From Pseudarthrobacter defluvii (GTDB taxonomy: Bacteria; Actinomycetota; Actinomycetes; Actinomycetales; Micrococcaceae): a DNA stretch of 64,000 bases. How positions within the stretch are numbered: the stretch's first letter is position 1; every line of letters begins with the position of its first letter. Positions 1 through 64,000 of this stretch are shown here, piece by piece. A program made the translations under genes and the position numbers. The notes beneath the pieces were generated by a model. That model made no database searches and was not told where the DNA came from. It was given only the letters and a program-made list of their open reading frames with translations. Location of the stretch: assembly GCF_030816725.1 (NCBI RefSeq), contig NZ_JAUSYG010000001.1, positions 2,356,001-2,420,000 on the forward strand, read 5' to 3'.

Positions 1-482
1 GAATACTGTTGGGACGCCCCGGATCCGTGGTCAGTTTTTTGCGGGGCAGGAACAATTACCAGAGTGTGCGCCAGTGCGCCCAGCGGTGAGCCCGCGTTGG
101 CCGTGAAGGCTGCAACACGGGCGTCGGCCTTGACCGCAGTTTCTCCGGCCCGCACGACACCTGATGTTGTTCCAGAGCCGGAAGCCACTAACAGCAGGTC
201 GCCGGCTCCAATTGCGGGAGTGGTGGTGTCGCCCGCGACGTGGACGGTCAGGCCAAGATGCATCAAACGCATCGCAGCCATGCGCAGGACAAGCCCGCTC
301 CGGCCCGCCCCTGCCACGAAGACGCGAGGGGCCCCGGCAAGCTCTCCGGCCAGAGCGGCGAGTTCTTGAACGCTGACCCGGGCTGCAGTGTCTGCAACCT
401 CGCCCTGAATAAGCGAAAGGCTGCGAGAAATTGCCCCCACAGTTCCGGCTTGGACAGGGCTCACTTCTGAAACGCTCGGCAT
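1..482 (-). CDS. hxlB: 6-phospho-3-hexuloisomerase, partial (runs off the left edge)
   Basis: This reading frame has an ATG at 482, AAGGAGAG seven bases upstream and no stop before the window edge, so about 160 residues are visible. The protein starts MPSVSEVSPVQ and carries a SIS sugar-isomerase domain: FVAGAGRSGLV near residue 54, MRLMHLG, then DTTTPAIGAGDLLLVASGSG and a second strand VAAFTANAGSPLGALA. This order is that of PHI/HxlB, which isomerises hexulose-6-phosphate to fructose-6-phosphate after HxlA fixes formaldehyde onto ribulose-5-phosphate (family knowledge). The partner hxlA would be expected just beyond the left edge. Its promoter matches that of the VanA-like gene at 1651, so it probably detoxifies or assimilates formaldehyde from demethylation. 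Only the C-terminus is missing. Confidence 0.88.
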   Translation of the reverse strand, partial: MPSVSEVSPVQAGTVGAISRSLSLIQGEVADTAARVSVQELAALAGELAGAPRVFVAGAGRSGLVLRMAAMRLMHLGLTVHVAGDTTTPAIGAGDLLLVASGSGTTSGVVRAGETAVKADARVAAFTANAGSPLGALAHTLVIVPAPQKTDHGSGASQQY

Positions 483-545
483 GTTGCTCTCCTTTGAGCT
501 GCTACTGGCTTGGGCACCTTAATACCTCCGGCAAGGCATTGCCCC

Positions 546-583
546 TTGTATACACTGTATACAGGCGCCGCGGTTGTGGTCAA
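546..583 (-). promoter_or_regulatory. hxlB promoter with GntR-type operator
   Basis: On the minus strand TTGACC (578-583) is followed after 18 bases by TACAGT (554-559). A palindrome, CCTGTATACAGTGTATACAA on the minus strand (546-565), covers the -10 box. The same arrangement (TTGACC, 18 bases, TACAGT, same palindrome) lies before the oxygenase gene at 1593-1630. The position over the -10 suggests repression, most simply by the GntR protein encoded between the two sites. Confidence 0.75.
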
Positions 584-804
584 GTGGATTTGGGGGCAGG
601 GTCAGTTTGCTCTGGCCAGCTGTCCGAGGAACCTATGTTGAAAGGCGCACGGCGACGGGTTGAGGCGGCAGCTACGTCCCCGGGTCGGGGTGTTCGCGGC
701 AGGTATAGTTACGGACAGCGTGGCAACGGGCTCGAAGCCCCATAGCCATCGTGTGTTGTTAGGCCGCTTGGGTCACTAGGCCGTAGCAGCTTGCATCTGA
801 CGCG

Positions 805-1467
805 TCAGTTGGCGGGCGCAGCTTGCGCGCGGGTCGGGTCAGTCACGTCATGGCAGTGCCGCAGGAGTTCGATTGCCTGGTCCGCATCCCCGTTTTTAAG
901 CGCATTGAGGATGCGGCGATGGTCATCGACCACCTTGTTCTGGTACTCCTCACCTTGACGGTAAGTCATTGTGATGCGCTTCTGAATGGGGTGGTTCCAT
1001 ACGGAAGTGAGGACACTGAGCAGAAAGCTGTTGCCGGCAGGTCCGACGAGGGCTATGTGGAAGGCCTGGCCCAACCGGAACAGCTCCAGGTTGTCCGACG
1101 GGTCGATCAGGGCGGTCTCCTCAATGAGGCTACTCATGCGCAGCATTTGCTGAGGAGTGTAGTGCCCACATGCGCGGTGTACCGCGAGGGCTTCGAGGGC
1201 ATAGCGAACGTCAAAGACGTCAGCGATTTCGCTTTCATCGAGCTGATTGACGACGTACCCGCGTCCAGGGACGAGTGTTGTAAGCCCCTCCAGCGTCAAC
1301 CGGGTCAACACGTCGCGGACGGGAGTGCGTGAAACCCCATACTGGGCAGCGACCTGTTCCTGAACGAGTGCGGTTCCGGACGCTATTTTCCCGGTGGCGA
1401 TATCAGCCGTGATGAGATCGTAGACCTTCTCGGCCAGCGGCCGGAGATCCTTCAGTTGTACGGCCAT
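805..1467 (-). CDS. GntR-family regulator, FadR/FCD subfamily
   Basis: This is a 220-residue regulator. The N-terminal winged helix (about residues 10-75) contains SGTALVQEQVAAQYGVSRTP and VRDVLTRLTLEGL, followed by the GRGYVV wing. The C-terminal FCD ligand domain follows, with DVRYALEALAVHRA, FHIALVGPAGN and a late DDHRRILNAL/HCH metal-ligand pattern. I start at ATG 1467, preceded by AGAGGTG; a GTG at 1527 has no ribosome site. The gene lies between two identical operators facing hxlB and the VanA-like oxygenase, so it is the likely local repressor, released by the substrate or its product. VanR of vanillate operons belongs to the same class (family knowledge). Confidence 0.9.
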   Translation of the reverse strand: MAVQLKDLRPLAEKVYDLITADIATGKIASGTALVQEQVAAQYGVSRTPVRDVLTRLTLEGLTTLVPGRGYVVNQLDESEIADVFDVRYALEALAVHRACGHYTPQQMLRMSSLIEETALIDPSDNLELFRLGQAFHIALVGPAGNSFLLSVLTSVWNHPIQKRITMTYRQGEEYQNKVVDDHRRILNALKNGDADQAIELLRHCHDVTDPTRAQAAPAN

Positions 1468-1592
1468 GGCACCTCTGCTTTCGGTTTCTGCAATTTTGTC
1501 ACGAAGTAGTTCCCCCCAAGCCGTCACTGCACTGGCGCGTAACTGGATGAGGACACAACAGCACTGCCCTGCCGGCTGCGAGAGAAAAGCAC

Positions 1593-1630
1593 TTGACCTG
1601 AGTCACAAGGTCTGAATACAGTGTATACAC
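1593..1630 (+). promoter_or_regulatory. Promoter and GntR-type operator of the demethylase operon
   Basis: TTGACC (1593-1598), an 18-base spacer and TACAGT (1617-1622) form the promoter. The operator TCTGAATACAGTGTATACAC (1611-1630) overlaps the -10 and differs from the hxlB copy at only a few outer positions. The ribosome site GGAGGAG (1637-1643) precedes ATG 1651. Confidence 0.75.
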
Positions 1631-1650
1631 TCAATTGGAGGAGAACAAAG

Positions 1651-2703
1651 ATGTTTGTCTTAAACACGTGGTACGTGGCGGCATGGTCCACGGACGTTTC
1701 CCGCAAGCCCATACGGCGAGTGATCTGCGCGCAACCGATTGTCCTTTTCAGGACACAGGACAACGAGGCGGTGGCGTTGGCTGATCGTTGTGCCCACCGT
1801 GCCTTTCCGCTTTCTGAAGGTCGGACAGTTGGCGACTCGGTGGAGTGCGGCTATCACGGGTTTACCTATGGATCTGATGGGGCATGCACGCGTGTCCCCG
1901 CCCAAACTTCGATTCCGGAGCGGGCCCGGGTTCGCAAGTACCCGCTCGTTGAAAAAGACGGCTGGATCTGGGTCTGGACGGGCGATGCCGAGCTGGCAGA
2001 TCCGGCCCTGATTCCAGACACGCACTGGATGGTCGACCCCGAATGGGCTACGGTCACCCACTCGTACCATTTCAAATGCAGGGCCGACCTTATTCACGAC
2101 AACCTGTTGGACCTGACTCACGAGTCGTTCCTGCACCAGACAACGGTCGGTGACGACTACATTTACGAGCATGGGATCACCGTTGAGGTGGACGGCAACG
2201 TCGTCAGTGTCGACCGCCTGATGCCCTCCGTTGAGGCTCCTCCCCTGTACGCGGAGACCATGAACGCCCGCGGTCTGTTCGACCGCTTCCACTGCACCGA
2301 GTTCTTCGTGCCCAACCTGCACGTACTGCACTCAGGCATTACCGGGGAAGGGCGCCCGCGTGAAGAAGGTTTCCTGATCAAGGTGCTCAACGGCATCACC
2401 CCGATTGACGAGCACAACACCTGGTACTACTACGCATTCAGCCGCAACTTCGCCGTCGACAACGCCCAGGCCACCGATGATCTCCGGGTCGGGTTGGGCA
2501 CCGTCCTGGACGAGGACGCCGCAGCCCTGGAAGCCCAGGAAATTGGCATGAGCACCAGGCCCCCCGGCGAGCATGATGTGCTCATCGCCCAGGACGGGGG
2601 CGTTGCCAAGGCGCGCCGCATCCTCGCCGCCCTGCTTCGGAAGGAGCAGCAGGCGCCCCCGGCAACCTCTACCCGCGTGCCAGCCGCTGTCGGAAGGGAC
2701 TAA
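1651..2703 (+). CDS. VanA-like Rieske non-haem iron oxygenase (O- or N-demethylase)
   Basis: This 350-residue protein has the length of vanillate demethylase VanA. The Rieske [2Fe-2S] motif is visible as CAH at 47-49 and CGYH at 66-69. The mononuclear iron ligands fit D154, H157 and H162 in DLTHESFLH. Such enzymes hydroxylate a methoxy or N-methyl carbon, releasing formaldehyde, with electrons from a VanB-type reductase; a matching reductase is encoded at 5893 in the same operon. I use ATG 1651 because of the strong GGAGGAG site; an in-frame GTG at 1621 lies inside the operator. The class is clear, but the substrate is not: the neighbouring transporter is of the amino-acid type, so an N-methylated or methoxylated polar compound is as possible as vanillate. 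Confidence 0.9.
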   Translation: MFVLNTWYVAAWSTDVSRKPIRRVICAQPIVLFRTQDNEAVALADRCAHRAFPLSEGRTVGDSVECGYHGFTYGSDGACTRVPAQTSIPERARVRKYPLVEKDGWIWVWTGDAELADPALIPDTHWMVDPEWATVTHSYHFKCRADLIHDNLLDLTHESFLHQTTVGDDYIYEHGITVEVDGNVVSVDRLMPSVEAPPLYAETMNARGLFDRFHCTEFFVPNLHVLHSGITGEGRPREEGFLIKVLNGITPIDEHNTWYYYAFSRNFAVDNAQATDDLRVGLGTVLDEDAAALEAQEIGMSTRPPGEHDVLIAQDGGVAKARRILAALLRKEQQAPPATSTRVPAAVGRD

Positions 2704-2705
2704 AG

Positions 2706-3152
2706 ATGTGGATGCTCATCCGCGCCAACGACATGGGGGCTCAAACAGGGCCCTCCGGCGCCCGAATCCTCGCCGCCAACCCTGACTCAGCCGAGCGCGG
2801 GGACCCCTGGCGGTGGACGGTGGAACTGGACGAATCCGCTGCCGAACCGCTAGCTGCTGTCACTGCCAACGATGACCATGTCAGCGCCAGCAGCACCCGC
2901 TACGAAGGAAACTTCACAGGAGTCTTCCAACGGGAAGCCGGAGAACAAATCGTCATGGCCGGTCTCACCGGAGAGGCCCTCGTAGCGGCAGAGGACGGAC
3001 CGTGGAAGCGGTGGCTCCGGCCAGGGGACACCTTCATCGTTGAGGGCGAAGACCCCGAGGCCATACGGCTTTCCCTCACGGCCGGCCACTCGGCAGTGCA
3101 AGTCATCACCCTCTCCCCCACCCGCGCAAAAGTCCTTCGATGGGTTCCATAA
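2706..3152 (+). CDS. Conserved hypothetical protein inside the demethylase operon
   Basis: This 148-residue protein starts two bases after the oxygenase stop. I do not recognise it with confidence. It is rich in short predicted strands, with a WRWTVELDES segment, then GVFQREAGEQIVMAGL and a GDTFIVEGEDPEAIRLSL segment. This weakly resembles HutD-like or cupin-fold small proteins. There is no signal peptide or membrane segment. Its position between the oxygenase and the transporter suggests a role in handling the same substrate, such as an auxiliary or sensor protein. Confidence 0.7.
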   Translation: MWMLIRANDMGAQTGPSGARILAANPDSAERGDPWRWTVELDESAAEPLAAVTANDDHVSASSTRYEGNFTGVFQREAGEQIVMAGLTGEALVAAEDGPWKRWLRPGDTFIVEGEDPEAIRLSLTAGHSAVQVITLSPTRAKVLRWVP

Positions 3153-3207
3153 ACCCCTCCTCAACCATGCACGGCTTCAGTACATTTCAGCGTCGAAAGG
3201 TATTACC

Positions 3208-4131
3208 ATGAGCCATCCCCGAAACCCGCTGCTTCTGGCAGGAGCCATCTTCCTGGCCCTGTCCGTCAGTTCCTGCGCAGCGACATCGGACGCCTCCCCC
3301 CAGGGCCCCGCACCGTCTTCCGCAAACACCGACTCAGCACTCCCGGTCAACGAAACGACACGGGCACTGCTGCCCGAAAGCATCCGGACGGCCGGCGTCC
3401 TGCGGGTCGCTTCGGACCCCACCTATGCGCCCTTTGAGTACTTCGACACCGACAACAAAACCATGATCGGCTGGGATGTTGACCTCACCGACGCCGTCGG
3501 CGCAACCCTGGGGCTGAAAGTCGAACATGTCCCGGCATCGTTCGACACCATTCTCCCCGGCCTGGCATCAGGGAAATACGACATGGCGGCATCCTTTTTC
3601 TCGGTCACCCCCGAACGCGAGAAAATCGTGGACTTCGTTCAATACATCAAGAGCGGATCAGGAGTCGCGGTCCTGAGAGGCAACCCGAACCAGATGACGA
3701 TGGACCCGATGACAATGTGCGGCCGACGCATTGCCGGACAAAAAGGCTCCATCCAATCCATGGAAATCCTCCCTGCCTTCTCCACCCAATGCTCAGAAGC
3801 AGGACACCAGCCTATTGACGTGCAGAACTTCCCCTCCCAGTCCGACGCCAATCTCGCCCTGGTCTCAGGGCGGATAGACGGTGTCGTAGCCGACAGCGTC
3901 ACCCTCGCCTACCAGGCCAAGGAAGCCAACGGCAAGTTCGAACTCGCCGCGGGCGAAGAGTACAAACCAGAACCTATCGGCCTGGCGCTCAGCAAAAACT
4001 CCGGACTTAAGACAGCGGTCACGGAAGCCGTCCGGGACGTTATCAACAGCAACCACTACTCAACAATCAGCGAGAAGTGGGGCGTCCCCAAAAGCGTTCT
4101 GGTAACCGCCGACGTGTTGGCAACTAAGTAA
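3208..4131 (+). CDS. ABC transporter substrate-binding lipoprotein (polar amino acid type)
   Basis: This is a 307-residue family-3 solute-binding protein. The N-terminus has a hydrophobic signal and a lipobox ending LSVSSC, so it is probably a lipoprotein on the outer face of the membrane. The mature part has hallmarks of the family: LRVASDPTYAPFEY, IGWDVDLTDAVG, LPGLASGKYDMAASFFSVT and RIDGVVADS. The start is ATG 3208 with GAAAGG upstream; a longer frame begins at 3040 inside the previous gene and is not credible. With the next two genes it forms a complete importer, probably for the demethylase substrate. Confidence 0.92.
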   Translation: MSHPRNPLLLAGAIFLALSVSSCAATSDASPQGPAPSSANTDSALPVNETTRALLPESIRTAGVLRVASDPTYAPFEYFDTDNKTMIGWDVDLTDAVGATLGLKVEHVPASFDTILPGLASGKYDMAASFFSVTPEREKIVDFVQYIKSGSGVAVLRGNPNQMTMDPMTMCGRRIAGQKGSIQSMEILPAFSTQCSEAGHQPIDVQNFPSQSDANLALVSGRIDGVVADSVTLAYQAKEANGKFELAAGEEYKPEPIGLALSKNSGLKTAVTEAVRDVINSNHYSTISEKWGVPKSVLVTADVLATK

Positions 4132-4146
4132 ACGGAAAAGCCCTTA

Positions 4147-5097
4147 ATGACAACAACAACGCCCCGGCTGGCCGCCGGAATGACCGGCGACGAATACACC
4201 GTCGTCAAAGCCAAGCACCCCGGCCGATGGGCCTCGGCCCTGATCATCCTGATCATTGCGGGATTGCTCCTGCAATCGGTGATGACCAACCCAAATTTCG
4301 GCTGGAACGTCGTCGCCGCCTACCTCACGGAAGCCTCCATCGGGCGCGGGATCCTCATCACTCTCGAACTGACCGTGGTCAGCATGGTCATCGGCACGGT
4401 CCTCGGGGTCATCTTTGCCGTCATGCGGCTCTCCCCCAACCCTGTTGTTCGGACAGCAGCCTTTGCCTACGTCAGCTTCTTCCGGGGCACACCAGTCCTG
4501 GTGCAGCTGCTCTTCTGGTTCAACCTCGCAGCGCTGTACCCGGTGATCACCTTGGGCATCCCCGGACTGCACCTGGACGCCAACCAGCTCATCACCCCGC
4601 TGACCGCAGCCATCCTCGGCCTTGGCCTGAACCAGGGCGCCTACATGTCCGAAATCGTTCGCGCCGGTATCCTCTCGGTCGACAACGGACAGATAGAAGC
4701 GGCCGAAGCCTTGGGTATTACCCGGATGCAGACCATCCGCCGCATCGTGCTGCCGCAGGCGATGCGTGTCATCATTCCCCCTACCGGTAACGAAACCATC
4801 GGGATGCTCAAGTCCACCTCGCTCGTCAGCGTTATTTCCGTCCCGGAACTTCTCTACTCATCGCAGGTCATCTATGCCAGGACCTTTGAAACGATCCCCA
4901 TGCTGATCGTCGCGAGCCTCTGGTACCTCCTCATCACCACAGTGCTCAGCATTGGCCAGTACTACCTCGAGCGCCGGTTCGCCCGTGGAAACCACCGCAA
5001 CCTGCCACCGACACCCCTTCAGCAGCTCCGTAAATTCGTCCGCACCCACGACGCGCTGTCTCTGAAACCTATTTCCCTGAAAGGCGGCCCGCGATGA
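4147..5097 (+). CDS. ABC transporter permease (HisM/GlnP type)
   Basis: This is a 316-residue membrane protein. An N-terminal hydrophobic helix (about 28-48) is followed by the BPD transmembrane core: ITLELTVVSMVIGTVLGV, the RGTPVLVQLLFWF segment and the EAA loop EAAEALGITRMQTIRRIVLP, which docks the ATPase. It is longer than many members because of N-terminal and C-terminal soluble tails. Its stop overlaps the ATPase start by four bases (ATGA at 5094), implying translational coupling. A single permease is encoded, so it probably acts as a homodimer. Confidence 0.93.
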   Translation: MTTTTPRLAAGMTGDEYTVVKAKHPGRWASALIILIIAGLLLQSVMTNPNFGWNVVAAYLTEASIGRGILITLELTVVSMVIGTVLGVIFAVMRLSPNPVVRTAAFAYVSFFRGTPVLVQLLFWFNLAALYPVITLGIPGLHLDANQLITPLTAAILGLGLNQGAYMSEIVRAGILSVDNGQIEAAEALGITRMQTIRRIVLPQAMRVIIPPTGNETIGMLKSTSLVSVISVPELLYSSQVIYARTFETIPMLIVASLWYLLITTVLSIGQYYLERRFARGNHRNLPPTPLQQLRKFVRTHDALSLKPISLKGGPR

Positions 5098-5891
5098 CGG
5101 TCCCAGCAGCGCCGGCCCCTATGGTCAAGGCGAATTCAATCTGCAAGAGCTACGGGGCAAACGAGGTCCTGAAAGGGATCGACATGGAAGTCGCCCCCGG
5201 TGAAGTCGTCTGCCTCATCGGCCCCTCCGGCTCAGGGAAAAGTACCTTCCTGCGCTGCATCAACCACCTTGAAACGGTCGATGGCGGCAGGATGTGGGTG
5301 GATGGAAATATCGTCGGATACGACCTCAAAGGCACAAAGCTCCACGAGCAAAACCACCGCGACATCTGCCGGCAACGGATGGACATCGGGATGGTCTTCC
5401 AGCAGTTCAACCTGTTCCCCCACATGACGGTCTTGGAAAATCTGATCGAGGCACCCCGCCTCGTGAAGAAGGAAAAGAAAAATACCGCAACCGCGCGCGC
5501 CATCGGTCTGCTCGAAAAAGTGGGACTCCGGGACAAGGCAGACGCTTACCCGCGCCAACTCTCCGGCGGACAGCAGCAACGCGTAGCCATAGCCCGGGCA
5601 TTGTGCATGGAACCCAAACTGATGCTCTTCGACGAACCAACCTCTGCCCTGGACCCGGAACTCGTCGGAGAGGTCCTGAAAGTCATGAAAGACCTTGCGC
5701 TTTCAGGAATGACCATGATCGTCGTCACCCACGAAATGAACTTCGCACGGGACGTCGCAGACCGCGTCGTCTTCATGGCCGAGGGGCACGTCGTAGAACA
5801 AGGTCCCGCCCGCGAGGTGATCACCAATCCCACCAATGAACGGACACAAACCTTCCTGGCGTCCGTTCTCAACGAAGCGACAGCGAACTGA
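5094..5891 (+). CDS. ABC transporter ATP-binding protein (polar amino acid type)
   Basis: This 265-residue nucleotide-binding subunit has all the expected motifs: Walker A GPSGSGKS near residue 44, a Q-loop in MVFQQFNLFPHMTVLEN, the signature LSGGQQQRVAIARAL, Walker B LMLFDEPTSALDP and the switch histidine in VVTHEMNFA. It energises the importer made with the two preceding genes. It is of normal length and overlaps the permease by four bases. The reductase follows with a one-base gap. Confidence 0.95.
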   Translation: MTVPAAPAPMVKANSICKSYGANEVLKGIDMEVAPGEVVCLIGPSGSGKSTFLRCINHLETVDGGRMWVDGNIVGYDLKGTKLHEQNHRDICRQRMDIGMVFQQFNLFPHMTVLENLIEAPRLVKKEKKNTATARAIGLLEKVGLRDKADAYPRQLSGGQQQRVAIARALCMEPKLMLFDEPTSALDPELVGEVLKVMKDLALSGMTMIVVTHEMNFARDVADRVVFMAEGHVVEQGPAREVITNPTNERTQTFLASVLNEATAN

Positions 5892-5892
5892 C

Positions 5893-6849
5893 ATGGACAA
5901 CGGCTTTTTCGAACTGGTGGTCCACTCAATAAATCATGAGTCCCGCCAAGTAGTGTCAGTAACACTAAAACACCCCTTGGGACACGATCTGCCCGGTTGG
6001 GAACCAGGTGCCCATATCGACGTGCTCCTCCCCAACGGAATACTCCGGCAGTACTCCCTGTGCTCACACCCGGATGAAACCAAGGCATGGCGCATTGCGG
6101 TTCTCAAGGAGCCGCAGGGGCGCGGCGGTTCGGCCTACGTCCATGACGAACTCATGCCGGGCACAAAGCTCCAGGTCCGGGAAGCACGGAATAACTTCCC
6201 GATGCATCCCGCCGAGCGGTACCTGTTCATCGCCGGAGGCATCGGCATCACTCCCATCCTCCCGATGGTGTGGGCTGCAACGCACCAGGGTATCCCGTGG
6301 GAATTGCTCTACCTTGGCCGTAGCCGCACCTCGATGGCGTTCCTCAACGAGATCACAGCGCTCGGAGGGCGCGCCACAATCCACGTCAGCCAAGAGCTCG
6401 GGCCATTCCCCCTCAATTACCTACTCAGTGAACTCGAGGCAGGAACCGAGGTTTACGCCTGCGGCCCGCAGAAACTGCTCGATGCATTAGAGACGGCCTC
6501 TAAGTCCTGGGACGACGCCTCAGCGTTCCACTGCGAGCGGTTTTCACTCGAGCCCGCCGAACCCAGTGCGGGGACGTCAACCGATTCAGCGTTCACCCTG
6601 GAGCTGGCCGACGGCATGGAAGTACCCGTACCGGCCAATTCCTCCGTCCTGGAAGCGCTGGAAGCAGCAGGTATCAACGTGCCCAACTCCTGCCGCGAAG
6701 GCATCTGCGGAACGTGCGAAACACCAGTAATAGCCGGAGACATCGACCACCGGGACACGCTCCTCTCACCACAGGAGCGCGAAGAAGGAGCGACCATGAT
6801 GATCTGTGTCTCCAGATGCAAGAGCCCCAGACTCGTCCTCGACCTCTAG
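5893..6849 (+). CDS. VanB-like oxygenase reductase (FMN/NAD/[2Fe-2S])
   Basis: This 318-residue protein has the phthalate-dioxygenase-reductase layout. The N-terminal flavin domain has ADIDV-like GAHIDVLLPNG and RQYSLCS. The NAD domain has FIAGGIGITPILPM near residue 114 and VYACGPQKLLDAL. The C-terminal plant-type ferredoxin domain has CREGICGTC and a last ligand in MICVSRC. It passes electrons from NAD(P)H to the Rieske oxygenase at 1651. I start at ATG 5893, just after the ATPase stop, because homologues begin with this ELVV segment; no strong ribosome site is seen, consistent with coupling. An ATG at 5836 lies within the ATPase. Confidence 0.9.
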   Translation: MDNGFFELVVHSINHESRQVVSVTLKHPLGHDLPGWEPGAHIDVLLPNGILRQYSLCSHPDETKAWRIAVLKEPQGRGGSAYVHDELMPGTKLQVREARNNFPMHPAERYLFIAGGIGITPILPMVWAATHQGIPWELLYLGRSRTSMAFLNEITALGGRATIHVSQELGPFPLNYLLSELEAGTEVYACGPQKLLDALETASKSWDDASAFHCERFSLEPAEPSAGTSTDSAFTLELADGMEVPVPANSSVLEALEAAGINVPNSCREGICGTCETPVIAGDIDHRDTLLSPQEREEGATMMICVSRCKSPRLVLDL

Positions 6850-6898
6850 GCCCAGACCAGAGTGTCCCCTAACCCGGCTACCAGCATCAAGAGGAAGC

Positions 6899-7732
6899 AT
6901 GGCAGAAGAAAACAGCGGCAACAGTGCCGGCAGCCGTCGCACTGTTGCATCGAAAGTTCCCTCAGCCCACAACACCCTTCGTATCCTTCAACTGCTCGCT
7001 GCCAAAAAGGCCCCCATACCCGCTTCAAGGATCGCTGATGAACTCGGCCTTCCCCGGTCCAGCATTTACGACCTGCTTGGAGTGATGGAAGCCCAAGGAT
7101 TCGTCACCCACCTGCCCTCTCAAGGGCGATACGGCCTGGGGGTGGACGCACGGGAAGTCAGCTCCGCTTACTCGCAGGATGAACCACTATCGCGGGTAGG
7201 CAGGCCGCTGCTTGCCCGCCTCGCTCAAGCCACGGGGAAGAGCGCGCACCTGTCCGTACTTCACGGACGCGACATCCGGTACCTCTTCGAAGAGCCCGCG
7301 AAGAGTCAACCATCCTTTATTTCCGCTGTCGGTATGCGGCTCCCCAGCCACCTCACAGCGACTGGCCGCGCCATTCTGGCTGCAGCACCCAGGGCACATG
7401 TACGCGCTCTCTACCCGAACGCGGCCGCGTTTGCAGCCCCCCAACAGGGCTCGTTACCCATCACCAAATACCAGACGCTGTCATCGGAGTTGAACCTAGT
7501 GAGCCAACGAGGTTATGCCGCGGAATACGGACGGACCATCCCAGGGTTTGGATCGATCGCCGTCGCCGTCAAGGACCAGCACGGCTGGCCTACCGCGGCC
7601 ATCGCGGTGACATACGTTGAGGAAGACTTCCCGGTCCCGCTTCAGCAAGCGCTGGCAGACACCATAAAAAAGACCGCCTTCGAGCTGTCCCGGCGAATAC
7701 ATGGCCCTTGGCCAACACTGGTCGCCTCATGA
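6899..7732 (+). CDS. IclR-family transcriptional regulator
   Basis: This is a 277-residue regulator. The winged helix (about residues 24-85) reads NTLRILQLLAAKKAPIPASR, then ADELGLPRSSIYDLLGVMEA. The C-terminal GAF-like effector domain includes GKSAHLSVLHGRDIRYLFE, LTATGRAILAA and the conserved YGRTIPGFGSIAVAV segment. ATG 6899 is preceded by AGAGGAAG. It lies downstream of the reductase in the same direction and may act on this operon or on a downstream ring-cleavage pathway outside the window. With the GntR protein, the locus has two local regulators. Confidence 0.9.
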   Translation: MAEENSGNSAGSRRTVASKVPSAHNTLRILQLLAAKKAPIPASRIADELGLPRSSIYDLLGVMEAQGFVTHLPSQGRYGLGVDAREVSSAYSQDEPLSRVGRPLLARLAQATGKSAHLSVLHGRDIRYLFEEPAKSQPSFISAVGMRLPSHLTATGRAILAAAPRAHVRALYPNAAAFAAPQQGSLPITKYQTLSSELNLVSQRGYAAEYGRTIPGFGSIAVAVKDQHGWPTAAIAVTYVEEDFPVPLQQALADTIKKTAFELSRRIHGPWPTLVAS

Positions 7733-7959
7733 CTCTCAGCACAGACACAGGAACACAGGCCTTGGCTGTTCCCTTATATCCTCCAAGGGCCGCGGTCAAT
7801 GACTTTGAAGAAAACCTTCCTAAGCTAGCCCGGCCAACCACAAAAGCTCCAACAGAGATGGCTTCCACACGCGAAAGACGCGCTGTTCCGCAGTCCACAG
7901 TAGACGCGGTTGACTGCCCCAACGGGTGCCACTACTGCGAGGGACCCGAGACCGACTGA
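7729..7959 (+). CDS. Small hypothetical protein coupled to the IclR gene
   Basis: This 76-residue frame begins with ATG 7729, overlapping the IclR stop as ATGA, which favours coupled translation. The sequence is Pro/Ala/Thr-rich and ends in DCPNGCHYCEGPETD, a small cysteine cluster (C-x3-C-x2-C) that could bind a metal. I do not recognise a family. Support is only the overlap and the cysteine pattern. Confidence 0.4.
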   Translation: MTLSTDTGTQALAVPLYPPRAAVNDFEENLPKLARPTTKAPTEMASTRERRAVPQSTVDAVDCPNGCHYCEGPETD

Positions 7960-8158
7960 CGACACAGCCGTGGTGCATTTGTCTTGCGCTTTCGCGGTGG
8001 TCCTATTCCCGGCTCCGGTGCGGCACCGCAAGGGCCTTGACCCAAGCCCCCGGCTGACAACAATGACGCCTGAATGCCCCAAAGCCACCAGGGCCTTCCA
8101 ATGCTCGCAACTTGGGAGGCCCTGGTTCAAAACCCATGTAAAGAAGACCAGGTCCAGA

Positions 8159-8422
8159 ATGTCCCCTGACCCGGCCAGGCCGGATCCGAGGCCTCGCAAA
8201 GGAAATCCAAACCCGGAGGGGCCGCACCCTACGGCAGCAACCGGGGACCCCGCACCAGTGAGCGGTTGGTGGCGTCCGGATGAAGATCCCACACCCCTCC
8301 GCTACCTAAAACAGGGACAAATCACCCCTCAACTCTGCGGCAGGAAGACGCTGTGGACCCTCGTCTTCGCATTGCCGCCCACCGCCCGCGCCCCACAGCA
8401 CCACCGAGGCCCGAAACACTGA
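8159..8422 (+). CDS. Small hypothetical protein, copy 1 of a duplicated family
   Basis: The 87-residue frame from ATG 8159 has a Pro-rich N-terminus and a C-terminal part with GDPAPVSGWWRPD, RYLKQG and LWTLVFALPP. A second, diverged copy of the same C-terminal part lies at 8796-8999. Conservation of the amino acids with many silent-type differences argues that this was a protein-coding unit. No ribosome site is evident and no family is recognised. Confidence 0.5.
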   Translation: MSPDPARPDPRPRKGNPNPEGPHPTAATGDPAPVSGWWRPDEDPTPLRYLKQGQITPQLCGRKTLWTLVFALPPTARAPQHHRGPKH

Positions 8423-8527
8423 GCGCATCAGCCGTAAAAAGAGACGGCTTCCACGGAAACGCGGTGCCGGGCCCGAGCGTCCACTCCACGCAATGAAAAC
8501 GACGACACTTCGAAAGGCTGTGGAACC

Positions 8528-8734
8528 ATGCCAAAACTCATCGCCGATCTGTTTGTTCAAAACCCTGTTGAAAGAGACGATCAGCTTTCTGCTGCAGTCG
8601 CAAATGCTATCCATGCGGCAAAAGCCGATAAAAGCCGCGGCGTCCTCATAACGCGACACCATTACAGCCGTTTCAGCGTCACCCTATGCCCGACAGTTCC
8701 CTACGGGCAGACCCGCGAGCTCGACCTACTGTAG
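8528..8734 (+). CDS. Small hypothetical protein
   Basis: This 68-residue frame from ATG 8528 is preceded by GAAAGG at a long spacing. The sequence has an amphipathic first half (VERDDQLSAAVANAIHAAKA) and a second half with GVLITRHHYSRFSV. It lies between the two copies of the WWRPD family. No family is recognised; composition is like that of real genes of this genome. Confidence 0.5.
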   Translation: MPKLIADLFVQNPVERDDQLSAAVANAIHAAKADKSRGVLITRHHYSRFSVTLCPTVPYGQTRELDLL

Positions 8735-8795
8735 AAGTCCGCGGCGCAGCTTGACCAGACGCTTGTGACGGGACAGGACCCAACCTCAGGGTTGA

Positions 8796-8999
8796 CTACG
8801 GGAATCCCACGGCAGCGTACATATTGGTGACCCTGCACCAATATGTGGCTGGTGGCGGCCGGACGGAGACCCTGAACCATTTCGCTACCTCGAGCAAGGG
8901 GAACCCCTGCCCCGGTTGGGCAGAAGACAAAGCCTTTGGACCCTTGTGTTTGATATTGCGCCCTCAGGCAGAGCCCATGTTGCCAAACTGAGGCCCTGA
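8796..8999 (+). pseudogene. Second copy of the WWRPD small-protein family, no start codon
   Basis: After a TGA at 8793 the frame reads GDPAPICGWWRPDGDPEP, RYLEQGEPLP and LWTLVFDIAPSGRAH, matching the 8159-8422 product over about 55 residues. No ATG, GTG or TTG start is available in frame between the stop and the conserved part. It is therefore probably a 5'-truncated relic of a tandem duplication, unless a non-standard start is used. Confidence 0.5.
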
Positions 9000-9021
9000 C
9001 TTGGCCCGTGTGACGCGTCGA

Positions 9022-9366
9022 TTAGGCGGCGAGTGGGAGGTCGAACAGTTGCTCAGCAAGCCTGATCAGGCGGCGGGGTGCGTCGGCCTCTTCAGCGTCA
9101 CTTCCGTGGCCTAGGAACAGGGCGGTGCCGTGGAGGGTTTCTTCGACCTCGATACCGGCTTCGCGGATGAGGGCCTCGGCACGCAGGTTCGGGGTGGCCA
9201 CCTGGTTCGCTTCGCTGTCCAGGTAGACGTGCCAGTCACGGCCGACGATGACGCCGACCTCCCCGGTAGCCACCCGCTGAAGTGCTGACACGTCCAGTTC
9301 CACGGCTTTGACGTGCACCGGTTGGGCGAGGCGGGCCGGGACCACGAGGGCGCTGCAGGTATGCAT
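9022..9366 (-). CDS. DUF3846-like small protein
   Basis: This is a 114-residue protein starting at ATG 9366 with AGGA upstream. The pattern GVIVGRDWHVYLDSEANQVA, NLRAEALIREAG and TALFLGHGSDAEEADAPRRL resembles DUF3846 proteins found on actinobacterial plasmids and phages: a short strand, a conserved Asn followed by Ala, and a late glycine-rich turn. The assignment is from memory of the pattern. No function is known for the family. A hairpin at 9401-9446 separates it from the Lys-rich peptide gene. Confidence 0.65.
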   Translation of the reverse strand: MHTCSALVVPARLAQPVHVKAVELDVSALQRVATGEVGVIVGRDWHVYLDSEANQVATPNLRAEALIREAGIEVEETLHGTALFLGHGSDAEEADAPRRLIRLAEQLFDLPLAA

Positions 9367-9400
9367 GGTCAAGTCCTTGAAAATCTGGTTCGAGGTGTGG

Positions 9401-9446
9401 AGCGGGCGGCCGGGCGGGCTAGGAGTCTTGGAGCTGGCCGCCCGCT
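9401..9446 (-). terminator. Long hairpin, probable terminator of the Lys-rich peptide gene
   Basis: AGCGGGCGGCC (9401-9411) and GGCCGCCCGCT (9436-9446) are perfectly complementary over 11 bp, with a 24-base loop. The hairpin lies seven bases beyond the stop of the leftward gene at 9453. Confidence 0.45.
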
Positions 9447-9452
9447 GGCGTG

Positions 9453-9587
9453 TCAGCGCTGGTTTTTACGCGGTTTTACAAAATTTAGTTCGCTATGTTC
9501 ATTTTTAGCCCTTTTTTCGGCCCGCTTTTCCAGAATGGATTTGCCGGGTTTTTTAGCAGCGCCGCTTTTAGGGGATTTTCCGGACAT
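9453..9587 (-). CDS. Lys/Arg-rich small protein
   Basis: This 44-residue gene starts at ATG 9587, preceded by AAAGGTG. The protein begins MSGKSPKSGAAKKPGKSI and continues with an EKRAEKRAKNEH helix. Such very basic peptides with a KSxxEKRAxKRAK core are common in Actinobacteria, where they are usually annotated as hypothetical. The upstream DNA (9600-9650) is unusually AT-rich for this window, suggesting a strong promoter region. Nucleic-acid binding is plausible from charge only. Confidence 0.7.
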   Translation of the reverse strand: MSGKSPKSGAAKKPGKSILEKRAEKRAKNEHSELNFVKPRKNQR

Positions 9588-10238
9588 CGGAATACACCTT
9601 TCTTTGATTGCGTTACTACCCATACCATACCCATTTTTATTTTTTTTGCCAGCCCGGGAAGACTTTCGTGAGACGGGCATCGCCGGCAGCAGTGGCGGGA
9701 GGAGCTTGATGCCGCATCAAATTTTCGGAGTTTTATGCCACGTACTTGGTTGTCGTTTTCTTGCGACTATGGCCTTTGCTGCAAATTTGATTCAATAACT
9801 AGAGTTTGCATTTCGACGTACTGCTTTTTTAGCTTCACGTTTCCGAAGTCCCGCAAGCTTCCTAGCCGAGGAAAAGTTCTCGGCTCAGCGGCCCCGTGAG
9901 CCACGGTCTAGCGCGTCCCGTGGTGCATCGGGTTGGCTCTTGAAGATGCCTGACCAGCAGTGGCGTTCCAAGCACGGTGATACCCCTATGCCCAGCCCAA
10001 GAACCGCAACCGATGCACACCTGGCATCACAGCTCACTAAGCGGAAGGGAGGGACATGAGCTTGCCCTCCGTCCGTAGTCATCCCCGCGATGCGGCAGCC
10101 GATTCGCACTGTTAATTTCTCCAGCTGACCGGTCGCGGACGCGTCAGCAGTTCAGCTTCGTAAGCAGTAACAGGGCGGCGGGGAGGGTAGTGATCCAGGA
10201 TGACGGATGTTTCAAGAAATTTATTCGGGTGGTGCACG
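9588..10238. other. Intergenic stretch with no secure gene
   Basis: The stretch is locally AT-rich (9600-9650, 9715-9850). A small hairpin, AGCCGAG/CTCGGCT, lies at about 9864-9885. A leftward frame 9885-10109 (74 residues) and its in-frame continuation after TGA (9795-9884, ending KREAKKAVRRNANSSY) look weakly protein-like, but no family or ribosome site supports them. Confidence 0.4.
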
Positions 10239-10619
10239 CTATGCAGGTGACTCTACGGAGTCTTCAAGCAGCCACGCCTTTGCTTTTTCCTCAGATGTGA
10301 AATACCTGATCGGGAATCCGGTCGGCGATACGGGCAGGCGGAACATGGCGATCACGCGATCACCGGGAGAGGAACCCAACAGCGCCATACGCGAGATGGT
10401 GGAGGGGTCGGGAAAGACTCTTCGAGCGGCCGCGGAGTGGGTCACGCCCTGAATTTCGACCAGCATCGGCAGCGTGGCGCCCTGGCCCAGGGTCGAGACG
10501 GCTGCGAGGCCGGCCTTGGCTACGTCAATGCCTACGTAGGCCCCGTGCTTCCAGCGCAAGTAAAGGACCCCACCGGACAACTCCATCGTGCCTTTGCCCT
10601 TGATGTCCACCTTGCTCAT
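10239..10619 (-). CDS. DUF7793-like (STAS/SpoIIAA-fold) protein
   Basis: This is a 126-residue protein. The segments GGVLYLRWKHGAYVGIDVAK, LPMLVEIQGVTHSAAAR, SRMALLGSSPGDRVIAMF and RYFTSEEKAKAWL match a family abundant in Arthrobacter with an alternating strand-helix STAS-like fold (recalled as DUF7793). I start at ATG 10619, which follows AGGGGA; an ATG five codons earlier has no ribosome site. Function is unknown. It overlaps no gene, but the neighbouring fragment at 10631 ends close to its start, so the three leftward genes 11176-10239 may be co-transcribed. Confidence 0.65.
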   Translation of the reverse strand: MSKVDIKGKGTMELSGGVLYLRWKHGAYVGIDVAKAGLAAVSTLGQGATLPMLVEIQGVTHSAAARRVFPDPSTISRMALLGSSPGDRVIAMFRLPVSPTGFPIRYFTSEEKAKAWLLEDSVESPA

Positions 10620-10630
10620 GCCGTCCCCTG

Positions 10631-10891
10631 TCATGAAAGCCCGACTAGTTTTGACCGTATCCGAAACGGCATCACCCTGGGTAAAGCCCGGCTGATCTGC
10701 CGGAAGGCGGGGATCTCCAGGAAAGCAGGGTCAAAAGGTTCATCGGGTTCAGTTATTTCGGCTACCCAGGCGGAATATTCAGCGTGGTCAGGATGCGTCG
10801 GGTCAGCCAGGGCATCCACGATGTCCTCGTATCCGGGAAATCCCCCGGAGTCTTCCAGCGGTTCGCGCCAATCAGCCGGGCCGGTGGACAT
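10631..10891 (-). pseudogene. C-terminal fragment of a plasmid pRiA4b ORF-3-like protein
   Basis: The 86-residue frame begins with an ATG directly after the stop of the next upstream gene (TAAATG). EDSGGFPGYEDIVDALADP, THPDHAEY, W and FDPAFLEI match the C-terminal end of pRiA4b ORF-3 family proteins (E-D-x-GG-x-x-GY...P-x-H-x-x-H...FDP-x-x-F). Those proteins are about twice as long, so the N-terminal half is missing. It may still be translated through coupling. Confidence 0.6.
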
Positions 10892-11176
10892 TTATCGGTT
10901 TCTGAGGTGGACCTGGAGCGTGGGGACATAGTCGCTGTAAGCGGCTGCAATGTCTTCCAGATCGATCATTGGAGGGAAATCAATCACCGACTGGTGCCCG
11001 GCGAGGAACCGTGATGTTTCTTCAATAACCCTCCGCCCATCGAAGCCTCCCAAGCCGATCCCCTCCAGAAAGGAAGGATCTACGCGGAAGAGCGACTCTA
11101 CCGCTTGTCCCTCTGCTTCCGCACGCACCAGGTACTCGTCCTGATTCACCAATTCGACTTCGAATGACTGCTCCAT
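10892..11176 (-). CDS. Conserved hypothetical protein
   Basis: This is a 94-residue acidic protein with ATG 11176 and GTAGGTG upstream. Features are an N-terminal strand-rich half (FEVELVNQDEYLVRAEAEGQ) and a helical second half (GFDGRRVIEETSRFLAGHQ, then LEDIAAAYSDY). I have seen this small-protein pattern in Micrococcales, but know no function. Its stop abuts the start of the truncated pRiA4b-like frame. Confidence 0.65.
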   Translation of the reverse strand: MEQSFEVELVNQDEYLVRAEAEGQAVESLFRVDPSFLEGIGLGGFDGRRVIEETSRFLAGHQSVIDFPPMIDLEDIAAAYSDYVPTLQVHLRNR

Positions 11177-11322
11177 AAATGCACCTACAACTTCCTGGGA
11201 TCACCCCGGTTACTTCCGGTTTGTGCTTGGAATATCAGCAAGCTGTTCCTCGAATTGGTTTGATTACCGGTCCGCGATGACGAGGAAGCTCGCCTGGAGG
11301 CACGCGTTAAAGGGGGTAAATA

Positions 11323-11526
11323 TCAAGGTCGAAGTTCATTCAAGGTCATTCTCAGAACCTCGACCTCCAGCCCGTTGAGGAGGGGGATGTCGTGGATGCA
11401 TGCATCCAGTTCCAAAACGCCGGCGTTCTCTCCCCGAGCCCGGTATTGAAGCCAGAGGTCCTCAAGAGAAAGGGCGCCTGATTCGATTAAGCACCTGGCT
11501 TCAAGGCGAGGATCAGACATACTCAT
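11323..11526 (-). CDS. Small acidic hypothetical protein
   Basis: This 67-residue frame starts at ATG 11526 (a second ATG is two codons on), preceded by AAGGTTG. The sequence is mostly helical and acidic, with ECRL-like EARCLIESGALSLEDLWLQY and LLNGLEVEVLRMTLNEL. No family is recognised. The arrangement as one of several short leftward genes with their own ribosome sites supports it as real. Confidence 0.55.
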   Translation of the reverse strand: MSMSDPRLEARCLIESGALSLEDLWLQYRARGENAGVLELDACIHDIPLLNGLEVEVLRMTLNELRP

Positions 11527-11613
11527 CTCAACCTTCAGATCGGGCCGCCACTCTCACCGCCCAACCCCACAAACTTTGGACATCGGGGCATTGGAGCGTA
11601 CCGAGGTCCAGGA

Positions 11614-11841
11614 TCATTCCTTCAGGTGGGTTTTCTGCTCCGCCCAGACATGTCCCTCGTTGTCATGTTCTATCTCGATATCGGCAAGCTGCTCCTGGGA
11701 TGCTGCTTCCTCGTCGTCGTTTTTGTGAATGATGGGAGTATCGACAGGGCTTCTGTCTGCTGGCCCAAACATGTTCATGATCAGCCGTCCAACCGCGCGG
11801 CTGAATGTGGTTGGGAAGCTGATGTTCTCTAAATGAAGCAT
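11614..11841 (-). CDS. Small hypothetical protein
   Basis: This 75-residue frame starts at ATG 11841 with GAGGG upstream. It has a hydrophobic N-terminal helix (FSRAVGRLIMNMFG) and a very acidic C-terminal half (NDDEEAASQEQLADIEIEHD). No family is recognised. Confidence 0.5.
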   Translation of the reverse strand: MLHLENISFPTTFSRAVGRLIMNMFGPADRSPVDTPIIHKNDDEEAASQEQLADIEIEHDNEGHVWAEQKTHLKE

Positions 11842-11884
11842 TTCTTGCCCTCACTCGTTTTCCGACATGTTGGTGGATTGCTTA

Positions 11885-11913
11885 GCCGCTGCAAAATGTC
11901 TTTTTGCAGCGGC
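11885..11913 (-). terminator. Hairpin terminator downstream of the DoxX gene
   Basis: GCCGCTGCAAAA (11885-11896), a five-base loop and TTTTGCAGCGGC (11902-11913) form a perfect 12-bp stem with A/T at its tip. It lies between the DoxX stop and the next leftward gene. Confidence 0.65.
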
Positions 11914-11947
11914 CATGAGTTCAAGGGCTGTCTTCGCCGCTTGAATT

Positions 11948-12412
11948 TCAGTCCTGGGTGATACCGCGCCCGGATCTCCCCGAATCGAACGTCCGTGCCA
12001 GCTGTGCCAGCGCCAGCGCGGCGACGAGCAGCCCGAAATCGCGCAGGGCGACGTCGTAGAAACCCGGGTACGTCAGCAAATTGATAATGATGCCGGCAAG
12101 CCAGAACGCGACCACGTAGGCTGCGTAGCGCGGTTTAACTGCGATCATGATGCCCGCGGCGATTTCCACTGCACCGACGATGAACATTGCGATGTGGGGG
12201 GTGAAGGGCAGTAGCCCGGCAACCCAGGGGGCGAGATATCCTTCCCACTTGGTCAGGACATTGGCGAATTTGTCCAGGCCAAAAACCACGGGAAGGAGAA
12301 CGAAACCGACCCGCAGGATCATGAATGCTGCATAGGCAGGTTCTGTTCGAATCCGTTGCAAGGTTCGACTAATGCCGCTTTCAGCGGGCATGGGAATTGA
12401 GGTGGCAGCCAC
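11948..12412 (-). CDS. DoxX-family membrane protein
   Basis: This 154-residue protein has four membrane helices: AAFMILRVGFVLLPVVFGLD, HIAMFIVGAVEIAAGIMIAV, YVVAFWLAGIIINLL and FGLLVAALALAQLA. The layout and length fit DoxX/DoxD-like proteins. The start is GTG 12412 with AAGGAGAG at ideal spacing. Family members are linked to redox or small-thiol handling in the membrane, but the role here is not known. Confidence 0.8.
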   Translation of the reverse strand: MAATSIPMPAESGISRTLQRIRTEPAYAAFMILRVGFVLLPVVFGLDKFANVLTKWEGYLAPWVAGLLPFTPHIAMFIVGAVEIAAGIMIAVKPRYAAYVVAFWLAGIIINLLTYPGFYDVALRDFGLLVAALALAQLARTFDSGRSGRGITQD

Positions 12413-12545
12413 GGTACTCTCCTTCTAGGCATTGGTGCTGTGGGGGCCGGGGAGCGCGTTTTTCCTCGCTTCTCGGCAGGATCCGGAGGTTCCCGGAACG
12501 GGGACGGGTCCGGTTACGAATAGCTGTTGATTCTGCGCCGATGGT

Positions 12546-12800
12546 TCATCCGAACCAGCGGGATGGGCCCTGTTGTGTCTGCTGTAAACCGGACGGTGGG
12601 GCCGGGGTCGATGGCGGCCGCGTCGTGCGGTCATTGATAAAAGCCATTGCTGCGGATTCCTGCGCGTCGCGGATGCCCGCGACCGCTGAATTCTTGTCCT
12701 TGTATCTTTCGGAGACGGCCAGTACTTTCCCGGTGCGGGAGAGCAACCTGAACTCAAAGTCCCCGCCGGTTGTTACCACCAGTTCGAATGATGCTGTCAT
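12546..12800 (-). CDS. YegP/DUF1508-family protein
   Basis: This is an 84-residue protein. FELVVTTGGDFEFRLLSRTG, GKVLAVSERYKDKNSAVAGI and the following AQESAAMAFINDRT match one DUF1508 repeat (F-x-F-x-L...G...L..S..Y..K..A..GI). The C-terminal tail is Pro/Gln-rich. YegP-like proteins are small stress-associated proteins of unknown mechanism. Confidence 0.75.
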   Translation of the reverse strand: MTASFELVVTTGGDFEFRLLSRTGKVLAVSERYKDKNSAVAGIRDAQESAAMAFINDRTTRPPSTPAPPSGLQQTQQGPSRWFG

Positions 12801-12929
12801 GGTCGATGTGATCCTTGGCTCGGGCGCTTCGTCTGTTTCGGGCTAACCTGTCGGGCTATCGCCTGCAGAAGCGCAAGGAGTCGGTTGGGTTAAGGCCATG
12901 TTTCCGGCCAGTGATTTGTCCTCTTTGGA

Positions 12930-13094
12930 CTAGGGGTGCTGTGGATCTTCGGACGCATCGGTCGCCCCCGGAGAGTCGGGACCTTCGGCCGGTTCCTGGG
13001 AATGGGACCGGATTTCCGGAAACTCCCGGGTGTTGTCACCTTCAGCCGGAGCCTCACTGTGGACCCGGATATCGTCTGTGGCTGAAATGCTCAT
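12930..13094 (-). CDS. Short acidic, Pro-rich protein
   Basis: This 54-residue gene starts at ATG 13094 with AGAGGTG at five-base spacing and ends with TAG at 12930. The product starts MSISATDDIRVHSEAPAEG and is full of Asp, Glu, Pro and Ser, so it is probably disordered. It sits between DUF1508 and DUF3040 genes in the same direction. No family is known; support comes from the good ribosome site and the absence of any competing frame. Confidence 0.5.
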   Translation of the reverse strand: MSISATDDIRVHSEAPAEGDNTREFPEIRSHSQEPAEGPDSPGATDASEDPQHP

Positions 13095-13165
13095 TACTCA
13101 CACCTCTTTTGCTTGCCTGCACCGTCTGCGAGACGAAAGTCAGGCAGCGGAAATACAGCGTGATT

Positions 13166-13483
13166 TCATTGTTTCCCAGGTCCCGAATCTGGACGGCGCT
13201 TTATGGGGGGCGCGGTCAGGGCGGGCGCGTTCGCCACGAAAAGGTAGGTTCCTGCTCCCATTAAGAGGAAGCCGATAACGCCCACGGCGATCACCTGCGA
13301 GGCGACGCCTGCAATAAGCAGGACGACGCCGATAAGGCACGAGAGGGCAGCAAAATACGTGGTTGCCCTGAACCCGTCCGCCATAGAACCAGAGGACAGT
13401 TCCTGTGCCAGGCGCGGGTCCTTCGTAACCAGGTCCAGCTCCAGTTCATCAAGCAGTTTCTGCTCTCTATCTGACAACGGCAT
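13166..13483 (-). CDS. DUF3040 membrane protein
   Basis: This is a 105-residue protein. It opens with MPLSDREQKLLDELELDL, the diagnostic start of actinobacterial DUF3040 proteins (LSxxExrlLxelE..L..DP.LA). Two membrane helices follow (ATTYFAALSCLIGVVLLIAG and VIAVGVIGFLLMGAGTYLF). The ribosome site AAAGGAGG is strong. Function is unknown; the family is widespread in Actinobacteria. Confidence 0.85.
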   Translation of the reverse strand: MPLSDREQKLLDELELDLVTKDPRLAQELSSGSMADGFRATTYFAALSCLIGVVLLIAGVASQVIAVGVIGFLLMGAGTYLFVANAPALTAPPIKRRPDSGPGKQ

Positions 13484-13573
13484 CTGGAGCCTCCTTTGAT
13501 ACCGCCGCTAGCCCTTTCAATAGGCCGTGCAGCGTAGCCGCTTAGCAGTTCCTAGCTCTCGCGGCTTCTAAAT

Positions 13574-13592
13574 CTAACATTTTAGATGTTAG
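13574..13592. promoter_or_regulatory. Palindromic operator-like site
   Basis: CTAACAT-TTTAG-ATGTTAG is a perfect 7-bp inverted repeat, and a second nested palindrome (ATCTAA-CATT-TTAGAT) overlaps it. It sits upstream of a GGAG ribosome site and ATG 13618, whose frame is only 17 codons long. It may control a gene that has been lost, or the leftward DUF3040 gene. Confidence 0.4.
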
Positions 13593-13674
13593 TATTCTGA
13601 CCATAGGAGCGCCGCTCATGGAAGTCAAGGAATCCGGTCTGAACAGGGGGTTTCGTGGGCGGACGCCGTGAGCG

Positions 13675-14058
13675 TTAGGTGTTCGATGGGTGCGTTCCTT
13701 CTGTGATCAGCGTGCACAGCACTGCAGCCTCACTGATGCTGGGTTCCTTTGTTGCGGTCAGCAGGGTCAGGGGTCCGCGGCCGGCCAGGGTGCGGAGCTG
13801 GTCAAGGGCTGCCAGGGCTTCGGGTGCGTCCAGTTCGGCTCGGTAGCGTCGGCTGAACTCCTCGAAGAGTTCGGGGTCATGGGCGTACCACTTCCGCAGC
13901 TGCGGGGATGGGGCTATGGCTTTGTACCAATGGTCGATGCGGGCTTTTTCTTTGGTCAGGCCGCGTGGCCAGAGCCGGTCCACGAGGATGCGGGTGCCAT
14001 CTTCGGGAAGTGGAGACTCGTAGATACGTCGTACTTTCACAGCATTCGGACTGGCCAT
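13675..14058 (-). CDS. DUF488-family protein
   Basis: This is a 127-residue protein with the YeaO-type DUF488 pattern: RIYESPLPEDGTRILVDRLW, PRGLTKEKARIDHW, the LRKWYAHDPELFEEFSRRY segment and LTLLTATKEPSISEA. The ribosome site GGAGAC precedes ATG 14058. Family function is not settled. The next leftward promoter region carries the orphan palindrome at 13574. Confidence 0.88.
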   Translation of the reverse strand: MASPNAVKVRRIYESPLPEDGTRILVDRLWPRGLTKEKARIDHWYKAIAPSPQLRKWYAHDPELFEEFSRRYRAELDAPEALAALDQLRTLAGRGPLTLLTATKEPSISEAAVLCTLITEGTHPSNT

Positions 14059-14150
14059 CAGGTCGTCTCCTTCGTCGTGGCGCTTGTTGTGCCGTTTTTC
14101 TTCAGTGCCTATTCCGTGGAGGGCGGATGGGCGGGGCAGTGCCTGCAGTC

Positions 14151-16034
14151 TTAGTCAAGGGTTCCTGGGGCCGCTTCGTTCCGTGCGACGGCATCGCGCA
14201 GGGCGAGGGCGGCCTGTACGAGCGCCGCGTGCGTCAAAGCCTGCGGGAAGTTGCCGAGAAGGGCTCCGGTGGCCGGGTCAATTTCTTCGCTGTAGAGTCC
14301 GAGCTGGTTGGCATTCTCCAGGAGTGCTTGGAAAAGTGCGGTTGCTTCACTGAGCTGCCCAGTGTGGGCGAGGGCCTGGACAAGCCAGAATGAGCAGGGC
14401 AGGAAGGCCCCCTCAGTGCCGGGTAGTCCGTCCTGGCCGGGCGGGTAACGGTAGAGGAACGGGAAGCCAGCGGAAAGTTCCTCCCTGATGGCATCGACTG
14501 TTCCTTTGACCCGGGACGAGCCGTTTTCTTCGAGGCCGATGACGGGCAGGACAAGCAGAGCGGCGTCCAGGTCCAGGGATCCGTAGGTGCGGGTGTAGGT
14601 GTGTCTGGCCGGGTCAAAGCCCTTGGACCTAATTTCGGCCGCGAGATCGTGTTTGGCCTTTTGCCATTGTTCTCGCTGCCGTTTGCCCAGGCGGTGCGTC
14701 TGTCCGATACGGAGTGCCCTGTCGAGGGCGAGCCAGCCCATCATCTTGGAATGCACATGGTGGGCCGCGTCATCGCGGATTTCCCAGATTCCGGCGTCGG
14801 GGTCCTGCCATCGCCGTGCGACCAGGTCGGCGAAACCTCGCATCGCCCGCCATGTCTCTGAGTAAAGACGGTGGCCGCTCCGCACGAGGACCCAGGCGGC
14901 ATCCAGGACCCATCCATAGCCGTCGAGCTGGTGTTGGCTTGCGGCTCCGTTGCCCATGCGGACCGGTGTGCTCCCTGCAAATCCGGGCCAGTTGTGGAGG
15001 GTGCGTTCGGCGGGCACGTGTCCCCCGGCAAGGGTCAGCAGCGCCGGCAGGCGCGGCCGTTCAAGCCGGCTGGCGTGCAGCAGCCAGCCGAGGAACTTTC
15101 TTGCTTCACCGGTTTTACCAACGCCGAGGAAGGAAGCGACCCCGATGCTGGCATCCCGGGGCCAGGCGTATCTGTAATCCCAGTTGCGTATGCCGCCGGG
15201 GTCCTCGGGCAGGGACGTGGTGGGGGCTGCTACCGGGGCGCCGGATGGAGAGTACGTCAGCAGCTGGAGGGTCAGAAGGCTTCGCAGGACCGGTTCACGG
15301 AAGGGGATGTCTTCATCGACTTCGTCCGCCCAGGCCCGCCACCGGGCTTCGTCGGTTTCGACGAGGTCCCAGGCTGTTGAAGGGTCGATGTGGATGAGGG
15401 GTTCCCCGTGGGCGATGGCCAGTACGAAGGTGACGGGGTGGCCAGGTTCTATGGTCACGTACGTGTGCTGTCCTGGTTCGAGCACCAGTTCCTGGCTGCA
15501 TCCCAAGGACAGGGCCAAGGGCCCCCAGTCGCAGACAAGGTTGCGGCCGCGGCGGATGCGGGGACGCTGGTGCTGTTCGCCCAGCCGGGGGTCGAAACAG
15601 ATAACTGCGGTCATTGGTGATCCCTCGGCGCTGAGTCGTCTGATCAGAAGCGTCGTGGGCAGCAATTGGCCGTTGAGATCGGCCACCATGGCCTCGGTGA
15701 GGATGAGTTGACCTTGCCCGTCTGACCAGACGGTTTCCAGGGTTGCGCTGTGGTGCCGGTACTGGCGTCTGACTTCGTGAGCCGGCGGAACGGGTCCGGC
15801 AAGGAACGCTCCGGCTTCGGCGCCGCCAAGGAGTGCTCCGAAGATCGGCTCGCCGTCGAAGGCCGGGGCGCAGAGCCAGTCCAGGGAACCGCCGGCCGAG
15901 ACAAGAGCTGCGGTGCGCGTGTCTCCCAGGAGGCCGTAATCGGGGATGGGCGAGGGCTGCCACGTCGGGTCTCCGTGCTGGACGTTTTTGGCCAGGTCCG
16001 TCTCCTCGGTCGCGTGCTCGGGCCGGCCCCTCAT
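14151..16034 (-). CDS. Glycoside hydrolase family 15 (glucoamylase/trehalase-like)
   Basis: This is a 627-residue cytoplasmic enzyme. An N-terminal beta-sandwich begins IPDYGLLGDTRTAALVSAGG with LDWLCAPAFDG, the GH15 bacterial start. The (alpha/alpha)6 catalytic domain includes GIRNWDYRYAWPRDAS and ends with SEEIDPATGALLGNFPQALT, which contains the general-base glutamate pair position of the family. Such enzymes release glucose from starch-like glucans or split trehalose. I start at ATG 16034, which overlaps the stop of the membrane-protein gene as ATGA; the longer frame to 16271 only reads through that gene. With the debranching-like enzyme at 22108 it suggests storage-glucan or trehalose turnover. 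Confidence 0.88.
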   Translation of the reverse strand: MRGRPEHATEETDLAKNVQHGDPTWQPSPIPDYGLLGDTRTAALVSAGGSLDWLCAPAFDGEPIFGALLGGAEAGAFLAGPVPPAHEVRRQYRHHSATLETVWSDGQGQLILTEAMVADLNGQLLPTTLLIRRLSAEGSPMTAVICFDPRLGEQHQRPRIRRGRNLVCDWGPLALSLGCSQELVLEPGQHTYVTIEPGHPVTFVLAIAHGEPLIHIDPSTAWDLVETDEARWRAWADEVDEDIPFREPVLRSLLTLQLLTYSPSGAPVAAPTTSLPEDPGGIRNWDYRYAWPRDASIGVASFLGVGKTGEARKFLGWLLHASRLERPRLPALLTLAGGHVPAERTLHNWPGFAGSTPVRMGNGAASQHQLDGYGWVLDAAWVLVRSGHRLYSETWRAMRGFADLVARRWQDPDAGIWEIRDDAAHHVHSKMMGWLALDRALRIGQTHRLGKRQREQWQKAKHDLAAEIRSKGFDPARHTYTRTYGSLDLDAALLVLPVIGLEENGSSRVKGTVDAIREELSAGFPFLYRYPPGQDGLPGTEGAFLPCSFWLVQALAHTGQLSEATALFQALLENANQLGLYSEEIDPATGALLGNFPQALTHAALVQAALALRDAVARNEAAPGTLD

Positions 16035-16540
16035 GCCGTCCTCAAGAGCAACCCGAGGAGGGCGCCGTAGACGACGTGGGCGAGGACCGCGACGGCCGGT
16101 GTCTGAATCCCGTAGTTCAGGCCAAGCAGGCCCGGTGGTTCCAGCACTGCCCTGTTCGAAGGTCCTGCTCTTGTCGATGCCATCCGGGGGTGGACCCCTG
16201 GCAACAGGGGGAGGATTACTGTCAGCGCTACCGCCACGTGGAGGAGTCCTAGCAGGGCACCGATCCACCAAGTCGCGGTGCCCAGACGCGCGAAGGTGGC
16301 CGCGTATCCGAATGCAAAAATCTGGCCTGCAGCGAGATGGATGAAAAATCCTGCGACCCGTGCCCGATCAGGGTCAGGCGTTACAAGAGTGCCCAGCACC
16401 AGCGGCAGGTCCAGACGCGTCCAACCGGCCATTTGGGCCGCGATCATCACTACTGTCAGGGCGCCGGTTGCCAAGAGCCCGAACATGGCCCACCCTCCCC
16501 AGTCCATCTCAGCCGTCCGGGCCTCTGCCGGTGAGGGCAT
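16031..16540 (-). CDS. Four-helix membrane protein coupled to the GH15 gene
   Basis: This protein of about 169 residues has four hydrophobic segments: WAMFGLLATGALTVVMIAA, FFIHLAAGQIFAFGYAATF, IGALLGLLHVAVALTVILPL and VLAHVVYGALLGLLL. Its stop overlaps the GH15 start (ATGA), so the two are co-translated. The start is uncertain: ATG 16540 follows a weak AAGAA, and ATG 16585 is also in frame. No function is recognised. Confidence 0.65.
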   Translation of the reverse strand: MPSPAEARTAEMDWGGWAMFGLLATGALTVVMIAAQMAGWTRLDLPLVLGTLVTPDPDRARVAGFFIHLAAGQIFAFGYAATFARLGTATWWIGALLGLLHVAVALTVILPLLPGVHPRMASTRAGPSNRAVLEPPGLLGLNYGIQTPAVAVLAHVVYGALLGLLLRTA

Positions 16541-16702
16541 AAGGAATTCTTCGCATTTTTGGTTGCCATCTCGCCGGATAGACATTTGTCACTGAATGGG
16601 GAGCGTGCGACGAAGCCAGCGTGCCGGCAGCTTGGTCGGCCGTGTTTGAAACCATGTTCTTGTCCTTTCCTCAGCAGGCGTGTCCCCTTCCGGCAGGGCC
16701 TT

Positions 16703-17533
16703 TTACTCCGGTGCCTGCGCCCCGTGCAGTTCATCCCCCTTGTCCTGCGCCGACTCCTTTGCGTGCGCGCTGTTTGTCGTGCCTGATCCGTGGTGGGCCA
16801 GGTAGCGGAGGAAGAGCATGTCCCCGCAGCGGAGCACGTGTTGAAGGTGCATCCTGCGGGGGTCAGAGTTTTCCTGGGAACTGACGGCGATGCGGGTGCC
16901 GGATCCTCCGGCGAGGACAGGACTAACGGACAGGCAGAGTTCGTCGACGCGCCCGGCCTGCTGGAATGTTCCGAACAGGTGGGGCCCGCCCTCGGAGTGT
17001 ATCCGGGAGTGTCCGCGCCGTTTCAGTTCCCGGACCAGCAGGTCCACGTCCAGACGCCGCTGCCCGCAGGTAATCACATCCGCGACTTTCTCCAGGCTTC
17101 TCCTCCTCACCCTGCTGGCCTCGGCGGTCGTGATGACCATAGGTCGCTGCGGCGTTGATGTGAAGAAGGGCAGGTCCGGGTCGATCCGCAGGCTGCCGGA
17201 GACGACGGCCAGGGACGGCCGGTCATTCTTGCCGTTGTCCTGGCGCCACTGGACACCGTCTGCGCCGATTAGGTCCCCCGAGTAGCCCTCCGTTCTGACC
17301 GTTCCTGCGCCGAGGAGAAGAATGTCTGCGGTGCGGCGCAGCAGGACCATGATCCGCCGGTCCGCCGCGTTACCCAGGCCTCCGGAGCGGCCGTTGAGTG
17401 TCGCGGCTCCGTCCAGGCTGGAGACGAAATTGAAACTCACGTGGGGATCGGCGGTTACTGGATGGGTATACCAATTCAGGAGTTGCGTGTCGGTGGCGGC
17501 AGTGACGGGACTGGGCAGAAGGCGGTCGATCAT
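16703..17533 (-). CDS. Pyrimidine/dihydrofolate reductase-like protein (RibD C-terminal fold)
   Basis: This is a 276-residue protein. HVSFNFVSSLDGAATLNGRS, ADILLLGAGTVRTEGYSG, HSEGGPHLFGTFQQAGRVDE and LCLSVSPVLAGGSG are the hallmarks of the RibD_C NADPH-dependent reductase family (riboflavin pathway and DHFR-related). ATG 17533 overlaps the FolP2-like stop by four bases. In this context it may reduce a pterin or pyrimidine intermediate made by FolE and the FolP2-like protein, rather than serve riboflavin synthesis, because no other rib gene is present. The C-terminal 30 residues are polar and probably disordered. Confidence 0.85.
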   Translation of the reverse strand: MIDRLLPSPVTAATDTQLLNWYTHPVTADPHVSFNFVSSLDGAATLNGRSGGLGNAADRRIMVLLRRTADILLLGAGTVRTEGYSGDLIGADGVQWRQDNGKNDRPSLAVVSGSLRIDPDLPFFTSTPQRPMVITTAEASRVRRRSLEKVADVITCGQRRLDVDLLVRELKRRGHSRIHSEGGPHLFGTFQQAGRVDELCLSVSPVLAGGSGTRIAVSSQENSDPRRMHLQHVLRCGDMLFLRYLAHHGSGTTNSAHAKESAQDKGDELHGAQAPE

Positions 17534-18519
17534 GGCACCGCCCGGACGCGGATTCCGCGTCTTTTCATGTTGTGGTGCAGTGATAGTGGTTTCCGCCATC
17601 CGAGGACTGCCTCGGTGAGGTGCAGGGCCGACGCCGCCGGAGCGATGTTGTGCATGCGCAGGATCCGTGCGCCTTTCATCAGGCAAATCACGGCGGCGGC
17701 GAGGGACCCTTCCACCCGCTCATCGCGTGCTTTGCCCAGTGTCTCGCCGATGAAGTCTTTATTGGACACGGATGCCAGGACCGGGAAGCCCAGGGATGCG
17801 ATCTGTTCAAGGCGCCGGGTGAGTTCCAGTGAATGGAGGGTGTTCTTGTTCAGGTCGTGCCCTGGGTCGATGATGATTTGCTTTTCAGGGACGCCGAGGC
17901 CGATGGCTTCATCGATTTTCCGGGACAGGAAGTCGCGGACCTCCCCGACTACGTCCTGATACGTGGGCTCAGGCCATGGCGTCCGGGGCGGGGCGAGGCT
18001 GTGGGTGATGATGAAGTGGGCATCTGTGGCTGCGATGACGGCGGCCATCTCCTGGTCGCTCAGTCCAGAGGTGTCATTGATGGCATTGGCACCTGCTTTG
18101 ATGCTGAGTTCGGCCACTTCGGGATTGAAGGTGTCGGCGGAGATGATCGTGCCGGACTGGCGGCGGACTTCCTGGATGAGGGGAATGATGCGGTCTGCTT
18201 CTTCTTCTGTCGTGAGCGGGGTGCCGGGAGCGAAGGGCTGCCCGCCGATGTCTAGCCAGTCCGCACCGTCGGCCACGGCGGCCAGGGAAGCATCAACGGC
18301 AGCGTCCAGGTCAAAGGTCCGTCCTGCGTCATAAAACGAATCAGGGGTCCGGTTGATGATGGCCATGAGAACCGCCTGGCGGCGAAAATCGATGGTTCTG
18401 CTCCCGAGGCTGTGCAGGGGGTGAAGGAACGCCGGCTCGTACACGCCGTTCCCGCACGCATCTTCATCTGTCACCGGTTCGGGTAACTTCCGTGTCAGGG
18501 GCGCGGTCGGGAGTGGCAT
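17530..18519 (-). CDS. Dihydropteroate synthase homologue, FolP2-like
   Basis: This 329-residue TIM-barrel protein is longer than usual DHPS because of about 50 extra N-terminal residues. Pterin-site motifs are visible: MAIINRTPDSFYDAGRTF, DGADWLDIGGQPFAPG, NDTSGL and IIIDPGHDL. The C-terminal VSNKDFIGETLGKARDERVE resembles mycobacterial FolP2 more than FolP1, and FolP2 is reported to lack DHPS activity (recalled, not checked). The TGATG overlap with the flavoprotein stop and the ATGA overlap with the reductase show a tightly coupled operon. It is therefore probably a specialised pterin enzyme; ordinary folate synthesis would also need folK and folB, which are absent here. Confidence 0.88.
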   Translation of the reverse strand: MPLPTAPLTRKLPEPVTDEDACGNGVYEPAFLHPLHSLGSRTIDFRRQAVLMAIINRTPDSFYDAGRTFDLDAAVDASLAAVADGADWLDIGGQPFAPGTPLTTEEEADRIIPLIQEVRRQSGTIISADTFNPEVAELSIKAGANAINDTSGLSDQEMAAVIAATDAHFIITHSLAPPRTPWPEPTYQDVVGEVRDFLSRKIDEAIGLGVPEKQIIIDPGHDLNKNTLHSLELTRRLEQIASLGFPVLASVSNKDFIGETLGKARDERVEGSLAAAVICLMKGARILRMHNIAPAASALHLTEAVLGWRKPLSLHHNMKRRGIRVRAVP

Positions 18520-19772
18520 CACAACTCGCCAAGCGGTATGTCCGGGTCCGAGAGTTGCGATGTCTGGACCTCGTGCCCGCTGCTGATGAGGAATTTGATG
18601 TCGTCCTGGATATCCCAGACGTTGACGCTCATTCCTGCCACGACCCATCCCCTGGTGGATGAGACCGGCATGAGCCAGAACGCGATGAATTTGCGCGAAG
18701 CCGGGTCTCCGCGCAGGACCATCTTGGCGTTGGATGCCAGTGAGGAGTAACCGGAGTACTCCATGCCCAGATCGAACTGGTCGGTGTAGAAGTACGGGAC
18801 ATCATCCAGCTGTGCCGTCTTCCCCATCATGGTCCTGGCGGCTACCTTGCCGCTGCTGATGGCGTTAGCCCAATGCTCGCTGCGCAGGTGCCCACCTATG
18901 AAAGGGTGATAGGGGTTTGCGGCGTCACCGGCAGCGAGGATCCGCGGGTCGTCCGTCCGGAGTGCCCCATCGGTGAGTATGCCATTGTCGATGCTGAGCC
19001 CTGCAGCTTCTGCCAGTGCGGTATTGGGGGCCACGCCAACAGCGACAACGATCACATCAGCGGGCACATAGCTGCCGCTGCCGGTCGTGACCCCTGCAGC
19101 CCTGCCGTCGCGTTCGACGATTTCGGTGACAATCGTTTCGGTGTAGAACTTCACCCCGGCTTCTTTCTGCCGATCCATGAAGACTCTTCCCAGTTCCGGA
19201 CCGATGGCAGCGGCCAGGGGCACTTTGTCCCTGCCTAGGACCGTTACCTCTGCACCGAGGGTCGTGGCGGTTGCGGCAACTTCCATCCCTATCCAGCCTG
19301 ACCCGACCAGAACAACCCTGCACCTCCCCTGGCCCGGGCCCGCCCGCTTCAGGGACTCCCGCAGGGAACGGCTGTCCTCGAGCGTCCGCAGGTAGTGGAC
19401 CCCGGGCAGGCCGGCTCCGGGAACTTCCAGGGTCCGTGGCGACGCTCCAGTGGCAAGGAGCAGCTGGCCGTATTCCAGTACCCGGCCCTGGGCCAGGGTG
19501 ACCGTGGCTGCCGCCCGGTTGATGGCTACGGCGGCCTCTCCCTCCAGGAGCTCAATGCCGTGTTCGGTGTAGTCATCCGCTGTGTAGGGCAGCAGGGACG
19601 TCTCGTCCTCGCGGCCGGCCAGAAAACCTTTGGACAGCGGCGGACGCAGGTAGGGAAGATGGTTTTCCTGGCACACCAGCGTGATGGTGCCCGTGAAGCC
19701 TTCGGCCCGGAGGGTCTGCGCCGCTGTCGCGCCGGCAAGGCCACCCCCGACGATTACCACATCGTTCATCAT
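18519..19772 (-). CDS. FAD-dependent NAD(P)H-ferredoxin reductase-like oxidoreductase
   Basis: This is a 417-residue flavoprotein. The first nucleotide-binding fold is at the start (VVIVGGGLAGATAAQTLR), followed by LPYLRPPLSKGFLAG. The NAD fold VVLVGSGWIGMEVAATATTL is near residue 150, and the FAD motif DDPRILAAGDAANPYH follows. The C-terminal reductase dimer domain contains WLMPVSSTRGWVVAGM. It belongs with rubredoxin/ferredoxin reductases. ATG 19772 follows GGAGGAAGG. The gene is joined to FolE on one side and the FolP2-like protein on the other, so it likely feeds electrons to a step of the same pathway. Confidence 0.9.
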   Translation of the reverse strand: MMNDVVIVGGGLAGATAAQTLRAEGFTGTITLVCQENHLPYLRPPLSKGFLAGREDETSLLPYTADDYTEHGIELLEGEAAVAINRAAATVTLAQGRVLEYGQLLLATGASPRTLEVPGAGLPGVHYLRTLEDSRSLRESLKRAGPGQGRCRVVLVGSGWIGMEVAATATTLGAEVTVLGRDKVPLAAAIGPELGRVFMDRQKEAGVKFYTETIVTEIVERDGRAAGVTTGSGSYVPADVIVVAVGVAPNTALAEAAGLSIDNGILTDGALRTDDPRILAAGDAANPYHPFIGGHLRSEHWANAISSGKVAARTMMGKTAQLDDVPYFYTDQFDLGMEYSGYSSLASNAKMVLRGDPASRKFIAFWLMPVSSTRGWVVAGMSVNVWDIQDDIKFLISSGHEVQTSQLSDPDIPLGEL

Positions 19773-19819
19773 GACCCTTCCTCCGCACTCTCCGGCCACG
19801 GGCAGGCCCGGGAAATCAT

Positions 19820-20443
19820 TTACTTGGAAAAGAAGCGCTCGTTCAACGGTCCGGGCACGGCCAATTCCCCTCGGAAGGCCGCTGTGGTCGTCGTTGTCCC
19901 GGCTGCCTGAACCCCGCGCAGCGACATGCAAAGGTGCTCCGCTTCCAGGACGGCCCCCGCACCACGGGCGTCCAGTGTTTCCATCAGCCATTCAACCGTC
20001 TGTACGGTGAGGCGTTCCTGGACCTGCAGGTCCCTGGCGAAATGTGCCAGGCCGCGGGCAAGTTTGGACAACCCGATCAGTCTGCTTCCCGGGAGGTAGC
20101 CGATATGGGCCACACCGCGGAACGGCAACAGATGGTGCTGACACAGCGAGTGAAAAGGAATGTCTTTAACCAGGACCAGGTCTGTGTACCCCTCCGTGTT
20201 CGCAAAGGTGGTCCATGACGCCGGCCGTGCAGTCAGCAGCTCATCGAAGGCCTGGGCAACACGGCGGGGTGTCTCTGCCAGGTCAGGGTCCGAAAGATCC
20301 CTGCCCAAGGCAACCAGCAAGTCCGCGACGGCCGCCCGGGCCCCCTCCAAGTCAATTCCTGCCGGGGCAACCTGTTCAAGCCGGTCGAGTTCACCGACGG
20401 GGCCAGCGTACTCGTCCTGCCGCGCGGTGTACTGGGATAACAT
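19820..20443 (-). CDS. folE: GTP cyclohydrolase I
   Basis: This 207-residue enzyme converts GTP to dihydroneopterin triphosphate, the entry step of pterin synthesis. Zinc ligands are visible in SLCQHHLLPFRGVAHIGYLP and in EAEHLCMSLRGV; LSKLARGLAHFARDLQVQE and TPRRVAQAF are also diagnostic. ATG 20443 follows GGGGGCG. The promoter reads TTGACG (20495-20500 on the minus strand), 17 bases, TAAATT (20472-20477), inside a region shared with the divergent regulator gene. It leads a four-gene operon. Confidence 0.95.
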   Translation of the reverse strand: MLSQYTARQDEYAGPVGELDRLEQVAPAGIDLEGARAAVADLLVALGRDLSDPDLAETPRRVAQAFDELLTARPASWTTFANTEGYTDLVLVKDIPFHSLCQHHLLPFRGVAHIGYLPGSRLIGLSKLARGLAHFARDLQVQERLTVQTVEWLMETLDARGAGAVLEAEHLCMSLRGVQAAGTTTTTAAFRGELAVPGPLNERFFSK

Positions 20444-20451
20444 GACGCCCC

Positions 20452-20500
20452 CTCTAAAGTCGGTTATCTTGAATTTAGAGCGTATAATTGTTTCCGTCAA
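20452..20500. promoter_or_regulatory. Divergent promoter region of folE and the COG2345-type regulator
   Basis: An inverted repeat CTCTAAA (20452-20458) / TTTAGAG (20474-20480) with a 15-base centre covers the folE -10 box. The rightward gene has TATAAT at 20483-20488. The repeat is the natural binding site for the regulator encoded at 20517. Confidence 0.6.
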
Positions 20501-20516
20501 GCCCTCCAGGAGGTGA

Positions 20517-21194
20517 TTGAATTTCCCTATGAATTCCTCGCCGATTACAACGCGAAATCCCGACACGGCTTTGCTGGCCGATCCTGTACGGCGCGCTCTT
20601 TACCAGGCGCTAATACGCAGCCCGGTTCCCCTCACGCGGGACCAGTTGGTTCGAGAGCTCAATCTTGCCCCGAGTACTGCCTCGTTCCATCTGGAGAAAT
20701 TGGTCCAGGAAGGTCTGCTGGAAACTGAAAGCAGGAAGCTCGGATCCAAAACAGGCCCGGGCTCCGGACGGCCCAGCAAGTTCTACAAGCCGGTATTGGA
20801 TGAAGTCCAACTCTCCATTCCGGCGCGCGAGTACGAGCTGGCGGGGCGCCTGCTCGCCTCCGCGATCGAAACCGCGGCCCAAACCGGAGAACCGGTTGAG
20901 AAGGCTCTCTCTGCCGTTGCCTATGCCGAAGGGCAACGACGCGGGGTGGCCGCAGGAAACCTTGAGGTAGCTCTGACCGACAACGGTTACGAACCCGAGG
21001 TTGACGGCCAGGGGCTGGTTTTGTGTAACTGCCCGTTCCGCCGCCTTGCCAGCGACCACACCCAGCTTGTTTGCGGTCTCAGTGCTGCACTTCTCCAGGG
21101 CACACTTGACGGGTGCAATGACCAGCAACACCGGGTTGTGCCCGCTGCTGACGGCTCAGCCTGCTGCTCACGGCTCACGACTTCGACGGAATGA
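20517..21194 (+). CDS. Winged-helix regulator with C-terminal cysteine cluster (COG2345/SufR-like)
   Basis: This is a 225-residue protein. The N-terminal ArsR/MarR-like winged helix has RRALYQALIRSPVPLTRDQL, ELNLAPSTASFHLEKLV and KTGPGSGRPSKFY. The C-terminal domain has GYEPEVDGQGLVLCNCPF, DHTQLVCGLSAALLQG and a late CC pair. In SufR-type relatives similarly placed cysteines hold an iron-sulfur cluster, so redox, iron or NO sensing is likely (family inference). TTG 20517 directly follows a full AGGAGGTGA; ATG 20529 is the alternative start. It is divergent from folE, with a palindrome between them. Confidence 0.82.
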   Translation: MNFPMNSSPITTRNPDTALLADPVRRALYQALIRSPVPLTRDQLVRELNLAPSTASFHLEKLVQEGLLETESRKLGSKTGPGSGRPSKFYKPVLDEVQLSIPAREYELAGRLLASAIETAAQTGEPVEKALSAVAYAEGQRRGVAAGNLEVALTDNGYEPEVDGQGLVLCNCPFRRLASDHTQLVCGLSAALLQGTLDGCNDQQHRVVPAADGSACCSRLTTSTE

Positions 21195-21594
21195 CGCACC
21201 CCAGCCCGCGTTGGCTTCCACCCAACGGGGGGCCGCCGCCTCCTGGTGCCGGCCGCCGACAGCGCCGGGCTGGAATGTCTGCAGCAGGGCTGGGGCGCCT
21301 GTACTGATGTCGACTTGCCCGCAGACGGTTGTGTCGCGCTTCGATCGGGCCCGCCTGGGGCCATTATGGGTCACCCCGACGCGGCACAACCGTCGTCGTT
21401 GATATGCGATAGCCAGGTGGCGCTGTGGGCTGAACAACGGCCGCAAAGCGACCATTGTGAAAGAGTGTTGCGGCCAACGCCGTGCACAATGTCGCTGCGT
21501 ATGCTGCACCTTCAGGCTCCGAGCTGCATGAGGGGGGAAATGCCAGAGGCCGTGGGCCTATGGCCTTTATCGCTAAAGCTGTCATGCTGGGATA
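21195..21594. other. Intergenic stretch, nothing recognised
   Basis: About 400 bases hold several open frames on both strands, but none has a ribosome site plus recognisable protein character. No hairpin with a T-run was found. Confidence 0.4.
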
Positions 21595-21825
21595 ATGGTT
21601 GCAGTGGACCCAGTCGCACAGGCTCAGGCCAACCTCAAAGAGGCCGAAAAGCAGTTTTCTCACGCTGAAGATCAGTTCCGGCGCCATGAAATATCCAAGG
21701 AACGGCTCGACGAATTGAGCCGGCTGCGTGAGACCGCCGCTGAGGATCTGCGCCGAGCAGCGAAGGTATTCGGATTACCGATTCCCGACGAGGCGAGGTG
21801 GAGTGGAAACTTCAGACCGGGCTGA
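21595..21825 (+). CDS. Small coiled-coil hypothetical protein
   Basis: This is a 76-residue, highly charged, alpha-helical protein: VAQAQANLKEAEKQFSHAED followed by an SRLRETAAEDLRRAAKVFG heptad-like segment. No membrane helix or family is seen. ATG 21595 has only a weak GGGA upstream. The regular heptads support it as coding. Confidence 0.5.
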   Translation: MVAVDPVAQAQANLKEAEKQFSHAEDQFRRHEISKERLDELSRLRETAAEDLRRAAKVFGLPIPDEARWSGNFRPG

Positions 21826-21954
21826 CATCAATTAAATTCGATTGAGCCAGTGTGGTGAGCACTTGCAGTACCACCGTGGACGGCCTCTCAATCCCCCGCG
21901 AAAGCGCCTAAAAGCAGCGGAAAAAGTACGGCTGCTTCCGGTTGCGATGCTTGA

Positions 21955-21970
21955 CCGGGATGTTTCCCGG
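21955..21970 (+). terminator. Small hairpin, possible terminator
   Basis: CCGGGA-tgtt-TCCCGG is followed by a moderately T-rich tract (cttggtttgtcttt). It could end the 21595 transcript. Confidence 0.35.
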
Positions 21971-22107
21971 CTTGGTTTGTCTTTCATCATGCGTGGCGGT
22001 TCTACCCTCTTGGGCTCCGTCGAAGCCTCTTGCAGAGGGCGACGCGGTCTTTCGGATCATGCAGGGCTCTCGCTTCACCATAGTGTTTACAGCGGAAGAA
22101 GCCGAAG

Positions 22108-24294
22108 ATGGCGCAAGGGAACGTCGATAACAATGCCGGTACCCTGGGCCCGGGAGCGGTCACCCTGGTCCAGGGAACGTCATTTTGCATTTCCTCTTCC
22201 AACGGAGACATGTCGGCCCGTCTCCCGCATGGAGTGTTCTTCCAGGACACCCGGGTCATCAGTGATTGGACACTGAAGGTTCAGGGTGTCCCGGTTGAGG
22301 CGCTGTCGGCCACCACTCCGGAGCCCTTTCACCGTATTTTTATCGGGAGGGCCCGCAGGGATGATCACGCTGACACTTCTGTACTCATCGACCGTGAACG
22401 CACTCTGGGGGCGGGTCTAACTGAAGTAGTCACCGTCCATAACTACTCGCAGACTCCACTCCAATGCCGCGTGGAATTGTTTGCGGATGCTGACTTTGCC
22501 AGCTTGTTCGAAGTTAAAGAGGGTAGACAGACCTCGAGGAGCCGGTGTTCCCGTCGCATGAGCCCGGACGGCCTGGTGCTGGCGTCAGAGCGGGCGGGCA
22601 ACACGGACCGCATCACTGTCGCATTCCCCGGGGCATGGATTGAGGAGGAGTGGCTGGTCGTAGACGTAACAATTGCCGCCCACGGGTACTGGTCAGGCAC
22701 CATATGCGCCACACCGCTTCTTGCGCACGCGACCAACCCTAGCGGTGCCGGGGGGCGCGGAACGGGCCCGGATGTCTTCCGCCGCGTTATGCAGTGGCGA
22801 GAGTCCATGCCCACAGCAAATCTACGAAATGAGGCAGTAGAGAAGGTCATTAGACGCAGCCAGGAGGATCTGGGGTCTCTTCGCATTTTTAACCCTGATC
22901 ATCCTGATCGTGCTGTGGTGGCTGCCGGGGCACCATGGTTTATGGCCTTGTTTGGCAGGGACAGCCTGCTCGCCTCGTTCATGTCCCTGCTCTTGGACCC
23001 TTCCCTGGCGAAGGGGACACTCCTAACCCTCGCGGACTACCAGGGAACAAAAGTAGAGGCAGCCTCCGAGGAAGAGCCCGGGAGGATCCTTCACGAAGTC
23101 CGTCTCGGCGCCACGGCGGAACTGGCACTGGGGGGCAGCGGGGTCTATTACGGCACAGTTGATGCCACCCCGCTTTTTGTTGTCGTCCTGGCCGAGTTGA
23201 GCAGGTGGGGACTCGATGACGCAGCCATGCGTCAGCTTCTCCCGGCAGCGGACAGAGCGATTCGTTGGATGGAGGAGTACGGTGACCGGGACGGGGACGG
23301 TTTCATCGAATACCAGCGAAAAACGGAGAAGGGTCTGCGAAATCAAGGCTGGAAGGACTCGGTGGACGGGATAAATTTCGCTGACGGAACCCTCGCCGAG
23401 CCACCCATCGCCCTGTGTGAAGTCCAAGGCTACGCCTACGCGGCATACATCGGGCGTGCACTGCTGGCGACGGCAATCGGGGACCCGCAGACCGCGGACA
23501 TCTGTGTGGCCAAAGCGTCCAGACTCAAGCAGGCCTTCAACGACCAGTTCTGGCTGGCGGACCGCGGGTATTTCGCCATTGCCCTGGACAAAGACAAGAA
23601 ACCCGTTGACGCACTCGCCTCAAACATGGCTCATTGCCTTTGGGCCGGAATCATTGACGATGACAAGGCCGGGCAAGTAGCCGGACACTTGATGTCCCCA
23701 GAGATGTTTACCGGTTGGGGAATCAGGACGCTGGCATCAAGCATGGGCGCATACAACCCTGCCAGCTATCACAACGGATCAGTATGGCCGCACGATACGG
23801 CGATCGCAGCTGCGGGCCTGATGCGGCACGGCTTTGTTGACGAAGCCCGCAAGGTGGCATACTCCTTGCTCGAAGCCGCGGATCACTTCGACGGCCGGCT
23901 CCCCGAACTCTTTTGTGGCCTGGACCGGTCAAAATATCCTGAACCAGTACCGTACCCCGCTTCATGTTCCCCGCAGGCATGGGCATCGGCAGCACCGGTT
24001 CACCTCATTAGGACGCTGCTTCGTTTCGACCCGGGGCTTCCCTGGAACGAGGTATGGCTTGCCCCCACACTGCCCCCGCACAACACTCGCTTCCATTTTG
24101 ACAACGTGCCATTCTCAGGTGACGGCCGGTTATCGATTCACATCGACGGTGCATCAGTCAGCGTAAGTGGACTGCCAAAACACATCAGGCTGCGCCAGGA
24201 GCCCCGCCCTCCTCTCAGTGAGTTATTGAACCTGGGCGGGGAGGGAAAAGAGCGCATGGGCAACAGCACAACCACCGGTGGCGGAAGTCGCTGA
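22108..24294 (+). CDS. Glycogen-debranching-type enzyme (amylo-alpha-1,6-glucosidase family)
   Basis: This is a 728-residue protein. The N-terminal domain begins with VTLVQGTSFCISSSNGDM and LPHGVFFQDTRVISDW, the bacterial 'glycogen debranching N-terminal' domain. The catalytic (alpha/alpha)6 barrel contains GAPWFMALFGRDSLLASF, RNQGWKDSVDGINFADG and YNPASYHNGSVWPHDTA, with likely acid residues in the GRDS and WKDS segments. GGAAGAAG precedes ATG 22108. Members act on alpha-glucans or related oligosaccharides; true substrates are often unknown. A strong hairpin follows the stop. Confidence 0.88.
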   Translation: MAQGNVDNNAGTLGPGAVTLVQGTSFCISSSNGDMSARLPHGVFFQDTRVISDWTLKVQGVPVEALSATTPEPFHRIFIGRARRDDHADTSVLIDRERTLGAGLTEVVTVHNYSQTPLQCRVELFADADFASLFEVKEGRQTSRSRCSRRMSPDGLVLASERAGNTDRITVAFPGAWIEEEWLVVDVTIAAHGYWSGTICATPLLAHATNPSGAGGRGTGPDVFRRVMQWRESMPTANLRNEAVEKVIRRSQEDLGSLRIFNPDHPDRAVVAAGAPWFMALFGRDSLLASFMSLLLDPSLAKGTLLTLADYQGTKVEAASEEEPGRILHEVRLGATAELALGGSGVYYGTVDATPLFVVVLAELSRWGLDDAAMRQLLPAADRAIRWMEEYGDRDGDGFIEYQRKTEKGLRNQGWKDSVDGINFADGTLAEPPIALCEVQGYAYAAYIGRALLATAIGDPQTADICVAKASRLKQAFNDQFWLADRGYFAIALDKDKKPVDALASNMAHCLWAGIIDDDKAGQVAGHLMSPEMFTGWGIRTLASSMGAYNPASYHNGSVWPHDTAIAAAGLMRHGFVDEARKVAYSLLEAADHFDGRLPELFCGLDRSKYPEPVPYPASCSPQAWASAAPVHLIRTLLRFDPGLPWNEVWLAPTLPPHNTRFHFDNVPFSGDGRLSIHIDGASVSVSGLPKHIRLRQEPRPPLSELLNLGGEGKERMGNSTTTGGGSR

Positions 24295-24318
24295 CCCGCC
24301 TGCTGAGGAGCAGGCGGG
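24295..24318 (+). terminator. Strong hairpin terminator
   Basis: CCCGCCTGCT-GAGG-AGCAGGCGGG is a perfect 10-bp stem with a four-base loop just after the debranching-enzyme stop. There is no clear T-run after it. Confidence 0.7.
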
Positions 24319-24397
24319 CGCCGTGCCTGAGGAGAACTGCGGGCTGACCTGACGGTTATTGTTGGCCATATGCGTCTCCCGGGTCAACAATGGCTGA

Positions 24398-24811
24398 ATG
24401 GGCAATTCAGCGAAGGTTGCATCATCCGTTATGTACGTATCCGAGCTTGAGCGGTCCGTGACCTTTTACCGGGACCTGTTCAAATGTGCGGTAACCCTTC
24501 GTTCGGCCGAGGCTGCCCTGCTCCTGACTGCCGAAGGATTCCAGCTATACATTATTGAACGCGGCAAGCAAGCTGAACGCTACCCCAACGGGTTGGGCCA
24601 TCACCTCCTAATGTGGGCTACCGATAGCGCTGAGGGCCTGGAAGGCCTGAAACGCGCGCTGCAGGGCACCGGCAGCTATGTCGATACCCACACTTCCGGC
24701 GGTGTCACGTTTTTAGAGGGCCGTGACCCTGACGGCCTTCGCGTCCTTATAGCCCACCCCGACCCAGCACAGCACCCGCGTTCAATTTTCGACAGCCACA
24801 TGTTTGCGTGA
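24398..24811 (+). CDS. VOC-superfamily (glyoxalase/bleomycin-resistance-like) protein
   Basis: This 137-residue protein has the paired beta-alpha-beta-beta-beta units of the VOC fold. The segment ASSVMYVSELERSVTFYRDL, with LFKCAVTLRSAEAALLLTAE, starts the first unit. GHHLLMWATDS starts the second, and GVTFLEGRDPDGLRVLIAHP ends it. Members are metal-dependent lyases, dioxygenases or drug-binding proteins. The usual metal His/Glu positions are only partly evident. No ribosome site is obvious before ATG 24398. Confidence 0.78.
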   Translation: MGNSAKVASSVMYVSELERSVTFYRDLFKCAVTLRSAEAALLLTAEGFQLYIIERGKQAERYPNGLGHHLLMWATDSAEGLEGLKRALQGTGSYVDTHTSGGVTFLEGRDPDGLRVLIAHPDPAQHPRSIFDSHMFA

Positions 24812-24905
24812 TTCACAGCGTGACCAAGGGGGGCCACGGTCATCACGCGGACCATAGGCAGGTGCTACGTGCTACGAACGGTGTGCTCGAGCTGGATGTC
24901 ATCGC

Positions 24906-25125
24906 ATGAGTGAACAAAGCGCACCCTCTCATCCGGGAGGGGCGGATACTCTCGATACCGCGCGCTTGCTCGACCACCGCGGGAGGCTTGTAGTCGGAGT
25001 GGACGGGTCGGAAGGATCGATGGCCGTCCTGCGGTGGCCCGTTTCGGAAGCACACAATTGCGCGGGGCCGCCTTCAACATCGTGATGGCCTAGCGGCATC
25101 CACAGTCTTACTGGCTGCAGCGCTG
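24906..25125 (+). pseudogene. Universal stress protein remnant (frameshift and amber stop)
   Basis: From ATG 24906 the frame reads LVVGVDGSEGSMAVLRWPVS, the standard Usp start, and then breaks. A shift near 25065 restores RGAAFNIVMA followed by TAG and RHPQSYW, where intact Usp proteins have a tryptophan. The rest of the roughly 140-residue Usp domain is missing. It is a decayed gene. Confidence 0.7.
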
Positions 25126-25147
25126 TGGACGATGATGAGTTACTCCT

Positions 25148-25400
25148 CCGGTGATACTCGCCAGACGACGGCCAATCGCCATCGTCGCCCTCTGCCTCAT
25201 CGTCTACCTGACCCTGCCCGAAACCGGCAGCAGCGTGCATCCGTAACCCCGACCGCGACCCTGAGGAACTGGAGAGCGAGCACCTCGCCTCGGAGACTGC
25301 GCCGGCCGGAATCAACGCCAAAGGGCTCTGGATCATAGGCGTTCTTCTCTTCTACACAGTGGCCCCAGACGAGTACACGAAAAGAAGGGGGCGGTCAGCA
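25148..25400 (+). pseudogene. Possible remnant of a membrane transporter
   Basis: One frame gives VILARRRPIAIVALCLIVYL followed by TLPETGS, which resembles the end of an MFS helix. A shifted frame gives KGLWIIGVLLFYTVAP. There is no continuous gene. This is offered only as a weak call. Confidence 0.3.
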
Positions 25401-25406
25401 GTTGAG

Positions 25407-25440
25407 ATATACCGGAGCGGCGAGCCGGTCCGGTATATCG
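25407..25440. repeat. Perfect 10-bp inverted repeat
   Basis: GATATACCGG (25407-25416) and CCGGTATATC (25431-25440) are separated by 14 bases. No gene start is close enough to make it an obvious operator. It lies among gene remnants just before the SRPBCC gene. Confidence 0.55.
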
Positions 25441-25672
25441 AAGAGTTTCCTATACGGCGTTACGCTCGAAAGCGCCGAAAAGTACTCTTCAGAGCGCTGC
25501 TCCGGGGCGCTCCTTTGCCCAAGGCCTGCGGAATCACTGCCTCGTTGGGGCACACCCCAATCGGACGTCAGGAAGCAGCGCCGACTCCGTCAGAATAGGG
25601 TTGCGAAGCCCGTTCTTGCACGTTTCAGCACCTAGGTCTTTAACTCATACCTGACAGAACCGAGGGGATAAG

Positions 25673-26242
25673 TTGAGCATCGCCCACTGGCGGAGGTGCC
25701 AAGATAACGACATGGAGTCGCGTCTCTTCGATCTCAGTTCCAATTGGTACCTCCCAGCGCCCGCCGAGCAAGTGTGGGCCATCATCGCGGACGTCGACAT
25801 GAGCTGGCCGCAGTGGTGGCCGGGTTGCAGTTTCGCGGCGCCTCTGGAGCGTTGGCCAACCGAGAGCAGCTCCCAAGCAGACATCCTCAAGGCAACCACA
25901 GCGCACCTCAGTTTCAAAGCATTTTTGGGCTACACGCTCACCATAAGCATCCACCCCACAAGGGTGGTTGCATCACGAGAGATAGAGTTCGACGCCGGCG
26001 GTCACCTTGAAGGCACAGGCCGGGTAACGCTCATGCCCGAAGATCGAGGGCAAGCAACCCGCATGGACATCGAATGGCGTGTGCGCCCTACCGAGCACTG
26101 GATGAACATGCTGACACCGATCGCTGCGCCGGCTTTCACAGCCGCCCATGCTCTGTTGATGCGCCAGGGCGAGAAAGGGCTGATCAAAGCCCTGACGGCG
26201 GTACCTAAAAATAGCCCTGTGGACCCGTCTACGTCTCCCTAG
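25673..26242 (+). CDS. SRPBCC-fold (polyketide cyclase-like) protein
   Basis: This is a 189-residue protein. SNWYLPAPAEQVWAIIADVD, SWPQWWPGC and the strand pairs FLGYTLTISIHPTRVVA and RMDIEWRVRPTEHW fit the START/SRPBCC hydrophobic-ligand fold, ending with a long helix. TTG 25673 follows GAGGGG at good spacing; ATG 25712 is closer to the domain start but has no ribosome site. It may bind a lipid or aromatic ligand. Function is not known. Confidence 0.72.
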   Translation: MSIAHWRRCQDNDMESRLFDLSSNWYLPAPAEQVWAIIADVDMSWPQWWPGCSFAAPLERWPTESSSQADILKATTAHLSFKAFLGYTLTISIHPTRVVASREIEFDAGGHLEGTGRVTLMPEDRGQATRMDIEWRVRPTEHWMNMLTPIAAPAFTAAHALLMRQGEKGLIKALTAVPKNSPVDPSTSP

Positions 26243-26346
26243 TCAGGCAATTGCAACAGTCCTACCATGGAACCAGTCGCCGAGCTGGGGAGCCGTGCCA
26301 CCCTCAACTTTGAGCGCTCTCTAGCAGCAGGAAGAATGGGGGGACG

Positions 26347-27237
26347 ATGATCATCCACACAAGTCTCGCCGCAAGTCAGCGCCGTCAGGAGCGTGCCGCC
26401 CCGGAGGACTGGGAAGAGACATTCCGGCATATGGTCCTATTCGACCTGGCAGCAGACATGGAGCTCGGCCTCTTCCTCTCCTATTATCGAAACTTCGCCA
26501 TTCCCAGCATCGCGGCAACTCTTCACGCCAACGGCGAGATACAACAGCGGCCTATGAAGCGTTCCTACGACACAGCAATCGTCATCTACGAGCTCATCGC
26601 GAGTGGCCTGGATAGCGACCGCGGCCGCGAAATGATCGCTCTTCTCAACCGCGCGCACCGCAACGTCCCCGGCAGCAAGGATGACTTCCTCTACGTCCTC
26701 CTCACCCTGCTGGTAGTGCCCATCAGATGGACCCAGCACCATGGCTGGCGACAGGCAACGTCAGCTGAACTCGCTGCGGCTTCGAGCTTTTTCACCGAGC
26801 TTGGCGCTCGGATGAATATTGTTGAAATTCCCGCTACCTACGCTGAAGCCGAGCAGTTCTTCGATCGCTACGAGGCAACACACGTCGCTCCATCAGCTGA
26901 AGGCCAACAGTTGATGGACGCGACAGTCCAGGTCTTCCAGAGCCGGCTGCCGCGCCCGCTGCGGCCCTTCGCCAGCCACATCATCAGCGTGATGCTTGAC
27001 GACGAGCGCCTTGTCGAAGCACTCGGACTCCCCCGCCCGAGCTGGGTCTCATCAGCCCTTATGACGCGCGGGCTGGCCATCCGGAATGCCATCCGCCGGC
27101 GCCGGCCCCTCGGACACAAACCTCATTTCACTCCAGGCAAAGCCGGCTCATCCTTGTACCCGGGCGGATACTCCCTGGGTCAGATCGGTCCGGTCGACGT
27201 TCCGCAGCCGCAAACCGCCAGCCATGAACTATCGTGA
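26347..27237 (+). CDS. MpaB/DUF2236-family putative haem oxygenase
   Basis: This is a 296-residue protein. MVLFDLAADMELGLFLSYYR near the start and the AHRNVPGSKDDFLYVLLTLL segment (a His near the conserved ER/HxxN haem-site region) fit the oxygenase MpaB-like family, known from latex-clearing and mycophenolic-acid enzymes. The ATG overlaps the stop of an upstream 27-codon frame (26267-26350) as ATGA. The ImmA/IrrE gene starts inside its end, so the two are coupled. Confidence 0.75.
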   Translation: MIIHTSLAASQRRQERAAPEDWEETFRHMVLFDLAADMELGLFLSYYRNFAIPSIAATLHANGEIQQRPMKRSYDTAIVIYELIASGLDSDRGREMIALLNRAHRNVPGSKDDFLYVLLTLLVVPIRWTQHHGWRQATSAELAAASSFFTELGARMNIVEIPATYAEAEQFFDRYEATHVAPSAEGQQLMDATVQVFQSRLPRPLRPFASHIISVMLDDERLVEALGLPRPSWVSSALMTRGLAIRNAIRRRRPLGHKPHFTPGKAGSSLYPGGYSLGQIGPVDVPQPQTASHELS

Positions 27238-27706
27238 CGCGCGAAAGATAGCCCGCAAGGCGGAGAAATCCTTCGGTTTGCCGGGCGACGCCACCCTGGA
27301 GTTCATCCAGAACAAACTGGAAACGCAACGCGGCAGGAAGATACAAATTGATGAACTGCCCGGCTTGGCAGGAACGGAGCTCTGCGGTATCTGGCTAGTC
27401 TGCGCGGACCGGGACATCGTCCTCCACGCGCCAGTGAAGTCCGTCTGGCACCGGCAGCAAATAATCCTGCACGAATTCAGCCACATGATCCTGCGACATG
27501 ACCTACAGAGAACACATGGGGACGTCGCCGCCGCACTCCTCCCCGACATCGACGTGGATGTTGTGCGCGCTCTCGGTCGCAGCAGCTACACCGATGACGC
27601 GGAGGTAACAGCTGAGGCCCTCGCCGACCAGCTTGCGACGCGGATAATCAACAGCGAAACCGAGTCTACGACTGAGCCCTCAGCGTTTCGGCGCGTGTTC
27701 GGCTGA
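27224..27706 (+). CDS. ImmA/IrrE-family metallo-endopeptidase
   Basis: This is a 160-residue protein with the zinc motif HEFSHMIL (HExxH) near residue 85, preceded by the DRDIVLHAPVKSVWHRQQII strand-helix. ImmA/IrrE peptidases usually cleave a DNA-binding repressor. ATG 27224 overlaps the MpaB gene by 14 bases, and the stop overlaps the next gene as TGATG, giving a three-gene operon. No XRE partner is adjacent, though similar actinobacterial loci often have one. Confidence 0.8.
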   Translation: MNYRDARKIARKAEKSFGLPGDATLEFIQNKLETQRGRKIQIDELPGLAGTELCGIWLVCADRDIVLHAPVKSVWHRQQIILHEFSHMILRHDLQRTHGDVAAALLPDIDVDVVRALGRSSYTDDAEVTAEALADQLATRIINSETESTTEPSAFRRVFG

Positions 27707-28710
27707 TGGAAGCGGTACCGGCCGCCGCCCTCTGGGTGTTGACCATCCTCAGGCTCCCTGCAGCATTGGATCCTGAGCGCGGAAGCGTGTTCCGTGCAAC
27801 CATCTTGGCCGCGATCGCTTGCACGCTCTACGTTCCTGCCGTCTACTACTGGGGCGATCCCCTCCTCGGCGGCCGCAACCGCATTGGCCTGGTCACCCTT
27901 CTGTCTCTCCTCCTTGGGTTCTGGCAGTTCCGAACAGCAATGTTGCTGGCGGCAGTACCGGACGCAGGAGTACGACGGCGGCAACTCGCCTTGGGTCGTT
28001 GGGTCACCTTCGCGGCGTGCACCGCGGTAACGGCAGGGTTTCTCGGCAGCCGTGTCGATACGACGGATCCCAACTTGCCGCTGAGATATGGCGATCAGCC
28101 GGGCATGGCGGTCTTCCTCTGGACGGGCTCTGCATTCATTATGTGGGTGTGTCTCGACATAGCCTGGGCCTGCCGCAGCCACATCCCCCGCATGGGCGCG
28201 AAAGTCTTCCGCTCGGCGTTCACTCTTATCGCCGGCGGCTGTGTCTTGTTTGCCCTGGTCCTCCTCGACCGTCTGCTGTATGGGATTGTGACCGGAGCAG
28301 ACGGCGCCGATAGCCCCACTGCCATTGCCCTGACCAACTTGTATTGGATAGGCGAAACCTTTGCTGTCCTACTTGTCAGCTTCGGCCTACTCCTCCCCCG
28401 GATGGCTGGCCGTCTCAGACACGGCATCCTCGGGCTGCGTGCGCGGGTGATGCTCGTCAAGATCGGCCCCATCTGGAACAACGTTGCTTATGGCCGGCAT
28501 GAGCTGGTGTTGCAGAACCGGCGCGCCACCCCGATGCTCTTCTTTTGCCGCCACGCCCAAACGCAGCTTCATCGGCGCCTGGTGGAGATACGCGATTGCG
28601 AGATGGCCAATCCAGTCGTAGGAAATCGACTCGGCGCACTTGAGCGGTCCATTGTCGAAGCCGCCGAACGAGAACTTGAAAGCCGCAGCAGAACCCACAC
28701 GGCATCATAG
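27706..28710 (+). CDS. MAB_1171c/DUF6545-like membrane protein
   Basis: This is a 334-residue membrane protein with about seven helices in its first 235 residues, such as ILAAIACTLYVPAVYYWG, WVTFAACTAVTAGFLGS and VLLVSFGLLLPRMAGRL. A cytoplasmic tail has LVLQNRRATPMLFFCRH and VEIRDCEMANPVV. The layout, and the pairing with ImmA/IrrE, match the 'MAB_1171c putative transporter' family of actinobacteria (recalled). Function is unknown; signalling through the soluble tail and the peptidase is a fair guess. Confidence 0.72.
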   Translation: MEAVPAAALWVLTILRLPAALDPERGSVFRATILAAIACTLYVPAVYYWGDPLLGGRNRIGLVTLLSLLLGFWQFRTAMLLAAVPDAGVRRRQLALGRWVTFAACTAVTAGFLGSRVDTTDPNLPLRYGDQPGMAVFLWTGSAFIMWVCLDIAWACRSHIPRMGAKVFRSAFTLIAGGCVLFALVLLDRLLYGIVTGADGADSPTAIALTNLYWIGETFAVLLVSFGLLLPRMAGRLRHGILGLRARVMLVKIGPIWNNVAYGRHELVLQNRRATPMLFFCRHAQTQLHRRLVEIRDCEMANPVVGNRLGALERSIVEAAERELESRSRTHTAS

Positions 28711-28796
28711 GGCGTGCATCACGAATGACCGTCGAGCACCTAGAGCCGCGTAACCTCATCAGCGGGTACAACTGTCCGCCTGCGCTACCTCTCCAC

Positions 28797-28811
28797 GTGC
28801 CAACCCGGCAC
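28797..28811. other. Small hairpin in the region before the relaxase operon
   Basis: GTGCC-AACCC-GGCAC lies in the 219-base gap before the first gene of the relaxase operon. oriT sites often lie next to the relaxase and contain hairpins, but this one is short. Confidence 0.25.
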
Positions 28812-28929
28812 TTCAAACCCGCTAACCGCAGCAGTCCTTCCCCTCACACCTCTGGCATCCAAGGCCGTCGGCGTGAGCCGCTGCCACGGCGAGTCATGTT
28901 GCCAGTGACGCCATCCCTGATGAACGGAC

Positions 28930-29439
28930 GTGAATACAAAAACTTGTGCTGACTGCAATTGCTCGTTCGAACCGTCGCGAAAGAGTCAAACATTCTGTTC
29001 CACCCGGTGCGCCAATCGGCACCGGGACCGCAAACGCCGGCTCACCCATCGTTCAGCAGTGGCTCCGGCGCCGAAGACGAACGCCCCACACCTCAAAGCC
29101 CAACTCCAAGCGATCAAACGTCGACTGGAATCCACGACAACGTCATGTCAACGCCAGCGAGACATACTCACCTCCAAGCTTCGGGCCCAGGCGTCCGAAA
29201 TCGACAGGCTCGAAGCCGAGAAGTCTGACCAGCTCCGGGGCAACAACCTCTTGCAGTCAGAAGTCGCCCGCCTGAAACGCGCACAAAGGACCAATGTCCA
29301 GGATCTGGCACATATCGCGGCGTGGCTTGTCTCAATTGCCCAGGCAAAGGGAGTGGCGCTTGACCTCAGGACATTGGAAATCCTTCGCCGACGTGGATGG
29401 GATCCTGCGAACCGGCAGGCAGGAGTCCCGCGGCTGTGA
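28930..29439 (+). CDS. Zinc-ribbon/coiled-coil protein upstream of the relaxase
   Basis: This is a 169-residue protein. An N-terminal CADCNCSF...FCSTRCANRHRDRKRR looks like a treble-clef zinc ribbon of the MYM or CGNR type. A long coiled coil follows (about residues 50-120) with LRAQASEIDRLEAEKSDQL. The GTG start at 28930 is inferred. Its stop overlaps the relaxase start (GTGA), so it is probably an accessory protein for DNA processing at oriT. Confidence 0.65.
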   Translation: MNTKTCADCNCSFEPSRKSQTFCSTRCANRHRDRKRRLTHRSAVAPAPKTNAPHLKAQLQAIKRRLESTTTSCQRQRDILTSKLRAQASEIDRLEAEKSDQLRGNNLLQSEVARLKRAQRTNVQDLAHIAAWLVSIAQAKGVALDLRTLEILRRRGWDPANRQAGVPRL

Positions 29440-32400
29440 CGATGTCCATCGCGCGGCTCTCGGCACAGTCAGGCCTCCGCTACCTTTTCAAAACGACAAT
29501 GATGAATGATCTTGCCGTTTCTCCCGCTGATGCAACCACTTACTACATGAACGCCGGCACACCCGAAGGACGATGGATCGGCGCCGGGCTCAGAGGCATC
29601 GATCGCACGGCCGGGGCGCCGGTCACTGAAACCGACGCCAAGGCAGTGTTCGACTCAGCCGAGCATCCGGATACATTGCATCCGCTCGGCCGTCCTCACA
29701 ACCAGCCCTCCGTCGTCGACAACAAGACCGCTCCCCCGACAGTGCGTCACGCCGTCGTCGGCTTCGACCTGACCTTCAGCGTGCCAAAATCTGTGTCGGT
29801 TCTCTGGGCCCTCAGCCCTCGCCTCATTGAGGAGCAGATCCTGCGAACCCATCACGAAGCGGTAGCAGCGACACTGTCATGGCTCGAAGAGAACGTCATC
29901 CATACGCGGGCCGGACGGAACGGCGTCGCCCATATCGGCACCATGGGAGCCATAGCCGCTGCCTTCGACCACTGGGAATCTCGCACGGGCGACCCGCAAC
30001 TGCACACGCACTTGGTCATCGCCAACCGGATCCAGCGCGTCACCGACGGAGCGTGGGTAACCCTCGACTCCCGCACGCTGTACAAGGCCGCCGTCGCTGC
30101 AAGCGAACACTACAACGGACTCCTGTTCGATGCCCTCCACCGGACGCTCGGAAGCGCCACCGAAATCCGGTCCCCGTCCGCCAACACCCGTAACCCCAGC
30201 CAACAACTGACCGGAATAGATGACGAACTAATCCGTGAGTTCTCCAATCGTTCCCGCCTCATCAATCTGGAAACAGACCGCCTCGTAGCGGAATGGACCA
30301 CCGATCACAGCCATCCGCCGACCGCAGCAACAATAATCAAGCTTCGTCAGCAAGCCACCCTCGCCACGCGAACCCCAAAGGCGGACCTCGCCACTCCTCT
30401 GCGTGAACTCTCAATCCAATGGCGGGCGCGGTCCATAGCCAGAGGATTCCAACCAGCTGCCGTTACCGCCGCCGTACAACGCTCCAAGGATTCACCGTTC
30501 CCCTTTACGGACTTCACCTCTGATTGGATCAGCTCCGTCGCCACGCTTGCTCGTGAACGCGTCGCCGCCAGGCGCTCTACCTGGAACCGCTGGAACCTAC
30601 TCGCTGAGGCTGAGCGAGTCTGCGCCCAGATCCGCTGCCGCACGGCTGCGGACCGGAGTGCACTGATCAGCGCCGTCGCCGACGCGGCGGAACAACAGTC
30701 AGTACCGCTGAACGACTACCGCTACAGCCTCCCTCCGTCCGCAGCCCCGGACCTCCGGCTCCGGCAACGCAGCGTCTTCGACTTTCACGGATCCCGGCTG
30801 TACACCGACACGTCAACGCTCGCGTGGGAGGACGCGATCATGGGGGCAAGAAACGACGACGGCGGCCCGGTGGTGCCTGCCGACGTCGTCATGGATTCCC
30901 TTGAGCATGTTGGGCACGCGAAGAGGCCGGAGCTTCACTCCGACCAGCGAGCCGCAGTTGCCGACATCATCCTCAGCGGCCACCGGCTGGATGCAATGGT
31001 TGGGCCCGCCGGCACGGGAAAGACCACGACGTTGAGCGCGGTCAAGGCGGCGTGGGAGGCAGAGCACGGCGCCGGAAGCGTCGTCGGGCTTGCTCCAGCA
31101 GCTGCGAGCGCGGATGTGCTGGGCCGCGAACTCGCTATGGCTACCGAGAATGTCACAAAGTGGCTGCACGAGTCGGCGGGGCAAGGAGCCTGTTTCAGGG
31201 CCGAGCGCTTCTTCGCTATACAGGCCCAACTGAAGATGTCTCACGTCGGCGAGCGCCGGATCATCGCGTTCGCACAGGAAGCTGCCCATCTCGCCGCCAC
31301 CCAGGAGCGGTGGTGTTTCCGGGCAAACCAGCTGATCATCATTGATGAGGCTTCGATGGTTTCCACTTCCCAGCTTGCCGCCCTGGTACATCAAGCCCGG
31401 GAGGCCGATGCAAAGATTCTTTTGGTCGGCGACCCAGGCCAGCTGGACGCGATCGATGCCGGCGGTGTCCTTGGCTGGCTGGATCGGGAAGGAAAGGCAA
31501 CGCGGCTTAGCACCGTCTGGAGATTCCATGAAGAATGGGAGCGTGCATCATCGCTCCAGCTGCGGAGGGGTGAGTACTCAGCCATTGCCGACTACGCCCG
31601 ACATGGGCGGATCCGGCACGGTAGCTACGTGGATATGGCTGACAAGGCGTACCGCGCGTGGCAGGAAGATACCCGAGCAGGAAAGTCATCCATCCTCATC
31701 GCCGCCGACAATGAAACGGTCGGCTTGCTCAATGAACGGGCGCAGGCGGATCGGGTTGCCCATGGTGAAGTGGATCCCGAGCACACACTGCTTCTCAGCG
31801 ATGGCCTACGAGCCGGTTCCGGTGACACGGTCATCGCCCGCGGAAATAACCGAAAGCTAGTCGACAGCGACGGCAATTTCGTGAGCAATGGGACGCTGTT
31901 CGACGTCCAACAGATTTATCTTCGCGACGCCTCGCTGCTGGCTCGACGGCGAGACACCGGCGCGAGTGTCATACTCCCCGGAGCGTATCTTGAGTCATCT
32001 GTCGAGCTGGGCTATGCCACAACGGCACACCGTTCCCAAGGCGTTACGGTGGACACCGGCCACACGGTCGTCACGCAGGGCCGGCTCACCCGCGAGCTGC
32101 TGTACGTGAGCATGACCCGTGGCCGCGCCGGCAACTTTGCCTACGTCAGCGAAGGTGACGACGACGACCACCCGGCTGTCGATCCATCCCTACAGCTCTC
32201 ATGGCAGGGCATCCTTGGCGAGGTGCTGGCGGCTGAAGGTGCCGAACGGACCGCACACGAGGTACGCGACGCCGAACTCAGGAAGGCTGACAGCCTCGAG
32301 CGGCTCTACGGAGAATACGACTATCTCGCGCAGATCGCTGCAGGGCTAGACCTAAAACAGTGGATGGACGAGAAAGCGCCCGGAGCGTCCCAGGAATTCG

Positions 32401-32999
32401 AACAATCTCCGTCGTGGGGCGCAGCCGTCGCGGCATGGCGAAAGGCCACAGCCCTCAGCCGCCCGAGTGCTGAACGCATACTGGCCCAGGTCGGCTACGA
32501 CACCACCCGCGCCCACGACCGCTGTGCTGTTCTCAGCACACGCTTGCGTCGCTTCGTGAAGGGGATGCCGTCGACGGCTGTTGGACCCATGACCGAGAAA
32601 CTTACGCCCAGCCGCCCTGACTTGGCGGAGATGATCGAGCAAGTCAAGGCACGCATCTCCCAGAGGATCGAGACCGTAAACGTTGCAGCTCTGACAGGGG
32701 ACCCTGAGTGGAAACGTGCTCTGCTCGAAGCCGTCGGAGAGAGCAGCAGCTGCGAAACCTGGCAGCTGGTCCGTGACGTTGCCGTATTTCGCGACAGGTG
32801 GGCGCTGCCGGACTCTCCCCTGCCCCTGGGCCTGCCTCCGGCCGACTATGAGTGCGAACAAATTGCCCAGCGTGAACTACTCAGTCAGGCCATCGACAAC
32901 GCCCATTCCCGTGTAATACCTCCTCACCCCGGAACCAGTTCAAGGGAATTGCACTTTCCACAGCAGGTCGTCCTTACCAGCGCAGGCTGGCAGCTCTAA
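29436..32999 (+). CDS. MOBF-type conjugative relaxase-helicase (TraA/TrwC-like)
   Basis: This is a protein of about 1187 residues. The N-terminal relaxase domain has the HUH motif LHTHLVIAN near residue 190 and GVDLTFSVPKSVSVLWAL-type text (VGFDLTFSVPKSVSVLW). The helicase half has Walker A MVGPAGTGKTTTL near residue 523 and Walker B LIIIDEASMVS near residue 635. A RecD-like ending has GYATTAHRSQGVTVD and LYVSMTRGR. It nicks oriT, stays bound to the 5' end and unwinds the strand for transfer. The start is GTG 29436 overlapping the previous stop, or ATG 29442. It is the only relaxase in the window and appears intact. Confidence 0.93.
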   Translation: MTMSIARLSAQSGLRYLFKTTMMNDLAVSPADATTYYMNAGTPEGRWIGAGLRGIDRTAGAPVTETDAKAVFDSAEHPDTLHPLGRPHNQPSVVDNKTAPPTVRHAVVGFDLTFSVPKSVSVLWALSPRLIEEQILRTHHEAVAATLSWLEENVIHTRAGRNGVAHIGTMGAIAAAFDHWESRTGDPQLHTHLVIANRIQRVTDGAWVTLDSRTLYKAAVAASEHYNGLLFDALHRTLGSATEIRSPSANTRNPSQQLTGIDDELIREFSNRSRLINLETDRLVAEWTTDHSHPPTAATIIKLRQQATLATRTPKADLATPLRELSIQWRARSIARGFQPAAVTAAVQRSKDSPFPFTDFTSDWISSVATLARERVAARRSTWNRWNLLAEAERVCAQIRCRTAADRSALISAVADAAEQQSVPLNDYRYSLPPSAAPDLRLRQRSVFDFHGSRLYTDTSTLAWEDAIMGARNDDGGPVVPADVVMDSLEHVGHAKRPELHSDQRAAVADIILSGHRLDAMVGPAGTGKTTTLSAVKAAWEAEHGAGSVVGLAPAAASADVLGRELAMATENVTKWLHESAGQGACFRAERFFAIQAQLKMSHVGERRIIAFAQEAAHLAATQERWCFRANQLIIIDEASMVSTSQLAALVHQAREADAKILLVGDPGQLDAIDAGGVLGWLDREGKATRLSTVWRFHEEWERASSLQLRRGEYSAIADYARHGRIRHGSYVDMADKAYRAWQEDTRAGKSSILIAADNETVGLLNERAQADRVAHGEVDPEHTLLLSDGLRAGSGDTVIARGNNRKLVDSDGNFVSNGTLFDVQQIYLRDASLLARRRDTGASVILPGAYLESSVELGYATTAHRSQGVTVDTGHTVVTQGRLTRELLYVSMTRGRAGNFAYVSEGDDDDHPAVDPSLQLSWQGILGEVLAAEGAERTAHEVRDAELRKADSLERLYGEYDYLAQIAAGLDLKQWMDEKAPGASQEFEQSPSWGAAVAAWRKATALSRPSAERILAQVGYDTTRAHDRCAVLSTRLRRFVKGMPSTAVGPMTEKLTPSRPDLAEMIEQVKARISQRIETVNVAALTGDPEWKRALLEAVGESSSCETWQLVRDVAVFRDRWALPDSPLPLGLPPADYECEQIAQRELLSQAIDNAHSRVIPPHPGTSSRELHFPQQVVLTSAGWQL

Positions 33000-33019
33000 G
33001 CTGATAAAGGGACAAGACG

Positions 33020-33562
33020 ATGGTCGAAAATCCGGTGATGAAACCCAGAGTTGCGACAGTCGCCCTGGTATCGACCAGTGCCGGCGTCTTGATACTCATC
33101 GTTCTCTTCCTGGCACTTTTCCCGGCCGTCAGCCTCCCGCTTTCGGTGACTGCGATTGTCGGCGGCATTTGGCTGGCAGCTGCACTTCTCCTGGGCCTGC
33201 TCTGGTGGAAACGCATCTCCCAATCCCGCCAGTGGCAGGCACATGCCGCAGAGCGCTGGAGAGCCTTTAACAGTCTCAAACTGGCAAGCGGCACCACGAC
33301 AGAGGTGACTTTGCTGAACGTTGATGCGACTCAACCGACCGGGTCATGGGTGACCATCATGTGGAACCGCTTCGACCATGTGCAGCGCGCTTGGATAGAA
33401 GCGCTGCCGGAGCCCGTCTGGCCAGGATCCATCCTGCTCATCACCCCCGACCCGGCACAAGTCAGGCCAGGGGCCCCGTGGCCGGATGCTTACTTCATTA
33501 GCGCCGCCGACTGCTTGGCTTGGGCACCCGCCGAGGGACGGCCAGCTCAGCTGCAGCCATGA
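33020..33562 (+). CDS. Two-helix membrane protein, hypothetical
   Basis: This is a 180-residue protein with two N-terminal membrane helices (VATVALVSTSAGVLILIVLF and TAIVGGIWLAAALLLGLLWW). A soluble C-terminal domain follows with TEVTLLNVDATQPTGSWVTI and PGSILLITPDPAQVRP. AAAGGG precedes ATG 33020. It follows the relaxase by 20 bases and is probably part of its operon. No family is recognised. Confidence 0.7.
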   Translation: MVENPVMKPRVATVALVSTSAGVLILIVLFLALFPAVSLPLSVTAIVGGIWLAAALLLGLLWWKRISQSRQWQAHAAERWRAFNSLKLASGTTTEVTLLNVDATQPTGSWVTIMWNRFDHVQRAWIEALPEPVWPGSILLITPDPAQVRPGAPWPDAYFISAADCLAWAPAEGRPAQLQP

Positions 33563-33590
33563 CACCACTGAGACCTTCGGTGAAAGTATT

Positions 33591-33609
33591 CGAACGTATG
33601 TTCTAAAAT
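33591..33609 (+). promoter_or_regulatory. LexA-type SOS box overlapping a promoter
   Basis: CGAACGTATGTTCT (33591-33604) fits the Gram-positive LexA consensus CGAACRNRYGTTYC at all positions but the last. TAAAAT (33604-33609) can serve as a -10 box, which puts transcription start at about the ATG of the next gene (33616), so the message may be leaderless. Confidence 0.6.
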
Positions 33610-33615
33610 GGCTTC

Positions 33616-33900
33616 ATGTTCAAGTCCGGCTCCCCTGAAGATGTCGAGCGAATGATGATTCGCATGGACGCCGAAGCCAGCCGGCCAATAGACGACCCTG
33701 CACCTCTCCGGGATTTCCCGAAGTATGGCCGTCCGCTTGTGTATGTAGGCGGGATCTACGGCAAGGCCGTTGGATGGACGCACAAGTACGGCCTTATCGA
33801 ATGGCTGGATTCTTCCGGCAAGTACCACATGGGGTGGGCGCATTCCTCGAGCATCAGGCGGGTAAAGCCCGGAGAGTGGAAGGGCAGCAGCGCGCTGTAG
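33616..33900 (+). CDS. Small protein under a LexA-type box
   Basis: This is a 94-residue protein. The N-terminus is helical and acidic (GSPEDVERMMIRMDAEASRP). The C-terminal part is strand-rich and aromatic (YVGGIYGKAVGWTHKYGLIE, then YHMGWAHSSSIRRV), somewhat like an SH3-type barrel. No family is recognised. No ribosome site precedes ATG 33616, matching a leaderless start from the promoter just upstream. DNA damage induction is inferred from the box. Confidence 0.65.
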   Translation: MFKSGSPEDVERMMIRMDAEASRPIDDPAPLRDFPKYGRPLVYVGGIYGKAVGWTHKYGLIEWLDSSGKYHMGWAHSSSIRRVKPGEWKGSSAL

Positions 33901-33917
33901 TGAAGCTCCCGCGCACG

Positions 33918-33952
33918 GCGATGGCCTGGTCCCCAGAGGACCAGGCCATCGC
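33918..33952. terminator. Perfect 15-bp hairpin between convergent genes
   Basis: GCGATGGCCTGGTCC (33918-33932), five-base loop, GGACCAGGCCATCGC (33938-33952). It lies between convergent genes (33900 and ssb at 34009), so a bidirectional terminator is the simplest reading. There is no T-run. Confidence 0.65.
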
Positions 33953-34008
33953 AATTTGTGGAACTGTACCAGGCAATAGAGCTGCGTCCTGAGCCTGCTG
34001 GTCCCCGC

Positions 34009-34512
34009 TCAGAGGCTAATGTCAGCCCGAGCTGGTCCGCCTAAAGGGGGCACGGCCACCGGCCCTTTCGTCGAGATGCTGTAGGCGGGCTGGGCAGCCT
34101 CCGGTGCCGCTTGCACACCCGCATCTACCGCAGCTTCCGGGCCTACTGCGGCCCGGGGAGAGCGCTGGTATGCTGCAGTGCCGAACCGAAGGTCAGGACC
34201 AATGGTTTCAGCAACAATCCGACGGGCTTCCCGCCGCTCCCCGTCCTTTTCGAATGCGCGGAATTCGAGTTCACCCGATACCGTGACGGGATCCCCCTTC
34301 TTGAGCGAGTTCGAGGCATTCTCTGCGAGCGCCCGAAAGGCGGAGACGTTGTGGAAGACCGGATCTCCATCGTGCCAGGCCCCGTCTGCTCCTTGAATCC
34401 GCTGGTTCACGGCCACGCGCAGTTTGGTGTGCGCAACCCCTGACTCGCCGTAAGTGAGCTCAGGGTCCGCGACAAGGTTGCCGGCGATGTTGACCGGGAT
34501 CTTGGTACTCAT
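34009..34512 (-). CDS. ssb: Single-stranded DNA-binding protein
   Basis: This 167-residue protein has an OB-fold (residues 1-110): VNIAGNLVADPELTYGESGV, RVAVNQRI, VFHNVSAFRALAENASNSLK and GDPVTVSGELEFRAFEKDGE. The tail is Pro/Ala-rich. The usual acidic DDDIPF tip is replaced by ARADISL, so interaction with host partners may differ. ATG 34512 is chosen over the longer frame because the family starts here. As a plasmid-type SSB it would coat the incoming transferred strand. Confidence 0.88.
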   Translation of the reverse strand: MSTKIPVNIAGNLVADPELTYGESGVAHTKLRVAVNQRIQGADGAWHDGDPVFHNVSAFRALAENASNSLKKGDPVTVSGELEFRAFEKDGERREARRIVAETIGPDLRFGTAAYQRSPRAAVGPEAAVDAGVQAAPEAAQPAYSISTKGPVAVPPLGGPARADISL

Positions 34513-34568
34513 AACTTCTGCCCTTTCATTTGCAGACGGGGCTCTCCCGTCCAACACTTCGATCGCCC

Positions 34569-35738
34569 CTACGGGCCGGAAATCTCCAATCCCTGAGGAG
34601 GCCCGACCGGATGCTGCGGGCCAGCGAACGAGTCCTGACCTTGCAGCCGGGGCGACGCATCACCGGGCGGAACCTTCCCGCCAAAACCCGGAGGATTCGT
34701 GACTTCGAGGATGTCCTTGGTGGCCGCCGTGACACGGCCTAGTACTGACTTCGCAATGTCGACCCGCGAGGCGGGTTGCCTCGGAGAAGAGCTGCGAGCC
34801 GCGACTGAATGCTCCGCTTCAATCACCGCGTCAGCCCAACCGGACAAGTAGCTGGCGGATTGGGGACCCCGGTCAATGCCATGAGCCTTAAGGATCGTGT
34901 ACGCCACAGACTCGGCTTCGACTTCGGCAAGCCCGCGATGCTCCACGCTGCTCCCGTACAGCTTTCCCACCTTGTCGTCGGGTCCATGCAGCAGGACATG
35001 GCCGAGCTCATGTGCCAGCACGGCGACGCGCTCCTCCGCAGTCAGCCAGCCCCCTACCTGAACCTGGTGTTGTGCAAAATCGGTAAAACCGTTCGTCAGG
35101 CCGAACTGCGCATCGGTGACTTGGATCGAGAAGCCGTGCGTGCGTGCAACGCGGCCCAATGAATCCCATAGCTGCGGAGCGTCGACGGCCGAGGCTTCAC
35201 TCGGTCTGGGCACCAGCAGCGGCTCCCCCTGGGTCTGCGAGACGTCGAAGACTGCCTGGCCGCGCCAACCGGTGATGAGGGTCTTCTTCCCCTCGTCGAT
35301 AGCGCCGTTGGGTGGTTTGTCGCCCACAGGAATGCGCTGGCGCGTACCGTCGGGCAGGAGCATCTGCTGCACACGGGCGGTCCGGGGTGCAATGACCCAC
35401 AGGGCATGCTCGCCCCGAAGAACGGTGCGGCCGTGTCGTTCCCATTCCTTGTACCCCGCGACCAGCGTCGGCTCATCTGTCCCCCTCTGCGCCATCTGCA
35501 TCATGAGCAGTGCAACGTTGCCGCCGGAGTACCGCCACAAATTGGCCGATGCATCAAGCAAGACCTGCCAATGTGAGGGTGACTCGACGGCCTCCTCCAA
35601 GATGGAGTGCAACCCTTCCATCAACGAGACAATGCGTTTCTCAGCGGCCATGTGGCGGCCGCTTTGACCGGCTTTCGGGGAGCCCTGGACAGACAAGTTG
35701 GTAGGGGGAACTTCAGGTGTAGCGGCCACGACAGCCAC
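34569..35738 (-). CDS. ArdC-like ssDNA-binding protein with zincin domain
   Basis: This is a 389-residue protein. The N-terminal ArdC domain has SPSHWQVLLDASANLWRYSG and GYKEWERHGRTVLRGEHALW. A C-terminal metallopeptidase-like domain has AEERVAVLAHELGHVLLHG (HExxH), with a later E in LAEVEAESVAYTILKAHGI as the third ligand. ArdC proteins protect entering plasmid DNA and blunt restriction (family knowledge). Next to ssb this makes an establishment pair. The GTG start at 35738 is inferred; an ATG at 35651 is possible. Confidence 0.88.
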   Translation of the reverse strand: MAVVAATPEVPPTNLSVQGSPKAGQSGRHMAAEKRIVSLMEGLHSILEEAVESPSHWQVLLDASANLWRYSGGNVALLMMQMAQRGTDEPTLVAGYKEWERHGRTVLRGEHALWVIAPRTARVQQMLLPDGTRQRIPVGDKPPNGAIDEGKKTLITGWRGQAVFDVSQTQGEPLLVPRPSEASAVDAPQLWDSLGRVARTHGFSIQVTDAQFGLTNGFTDFAQHQVQVGGWLTAEERVAVLAHELGHVLLHGPDDKVGKLYGSSVEHRGLAEVEAESVAYTILKAHGIDRGPQSASYLSGWADAVIEAEHSVAARSSSPRQPASRVDIAKSVLGRVTAATKDILEVTNPPGFGGKVPPGDASPRLQGQDSFAGPQHPVGPPQGLEISGP

Positions 35739-35813
35739 CCTTCATGCTTCTTGGACCGCAGCATTGCTGCTCAGACACCCGTTCATGGCCAAGCACTACA
35801 AGAGCGACATGAC

Positions 35814-36326
35814 TTAGAAGTCAGCAATCAGCTGGTGAGCAGCCTTGCGCCACTCAACAAAGGCGGGATCATCATCAGTCAGAATTCGGGGCGCAGGCTC
35901 CTTGTGCGCCTGCAGCCCGACGCATCCCGCAGTCCGGGTGTGCATCCTCAGACGTTCGACGGCGTGCGGGAGCCGTTCATGAAAGGCGAGCGGACCGAAG
36001 CCCGGGTCATCTTGAGTGTAGGAGGCGAGCTCCGCTCGGTGCAGCGCGTACAGCTCAGCCACAATCTCAGGGTGCCGCCACCAGCAATCGGGAACGACCG
36101 ACGTCGTCAGTTGGTAAGTGGCCACAAGCCATCTCACCCAAGAGGTGAGGACACCCCAGACTTCCTGCGACTGCTCAGGCGTCATCTCCCGCCAACGGCG
36201 GGTGACGCTCTTGGAGGCGGAAGGCCCACTAAAAGCAGATCGAAAGAGCTGAGCGGTGATTTCATCGTCCCCAAAGGAATTGGCGGACTGGACGTCGAAC
36301 TCGTCCGTCTCGTCATGGCTGCGCAT
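35814..36326 (-). CDS. DUF4913 protein
   Basis: This is a 170-residue protein. WGVLTSWVRWLVATYQLTTS, PDCWWRHPEIVAELYALHRA and the PAFVEWRKAAHQLIADF ending match DUF4913, a family found on actinobacterial conjugative elements next to the coupling protein. It overlaps the coupling-protein gene by 14 bases, so they are co-expressed. Role unknown, probably accessory to transfer. Confidence 0.8.
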   Translation of the reverse strand: MRSHDETDEFDVQSANSFGDDEITAQLFRSAFSGPSASKSVTRRWREMTPEQSQEVWGVLTSWVRWLVATYQLTTSVVPDCWWRHPEIVAELYALHRAELASYTQDDPGFGPLAFHERLPHAVERLRMHTRTAGCVGLQAHKEPAPRILTDDDPAFVEWRKAAHQLIADF

Positions 36327-38136
36327 CCGGCACCCCTTCCGCCTTCTGCTGGCGTTCCCTGTGTCCGTCGGCCAATACGCGCTCCATCTCGGCTTTCAGC
36401 CGGCGCAGCTCCCCTGCGTCCTTGCGCTTGTGCCACTCAAGAAGGTCCAGAAGTATCGGTCGAGTACGCCGACCCAGCATGAGCGCCGTTCCCGCGGGCA
36501 GCCGCCGTATTTCATCCAGAGCGATCACGGGGCTTTCGCGTATTTGCTCGCCGTCCTGCCTGCCTTGGGATGACCAGGACCTCGTGGTGAGGGTAAGGCT
36601 GCGTTCACCCAGCAACCCTGCAAGGGAGCGCAGATCCTGTTCGTCGGACCCGCCCCCGAAAATTACCTTGATGATCGCCGAGTCCCAGATGGTCGACGCC
36701 TCTTCAATGGACCAACCTGAACGGGCCTGCGACAACGACTGCAAAACGACGAGTGTTGAGATCCCGATGCCGCCGCCGTCGGACAGTGCCACAGGCAGCC
36801 CGGGCCAAGGGGCGAGATTAGCGATCTCGTCCAGGATCAGCGAAAGGGGAGGCTCCAGCCGGCCGCCCGGTGACACAAAGGCCATCTCGCGCGCTGCATT
36901 GTCGATGTCATCGATCAGTGCTGACAAGTAGGGCCCCGCGGCAGCGGCGCCGGCGCGGGTACCGATGAGATAAAGCGTTCCCCGGTCCCGGATGAACATT
37001 TTTGGATCGAACTCCTCGGACTCATCCTGCGGATTGAGCGCGGCCAGGACTTTCGGCGAGGACAAAGGTGCTACCGCCGCCGAAACCCCAATCCATGAGT
37101 TCGAGGTGTTCCTTGAGTCATCCTCCAGTATGCCCATCAGGTCTGCCTGCCATCCCAGCGCAGCCCCCGGCCGGCCTAGAATCTCGAGAGCTTCCCGCGC
37201 CAAGACAGGGCTGGATGACCAACGGCGGAATGCCGTCACTCCTTCCCCAGACAAAGCTGCAGCGTGGAGCAGGCATTGCAGAACGATCAGCGAGCGCTTC
37301 TGCCAGGCAGCGTTCTCGCCTTTCATCTCAGTATCCGCAGTAATGACCAGCGCTCGCCGTGTGGCGATATCCGGGTCCTCGCAGCCACGGACTGGCGACC
37401 AGCGAAGCGACGACGGGATCCCCGACATACCCTGCGGGTCAAAGACCGTCACGGGTCGCCCGCCAGTAGCCCTCGCCTTCATCGTCACTACCAGGTTGTC
37501 CGCACGCGTGGATGTCGTGACGACTGCCCCGGGCGCATCAAGAATGGCGTTGATGACGACGTACAAGCCCTTACCGGATCGCGGGGCGCCCTGGATCACC
37601 ATCGACTCCTCCGTGGAGACATGAACGGTGACGCCGCGGGAGCGGCCCAGCGTCCACGACACATCATGCACAGTCGGGTTCACAAGTCCGGGTCGGGTGA
37701 ACTTCCCTCGCTTCCGCACAGCTCTGGCCCCGAAATCGTGGAGGATCTCGGCACGGCGGGCAACGCCATCGCGGTTCAGGATGTCCTGCCGCAGCCATCC
37801 ACCGGACTGCTTCCACCGTCGCCATATGACGACGGCACCTACGGCGAGCGAACCCACCAGAAGCAGCGCGGGGGCCAGGACCCACCAGACAGCGTCGGTG
37901 CTTACTGAACAGCCGGAGCGTGGCGCCACTATCCAGTCCATCCGGTTGGCGAAAAGTCCGACGGCGGCCGCCAGGTTGAAGGGCGACGGCGGTGAAGTGC
38001 CACATCGCCAGGACACCACCACGTGCCCGGCAGCTTGGACGACAGTGCAGAGGCACACGTAGGCCGCCGCGCCAATGAGCCCAGCGGTGACCAACGGGTT
38101 GTCGCTTGCAGCCCGCGGGCTGCCCGGCCTCCTCAC
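36313..38136 (-). CDS. Type IV coupling protein (VirD4/TraG-like)
   Basis: This is a 607-residue protein. Two or three N-terminal membrane helices lead to a RecA-like ATPase with Walker A IQGAPRSGKGLYV near residue 183 and Walker B LSLILDEIANLAPWPGLP near residue 425. The late TLTTRSWSSQGRQDGEQIRE and ALMLGRRTRPILL segments are typical of the TraM-recognition end. It links the relaxosome to the secretion channel. The ATGA overlap with VirB4 shows tight coupling. Confidence 0.92.
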   Translation of the reverse strand: MRRPGSPRAASDNPLVTAGLIGAAAYVCLCTVVQAAGHVVVSWRCGTSPPSPFNLAAAVGLFANRMDWIVAPRSGCSVSTDAVWWVLAPALLLVGSLAVGAVVIWRRWKQSGGWLRQDILNRDGVARRAEILHDFGARAVRKRGKFTRPGLVNPTVHDVSWTLGRSRGVTVHVSTEESMVIQGAPRSGKGLYVVINAILDAPGAVVTTSTRADNLVVTMKARATGGRPVTVFDPQGMSGIPSSLRWSPVRGCEDPDIATRRALVITADTEMKGENAAWQKRSLIVLQCLLHAAALSGEGVTAFRRWSSSPVLAREALEILGRPGAALGWQADLMGILEDDSRNTSNSWIGVSAAVAPLSSPKVLAALNPQDESEEFDPKMFIRDRGTLYLIGTRAGAAAAGPYLSALIDDIDNAAREMAFVSPGGRLEPPLSLILDEIANLAPWPGLPVALSDGGGIGISTLVVLQSLSQARSGWSIEEASTIWDSAIIKVIFGGGSDEQDLRSLAGLLGERSLTLTTRSWSSQGRQDGEQIRESPVIALDEIRRLPAGTALMLGRRTRPILLDLLEWHKRKDAGELRRLKAEMERVLADGHRERQQKAEGVPDAQP

Positions 38137-39578
38137 AGCATCCTGTCATCAGTACCGAACACGGCAAGCTCGTCAGTGGTCACGCGGTTAGCCACAATGA
38201 ATGACCGGTTCCCTACTTTCCAGAGCCCGACGCCCTTCGGCAGGTTCTCAACATGCTCGCACTCGGCTTCGGTCAGGCCCAGCGCTTCCTTGGTCAGCCG
38301 CATTGCGTCGTGCTTTTGGCGGTAGATGATCCTGGTGTCAGCCTCAGTCAGCAAACCCAGTGCCTTCTGTCGGTGTCCGCTGGTGCTGTCTCCGATTTCG
38401 TTGAGGTCGGCCACCTTGTGCATAATCAGCAGGTTCGCGATCCCGTACGTTCTGGCGAGCCGCCACTGTTCGCTCATCTTCGCCAGCATGTAAGGGTCGG
38501 CGAGCATCCGCCATCCCTCGTCGTACACGACAAGCCGCTTACCGCCGTCGGGGTTCGTAATGGCCGCTTCCAGCCAGGTGGCGCCGCAGGCGGCGGCCAG
38601 CGAAAGCGCCTGCTCTGATGCCCCGATCAGGGCGGAGGTGTCCATCACCATCATGGGAGCATCAGCATCGAAAGCGACGGTGGAAGGTGCATCGAACATC
38701 CCTTCGAGGTCACCGGACACGGTCCGCCTCAGGGAATGACTGACTGCCGTTCCGCCCTCTGTGCCGACAAGCGCGATCATTTCCTTCGAAGGCTTCAGCA
38801 GGTGGTCCAGCACCATGGGCAATGTCGGGTTCGAGTTCTCAGACATGGTTTCCATGAGGGCGATGTCCAAAGCTGTGTGCTCTACGGGGCGGAGGGGCAG
38901 GCCTTGGCGCATGAGGGAAACCAAGGCGACGAGGAGATACCGTCGACGCTGCCTCACCACTGCTTGCCACTGCGCTTCAGTGAGGGCGCTGGGGCGGGGT
39001 CCGGCGTCGAGAGGATTGACTCTGGCAGGACGGCCGGGGCCAACGCTGATGACCTTTCCACCTACAGCTTTTGCGACGGCGACCCACTCGCCTTTGGGAT
39101 CCGAGGCGACAGCTGCCTTCCGCCCCAGCGTGATGGACCGTGCTACCAGGGATTTGCCGCACATCGATTTGCCGGTACCTACGGTGCCGATCACAACAAT
39201 GGACGGGCCGCTGATGATGCCCTTGTCGTAAAGGATCCAGGGGTCGTACGAGAAGGCCCCGGACCCAAAGACGTCGGTGCCGATGTAGGTTCCTTCGTGA
39301 CCAAGACCTGACTCAGTAAGGAAGGGGTACGCGGCGGCGAAGGTCATCGTTGAGGCGCGGTGCGGGGCAGGACGCAACCGGTGAGGTCCCCGCAGGGAGT
39401 TCGGCTCCTTGCTGCCCCAGTCCCCACCGAGACTGAAGGCCTCAAAATCGAACCGTCTCTTGGTGAGTGCTGAGTCCGTCCCCGTGGCCAGGGACGGTGA
39501 CGTCCGCCGTCGCGCTTTCCTTTCCCTCCCCTTTTTCCCGGAAGGAAGGTACTCGAAGCTCTTCATGGCCGGGTTCAC
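38133..39578 (-). CDS. VirB4-like conjugation ATPase
   Basis: This is a 481-residue protein. Walker A IGTVGTGKSMCGKSL is near residue 125, followed by AAVASDPKGEWVAVAKAVGG. Walker B is in KRLVVYDEGWRMLAD, and ARTYGIANLLIMHKVADL follows. It lacks the N-terminal VirB4 domain, which is supplied by the preceding SCO6880-like protein, as is usual in actinobacterial systems. The start is GTG 39578, overlapping the previous stop as GTGA. It powers channel assembly and transfer. Confidence 0.9.
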   Translation of the reverse strand: MNPAMKSFEYLPSGKKGRERKARRRTSPSLATGTDSALTKRRFDFEAFSLGGDWGSKEPNSLRGPHRLRPAPHRASTMTFAAAYPFLTESGLGHEGTYIGTDVFGSGAFSYDPWILYDKGIISGPSIVVIGTVGTGKSMCGKSLVARSITLGRKAAVASDPKGEWVAVAKAVGGKVISVGPGRPARVNPLDAGPRPSALTEAQWQAVVRQRRRYLLVALVSLMRQGLPLRPVEHTALDIALMETMSENSNPTLPMVLDHLLKPSKEMIALVGTEGGTAVSHSLRRTVSGDLEGMFDAPSTVAFDADAPMMVMDTSALIGASEQALSLAAACGATWLEAAITNPDGGKRLVVYDEGWRMLADPYMLAKMSEQWRLARTYGIANLLIMHKVADLNEIGDSTSGHRQKALGLLTEADTRIIYRQKHDAMRLTKEALGLTEAECEHVENLPKGVGLWKVGNRSFIVANRVTTDELAVFGTDDRML

Positions 39579-41074
39579 CGCAATCCTCTCCCCAGCGGCA
39601 GTCCACCGGCGACAAACGCCGCCCATTGCTGTCCATACAGAAGCCGCAGTTCCACGAACGCCCCCGCGGCAGCAGATTCCAGTTCCTGACGGTGCCGCGC
39701 CAGGTCTTCCAACGAGGCTGCTGTGACGGTCAGGTAGGCCGCCGGCCGAACGTCACCGTGGCCGGCGACGATCTCTTCCTCCCTCTGGGCCACTTCTTCT
39801 TCCTCGGCCTTTTGCTCACGGGTGAGCGGCCTGTCGAAGCGCGCATTGATGCGGCGACGGGTTTCGTGGGCCTCCTGCGCGGAGCGGATGTCCCGCAGTG
39901 CTTCAGCAGTCGGCACCGCCCGGACAACTTCAGTGAAGGTATGGCGGAACTCGCCGACGTAAATTAACGGATGCAGGAAACCTGGGAAGACTTTCTGTCT
40001 CGGCCATTCGGCGACCCAAAAGGTTTGGTGGAACCCGCTGTCGGTACGCAAATAGGTCCAATGTTCCTCGACGCCCATCGGGCCCTGCAGGTGACGGTGA
40101 TCCGTCTCGGCAGTGGCTGAATCCTCCAGCAGAGGGACAGCGGCCAACGACGATTTGATTGGTGGCAGAGAAGCGGGATCGAATGCTGCTCGTATAGTTC
40201 TCAGCAGCTCCGACTCGTCGATCCATTCTTCGACCTTCACGCTGTGGGTGCCCAACGACGTGCGCATGGCTTCGACTTCCAGCCGGAGGACGTGTTCAAC
40301 ACCGTTGAGCCCTCCACCGGACTCCTTGATCCGCCGTCGTGCCTTGCTTGTGTCCAGCACGACCGCGACGAGGAGTTCGTGGCTCATGGTTGCCCCGGCT
40401 GCACCCAAGAGATCCTCATAGGCGCTCCGTCCCCAGCCCAGGGTGTCGTCGCTGTTCGCAGCGGGCAGGGCATGGTCGCGGTAGAAGTCCCACAGTGCAG
40501 AGGACGGATAAGGCACCGTGTAATCCTGGATTGCGATCCGGGCTACGCTTTGCCGCTGGGCCATCCCGGCTTGAACACGCGACCACGCTTGAACGGCCCA
40601 CGCCTTGTCGTCAGAATCCAACAACGCAAAGGACCTGGTGCTGCAGCGCAGGATTGCGATCGCTTCCCTGCCGTGGCGGTCAACAATGAAGCATTCGCCG
40701 TTGGCCGTCGTCCGGAGTTCCAAGTTGCCCAGCCCTCCGGGGAGGGCAAGCCGGCCGGCAAGATGTGGGGCCTGAGGCTTGGCGAGGAAGCGTGTCTGAT
40801 TTGCTGCTGCCCGGCAAAAGAACAAAGCGATCTGTTTCCCCCAGACCGGATAGGGGATGCGGGAGTACTGCAGGATTCCGAGCAGTACAAGCCCGAGCCA
40901 CACAGGCCCGGAGGTAAACATTCCGGCGGGGCCGTGACTCGCAGCAGCCACGACGGCGACCGCGACTCCCCCGCTCACGATCAGCAATTGATACCACTTG
41001 AGCCCTAGGAAGAAGCCGCGGCGTTCATATCTGGGGAACTTGACGGCTTCGAGGGCACGCGCGTCTTCAGACAT
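39575..41074 (-). CDS. SCO6880-like type IV secretion protein (PrgI fused to VirB4 N-terminal type)
   Basis: This is a 499-residue protein. It starts VKFPRYERRGFFLGLKWYQL followed by membrane helices (LLIVSGGVAVAVVAAASHG and PVWLGLVLLGILQYSR), the PrgI/SCO6880 signature. A long soluble part contains DYTVPYPSSALWDFYRDHAL and WRYL-like EHWTYLRTDSGFHQTFWVAE. It is always found before VirB4 in actinobacterial conjugation loci. ATG 41074 overlaps the VirB6-like gene by eight bases. Confidence 0.88.
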   Translation of the reverse strand: MSEDARALEAVKFPRYERRGFFLGLKWYQLLIVSGGVAVAVVAAASHGPAGMFTSGPVWLGLVLLGILQYSRIPYPVWGKQIALFFCRAAANQTRFLAKPQAPHLAGRLALPGGLGNLELRTTANGECFIVDRHGREAIAILRCSTRSFALLDSDDKAWAVQAWSRVQAGMAQRQSVARIAIQDYTVPYPSSALWDFYRDHALPAANSDDTLGWGRSAYEDLLGAAGATMSHELLVAVVLDTSKARRRIKESGGGLNGVEHVLRLEVEAMRTSLGTHSVKVEEWIDESELLRTIRAAFDPASLPPIKSSLAAVPLLEDSATAETDHRHLQGPMGVEEHWTYLRTDSGFHQTFWVAEWPRQKVFPGFLHPLIYVGEFRHTFTEVVRAVPTAEALRDIRSAQEAHETRRRINARFDRPLTREQKAEEEEVAQREEEIVAGHGDVRPAAYLTVTAASLEDLARHRQELESAAAGAFVELRLLYGQQWAAFVAGGLPLGRGLR

Positions 41075-42434
41075 CAGGGGTACCGCCCTTCGGAGGATCA
41101 ATTCTTGGTGGCTGGGGTTTCGGAGGTTGCATTCTTGCTTGGCCGGCGGCGGCTCCGCTGTGCTGCGCTCGCGGTGCGGGCTCCCCCAAAGGGGGCCGTC
41201 TTGCAGGCGTTGGCGGGGCCGCGCCTTGGCTTTGTGGTATTACAGTCACGAACCCCTGGTCCGCAGGTTGCAGGACTTCTTGGGGTGTGGTGGGGGACGC
41301 TCCGTTTAGGGCTCGCTGCTCTCCGCCGGGTCCCGACGGGAATGCCGTAGTGGGCACAGTGGGGGCGGAAACTTGGGTCGGGAAGATGCTGGGGCGTGAG
41401 CTGATGGGCCTTGTCATTGCGGAGCGGCTAACCAGACTTGCGAGCGTGAGGCGGCCGCCCGCCTGCCGACTGATCTGACGGGCTGCGACACTGCTGCTGC
41501 GCGACAGGATGTGGCCACCTCCGGCAGTCTGGGCTGCTGCGGCGAGTTCGCCTCCGGCAAAGCTGACAAGACGCAAGGACATTAGCGGCGCACCGCAAGC
41601 CAAGGCCATGCCCACGGTTCCGGCTGCCAGTCCGGCGAAGGACTTCGAATCGGCGAAGAGCTTCACGGCGACCGCTAGGACTGTTCCGGCAAGGGGCTTG
41701 GCTATGACCAAAGCGATGACGACCTCACACCATCGACGAGCCCACGACTTCGTCTTATCCCACGGCAGCAGCATGAGCGCCACGGGAGCGACGGCGGCCA
41801 GGACAACAAGGGCGAACGAGCGGAAGACCATCGAGCACATCAGAATGAATGCCAGTATCCAGACGACAACGACAGCCATCATGGTCACGATGACCGCGCC
41901 CGCCGGTCCTCCGGTGTTTCCAGGAGCAAGCGAGACCAGGTTCCATTCCCGGCCACTTCCGGCTGGCGCCCGCTCAAAGCCGAAGAGCCTCATGAACACC
42001 AGGTAGGGATCCGACCCGATGGATTGGAGCAGAGCAGCGGAGGCTAGGTCAGTCGCCCGCGTAAGCTGCCGGACGAGATATACGGCCCCGCCAACAAGGG
42101 GAATAGCGACTGCACCTCCGATCATCGCCCTTCCGATGCGTCTCGGTTGCTGGCTTATCAACCCCGACAGGATCTGAAGGATCATCACGACGACGAGTGG
42201 CGTCAGCATCACGACCACCCACCAGCTGGTCAGCCCCTGAATAGACAACCACTGGGATTCATCCACGTTCGACACCGTGAACGCGCCGGTGATGAAGGCC
42301 CAAAGCCAGGACGCCATGTTCTGGAGAATGTTTGCAAACAGTGCCGTAACTGCACCGAGGGCGTCGTCGTTCGCTTGTGACACGAGGCCGCAGCCTGGTG
42401 GCCACCATCCATTGAGGTCGCACTCAACGGGCAT
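41067..42434 (-). CDS. VirB6/TrbL-like membrane protein
   Basis: This is a 455-residue protein. Six to seven membrane helices span about residues 40-300, including WWVVVMLTPLVVVMILQILS, VIVTMMAVVVVWILAFILMC and SFALVVLAAVAPVALMLLPW. The final 150 residues are Pro/Gln/Ala-rich and probably disordered. Position between VirB2-like and SCO6880-like genes fits the VirB6 channel component. Confidence 0.85.
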   Translation of the reverse strand: MPVECDLNGWWPPGCGLVSQANDDALGAVTALFANILQNMASWLWAFITGAFTVSNVDESQWLSIQGLTSWWVVVMLTPLVVVMILQILSGLISQQPRRIGRAMIGGAVAIPLVGGAVYLVRQLTRATDLASAALLQSIGSDPYLVFMRLFGFERAPAGSGREWNLVSLAPGNTGGPAGAVIVTMMAVVVVWILAFILMCSMVFRSFALVVLAAVAPVALMLLPWDKTKSWARRWCEVVIALVIAKPLAGTVLAVAVKLFADSKSFAGLAAGTVGMALACGAPLMSLRLVSFAGGELAAAAQTAGGGHILSRSSSVAARQISRQAGGRLTLASLVSRSAMTRPISSRPSIFPTQVSAPTVPTTAFPSGPGGEQRALNGASPTTPQEVLQPADQGFVTVIPQSQGAAPPTPARRPPLGEPAPRAQHSGAAAGQARMQPPKPQPPRIDPPKGGTPDV

Positions 42435-42437
42435 GAC

Positions 42438-42725
42438 CTAAAACCCGAGGGGAAAGGCGGTCTGCGACCAAAGGATGTAGCCGTTGATACCGCCGAGAAT
42501 GGCGGCCACCGGTCCTGTCCACAGAAGGATCACTCCCCCGCTGGAGGCAAGACGCGAGGACTGGCTCAGTTTGCCGGCCAACAGCATCGCGGCCCCAATA
42601 ATGGCCACGATGGCAATGATGATGAACGCACCGACAAGGATGCCGCCGCCGATCTGTTTGAGTGATTCAAGGAAGGGGAAACTCGCGTTTGGGGTGATCC
42701 CCGGGTCCACCGCTGCAATGTACAT
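42438..42725 (-). CDS. VirB2/DUF6112-like small membrane protein
   Basis: This is a 95-residue protein with two membrane helices (GGGILVGAFIIIAIVAIIGA and GGVILLWTGPVAAILGGINGY) separated by a short basic loop (GKLSQSSRLAS). Size and layout match pilin-like VirB2/TrbC proteins at the head of such operons. GGAG precedes ATG 42725. It is the first gene of an eight-gene leftward operon ending at ssb. Confidence 0.78.
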   Translation of the reverse strand: MYIAAVDPGITPNASFPFLESLKQIGGGILVGAFIIIAIVAIIGAAMLLAGKLSQSSRLASSGGVILLWTGPVAAILGGINGYILWSQTAFPLGF

Positions 42726-43040
42726 GGGTGCTCCGTCCGTCGTAATCCATGGAGTGAGCAGATGAGCTCAGTGGTTCATGGAAGCTGGCGGACATAACGA
42801 CATGACTTACGTGTTCAAGACGCGCATTGTTGAATCAACCGCATCGGCTTGGGTTCAGGAACAACTGGATGGCCCTGAGGGAACCTTTAACCCGTTCACG
42901 AAAAAGGGCGCTGACAACGACCGGGGAGCGGGTCTCGCTCAAAGGGGTCATACCCCCTCCTTCAAGGCTAGCCAAAGCCGACTACAGTTGTGGCGACGGA
43001 ATGAAGAGCCCTTGGGGCAAGGGCATTACTCGGGGGATCA
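42726..43040. other. Divergent intergenic region, promoter area of the tra operon
   Basis: Leftward (VirB2-like) and rightward (43041) genes start from here. A GGGG/CCCC hairpin lies near 42943-42958. A rightward frame from 42802 begins like protein, but overlaps the next gene and has no ribosome site. Confidence 0.4.
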
Positions 43041-43730
43041 GTGGGCGACTCAAGCAAGTTCTGGGAAATCATGGCAACCGTCATACCCGTAATCGCTTTG
43101 GCATTCGTCGTAGAGGTGCGGTACGTGAAGCTCCACAAGATGGGCCCGTTTCGCCGGCTTGTGACATCATGGGCACATGCGCTAACAATCGCGGTCTTGC
43201 TTTTCAGTGAGGTGGCTGCCCTTAACCACTTGTCCGGGAGACCTCAGGCGGATTGGGCCGCCTACATCGCGCTCAACGGATCGGTAGCCGCATTGGGCGT
43301 TATTCTTTGGACTCCAGCCACACGGCTCCTGCTCATTGCTGTATATGGGACCAGCCCCCAGGTGTACTTCGAGTACTGGAAATTCTCCCGTCTTCAGGCA
43401 ATCCATCGCCGTTTGCTCAGGAAGTCCGAGCGCCAGATCCAGAAGAACGAAAAGATCGGACGTGCCGCTGACCGGCTGATCATCAAGCGCGAAGCGCAAA
43501 GCAATACGATGCCCCAGGTGGACCTGAGGACAATTTGGGCGAAGGAGTCTTTCGATGCTGGTACTGCTCAGTTGCGGAAAGTCAGGGCAGAGATACCGAT
43601 TGAGAGGCTAAAAATCGAGCGCGATATCCGCAAGGCCAAGAAGCAGAGTCGGAAGTCTGAACAGGAGATGATAAAGGTTGCAGGCCGTTACTCAAAGAAG
43701 CTCAGCAGCGTCCTGAACAAGAACCTGTGA
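43041..43730 (+). CDS. Membrane protein with long basic coiled-coil tail
   Basis: This is a 229-residue protein. Three hydrophobic stretches lie in the first 105 residues (MATVIPVIALAFVVEVRYV, ALTIAVLLFSEVAALNHLS and VAALGVILWTPATRLLLIAV). A charged helical tail follows (RKSERQIQKNEKIGRAADRL and later RKAKKQSRKSEQEMIKVAG). GTG 43041 has GGGG just upstream. It runs opposite to both flanking tra operons. It may be an entry-exclusion or scaffold protein; no family is recognised. Confidence 0.65.
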   Translation: MGDSSKFWEIMATVIPVIALAFVVEVRYVKLHKMGPFRRLVTSWAHALTIAVLLFSEVAALNHLSGRPQADWAAYIALNGSVAALGVILWTPATRLLLIAVYGTSPQVYFEYWKFSRLQAIHRRLLRKSERQIQKNEKIGRAADRLIIKREAQSNTMPQVDLRTIWAKESFDAGTAQLRKVRAEIPIERLKIERDIRKAKKQSRKSEQEMIKVAGRYSKKLSSVLNKNL

Positions 43731-43913
43731 AGGGCAGTCTTACGACCCATGAGATATTGGACGGCCTCTTCTCTTGGAGCTAAGCCATTCGGTCCGGCCG
43801 CCCCGTCATTTGCCTCGCGTCTATGTCCCACAAGTGGCTAAGCGTACGATGTCACGTCAAGACGTTGTAGGACACGGGCTCCGGCGGGCGTCGGCGGAAG
43901 AGGTTAGAGGTAT

Positions 43914-45032
43914 TCAGCGCTCTAACAAGTTGTAGTAGGCCGTGCCTGAGTTCCAACTGACTGGATGCAGCAACGTTCCTACCGCCGGGTTGAGGGCACT
44001 CCACATCATTCCGTCCCCGGCATAAATGCCGACGTGGCCCCAATTATCGGGGCCTTGCGGATTCTGAACCACCAGATCACCCGGCTGCGGGTTATCGGTT
44101 CGCGCGCCTACCCGCCACTGCTCTACTCTTGGCAACTCGATGCCGGCCTGCCTGTAGATCCACTGAACATACCCAGAGCAGTCCCAAGCCTTGAAGGCCG
44201 TGCCGCCCCAGACATATTTGCCGCCGAGTCCCTCCTGTGTGAACCGCAAGATGTCCTGGCGCAGCTGGCTTAGGTTCCGCACCTGTCCGCCATTTTGATT
44301 TCCTGCAGTAGGACTCAAACAAGATGCAGGAGCTGTGTCGGTTTCCAAGACAGCAAAAATTGCTGTCGCTGTCGGCTCCCACTGTGCATACAACTCCGGA
44401 AAAGCAGAGACCTGGACCGCCTGTGCAGCCGGCCCCTTATCCATGGCCTGCCACCCGGGGACATCCAACAGTCCACGTGGGCTTCCATGGTTGGGACCTG
44501 TCGGTCCGCCGTAGAACGCGCGGGCATTGTATGAGGCGTCCATTAGCTCGGGTACAGTGCCCCACCCCGCTGCTGGGCGTTGTTGCGCCGACCCGATTGA
44601 ATCGTGGTCTGTTCCGCTACCGTCATTGGGGAGGTCAAGGGAACCAGGCACTCCCGGGTTCGCAAGCATGCGAAGGCCCGATTCCTGAAGCGCCATCATG
44701 ATCGCGATGATTTGTCCGGAACGCGGCACATGAAGTTGCTTGCCCACCGAAATGTAAGCCCGCGCGACGCCCTCTTGACGCGGCGTCAAGACGTAGAGCA
44801 GCTTGCCAGCGTTACGGATTTCCAAACCCCCGGTAGCGCCCGCGGTCGCTGCACGAGTGTCGCTTCCCGGAGCACAAGCAACAACACGCTCTCCAGTCGT
44901 TCCGGCAAGCACAGCCACGCCGCCAACAAAAGCCATCAGCCCGCAAAGTATTGCGGCTGCGACAACGGCGGACGCGCTCTTCAGCAAAGCCCGTCGCCTT
45001 GCCAGGACTGCAATGGCTGCCAAAGCGGCCAT
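43914..45032 (-). CDS. NlpC/P60 cell-wall hydrolase of the conjugation system
   Basis: This is a 372-residue protein with an N-terminal membrane anchor (SAVVAAAILCGLMAFVGGVA) and a lytic-transglycosylase-like middle (IIAIMMALQESGLRMLANPG). The C-terminal NlpC/P60 domain has the catalytic Cys in AWDCSGYVQWIYRQAG near residue 284 and the His in DNWGHVGIYAGDGMM. It opens peptidoglycan for the transfer channel. ATG 45032 overlaps the preceding stop as TGATG. Confidence 0.9.
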   Translation of the reverse strand: MAALAAIAVLARRRALLKSASAVVAAAILCGLMAFVGGVAVLAGTTGERVVACAPGSDTRAATAGATGGLEIRNAGKLLYVLTPRQEGVARAYISVGKQLHVPRSGQIIAIMMALQESGLRMLANPGVPGSLDLPNDGSGTDHDSIGSAQQRPAAGWGTVPELMDASYNARAFYGGPTGPNHGSPRGLLDVPGWQAMDKGPAAQAVQVSAFPELYAQWEPTATAIFAVLETDTAPASCLSPTAGNQNGGQVRNLSQLRQDILRFTQEGLGGKYVWGGTAFKAWDCSGYVQWIYRQAGIELPRVEQWRVGARTDNPQPGDLVVQNPQGPDNWGHVGIYAGDGMMWSALNPAVGTLLHPVSWNSGTAYYNLLER

Positions 45033-45745
45033 CAGTAGACGATCCGCTCCGCAGTCGCATAGAAACCAACCAATGCGCATCGACCACCCGGAGCCGTGAC
45101 TGCTGGCGGGCAGTTAACCATCACAGTAACCGGCGTTGCGTAAGCGTTCTTGCCAGCGATCGACTCGTCCAATACCCGTACAGTCACCGTGCACACGTGA
45201 AAGCCCTCCCAGGGGACCGGGTAATCCTTGACTTTGGCCAATTCAAGGTCGCAACGGACGGCTTCAGCGGTACCGCTTCGCCGGGCAGACTGTTCAGTCA
45301 GCACGGTGAAGCTCCCTGCTGTCACGCCAGTCCCCTCGAACTCCCGCACCAGTGCGGACAAAGGATTGGACCCATCAGGGAGAAGCTCCCACCAGGACCG
45401 CACGCGCGCATAAACCTCGGAATACGACGACGAGCGACTATCCCAGGTGTAGATTTCCTGGGCTGCCGCCAAAGCGAGTGACCGGTAATCCCTTGTGCTC
45501 GGCAGCCTGCCATCCGTCGCGGCAGCCGATGATTTCCCTTCGATCGGAGCAGCTGAGGATTGGACGTGAACTGGCGGCGTAGCTGATGGCGTCCCTACTG
45601 CGGGCGCAGTTGCCGACGTCAACGGTGCCGCCTCCCTGCCAGAGTGATCAGACGGCCAGAGCAGAAAGAGGGCGCCGCCTGCAAGCAAGGCAGTGATCCC
45701 CACTGCGAACCAAGCTTGACGGCCAAACTCTCGAATAGAATTCAT
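45032..45745 (-). CDS. Membrane-anchored VirB8/TcpC-like conjugation protein (tentative)
   Basis: This is a 237-residue protein. One N-terminal membrane helix (WFAVGITALLAGGALFLLWP) is followed by a Ser/Ala/Pro linker (about 35-80) and a domain of strands with VRSWWELLPDGSNPLSALVR, VPWEGFHVCTVTVRV and VTVMVNCPPAVTAPGG. Position before the NlpC/P60 gene and topology suggest a VirB8-like (NTF2-fold) channel component, but sequence alone does not prove it. GGAG precedes ATG 45745. Confidence 0.65.
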   Translation of the reverse strand: MNSIREFGRQAWFAVGITALLAGGALFLLWPSDHSGREAAPLTSATAPAVGTPSATPPVHVQSSAAPIEGKSSAAATDGRLPSTRDYRSLALAAAQEIYTWDSRSSSYSEVYARVRSWWELLPDGSNPLSALVREFEGTGVTAGSFTVLTEQSARRSGTAEAVRCDLELAKVKDYPVPWEGFHVCTVTVRVLDESIAGKNAYATPVTVMVNCPPAVTAPGGRCALVGFYATAERIVY

Positions 45746-45771
45746 CGCCTAGCTCCGATGATGATCATGGC

Positions 45772-46671
45772 TTACACCGCGGGTCTGTTTGCTTCGTGCT
45801 GGAGGACACGCCAAGCGGCACGGTATAGCTGCCGGGCAAAACCGATATTCACCGCGATGTATCTCTCGGTGACGCCCAGCTCAGCCGCCAGATCGGCCAC
45901 TTGCACGGATCGGTTTGGTCCCCGCAATCCGGGACGCACGATGGAGGCAGCAACTCGCCGAAGCACAGCGGTGGGAAGGCAGTCCGCGGCCATTTGGCAA
46001 AGGTCATCAAGGTCAATCTCAGGGTTGGGACGGCAGTTCAAGGCCGCGTTAATTGTCTGGGCGGTCTGCCGGACAACCGTTACGGCGTGCCACCGGCGTC
46101 GGTCCTGGGGAGTAGGAGGTCCATGGTAGCGCGGCCCGACAAGACTGGACACAGCAAGCTTCCATGTTTCCTCAGTCACGCTCCGGTGGACCAGGTCCAA
46201 CATCGCCTGCGCCCACGCCTGGTCGACACAGCCTTCGGTGCTGCCCAAAAGCGAGCCCGTATCGATGACAGCGAGAACCTCGGGCGAGGTTTCCGTGGTT
46301 GTGAAATCTATGAGCAATGGCAAGGTCCGGTGACTTAGTTCTCGCCGGATGTGCGCAGCACAGATCTTGTTGCAGACCCCCTGAACCCAGGCTTCAAACG
46401 GAATTCCGGGAAGTTCCCGGTATTTTCCCTTTGCTACTCCGTCCCAGACAGCGACGCGGATGTCCTGCATGACGTCGTCAACATCGCAGGATCGTCCGAT
46501 TCGTCCCAGACGGGAAATGACGTAGCGGTTCACTCCATCCACGGCGACCAGAATCCGGTCGATTGGGACGACGGGCTCCCCCGCTGGAGGAGCACCTCGC
46601 AACGCGATATCCACTCCGGCAGGAGCCGTTGGGCGACTCTTGACTGGATGCGCCTCGGATTCAATTTCCAT
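45772..46671 (-). CDS. Sigma-70-like (ECF-type) factor in the transfer locus
   Basis: This is a 299-residue protein. Region 2 is visible as CDVDDVMQDIRVAVWDGVAK, then FEAWVQGVCNKICAAHIRRE, like the DAEDVVQ...FxxWLxxIARN...D..RR pattern of ECF sigma factors. A C-terminal helix-turn-helix (DLAAELGVTERYIAVNIGFA, followed by RQLYRAAWR) fits region 4. An unusual insert of about 110 residues separates the regions. It is transcribed from the palindromic promoter at 46771-46807 and heads the NlpC/P60 operon. It probably directs transcription of transfer genes; an anti-sigma gene is not evident. Confidence 0.7.
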   Translation of the reverse strand: MEIESEAHPVKSRPTAPAGVDIALRGAPPAGEPVVPIDRILVAVDGVNRYVISRLGRIGRSCDVDDVMQDIRVAVWDGVAKGKYRELPGIPFEAWVQGVCNKICAAHIRRELSHRTLPLLIDFTTTETSPEVLAVIDTGSLLGSTEGCVDQAWAQAMLDLVHRSVTEETWKLAVSSLVGPRYHGPPTPQDRRRWHAVTVVRQTAQTINAALNCRPNPEIDLDDLCQMAADCLPTAVLRRVAASIVRPGLRGPNRSVQVADLAAELGVTERYIAVNIGFARQLYRAAWRVLQHEANRPAV

Positions 46672-46770
46672 GGCTTCACCGCTTAGATATTCAGATCGAG
46701 TATGGGCGGCGCCGTGCAGGCGGCTCCGGTGCGTGGATTCGTAGATCCAACAACGATCAGCAGAAGCTAT

Positions 46771-46807
46771 GGAATTTATTGTCAAAGATACTTAAAGTAT
46801 CGTCAAG
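46771..46807. promoter_or_regulatory. Symmetric divergent promoter with operator in the spacer
   Basis: GATACTT-A-AAGTATC (46787-46801) is a perfect palindrome. On the minus strand TTGACG (46801-46806) and GACAAT (46778-46783) flank it at 17-base spacing, driving the sigma-like gene. On the plus strand TTGTCA lies at 46779. A dimeric repressor here would block both directions; the winged-helix protein at 46853 is the likely binder. Confidence 0.6.
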
Positions 46808-46852
46808 AGTGCTGTTCTTACTTTTTCGGATTTCTTCGGGAAGAATGGCGCT

Positions 46853-47182
46853 ATGCCGAGAATTACGCAACCGCACGACGCAGCTTGGTCGGCCGACGTC
46901 GAGGCTGCCGTCGCGACTTTCGGCAACAGATCGCGCAACGAGATCCTACGATTCCTTACCGCCAGCGGGCCTGCAACGCGCGGCGACATTGTCGCCGCTG
47001 TCAGCGCGGGCGATCCCAGCGTGGCCAAACATCTCGCAGCGCTGGAGGAGGCGGGTGTGGTGATGGTCGACGTCGAACCCGGGCGCAGGCACGGACGGTC
47101 GCCTCGGTACTCCGCAAACCCTGCCCGGATCAAGGAGCTGCTTGACGCACACCTAAAGTACTTGCTGGAGGAACACCAGTAG
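46853..47182 (+). CDS. ArsR-like winged-helix regulator, copy A
   Basis: This is a 109-residue single-domain DNA-binding protein: RSRNEILRFLTASGPATRGD, SVAKHLAALEEAGVVMVD and the wing GRRHGRSPRYSANP. No cysteine or other sensor residues are visible, so it may respond to protein level or a partner only. It is divergent from the sigma-like gene. A diverged paralogue lies at 47888. Confidence 0.82.
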   Translation: MPRITQPHDAAWSADVEAAVATFGNRSRNEILRFLTASGPATRGDIVAAVSAGDPSVAKHLAALEEAGVVMVDVEPGRRHGRSPRYSANPARIKELLDAHLKYLLEEHQ

Positions 47183-47192
47183 CCGAAAAGGA

Positions 47193-47702
47193 TTAACCGG
47201 ACTGCTCGGGCGGCTGTGACGGTTCGGACTGTGACGAAGCCGCTGCACGCTCGCCCTCCGGCCGCCGGCGGATGTCCTTGTTCAGGTACTCCGTGATAGC
47301 TCGCAGCGTCTCCGGCGATACGTCCCCAAGGGTTCGGGTCGCAAAAGTCTTCACCCTCGCAGCCCGAAGGGACCGGACGAACTCCAGCTGCGAATCGATG
47401 CGCTGGGGCAACTCCCCAGAATCCGAGTCCAAGAGATACGCAGGATCCACGCCGAAAATTTCGCATAATGCGTGCAGTAAGGTGGGGTCGCTCACCAATC
47501 GCCCGGTCCCGTCCTTCATGTAGAACCAGCGCGCCCTGGAGAGCTTGATTCCTCTGGCCGCCAGCTTCTCGTGAACCTCGCGGAACGTAATTGGCTGCCC
47601 TCGTTCTGCCACGGCGACGTCGAGAAGCAGGTTCAGGCGCCGGGCCAGCTCAGCCTGAGGAGACAAGGCGGTACCAGAAGGGCGTTCGTCGTCGCCGAAC
47701 AT
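47193..47702 (-). CDS. EspR/XRE-like DNA-binding protein
   Basis: This is a 169-residue protein. ELARRLNLLLDVAVAERGQP, ITFREVHEKLAARGIKLSRA, and LLHALCEIFGVDPAYLLD match the EspR-type helix-turn-helix proteins of mycobacteria and relatives. A C-terminal helix (RIDSQLEFVRSLRAARVK, ETLRAITEYLNKDIRR) probably mediates dimers. The tail is Ser/Gln/Pro-rich. ATG 47702 follows GGAGGGGAGGAGG. Convergent with copy A, it belongs to the regulator cluster of the element. Confidence 0.78.
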   Translation of the reverse strand: MFGDDERPSGTALSPQAELARRLNLLLDVAVAERGQPITFREVHEKLAARGIKLSRARWFYMKDGTGRLVSDPTLLHALCEIFGVDPAYLLDSDSGELPQRIDSQLEFVRSLRAARVKTFATRTLGDVSPETLRAITEYLNKDIRRRPEGERAAASSQSEPSQPPEQSG

Positions 47703-47834
47703 CGTCCTCCTCCCCTCCACAGTGATACCCGCTCTGAGACTTCACGTGATGCTCAGTATTCCGTTGCTCTACCTCTTGTGCAACGCGTTCCTTCAACCTC
47801 TTCCGCGGGCTCACTCAGGGGCGTATTGTTCTGC

Positions 47835-47850
47835 TGTAGACCCGTCTACA
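47835..47850. promoter_or_regulatory. Palindromic operator upstream of copy B regulator
   Basis: TGTAGAC-CC-GTCTACA has 7-bp arms. It lies between the divergent EspR-like and winged-helix genes and may serve either. Confidence 0.5.
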
Positions 47851-47887
47851 CCACGTTCCTCAGAAGTGAGTTTTCATCACCAGGGTT

Positions 47888-48208
47888 ATGGTCTCCATGG
47901 CGAACATCATGATGCATCGGACGCGAAGCCAGATCATTCGCTTCTTGATTGCCCATGGGCCGGCAACTTGCCACGACGTGGCTGCCGCTCTGAATGTTCC
48001 TCCGCCTTCCTTGCACAGTCACTTTGCCCTCCTTCGTGAAGCGGGCATCCTGACACTTGCGTCAGAACGGTATGAGGCCGAGGTTGAGGAGATTCAAAGG
48101 CAGCACGCGTGCCTTGCAGCTGAGCTTCAACCTTCGGGCACGGACGGCAAGAATGGCGCCGCCGAAGTTTCTCACAATTCAATGTCGCAATTCCCCTCCG
48201 AAAATTGA
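47888..48208 (+). CDS. ArsR-like winged-helix regulator, copy B
   Basis: This is a 106-residue protein whose HTH (HRTRSQIIRFLIAHGPATCH and SLHSHFALLREAGILT) is about half identical to the copy A helix-turn-helix at 46853. The wing is shorter and the tail polar. ATG 47888 or ATG 47897 may be used; a ribosome site is weak. Divergent from the EspR-like gene. Confidence 0.75.
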   Translation: MVSMANIMMHRTRSQIIRFLIAHGPATCHDVAAALNVPPPSLHSHFALLREAGILTLASERYEAEVEEIQRQHACLAAELQPSGTDGKNGAAEVSHNSMSQFPSEN

Positions 48209-48372
48209 GCCGGCACATCGCAGTGACGCGGGTGAACCAGATCTGACCGAGGTCCCCCCAAAACGCATCAAAACGGGCGGGGTTGTCGGCTTGCCATCAA
48301 TCGCCAACAGCGGGGGTAGCTGCAAGTATTCTCGACGGCATCAGGGGTAGTGCATCTATGACGTGTACTAGG

Positions 48373-48404
48373 AAAACGACGATTGCCGTACCCGTCGTCT
48401 TTTA
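48373..48404 (+). terminator. Hairpin followed by T-run
   Basis: ACGACG-type and CGTCGT-type arms (48376-48381 and 48393-48398) are followed by CTTTT. Modest stem, clear T-run. Confidence 0.4.
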
Positions 48405-48431
48405 AGCTGGAACGCTTACTTCTCTGAAGAT

Positions 48432-48500
48432 TTGAACGAACCCCTGGTACTAACTGCCAAAGATGTAGCCCGCCTTATCAAGCCCTCCGTACTCCTCTGA
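48432..48500 (+). pseudogene. Truncated excisionase/HTH-like N-terminus
   Basis: TTG 48432 follows CTGAAGA, and the frame reads MNEPLVLTAKDVARLIKP before a stop at 48498. The LTAxDVARLI pattern is the start of MerR/Xis-type helix-turn-helix proteins, which are usually 60 or more residues. It looks like the cut end of an integration-module gene. Confidence 0.45.
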
Positions 48501-48773
48501 CGCCACTCCCCTGTGGCTGTTCCTTCATTTTGGGGACCGGAATGATGCAGTCATCACATCAGCGGCACCCGCACCCTATGGGCTGCGGCACGCAGGGCAT
48601 TCGAGGACAAGGCCGAGTCATACCACGGTGTGAAACCATGCTCGCTGGGTCCACTGCAGGGACTGAGACAAATCTTCAGGCAGGCCGTTGACGTAGCCGC
48701 CACACTGGGCGGGTAGGCACTGCTAGCCTTTGGGTGGCCCACAAATCTCCTCGTTCCCGGAAGGTAAGTCCCC

Positions 48774-49595
48774 ATGGCAATTGATCTCCTCGAGTGCGCC
48801 AGATGCCAGACAGACGAGCACGTGGAGCTCGTCGAACGGCTGACCGGGACGCAGAAGAAGGTCAAGTGCACAAATTGCGGACACGAGTGGCTCCGCGGTA
48901 AGGCGGCCCGGAGGACGCGACCGCTGCCTACGTTGGAGGAGATTAAGAAGCAGTTCCCTAAGCCCGGTGATGTGGATCCGGTGAAATTGGCACGGGCCAA
49001 TGAACTCAAGGCTGAGTTTCTACGGCGTGAACCTGAACCTGTGCCGAACGTTGCCCCTTACTGGAGCAAGTACCAGCAGGTGTTCAGCGCCGAAGGCCTG
49101 TCGAAGGCGAACCCGCAGGATCTGAAGGACTTCGCCAACTCCAACGTCGGCGCGAACCCGGGAAACATGTCTGTCTTTAATGAAGCTTGGAACGAAATGG
49201 GCGCACACGCCGCGGCTGCACAAGTTCGCAGGACAATCGAGTATCTGCTTCGCGGCACTTCACCATCCGCGTTGGAGGACCGCCTTACTGCGCTTATTAA
49301 CGACGCTACCCCTAACGCGATGAAGGGTTTCAAGGAATCGCTGCTCACGAAGGTCCTCTGCATCGTTTACCCCAAGGAGTACCTGACAATCCTCATGTAC
49401 ACCGGCCTGGCTGGTAAACGAGAAATCGCCCGATCTCTCTGGGGCCTCGAACTCCCCGCCCCTGAGACGACCACCTGGACTAAAGGCCGACTGATCCTGT
49501 GGAGCAACGATTTGCTGCGTGCGCTTCTCGGTGACGGCTTCCGCCACCAGCAGCATGCTGCGGAATTTCTGTGGTGGGCAAAGAACGAGGCCTAG
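48774..49595 (+). CDS. Zinc-ribbon hypothetical protein, defence-island neighbour
   Basis: This is a 273-residue protein. An N-terminal zinc ribbon (LECARCQTDEH...VKCTNCGHEW, two CxxC knuckles) leads to a helical domain with SKANPQDLKDFANSNVGANP, FKESLLTKVLCIVYPKEYLT and RSLWGLELPAPETTTWTKG. The latter part resembles helical domains seen in McrB-like and other restriction-associated proteins, but I cannot assign a family. The gene starts the defence stretch and faces the same way as the nuclease-like gene downstream. Confidence 0.65.
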   Translation: MAIDLLECARCQTDEHVELVERLTGTQKKVKCTNCGHEWLRGKAARRTRPLPTLEEIKKQFPKPGDVDPVKLARANELKAEFLRREPEPVPNVAPYWSKYQQVFSAEGLSKANPQDLKDFANSNVGANPGNMSVFNEAWNEMGAHAAAAQVRRTIEYLLRGTSPSALEDRLTALINDATPNAMKGFKESLLTKVLCIVYPKEYLTILMYTGLAGKREIARSLWGLELPAPETTTWTKGRLILWSNDLLRALLGDGFRHQQHAAEFLWWAKNEA

Positions 49596-49758
49596 CTCAC
49601 CGTCCGTTTGCGAGGATTATTGCGCGACTACGAATCGGAAAGGTTCGAGCGAATGGTCTGGGGCATAGAACATCCTCTGATCTCACTTGGATCGGCTGGT
49701 GATGCGGGGCCACGCTTGCCAAGGGTGTCGCACCAGCAAATCCTGCGGCGCGTGGGTC

Positions 49759-50916
49759 ATGCTAATCCCTATGGGGAAATCTGAAGCACCTTGGGTCCGG
49801 AACAGAGGCTTGGGCCGTCTTCTGGCCCAAGAGACGAGCGTGTCCGATCTTATTCAATTCCTAAGCGACCGTGACGCGTCGCCTTGGGCCGAACTCGTCG
49901 GTTTCGTGCCGGACGAGGTCTCCCGCGAGGTGCGGGAAGCCAACAACGCTGACCTGCTGCTGACTTCCGGCTCACGCTCAGCGGTGGTCGAGGTGAAGCT
50001 TGGGCACCTGATGAGCGATCAGCAGCAGGAGAAATACGAGGCGCTCACGTCCCGCCCAGACCTCTACTTGGCCGCTTTGGCCTCGGACAAGCTTAGGCTG
50101 AGAAACAGCGCCGGGCGATGGAGCTTCCTCAGTCTGAGCGACCTCGTCCACCGCTGGGAGTTCGCCGAAGACGAACTGGCCTGCCGTTTGGCGAGCGAGG
50201 CCGCTGGCGTGCTGCGCACCTGGGACCAGATGATCTCGGCGGTGTTCGAAGCAAGATCCGAGGAAAACTGGCTGCCACTGAGCGCTCTGAACCAGAAGTT
50301 CCTGGCGCGTGTAGTGACGCGCCAGATCGCGCACGAGTTGAAGGAGCGCGATCGAATGGCTTGGGCAGGTGTGACAAGCGGAGGCGGACTGCCCATCATC
50401 CAGGGATGGACACCAATTCGTGGCGAGGGAAATGACCGCTGTTTCATGGCTGAGGTCCGCTGGTGGGAAACAAAGCCCGGCGGCGAACTCCGGTTTGGCG
50501 TGGATTTTGACGCTCGGCCGGACAACGTCGAGGATGAAGAAGTGCGCCGTGCCGCGTACGATCTGGCAATCAGCATGGATTCCGACATCGAATTCGCGAG
50601 CCTCCATGCCCACCTGCAGACAGTGCGGCCAGACCTTGCGGAGCTCCTGAGCCGAGACAAGCGGAGCCGTCCTGAGGTCAAGGGTGACTGGGAGAAGGTC
50701 ATCGTCCACGGTATGAGAGGCGCCCCTCTCGACGGCAGGAAGTCGAACACCCGAAGGACCGTCACCCCGGGCTTCTTCGGTGACGGAGCACTCCGCTTTC
50801 AGGCTATTGTCGACATCGACTTCGATCAGGCCTCAGCCGGCGACTTGACTGAATTGATCGATGCGACGCTGGCGTATCTAACCGCTCGTGAACCCGAGGC
50901 GGCTCTATCCAGTTGA
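49759..50916 (+). CDS. PD-(D/E)XK nuclease-like protein
   Basis: This is a protein of about 385 residues. NNADLLLTSGSRSAVVEVKL (D-x10-15-ExK) near residue 70, followed by SDQQQEKYEAL, matches PD-(D/E)XK_4 nuclease cores. The second half (about 210-385) has strands and helices without a known family. The start is ambiguous: ATG 49759, ATG 49771 and a longer frame to 49687 are available, none with a strong ribosome site. It is likely an antiphage or housekeeping nuclease; it lies next to the STAND gene, convergent with it. Confidence 0.7.
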   Translation: MLIPMGKSEAPWVRNRGLGRLLAQETSVSDLIQFLSDRDASPWAELVGFVPDEVSREVREANNADLLLTSGSRSAVVEVKLGHLMSDQQQEKYEALTSRPDLYLAALASDKLRLRNSAGRWSFLSLSDLVHRWEFAEDELACRLASEAAGVLRTWDQMISAVFEARSEENWLPLSALNQKFLARVVTRQIAHELKERDRMAWAGVTSGGGLPIIQGWTPIRGEGNDRCFMAEVRWWETKPGGELRFGVDFDARPDNVEDEEVRRAAYDLAISMDSDIEFASLHAHLQTVRPDLAELLSRDKRSRPEVKGDWEKVIVHGMRGAPLDGRKSNTRRTVTPGFFGDGALRFQAIVDIDFDQASAGDLTELIDATLAYLTAREPEAALSS

Positions 50917-51062
50917 CGCCGAGACAAACGCGGGCTTACCTGCAGTGCGCACTAATGACGCGCAGGACGCCTTGTGCGGCCACGGCACATTTACGAAGCT
51001 ATTCCCGTTGCTTTCAGCAGGGCCGGACTCCCCGGCCGGTGCAGCGCCCGCCATTGCATGAA

Positions 51063-53581
51063 TTAGCGCCCGGGGTTCAATTTGTACTCAGATACACTCC
51101 GCCATGCCTTTTGCTCTGTCCTATACCCCAAGGCCCCTGCGAGCTCTGCAAGATCCTTGGATGTCTTCAATTCGACAAATTCCTGATGGCTGCGCGCGGC
51201 CACGATCACGTCAGTTAGGAGTCTTTCGCGTTGGCCTTGGGTCGGCTGAACTGCCTTAGTTGTGAACGTCGAACTTAGCGTCCGGAGGAGCAAGTTGTAC
51301 GCATAGTAGTCACGCTTTTTCAGGTGTCTCCTGAGTAGCTCCACCGCAGGAATGACCTGAGTGGGATCAGAAAGTTGATAAAGGACGTCAAACCTAAGTT
51401 GAAGGTCTGGATCCTGCCAACTCGCGACGTCACTCGGCCCGTAGTTCAACAACTTGCGAGCAACCTTGAGCTCACCGGCCGTTCTCATAGCCCTGGCTGC
51501 AGTGCGCCATGCGCCGTTGACAGCCCCCCCGAGGTGGACTGCTATTTCCATCAATTGATCCTTGGGAAGACCTCCCCTCTCTAGTTCTTGAGCAACTCGA
51601 AGGAAGAAATTAGTCAAGTCAAGCGTTTCTGAATCAATAGCAGCGGTCTTGAGCGGCCCCAGGAGCTGCAGATATTCCCTGTCTGCCAATATCTCGCTGC
51701 TCAACGCGTGATGCCGGACGCGGCTCGCTCCAAAGTTGAAGGCAGCGGCGGGAACATTCACCCAGCGAGGATCTTCCCTGCCCTCCGGACGTAAAACTTC
51801 CACCATGCTGCTTACGAGCAGTTCTTCAACGGCAGCTTCCACGTCAAGGTTTTCCTGGTTTGCGCTCCTCCGCTGCACCGCATCCAATGCGGCAAGCGGA
51901 ACTACGCTGCGCCAACTGCAAAGCAGGAGGAAGGTGCGCTGGGCTCGAAGACTCAGACGCTCGAATGACCGCTGAAACAACGCATCAAGAATATCCTCCT
52001 TCTTGGCGAGAACGCGCTCAACCTTGTTCGGTATTTTGCCCTCTCTAGCAATATCGCCCAGCACTATTTTCACAACATACGGATGGCCAAAAGTCTCACG
52101 ATGAAGTGAACGAGGAAAGGCTGGGTTGGAATTTAGGGTTGCCACAATACCTAGACGACTGGCGGTTGTTTCAACCAATTCTTGGAACTCATCAAATTCC
52201 ATCCCCCCTATATCGATGGGGTATTGTCCTTTGAAATCGGTGAATCGGGTCGTTATGAGAAGCTTATTAGGCAGACGAAGATTGGACTTGAGTGAAGCAA
52301 AAAGCGCGGCCGGCTCGAGAATGGTTTCAAAGTTATCGAATACAAAAAGAGTCCGATCATCGATATTTCCGCGAAGGGCTGCTTTGAACGCTTCCGCTGG
52401 CTCATCTACGTTATAGCCCATTTCCTTTACAAGCTGGGCATAGGCGCCAGCTGCATCCCCGAAGCTCAAGACCTTGGGCTTCACGGGCACTGCCCCTTCA
52501 GCATCCATGAGATCGACATCCCTGGCGCTGAACCACAGTATAAGATCGAAGTCTCCACGCTCCGCAACAGTATGCAGGACTTGAAGAGCAGTTGATGTCT
52601 TACCGATCCCGCCAGGTCCGCCCAGTGTGATTATCGGATCAATCTCTGAATTCAAAAGTTCATCGAGGAGTTCATGTTCAAGTTCCGATCTTTCTACGTA
52701 GTCGGACTTACGCGGAGGAAGATTCCCCCAGGTGGCCCCTTGGAGGTCCAACTGAGCGAGGCCCTCCGACTCACTCGGTGACAGTAATGTAGGCTCAACA
52801 CTGTAAGCGTGCCCATTGCATCTTTTATGTGATCCAGTAACATAGGACAGCGCCTCAAATGTATGGTCCTTGTCCTTGTAATGGCCGTTCGCGAAAAATA
52901 CATCGGTTCCGCCGGGCAAGGCCTCTACTAGATTAACCGGCAGCGCCTTTTCACCATGCAAAATGAAAAGTCCGCCTGTAGGAAGATTTGCTGGCAATTC
53001 GCGATCAAGCGAAGTAAGGGGGAGATACCTTACTGACCCCGTATGTGTCTCGTGAGCTAGGACCCAGGGGAGATTCAGAAGTCGTAACTCTCTTGACAGC
53101 AGAAACAAGGCGTCGGCCAGTGGGGTCACCGCGCTCGACACTTGTCCTAGAACCTGGGCCCCATGGTCATACTTATTCCTGATGTTCGTAAAACGGGTAA
53201 AAAAGGAAATAATGGCCGATTTCTCCGTTCGGATAGAGCCACTTGGTACGCCCAATGATTGTTCTGTGGTCTCAAGCAGTCTTAACACATGGGCCTGCCA
53301 CTCCTCTGCGGCGACACTGAATCGCTGCGTAACTTGCGCCATGAGTGAACTCGCGTCTTTTCTGAAGGCGGTTTTCGCCGGACCGGTAACCAAACGCTGT
53401 AGCTCATATGACCAGGCACCAACACCCGTAGCCCGGACAAGGCTGTACTCGGCCTCGTAACGGAAATGGTGGTCACGCTCGTTGTCGAGCAGAGACAGGG
53501 CGTTGACTAGCGCTACCTTCGTTAGCATTTCCCCATAACGAAGCAAGGCCTTGAAGTACGCAACATCTCCGTCAACCGCTT
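51063..53581 (-). pseudogene. HEPN-STAND NTPase gene, main part, 5' end cut off by an IS
   Basis: About 838 codons are open up to the IS edge. The N-terminal helical domain has FTNIRNKYDHGAQ, the RxxxxH active-site motif of HEPN RNases. A STAND/NB-ARC NTPase follows with Walker A ITLGGPGGIGKTSTALQVL and Walker B RTLFVFDNFETILEPAA. A helical-repeat C-terminal half follows. This layout is that of Avs-like or NACHT-like antiphage sensors with an RNase effector. Joining across the IS (removing one CTT) restores an in-frame start at 54870 and a protein of 853 residues. A TTG at 53546 could give a shortened product lacking about 25 residues, so partial activity is not excluded. Confidence 0.85.
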
Positions 53582-53647
53582 GGGACTGCCCCCAGTTTTG
53601 TTGACTCCTTAACCTAGCGAGCTTGTGCTCGTGGAAGGATGTTGACC

Positions 53648-53929
53648 ATGCCCACGGCTTATGGGGCGGAGTTCCGCCAGGATGTTATTGATGTGGCCCG
53701 CAAGGGCGAGGCGCCGCTGGCGCAGATCGCGAAGGACTTCGGGCTCTCGGTCACGACGTTGAAGCGCTGGATTGCCATCGCCGAACGTAAGGAATCCGGG
53801 GCCGGCCCTGCGGCCGCGGAGTCGGCCGAGATGCGGGAGCTGAAGAAGCGGAACCGGTTGTTGGAGCAGGAGAATGAGATTCTGCGCCGGGCGGCTGCCT
53901 ATCTGGCAAGGGACATCAACCCAAAATGA
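53648..53929 (+). CDS. IS3-family OrfA (helix-turn-helix protein)
   Basis: This is a 93-residue protein with an N-terminal HTH (VIDVARKGEAPLAQIAKDFG, then LSVTTLKRWI) and a C-terminal leucine zipper (LKKRNRLLEQENEILRRAAA). AAGGA precedes ATG 53648. The stop overlaps the orfB start as ATGA, so orfB can be made by coupled reinitiation. Confidence 0.88.
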   Translation: MPTAYGAEFRQDVIDVARKGEAPLAQIAKDFGLSVTTLKRWIAIAERKESGAGPAAAESAEMRELKKRNRLLEQENEILRRAAAYLARDINPK

Positions 53930-54792
53930 CCTACCCGCTGGTCACGGATCTTGCCGCTGACGGTGTTCCCGTGGCGGTGACCTGCAGGGTGTTGGGATTC
54001 AGCAAGCAAGGCTACTACCGGTGGAGGGCCAGCCCGGTGACAGACCGGGACTGGATCGATGCGCACCTCGTCAACGCCGCCCTGGACATCCACACCGACG
54101 ACCCGGCCTTCGGGTACCGGTTCATCGCCGACGAACTCCCGGAGAAGGGCATCGTGGCGGGCGAGAACAGGGTCCAGCGCCTGTGCAGGGACCACGGCAT
54201 CTGGTCGGTGTTCTCCAAGAAACGGGGCCTGAACCGTAGACCTGGGCCGCCGGTCCACGACGATCTCGTGGAGCGGGACTTCACCGCCGCAGCGGCGAAC
54301 CAGCTGTGGCTGACCGACATCACCGAGCACCCCACTGCCGAGGGCAAGCTCTACCTCTGCGCGGTCAAGGACGTCTATTCCGGAAGGATCGTCGGCTACT
54401 CGATGGACTCGCGGATGAAGTCCTCACTGGCCGTCGCCGCACTGGAGAACGCCGTGCGGGCACGGCGCCCGGAAGGGACCGTGGTTCACTCCGATCGCGG
54501 TTCACAATTCCGGTCACGCCGGTTCGTCGAATCACTCCGTCACCACGGGCTCACCGGCTCGATGGGCAGGGTCGGTGCGTGCGCCGACAACGCCGCAATG
54601 GAATCGTTCTTCTCGCTGCTGCAAAAGAACGTCCTGGACCGTCAGCGGTGGCTCACCCGACAGGACCTCCGGCTGGCCATAACAACCTGGATCGAGAGAA
54701 CCTACCACCGCCGGCGACGGCAAAGACGGCTGGGAAAACTCACGCCCATCGAATATGAAACAATCAACCGGACCGCGCTCACAGCGGCCTAA
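53926..54792 (+). CDS. IS3-family OrfB transposase (DDE)
   Basis: This is a 288-residue transposase catalytic subunit. HTH_21 region HTDDPAFGYRFIADEL, then the DDE integrase core: first D in QLWLTDITEHPTAEGKLYLC, second in VVHSDRGSQFRS, and E in CADNAAMESFFSLLQKN. Full length, with no frameshift seen. Confidence 0.92.
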   Translation: MTYPLVTDLAADGVPVAVTCRVLGFSKQGYYRWRASPVTDRDWIDAHLVNAALDIHTDDPAFGYRFIADELPEKGIVAGENRVQRLCRDHGIWSVFSKKRGLNRRPGPPVHDDLVERDFTAAAANQLWLTDITEHPTAEGKLYLCAVKDVYSGRIVGYSMDSRMKSSLAVAALENAVRARRPEGTVVHSDRGSQFRSRRFVESLRHHGLTGSMGRVGACADNAAMESFFSLLQKNVLDRQRWLTRQDLRLAITTWIERTYHRRRRQRRLGKLTPIEYETINRTALTAA

Positions 54793-54827
54793 GACCCGGA
54801 GTCAACAAAAGCCGGGGCAGTCCCCTT

Positions 54828-54870
54828 CATTCGAGACTCGCTCTTGCATCAGCTCGATAGGCGTACGCAT
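54828..54870 (-). pseudogene. HEPN-STAND gene, separated 5' end
   Basis: ATG 54870 gives MRTPIELMQERVSN, which joins in frame to the main part at 53581 once the IS and one CTT copy are removed (...SNEAVDGDVAYFKAL). The segment ELMQERV...GDVAYFxALLxYGE is what I recall from related actinobacterial genes. Confidence 0.75.
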
Positions 54871-54959
54871 CCACCTAGGCTCGCACAGATTGAGCCTGAT
54901 GTCAGCGGGGCGGGTCAATAGGCACGTTGCGCACGATTCAGGGGCAACTCCCGCGCAGA

Positions 54960-55340
54960 CGAAGAAGTATCTGGATCCCCTACACAATCGGCAGCGCAAT
55001 GATCTGGCCGGCCCAAACACCAGGGAATTTCACACCGCCAAGAGAACACGCGGAAGGAATGTCCTCATCGCCGATCGAATGGATCTCACGCTCGAACGCA
55101 TCCCACTTCACTTCTCAGTGGAAGCGCCAACTTGGAGAGGCAGAGGCAGTACCACCCACAGAGGTTTGAATGGTTAAGCACCACCTTCAGGGGGTACGTG
55201 GATTACTTCCCCTTACACGACCTCATCGAGCCTAGCTCCGAGTGTCAGGAGATCGAGTACTTCCTGAAGCCGAACGGACCGATCCAACCAGGGGCAGTGT
55301 TAAGTCGGGATCTTCCTGCCAAGCCCTGCTCCCCACCTCC
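54960..55340 (+). pseudogene. DUF6994-like pseudogene with two frameshifts
   Basis: Three frames give successive blocks: IWIPYTIGSAMIWPAQTPG, then RTRGRNVLIADRMDLTLERI, then TFRGYVDYFPLHDLIEP and EIEYFLKPNG. In order they match a family recalled as DUF6994 (YTIGG..FP, RG...IADRFDLTLECI, FRGYVxFFLLQDLV). The N-terminal third is absent. Between 55340 and 55628 nothing further is recognised. Confidence 0.5.
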
Positions 55341-55628
55341 TCGCCGCCAGGGAGCACCCCCAAACTAAGTGGGCGAGAATCTGTCGGGAGGGGAGTTCTT
55401 TCAGCCGTGGGAGGATGTCGCTTGGCAAGCCAACCCTGCCCCATCGATGCCGAGCTCGGCTCCTAATCCCGGTCTGAACCTTCATTGGACCACGCTGTGG
55501 TGGTGCACATACCGAATCGAACGCGTACGATCAACGCATGTCAGCCGTCCAGGTTGGGAAAAGCCCATACGATGGTATGCGCATCATAAACATGCGCGCT
55601 CCACGCCATCGTTCAGAGCCGAGTTGCA

Positions 55629-56591
55629 ATGCCGGCCTCTGAGCGAAGGCGCGAGCCGAACTGGAAGAAAAAGCCAGACGGGCTTTTGAAGCTCTTAACC
55701 ACGAAAAGTCGCGGTCGTCTGATTGCTTGGATAGCTGGTCTCTACGCAGTGCCAATCGTTTTGTTCGCGATCCTCTACGAATGGCTGGACCTTCTGCGCG
55801 ACAACGGAAGCCCCATTCAAAACTACGGTCAAGCTCTCTTCTTCAGTCTGATAATCCAGGCGAGCGGAGGATTCTTGGACATTACGACGTCCGGACCTTT
55901 GGGTCGTTCATTAGTTGCTACTCAGGTGTTAATTGGATTTTCGTGGGCTGCCTTCCTTCCTGCCATTATCCTTATTCGCTTAACCAACCCGGACACACGC
56001 AGCCTATATTTCGCCCACAAAATGGCCTTCAATCCAGATACCGGCCAATTCGCTATCCGATATGTTAGCTTCTCCCGCTTGTTGATTTTTAACACCAACC
56101 TCACCGTCTGGGCGCGGATCCCAAAGCCGAATAGTGGGGCTTGGAACAATCTCCCGGTGCAGGTGCGATCTTCTGTGGAGTCGAAGCATCGATTTGGCAA
56201 CATACGCCCAGAGACGCCATTCATCGTCTACACAGACCCCAACAGAGACGCCTTCGCGCGATTTCCGAAAGATATTGAAGAAGTCTTCTTGGATCCGGAG
56301 CACTTCAAGGGGTTCAAAAAAAAGAGCATTAAAAATGACGCAATCGTTACCATCGACGTCGCGGGCGGCACCAATGCGGGTGCAGTCCACGCATTCCACG
56401 AGTACAGGTACAGCGACATAATCTGCGGCGTTCCCGTCAACGTGCAGGATCGTCTCGGAGGACCCAAAGACTGGAGAAAATTCAACCAGTTTTATGACCT
56501 ACGCGATTCTGAAGACGGCCAAGTGAAGTGCTTCCAGTGTCAATACCACCCGAGATGTAGCCTCGTCAATAAGTACGAAGGAGCACCGTGA
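55629..56591 (+). CDS. Kir-like two-helix channel protein with a degenerate filter
   Basis: This is a 320-residue protein. Outer helix GRLIAWIAGLYAVPIVLFAI (about 28-48), pore helix NYGQALFFSLIIQASGG, inner helix ATQVLIGFSWAAFLPAIILI, then a Kir-type soluble domain starting RSLYFAHKMAFNPDTGQFAI with RYVSFSRLLIFNTNLTVWAR. Where KirBac channels have TVGYGD the sequence has SGGFLD, so potassium selectivity is unlikely. The tail ends with CFQCQYHPRC, a possible metal site. The stop overlaps the next start as GTGA. Probably a membrane pore or sensor working with the DUF1704 peptidase. The start at ATG 55629 lacks a clear ribosome site. Confidence 0.72.
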   Translation: MPASERRREPNWKKKPDGLLKLLTTKSRGRLIAWIAGLYAVPIVLFAILYEWLDLLRDNGSPIQNYGQALFFSLIIQASGGFLDITTSGPLGRSLVATQVLIGFSWAAFLPAIILIRLTNPDTRSLYFAHKMAFNPDTGQFAIRYVSFSRLLIFNTNLTVWARIPKPNSGAWNNLPVQVRSSVESKHRFGNIRPETPFIVYTDPNRDAFARFPKDIEEVFLDPEHFKGFKKKSIKNDAIVTIDVAGGTNAGAVHAFHEYRYSDIICGVPVNVQDRLGGPKDWRKFNQFYDLRDSEDGQVKCFQCQYHPRCSLVNKYEGAP

Positions 56592-57703
56592 ACAGCTCAA
56601 TCAACCAGCTGGCTAAAACATACAGTGAGCTAGTGGCGAGGCTGAAAGTCGACCAGTACGAGGTGCCTTTGAACCTGGCAGACGAGGGCAGGCTCGTTGA
56701 GAAAGCCTATCAATCTGGGTTGAGTCATAATCCTGAGTTCCAGTTCACGCCGGTCTCGGAACAGGCGATTGATGAACTCCTGCAATTCCGGATCACCATG
56801 ACTGCATTCGACAACCCCTGGGTTCTTCTGTTGGCCACCACAGTGGACTACATGATTCAAACACTCATGGACTGCCGCGCCCACAACTCGACGGCAATCA
56901 CGACGCGAACCGTTGCAATGTTCGGCGATGTTTCGGCTGCCACTCTGGGCGTGGCCGAGACAGAACTTGAAGCGCCCTACGCGGCAACTACTGAGGAATC
57001 GAACTTGGACGCGAAAGGCCTAGCGGATGTCTTTCGTCGCGCGTTGTCGGCAGTATCGCTTACAGACTGGTCAATAACCGTCGAGCCCCGCATGAACGCC
57101 ATGTTGGATGTAAGCAGCGAGCGTCGCGAGATCCGCATTAGAGGGGGGTCGTTGTTCGGCCGCACCATGGTCACCCGTCTCCTCGTGCACGAAATTGGCT
57201 GTCATGTATTCCGGTCGGCGTCGGGCCAGCGCCAACCGATGCGACTCGCCGGATTTGGGCTGGGCGACTACTTGTCCACGGAGGAGGGGCTAGCTGCCTA
57301 TCTCGAAGATAAAAGTGGTCTCTACGATGCGGTCGACTCGCGGAGGTTTGCTCTGCGATATTTGGCCGCGTCGTGCGCCCTCGAGCACGGGTTCTTTGAC
57401 GTCTATAAGGAGCTGAGAGCACATGCAGATCACACACAAGCCTTTGAGACCGCAGCTCGCTCAAAACGGGGGATAGCAGACACGTCGCAACCCGGCGCTC
57501 ACGTGAAGGACAAAGTCTATTTCGAAGGCCTGAAGCTCGTTTCCGACCACTTGAAAGAACACCCGGACGACCTACCGCTCCTTTACACGGGCAAGGTTTC
57601 CCTGAGCATGCTCCCTTTGGTTAGGGAGTCCATCGGGCGGGGAGAGCTCAATCAGGGCGAATTCCAGCCGGAGCAAATCCCGCTGCTTCTCGCGACTCTT
57701 TAG
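56588..57703 (+). CDS. DUF1704/MATCAP-like metallopeptidase
   Basis: This is a 371-residue protein. LLVHEIGCHVFRSASGQRQP carries the HExxxH zinc motif, followed by YLSTEEGLAAYLEDKSGLY with the third ligand Glu (the 'QEGLA' motif). These are the marks of DUF1704, related to tubulin tyrosine carboxypeptidase-like enzymes. It is of normal length for the core domain. GTG 56588 overlaps the channel stop, so the two proteins are made together. The substrate may be the channel or a cell protein; this is inference. Confidence 0.78.
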   Translation: MNSSINQLAKTYSELVARLKVDQYEVPLNLADEGRLVEKAYQSGLSHNPEFQFTPVSEQAIDELLQFRITMTAFDNPWVLLLATTVDYMIQTLMDCRAHNSTAITTRTVAMFGDVSAATLGVAETELEAPYAATTEESNLDAKGLADVFRRALSAVSLTDWSITVEPRMNAMLDVSSERREIRIRGGSLFGRTMVTRLLVHEIGCHVFRSASGQRQPMRLAGFGLGDYLSTEEGLAAYLEDKSGLYDAVDSRRFALRYLAASCALEHGFFDVYKELRAHADHTQAFETAARSKRGIADTSQPGAHVKDKVYFEGLKLVSDHLKEHPDDLPLLYTGKVSLSMLPLVRESIGRGELNQGEFQPEQIPLLLATL

Positions 57704-58134
57704 TCATCGTCGTCCGTTCTGACCTCTATGGCGTACACCGTGGCAAGTCTGCAGAGCACTTACCTTGCCTGGAATAATCGGTGATCCGCTCGTAATGCCG
57801 TCTTTCGTCCTAGTAAATCCGCTGCCACTACGAACCGCTTCTCCCGAGGTATGCGGCCGGCGGTGCGGCTGAAGAGCTTGGTACCTGAAGCTCCGGAACC
57901 ACAGGGTGCTGCCGCGCCTGGCGGCTTTCAGAGGCTTTGGCAGCACCGCGAACCCGAGGCGACTCAATTCCTTGACTCCTGTTGATGCCGAGGCGATCGT
58001 TGTCTTTGCTTCCCATGTGAAATTCAAGAAGCAGCGGCCCTCGAGGTTCAGGAGTGGACTTCGGTTTTGCTTCGGAGAAAAGGCCGCAGAGGCGGAGTCC
58101 TGGCATGCGAGACTTGCCCCACCTCGAACTCAGC
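57704..58134. other. Intergenic stretch, nothing recognised
   Basis: 431 bases between convergent transcription units. Open frames on both strands show no family character or ribosome sites. Confidence 0.4.
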
Positions 58135-58347
58135 TTATGTGCGTTCGATAAGCTTCTTGAGCTGAGCGTCGTAGACGTAGTCGGTGATCTCGCCGGACAT
58201 GATCATTGCGACGGCCTTGTTGATGATCTCCATCGGCACCACGAACCACTCCGAGGGGTCGTAGTCGCGTCCTTTCCGGTCGACCTGCGTTAGGTCCAGA
58301 CGCACCTCGGCGAACACCCGGTGCAGAAGGTGCTCCAGCCACGAGGC
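58135..58347 (-). pseudogene. C-terminal remnant of a GIY-YIG (T5orf172-type) nuclease
   Basis: In frame after the helicase stop the sequence reads ASWLEHLLHRVFAEVRLDLT, then GRDYDPSEWFVVPMEIINKA and ITDYVYDAQLKKLIER. This is the usual ending of GIY-YIG proteins of the T5orf172/MUG113 group (LExxLHxxF...EWFxVP). The catalytic GIY and YIG parts are missing. Confidence 0.5.
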
Positions 58348-59343
58348 TCAATCATCGCCGTCAAACTTCTTCGTCTTGAAGGTGAAGTTCTGCGCGAGCA
58401 CCTGCTCCATGAGGAGCGATGCGGTGATGGCCTTGAGCATGTTGTTGACCGAGACCTTCACTTCGCCCTGCGAGGCGTCGGGCTCGGCGATGAGGTTCGT
58501 GAACTGCGCGTGGGATTTGCCGGGGCTGTCACGGGTGACCCGGCCGATGATCTGGATGACCTCGGTGAGCGAAGCTCGGTAGCCGACAGTGAGAGCGTGC
58601 TCGGCGAAGGGCCAGTCGAAGCCCTCCTTGGCCATGCCCAGCGCGATGATGATGTCGACCGCATCGCGGTCCTTGGACGCTGCGTGGGCCAGGTAGTGAA
58701 GCGTGTCGCCGCGCTTCTTCTGGTCGGTGTCGTCGACGAGGTCGGCCACGCGGAGGATGGCTCCAGTGTCCTGCCGGTGCACGCGGATGATGCCGGTATC
58801 CGGATCGGTTCCATCGACGTGGCCGATGACGTCGATGATGCGACCGACTTCCTCGAGCTTGTCCTTTGTGGACTCCCCTGAGTTGACGCTCGGAATGTGC
58901 ACGATGGTCTTCTTGTCGAGGTCCAGCACTTCACCGATCGCGTCGGTGTAGCGGCCCTGGTAGAAGTGGTGGCCGATGCCGAGCGAGTGCAGGTGCTCGT
59001 ATCCGTTGAGCTGGTCGTAGTAGTTGAAGGTGACCGGCGTGAACTTTGCTTCGTCCTCTGGCGAGAGCACCGGGACTGAGTCCCCGCGGAAGTAGGATCC
59101 CGTCATCGCGACGATGTGGACATCGCTGCCGTTCATCACGTCGCGCAGGAGAGCGCCGAGCCGGCTCGACTCGGTGTCCGCGGAGACGTGGTGGAACTCA
59201 TCGATAGCGAGCACCGTGCCGTTAAAAGACTCCGGTGCCAACCTCTCGAACGCGAAGCGGAGCGTCGCGTGAGTGCACACGAGCGTTGCCTCCGGCCCCT
59301 CGAGGAAGCTGATAAACGCGTCGACCTTGCCTGCCGAGGAGCC
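58348..59343 (-). pseudogene. DEAD/DEAH helicase of a restriction system, both ends lost
   Basis: About 331 codons are open from the IS edge. Motif II is LAIDEFHHVSADTES, motif III VAMTGSYFRGDSVP, and motif VI EVIQIIGRVTRDSPGKSHAQ. The N-terminal Walker A region is missing, replaced by the IS at 59344. The C-terminus stops at KKFDGDD, where relatives continue for about 200 residues (recalled). It is not expected to work. Confidence 0.82.
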
Positions 59344-59372
59344 TGGTTGGACCCCCGTTAGCAGTCCAGCGC

Positions 59373-60218
59373 CTATGCGATAGCTAATTGGTTTTCTTGC
59401 GTCCAGTTTTCCCAGTAGCGCTTCGGCGTCATGCCGTTCAGGGATCCATGGGGCCGTTCATGATTGTAGATAGCTTTCCATTCGTCGGCCAAATACTTGG
59501 CTTCGGCCATGGTGTCCATGATTTCTCCGGAGAGTTGTTCCCTTCTGAACTGGGCGTTGAAGGACTCGATGAAGCCGTTCTGCCAGGGTGATCCCGGGTC
59601 AATGAAGGCGGTATCCACGCCGGCGGTGTTGCACCACTCAATCAGTGCGGCGGCGGTGAATTCGGGCCCGTTGTCACACCTCACGTAGGTCGGGGCGGTG
59701 CCGGTCTCGGCGATGATGTTCTCCAACACAGCGACCACGTCGGCGGCCTTGAACGACCGGCGCGGAATGACCGCCAGCGCCGTGCGGGTGTATTCGTCGA
59801 TGACGTTAAAGAACCGGATGTGCCGTCCGCAAGAGGTCACATCGGACTGGAAGTCGAAACTGACCACATGCATCGGGTACTGGGCAGTTAGGCGCTTCTG
59901 TTCACCGGCGCCGGGCCCGGTCCGGCGCTTCTTCCTCGCCCGGGGTTTACAGACCAGGCCTTCATCGCGCCAGAGCCGTCGCACCCGCTTCCTGTTCAGC
60001 ACCACGCCGTCCCACTCAGGCTGAGCCAGCAGGTGCCAGCGCACCTTCCGCCAGCCCCACGCGGGGTGCTGCCCGGCGACGGCGCGCAAGGCTGCACGGA
60101 GCCGGGCTTCCTCAAAGCCCATATCGGGCTTCTTCTTGCGGAACGCGGACCGGTTCTGCCCCAGCACCGCGCACGCGAAACGCTCGGACGCCCCGAACTT
60201 CTCCACCGCCATGCGCAC
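59373..60218 (-). CDS. IS3-family OrfB transposase (DDE), copy 1
   Basis: This is a 281-residue protein. HTH_21 part ALRAVAGQHPAWGWRKVRWH, then the DDE core with HVVSFDFQSDVTSCGRHIRF, YVRCDNGPEFTAAALIEW and GSPWQNGFIESFNAQFRREQ. It is read as an OrfAB fusion by -1 slippage at GGGAAAA (60248-60254 on the minus strand), placed in the X XXY YYZ phase just before the orfA stop. Confidence 0.92.
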   Translation of the reverse strand: MRMAVEKFGASERFACAVLGQNRSAFRKKKPDMGFEEARLRAALRAVAGQHPAWGWRKVRWHLLAQPEWDGVVLNRKRVRRLWRDEGLVCKPRARKKRRTGPGAGEQKRLTAQYPMHVVSFDFQSDVTSCGRHIRFFNVIDEYTRTALAVIPRRSFKAADVVAVLENIIAETGTAPTYVRCDNGPEFTAAALIEWCNTAGVDTAFIDPGSPWQNGFIESFNAQFRREQLSGEIMDTMAEAKYLADEWKAIYNHERPHGSLNGMTPKRYWENWTQENQLAIA

Positions 60219-60241
60219 GGCACGACGGCGGGGTTCGGGGC

Positions 60242-60520
60242 TCAGAATTTTCCCTTGGCCACCTCGTTCAGGATGTCGATGGCCAGTTCCTTCTCCGCCA
60301 GCAGCCGCTTAAGCCGGGCGTTCTCTTTCTCCAGCTCCTTGGTCCGTTTGGACGCCTCGGCGTTCTTCTCGGACCCGTACTGGTTCAACCACCGATACCA
60401 GGTCGCCTCGGTAACCTGGAGCTCCTTGATTACCTCGACCATCGGGCGCCCGTCATTGAGCATCTTCTGGCCCTGCCGGACCTTGGCGATGACCTGCTCA
60501 GGGGTGTGTCTGCGTGCCAT
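60242..60520 (-). CDS. IS3-family OrfA, copy 1
   Basis: This 92-residue HTH protein reads RRHTPEQVIAKVRQGQKML, QVTEATWYRWLNQYG, then a leucine zipper (KELEKENARLKRLLAEKELA). ATG 60520 is preferred; AGGAGG lies 13 bases upstream. It ends ...AKGKF at the frameshift site. Confidence 0.88.
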   Translation of the reverse strand: MARRHTPEQVIAKVRQGQKMLNDGRPMVEVIKELQVTEATWYRWLNQYGSEKNAEASKRTKELEKENARLKRLLAEKELAIDILNEVAKGKF

Positions 60521-60600
60521 GATTCGTGAATTTCCTCCTGCGTCCATTCTCGGACACGAAACTCACACAAACACTGGACTTCTATCTGGGGACCCAACCA

Positions 60601-61175
60601 AGTGCGGCGGCGGTGAATTCGGGCCCGTTGTCACACCTCACGTAGGTCGGGGCGGTGCCGGTCTCGGCGATGATGTTCTCCAACACAGCGACCACGTCGG
60701 CGGCCTTGAACGACCGGCGCGGAATGACCGCCAGCGCCGTGCGGGTGTATTCGTCGATGACGTTAAAGAACCGGATGTGCCGTCCGCAAGAGGTCACATC
60801 GGACTGGAAGTCGAAACTGACCACATGCATCGGGTACTGGGCAGTTAGGCGCTTCTGTTCACCGGCGCCGGGCCCGGTCCGGCGCTTCTTCCTCGCCCGG
60901 GGTTTACAGACCAGGCCTTCATCGCGCCAGAGCCGTCGCACCCGCTTCCTGTTCAGCACCACGCCGTCCCACTCAGGCTGAGCCAGCAGGTGCCAGCGCA
61001 CCTTCCGCCAGCCCCACGCGGGGTGCTGCCCGGCGACGGCGCGCAAGGCTGCACGGAGCCGGGCTTCCTCAAAGCCCATATCGGGCTTCTTCTTGCGGAA
61101 CGCGGACCGGTTCTGCCCCAGCACCGCGCACGCGAAACGCTCGGACGCCCCGAACTTCTCCACCGCCATGCGCAC
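60601..61175 (-). pseudogene. Truncated OrfB transposase, copy 2
   Basis: Identical to copy 1 OrfB up to RCDNGPEFTAAAL, then runs into copy 1 end sequence (GWVPR) and stops at 60582. The catalytic Glu is lost, so it is inactive. Confidence 0.9.
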
Positions 61176-61198
61176 GGCACGACGGCGGGGTTCGGGGC

Positions 61199-61477
61199 TC
61201 AGAATTTTCCCTTGGCCACCTCGTTCAGGATGTCGATGGCCAGTTCCTTCTCCGCCAGCAGCCGCTTAAGCCGGGCGTTCTCTTTCTCCAGCTCCTTGGT
61301 CCGTTTGGACGCCTCGGCGTTCTTCTCGGACCCGTACTGGTTCAACCACCGATACCAGGTCGCCTCGGTAACCTGGAGCTCCTTGATTACCTCGACCATC
61401 GGGCGCCCGTCATTGAGCATCTTCTGGCCCTGCCGGACCTTGGCGATGACCTGCTCAGGGGTGTGTCTGCGTGCCAT
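61199..61477 (-). CDS. IS3-family OrfA, copy 2
   Basis: Same 92-residue protein as copy 1 (60242-60520), intact, with the GGGAAAA slip site at 61205-61211. It could still make OrfA, which can act as a regulator of transposition. Confidence 0.88.
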   Translation of the reverse strand: MARRHTPEQVIAKVRQGQKMLNDGRPMVEVIKELQVTEATWYRWLNQYGSEKNAEASKRTKELEKENARLKRLLAEKELAIDILNEVAKGKF

Positions 61478-61557
61478 GATTCGTGAATTTCCTCCTGCGT
61501 CCATTCTCGGACACGAAACTCACACAAACACTGGACTTCTATCTGGGGACCCAACCA

Positions 61558-63644
61558 CGCTCGATTCGCGAGGCGATGTCGGCATTAGCTCGCGCTGTAG
61601 TCTGGTCCCGATCCGAAATCCACAAGGCATATCGATCCTTACCCTTAATGAACTCGTCCGAACCCAGGAATGACTTGACGAATTTTGCGGCGCTCGCGTC
61701 GCTTCGGATGCTGTCTGCTTCGGCAGGGCTTAGCACAAGATTGCCGCCGTCAAGCGGCATGCTTCCCGAGCGCATCACCGGGAGGCCATTTCGCGGCTTC
61801 GTCGATTTGGACACATAGATCGTGGCGGCGTCAACCAGGTACCCATTTATGTTCTGGGCCGCGATCTGAAGCCCATCGGTGAAGATGAACTTCTCTCCCA
61901 TCCGCCCCGCTCGAAGGTTGATTACAGCGACCGTAACGCCAGCATTCCTCTTGGCGTTGTTTTCCCATTTAAAGGACGTGTGCGCGAAGCCGATCTCAAT
62001 GCCTTTATCGAAGATAGTCGGGAACATCAACCCGACGTGTTCGCCTTGAGATACTGAATTAGTGGTCACAAATGCGAGCTCTGCTTGTGTCCCGGCAATG
62101 TAATCGGCACCTTTGACGAACCAGAGCGCAATGTAATCGAGGTTCTTGTTGAAAGGGCGATTCCCGAATACAAACGGGAAGTCGGCCTTCATCTCGGTGG
62201 TCTGATACTTCGCCCCTTTGTACGGCGGGTTGCCGATCAGATAGATCTCCTCGCCGTCGTTGGGACAGACATCGTTCCAGTCGACGCGGGTTGCGTTACC
62301 CTGCTTTATTTGGCCGGTCTCCTTGAGCGGGATCAGCGGGATCGAGATGTTGAACTTCTCCTTGAACTCAGTGTTCATCTGGTGCTTGGCGATCCAGAGG
62401 GAGAGGATAGCGACCTCGACAGCGAAGTCGTCGATCTCGATCCCGTAGAAGTTCTCGATATTGATCCTCGACTCGGCGAACAGCACGAGGTGCTTATTAT
62501 CCAGTTCGGCCAGCCGTTCCAGAATCGCGTGCTCGAGCTTGCGCAGTTCCTTGTAAGCGATGATCAGGAAGTTGCCGGAGCCACAGGCTGGGTCGAAGAC
62601 CTTGATGGCGCTGATCCGGTCGAGCAAGGCTTCGAGCTTTTTCACGGAGTCGAAGCTCTCGTCGAGGTCGTCCTTCAAGGCGTTGAGGAAGAGTGGCTCG
62701 ATTGTCTTGAGGATGTTAGGCACCGAGGTGTAGTGCTGGCCGAGATCGCTGCGCTTTCCGGGAGTGACAATTGCCTGAAACATCGAGCCGAAGATGTCCG
62801 GGTTGATCTCGCGCCATATGAGTTTGCCGGCGTTGATGAGCTCTTCTCGCGCCTTCTTGGTGAACATCGGCACCACGTGTTCCTCGGACATCGTGAACAG
62901 TCGGCCGTTGACGTAGGGAAACGCCGCGAGATGTTTGGGCTTGTCGGAGGCGTCTGCTGTGTCCAACGCCGTGAACAGGTCTGTGAGGAAGTCCGCGGTG
63001 TCCGAGCCGTCGTCCTGGGTGTGGGACCCGACGGCATTGGTGAACTGGCTCTCGGCAAAGATACCCGTGTCTTCGGCGAAGTAGCAGAACAGCAGACGAG
63101 TGAAGAACAGATTAAGCGCGTGGCGTCCACGTGGTTGCTTAAGAAGATCAGGGTTCGCCTGAAGCAGCTCATCGAACAGCTTGCCCATGCGTTCGGCAGC
63201 CTTGACGTCCGCATGTGTTTCGGCGACGTACTGCGCCTTCTCCATCCCCGCCCAGGGCAGGAAGAAGGTGAAGTGCTGGTCGATGTCCCTGATCGGGAAC
63301 CCGATTGTCTCTCCCGTCTTGGTGTCCATGGCCACGAGCTCGTCATAGTCGGTGACTATCACGAAGCGCGTGCTGAAGCGCACGACGTCAGGAGACGACT
63401 TCAGCTCCTCCAAGACCTCGAGGGGGTCCCCTGTCGTCTCCTTGAAGTAGACGACCTTCTTCTGCGCGACCTCGGTCGCAGGGTTGGCTGCGACGTTCAG
63501 ATCGCCGGTGCGCAGGCGAGTGACGCTGCTCTGAGGCTTTCCGTAGGCGAGGAGCAAATCGAAAATGAACTCGCGGTCGTACGTCTGACCGCCGGCGAGC
63601 GGCGCGACGCGCTCTTCGATGGCTTTCAGATTTAGCCTTGCCAC
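61558..63644 (-). pseudogene. Class I SAM-dependent DNA methyltransferase of a restriction system, 3' end lost
   Basis: About 695 codons are intact from GTG 63644 (GGGATAAG upstream). An N-terminal domain (VAPLAGGQTYDREFIFDLLL...FSTRFVIVTDYDELVAM, nuclease-like or specificity region) leads to the methylase core. Motif I is KVFDPACGSGNFLIIAYKEL, motif IV IYLIGNPPYKGAKY. The coding sequence enters the IS at 61557 and stops after GWVPR. It resembles the MmeI/YeeA-type group of large methyltransferases. The C-terminal target-recognition part is probably missing, so DNA specificity is likely lost. The helicase fragment downstream was likely its operon partner. Confidence 0.85.
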
Positions 63645-64000
63645 GTACTTATCCCTTGTGCGTATGCGACTCCGTCAACGGTCACACGGCGTTTGGCACA
63701 CATGCGCCTGTCCTTGAGTCTGGCTAAATTGCAGTCTGCGGACGACCACGGTTCACACAAGTTGCTACTCCTTACACGGCAGGGCGGGACAAACTGCCCT
63801 TCGTGATCTTATCCGGACATGGCCGCCGCTCATTTTCCCTCACCGCGTCACGCGACGGCAGTCTCATCGATATTGTCGACGCCATAGTCGAAGCCCTCCT
63901 GAAGGTGAGTGTCGTCATTCCACCGGATCCCAGAAGCCCGCACGAAGTCCGGCGGGAAACTCAGCCGGAGTAGTTGGACTCTCGGCACAAGCAACGCCCA
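63645..64000. other. Right-edge stretch, promoter area of the methyltransferase gene
   Basis: On the minus strand TTGACG lies upstream of the methyltransferase start at 63644. A rightward open frame with LPFVILSGHGRRSF up to about 63974 is weakly protein-like, but no start or family could be assigned. Confidence 0.35.

What the first reader, a model, noticed from the sequence alone, without database searches (positions are those of the whole stretch)
55629..57703. Coupled gene pair: Kir-like channel with lost filter plus DUF1704/MATCAP-like metallopeptidase
Two intact genes overlap as GTGA among defence genes. The first has the outer helix, pore helix, inner helix and soluble domain of a KirBac-type channel, but SGGFLD where TVGYGD is expected, and a C-terminal CFQC...C tail. 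The second has HEIGCH and TEEGLA, the zinc motif of DUF1704. I know of no described system with this pairing. A model: the peptidase clips the channel's tail, or another target, on infection and opens a non-selective pore. Location and overlap are seen; the mechanism is inference.
Basis: partly seen in the sequence, partly recalled or inferred. Interest (0 to 1): 0.78.

Follow-up and report, generated by a model that had tools for sequence, protein, structure and literature searches.

The report
Kir-like channel coupled to MATCAP peptidase
Two overlapping genes on a bacterial mobile element encode a potassium-channel-like membrane protein with an altered pore filter and a peptidase related to the enzymes that trim animal tubulin, and similar peptidase-channel pairs turn up in distant bacteria, which suggests a new kind of peptidase-and-channel unit, perhaps for defence against phages.

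Summary
An intact 320-aa KirBac-like channel (55629-56591) overlaps a 371-aa MATCAP/PF08014 peptidase (56588-57703) as GTGA, on an ICE-like element with defence-type cargo. The altered filter is not decay: SGGFLD/TGGFLD marks one clade of three proteins whose pore loop is their best-kept part; five other family rows keep TVGYGD. A C-terminal cysteine cluster is conserved. Chance pairing is unlikely: Pseudarthrobacter BRE9 has both homologues (adjacency not seen); a Microthrixaceae MAG has the pair in reversed order, again overlapping as GTGA; a Flavobacteriales MATCAP gene overlaps a Kv-type channel gene. Related MATCAP genes lie tightly behind long P-loop proteins in five loci (STAND/TPR domains Pfam-supported in three), and one Porphyromonas protein joins TPRs and MATCAP. 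MATCAP thus looks like an exchangeable peptidase module. Peptidase gating of the channel through its cysteine tail is my best guess, untested. Defence is inferred; the Kv-MATCAP locus has no defence neighbours. The literature searches made showed no described system with this pairing.

The parts
55629..56591 (+). KirBac-like 2TM channel, 320 aa; filter position SGGFLD; C-terminal cysteine cluster (C301, C304, C310, with invariant C266)
56588..57703 (+). MATCAP/DUF1704-family metallopeptidase, 371 aa, GTG start, HEIGCH + TEEGLA
56588..56591 (+). GTGA overlap of start and stop (likely translational coupling); a GTGA overlap also joins the reversed pair in L012
51063..53546 (-). STAND-type NTPase (AAA_16 and NB-ARC matches below Pfam cut-offs; P-loop GGPGGIGKTS), nearby on the other strand; membership in the system not shown
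53639..54792 (+). IS3-type transposase gene pair (my reading of the translations) between the STAND gene and the channel-peptidase pair
   Evidence: translations; name recalled
61539..63644 (-). MmeI-like restriction-methylation gene, cut short next to IS copies; neighbouring cargo
29397..32999 (+). TrwC relaxase of the ICE-like element that carries the pair
36313..38136 (-). TraG/TraD coupling protein of the same element

Best explanation
The two genes are one translationally coupled, probably horizontally mobile unit in which a MATCAP-type carboxypeptidase controls a KirBac-like tetrameric channel, most likely as a self-harming membrane effector against invaders such as phages. Proposed working: the peptidase sits on the channel's cytoplasmic C-terminal region, where four conserved cysteines (C266 plus the tail C-x2-C-x5-C) probably hold a metal and latch the tail. 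When infection or another stress activates or frees the peptidase, it trims the C-terminus, the latch is lost and the pore opens, so ions leak and the cell stops. In the TVGYGD branch the leak would be potassium; in the SGGFLD/TGGFLD branch a less selective pore is expected. Shown: the genes, the recurring pairing, the conserved altered filter, the conserved cysteines, the recurrent tight linkage of MATCAP genes with channel and STAND-type genes. Inferred: tetramer, metal latch, tail as substrate, gating direction, defence role.
For: Overlapping intact pair. Both homologues in Pseudarthrobacter sp. BRE9, each on a contig of 688,115 bases: channel 74%, peptidase 84% (adjacency not seen). Reversed pair with GTGA overlap and TVGYGD in Microthrixaceae MAG locus L012, channel 33% identical over 309 aa. 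Kv-type channel gene (PDB E 5e-21) overlapping a MATCAP gene by 11 bases in Flavobacteriales MAG locus L044. In the 76 loci scored of 80, pore proteins are 2 of 56 tight same-strand neighbours of MATCAP and 0 of 620 other genes, p 0.0067. Filter clade kept: the three GGFLD rows form one clade (99/100); residues 62-88 are 26/27 identical to BRE9 against 214/293 elsewhere, p 0.003. C266 in 8 of 8 rows; C301 and C310 in 7 of 7 rows with a tail, C304 in 6 of 7. MATCAP genes tightly behind long P-loop proteins in 5 loci (5 of 56 tight against 6 of 620 others, p 0.001), and TPRs plus MATCAP in one Porphyromonas protein. Known MATCAP/TMCP enzymes trim C-terminal tails (PMC10499314, passages). The element carries relaxase, coupling-protein, STAND-type and R-M genes.
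Against: No functional data. The Kir-linked MATCAPs of the window/BRE9 and of L012 do not form one clade (p-AU 0.0012), so the Kir pair may have been assembled twice, or the tree may suffer from L012's long branch. Without L012 the pore enrichment is 1 of 55 against 0 of 620, p 0.08, and the pore profile was itself grown from this channel family's hits. L012 is a 3,587-base MAG contig of low coverage (title). The family is very rare: among 396 Actinomycetota and 296 genomes of L012's class, only the window's and L012's genomes gave full-length matches in the listed rows (lists capped). The Kv-MATCAP locus lies among photolyase genes, not defence genes. No PADLOC family hits either gene, nor the window's STAND-type gene. 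Channel C-termini share no tyrosine or phenylalanine end. P0055 lacks one cysteine. The soluble domain alone shows no significant Kir match.
Confidence: 0.4

Rival explanations
1. Reverse flow: the channel is the sensor (of membrane potential, potassium or metal/redox state through its cysteines) and the peptidase is the effector, released or activated to trim the C-termini of cellular or phage proteins; FtsZ, the bacterial tubulin relative, is a speculative target.
For: MATCAP is the constant element across partners (STAND-type proteins, Kir-like, Kv-like, 2TM), as expected of an effector domain with exchangeable sensors. In one Porphyromonas protein MATCAP sits at the C-terminus behind TPRs and a P-loop-like region. 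TMCP1 acts on tubulin tails (passages). The Kv-type partner could sense voltage.
Against: The altered, strongly conserved filter suggests that the pore itself matters. A substrate is not known; MATCAP genes beside ATP-grasp ligase genes (RimK matched by 6 of 51 scanned neighbours) point to other substrates in other branches.
Confidence: 0.3
2. A non-defence regulatory unit, for example ion homeostasis, stress or redox control, in which the peptidase is a slow turnover or processing enzyme for a channel; its presence on an ICE is incidental.
For: Kv-MATCAP locus L044 lies among DNA photolyase genes. Neither gene has a PADLOC hit. KirBac channels otherwise serve ordinary cells (recalled).
Against: Rare and patchy distribution, ICE cargo position, lower G+C of the channel gene (51.6%) than of the window (60.3%), a recombinase gene near L014's 2TM-MATCAP pair, STAND-type partners.
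Confidence: 0.2
3. Chance neighbours: two unrelated genes brought together by insertion-sequence and ICE traffic.
For: IS copies flank the region; the family is rare.
Against: Both genes kept in BRE9 at 74% and 84% identity, reversed but still overlapping in L012, and a different channel type overlapping MATCAP in L044; enrichment p 0.0067.
Confidence: 0.04

Closest known systems
KirBac / prokaryotic inward-rectifier K+ channels (KirBac1.1, KirBac3.1)
   Same: Outer helix, pore loop, inner helix, Kir-type linker into the cytoplasm; profile match to KirBac1.1 E 2.4e-14; profile-profile E 1.2e-14 against four Kir-like sequences
   Different: Window clade has SGGFLD/TGGFLD for TVGYGD; extra C-terminal cysteine tail; no Pfam IRK or IRK_C hit; soluble domain alone not recognisable as Kir
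MATCAP/TMCP tubulin carboxypeptidases (KIAA0895L, PDB 7z5g/7z6s)
   Same: HExxxH plus EEG metal motif and the RxKRGxxDTSxPG..KDxVYxxG block; profile E 1.3e-29
   Different: Prokaryotic, coupled to a membrane channel, substrate and activity unknown
TIGR02421 QEGLA-motif proteins
   Same: Same superfamily, 128.7 bits
   Different: Far below the family's curated cut-off of 338.65 bits
Bacterial gasdermin plus protease
   Same: Two-gene logic of a membrane pore next to a peptidase; there a C-terminal piece of about 20 residues is removed by a caspase-like protease, and some of the proteases carry TPR or NACHT domains (PMC8866957, passages read)
   Different: Unrelated pore protein and unrelated peptidase; no evidence of cleavage here
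RexAB-type systems (sensor plus membrane effector)
   Same: Two-gene logic with a membrane-acting effector that stops growth; lambda RexB is described as an ion channel (PMC12894663, passages read)
   Different: No peptidase; RexA is DNA-binding; the P. putida RexB damaged membranes without measurable depolarisation; homology not tested
Zincin-like peptidase of peptide-processing systems beside actinobacterial conflict systems
   Same: A metallopeptidase acting at a C-terminus within a conflict-system setting (PMC7159879, passages read)
   Different: Substrate there is a small FxSxx-COOH protein; no channel; the passages found do not name MATCAP or DUF1704; homology of the peptidases not tested
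STAND-type / P-loop proteins followed by MATCAP (L001, L005, L007, L045, L047; joined in one protein in L037)
   Same: Same peptidase module, tight or overlapping genes
   Different: Partner is an NTPase-type protein, not a channel

Membership tests
KirBac / Kir channels | 2TM pore module with Kir-type inner helix and linker | tested here: met
   phmmer KirBac3.1 E 5.3e-8; profile KirBac1.1 E 2.4e-14, profile positions 34-157
KirBac / Kir channels | K+ filter TVGYGD | tested here: not met
   SGGFLD in window and P0002, TGGFLD in P0057; TVGYGD in the five other family rows
KirBac / Kir channels | Kir-type beta-sandwich cytoplasmic domain | tested here: inconclusive
   First part and a weak collinear last stretch match KirBac1.1; full-length profile path E 1.2e-14 but CTD alone not significant; CTD alone no PDB match; no Pfam IRK_C hit; structure prediction not obtained
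KirBac / Kir channels | Tetrameric, K+-conducting | not testable with these tools
   needs reconstitution or electrophysiology
MATCAP (PF08014) | Score over Pfam gathering cut-off | tested here: met
   115.8 bits against 27
MATCAP (PF08014) | HExxxH and EEG metal-site motifs | tested here: met
   H201 E202 H206, E232 E233 G234 invariant in 27 rows; motif definition from PMC10499314 (passages)
MATCAP (PF08014) | Carboxypeptidase activity on a C-terminal tail | not testable with these tools
   needs purified enzyme
TIGR02421 QEGLA equivalog | Score over NCBIfam cut-off | tested here: not met
   128.7 against 338.65 bits
Known defence systems in PADLOC-DB 2.0.0 | Any family hit of either gene at E up to 1 | tested here: not met
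   0 families for channel and peptidase
Bacterial gasdermin-protease systems | Gasdermin fold of the pore protein | tested here: not met
   By sequence the pore protein is a KirBac-type channel; no gasdermin family appeared in the Pfam scan
RexAB-type systems | Homology of either gene to RexA or RexB | not tested
   no direct comparison made

The most novel reading that the evidence does not exclude
MATCAP peptidases are a general, exchangeable module of prokaryotic immunity, plugged into STAND receptors in some lineages and into tetrameric cation channels (Kir-like, Kv-like) in others, giving peptidase-gated ion channels that work like gasdermins but with a true ion-channel pore, including a natural Kir-type channel re-engineered by evolution to a GGFLD filter; the tubulin-trimming MATCAP enzymes of animals would then be relatives of a bacterial conflict peptidase.
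Probability: 0.25. Interest if true: 0.88.

Novelty: new variant of a known kind. Interest (0 to 1): 0.7.

Why it matters
If the pair works as proposed, it adds a peptidase-controlled ion channel to the membrane-acting defence systems, links KirBac-type channels to immunity, and gives MATCAP-family peptidases (best known for tubulin detyrosination) a prokaryotic biological role. The natural series TVGYGD, TGGFLD, SGGFLD within one channel family is also a ready experiment on what happens to a Kir-type filter under a new selection, and the conserved cysteine tail gives a direct, testable handle on gating.

Tried and rejected
Chance pairing: judged unlikely from BRE9, L012 and L044. Filter loss by gene decay: rejected, because the loop (residues 62-88, bounds chosen by me) is better conserved than the rest in the filter-altered clade. 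Viral or plasmid spread: no match for the channel in viral contigs, plasmids or phages; MATCAP gave no relative in viral contigs, distant plasmid hits only (107 records, all under 60% identity, at most 27.3% in the 20 rows listed) and one distant phage hit. One common origin of the Kir-linked MATCAPs: rejected by the test (p-AU 0.0012), but the group was named after a first tree was seen and L012 has a long branch. Kir fold of the CTD alone by profile-profile comparison: not significant. Promoter scan of 54780-58400: 0 sites, shuffles 1.6, uninformative. My first count of P-loop partners (5 tight, 0 elsewhere) used unequal criteria for the two groups; with equal criteria it is 5 of 56 against 6 of 620, and that count replaces it; the p-value 3e-6 rests on the first count and is withdrawn. 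At a length limit of 400 aa the same test gives 5 of 56 against 18 of 620, p 0.03. In the neighbour counts 4 of 80 loci (L019, L035, L039, L060) dropped out because the overlap filter did not keep their MATCAP frame. 51 of the 56 tight neighbours were given to the Pfam family count; five frames of 102-130 aa were left out. P0058 was left out of the channel tree and has no tail. Structure prediction: the one accepted job was interrupted and no new job was accepted, so no fold search was run.
Full report
Observation. The window holds two intact, overlapping genes on the + strand: a 320-aa protein at 55629-56591 and a 371-aa protein at 56588-57703, sharing GTGA. The first matches KirBac channels by sequence (phmmer KirBac3.1 E 5.3e-8, residues 23-139). 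The second is a MATCAP-family peptidase (PF08014; a relative with that domain is named DUF1704) at 115.8 bits with the cut-off at 27. It carries the HExxxH and EEG motifs that the TMCP paper gives for this family (PMC10499314, passages read), invariant in 27 aligned relatives. In PDB its profile matches, at E 0.001 or better, only the two KIAA0895-like/MATCAP sequences (best E 1.3e-29).

Channel family. A search with three sequences reached 14 proteins, of which five new ones belong to the family (P0055-P0059; 29-44% identity to the window channel; P0058 is a fragment). In the eight-row alignment A3 the filter reads SGGFLD in the window and in BRE9 (P0002), TGGFLD in P0057, and canonical TVGYGD in the other five, of which P0055 is a near-copy of L012. 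The three altered rows form one clade (99/100, P0058 left out). The altered loop is not decaying: residues 62-88 are 26 of 27 identical to BRE9 while the rest is 214 of 293 (p 0.003), and 17 of 27 against 123 of 290 for P0057 (p 0.03). Cysteine 266 is present in 8 of 8 rows; tail cysteines 301 and 310 in 7 of 7 rows with a tail and 304 in 6 of 7. Four conserved cysteines suggest a metal site; this is inference.

Is the soluble domain Kir-like? The profile matches KirBac1.1 with E 2.4e-14 over the pore, the linker and the start of the cytoplasmic domain, with a weak second match near its end. A profile-profile comparison with four Kir-like sequences gives E 1.2e-14 and a path along nearly the full length, but the soluble part alone is not significant and finds nothing in PDB on its own. 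Pfam IRK families did not appear. I call this point inconclusive.

Is the pairing real? (1) Pseudarthrobacter sp. BRE9 encodes both homologues (74% and 84%), each listed on a contig of 688,115 bases; adjacency was not seen. (2) A genome-contig scan with the MATCAP alignment kept the best 80 loci of 164 relatives. One of them, L012 (Microthrixaceae MAG, 3,587-base contig of low coverage), has the MATCAP gene followed by the channel gene, reversed in order but again overlapping as GTGA, and its channel has TVGYGD. (3) Another, L044 (Flavobacteriales MAG), has a MATCAP gene overlapping by 11 bases a voltage-gated-type channel gene (Ion_trans E 1e-20; PDB Kv1.2-Kv2.1 E 5e-21) with a C-terminal part of about 300 residues. 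In the 76 loci of 80 that could be scored, pore proteins are 2 of 56 tight same-strand neighbours and 0 of 620 other genes (p 0.0067); without L012 it is 1 of 55 (p 0.08). The pore profile was grown from this family's own hits.

Other partners of related MATCAPs. Five loci (L001, L005, L007, L045, L047) have the MATCAP gene tightly behind a long P-loop protein: 5 of 56 tight neighbours against 6 of 620 other genes, p 0.001 with one criterion for both. AAA and TPR domains are Pfam-supported for L001, L005 and, more weakly, L045; L007 and L047 show the P-loop motif and are 46% identical to each other but have no AAA hit at the limits used. In Porphyromonas L037 one 1280-aa protein holds TPRs and a C-terminal MATCAP; its P-loop-like region rests on weak similarity to L045 (E 1.4e-4) and on reading by eye, for the motif script did not list it. 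L014 (Clostridia) has a 2TM protein of unknown fold whose stop overlaps its MATCAP start by one base (TAATG); a recombinase gene lies nearby. In other MATCAP branches ATP-grasp ligase genes recur (RimK matched by 6 of 51 neighbours). MATCAP thus appears as an exchangeable peptidase. A maximum-likelihood tree of 44 rows does not keep the Kir-linked MATCAPs together (p-AU 0.0012; long branch of L012, group named after a first tree), which would mean re-pairing, if true.

Rarity. In 297 relatives only the window's own genome has a close MATCAP (5 of 297 with any match, next best E 5.8e-20). PF08014 was found in 12 of 296 Actinomycetota and, in the phyla of L005, L044, L014 and L001, in 2 of 201, 10 of 148, 2 of 199 and 5 of 146 genomes, each count including the seed genome; most of those placed on the tree fall in a separate 25-row clade. 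For the channel, in 396 Actinomycetota and 296 genomes of L012's class the only strong full-length matches listed are the window and L012 (E 2e-144 and 1e-145); the next are pore-only matches at E 4e-11 and 8e-13, and the listings were capped. In ten genomes with other MATCAPs no full-length channel was found (5 of 10 had pore-only matches, best E 2.8e-6).

Surroundings. The window carries an ICE-like element: TrwC relaxase, TraG/D coupling protein, TrbL, NlpC/P60, an ArdC-like gene, and beyond the window tyrosine integrases, one of them close to a tRNA-Leu. Element boundaries were not determined. Cargo near the pair: a STAND-type NTPase on the other strand (51063-53546; AAA_16 and NB-ARC below cut-off), IS3-type elements (names recalled), a helicase-C fragment (just below cut-off) and an MmeI-like R-M gene cut short beside IS copies. 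Channel G+C is 51.6% and MATCAP 56.8% against 60.3% for the window. L044's surroundings, by contrast, are photolyase genes.

Mechanism. Best guess (0.4): the peptidase gates the channel by acting on its cytoplasmic C-terminus, and the unit stops an infected cell by ion leakage. This joins the two-gene logic of gasdermin plus protease (PMC8866957, passages read) and RexAB (PMC12894663, passages read; there the P. putida RexB damaged membranes without measurable depolarisation) with an ion-channel pore. The main rival (0.3) reverses the flow: channel as sensor, peptidase as effector, which suits the constancy of MATCAP across partners. A non-defence role (0.2) is not excluded.

Literature. Searches for KirBac or inward-rectifier channels with phage defence, MATCAP with bacteria, DUF1704, QEGLA and mixed terms listed no paper whose title or abstract start describes this pairing: 20 of 30 papers shown, 1 of 1, 11 of 12, 20 of 2,884, 1 of 1, 19 of 19, 15 of 1,600, 6 of 6, 12 of 16, 2 of 2. 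The library holds only open-licence PMC papers and no bioRxiv. In the two conflict-system papers I searched by term, DUF1704 (PMC7159879) and MATCAP or KIAA0895 (PMC8195603) do not occur in the main text; PMC7159879 does describe a zincin-like peptidase that releases a C-terminal peptide in actinobacterial conflict systems (passage).

Noticed in passing
L037 3241-7080 (+): Porphyromonas sp. MAG: one 1280-aa protein with an N-terminal part that resembles DUF4062 (recalled, untested), a P-loop-like region, TPRs and a C-terminal MATCAP domain.
   Followed up: partly
L147 1-1818 (+): A genome of Litorilinea's phylum (G1163) has a 1410-aa open frame whose held part shows a repeat-like region (by eye) followed by a MATCAP-like domain.
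   Followed up: no
L044 3960-6636 (+): Flavobacteriales MAG with a Kv-type channel, filter IGGYGD, overlapping a MATCAP gene by 11 bases; three photolyase-family genes lie downstream on the other strand.
   Followed up: partly
L014 4919-7059 (+): Clostridia MAG: 2TM protein with an unknown soluble domain, joined TAATG to a MATCAP gene; weak PADLOC resemblance (E 0.0078) to a 2TM membrane protein of type III CRISPR operons.
   Followed up: partly
L049, L056, L074: MATCAP genes of a Nanoarchaeota archaeon, a Patescibacteria and a Gracilibacteria MAG lie beside ATP-grasp ligase genes; 4 of 51 scanned MATCAP neighbours matched 7TM_transglut. Possibly ligase/peptidase pairs for C-terminal tails.
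   Followed up: partly
L165 4001-4708 (+): Pseudomonas phage Y1 (OQ572403, marked UNVERIFIED, unannotated) encodes a MATCAP-like stretch, 25% identical to the window's peptidase.
   Followed up: no
window 59373-61504 (-): Two near-identical IS3-type copies side by side, the second with a shortened second gene, between a helicase-C fragment and a truncated MmeI-like gene; looks like an IS-mediated loss.
   Followed up: no
window 55629-56591: The database entry for this gene (P0001, 280 aa) probably starts 40 residues too late, judged by the conserved N-terminus in BRE9.
   Followed up: yes
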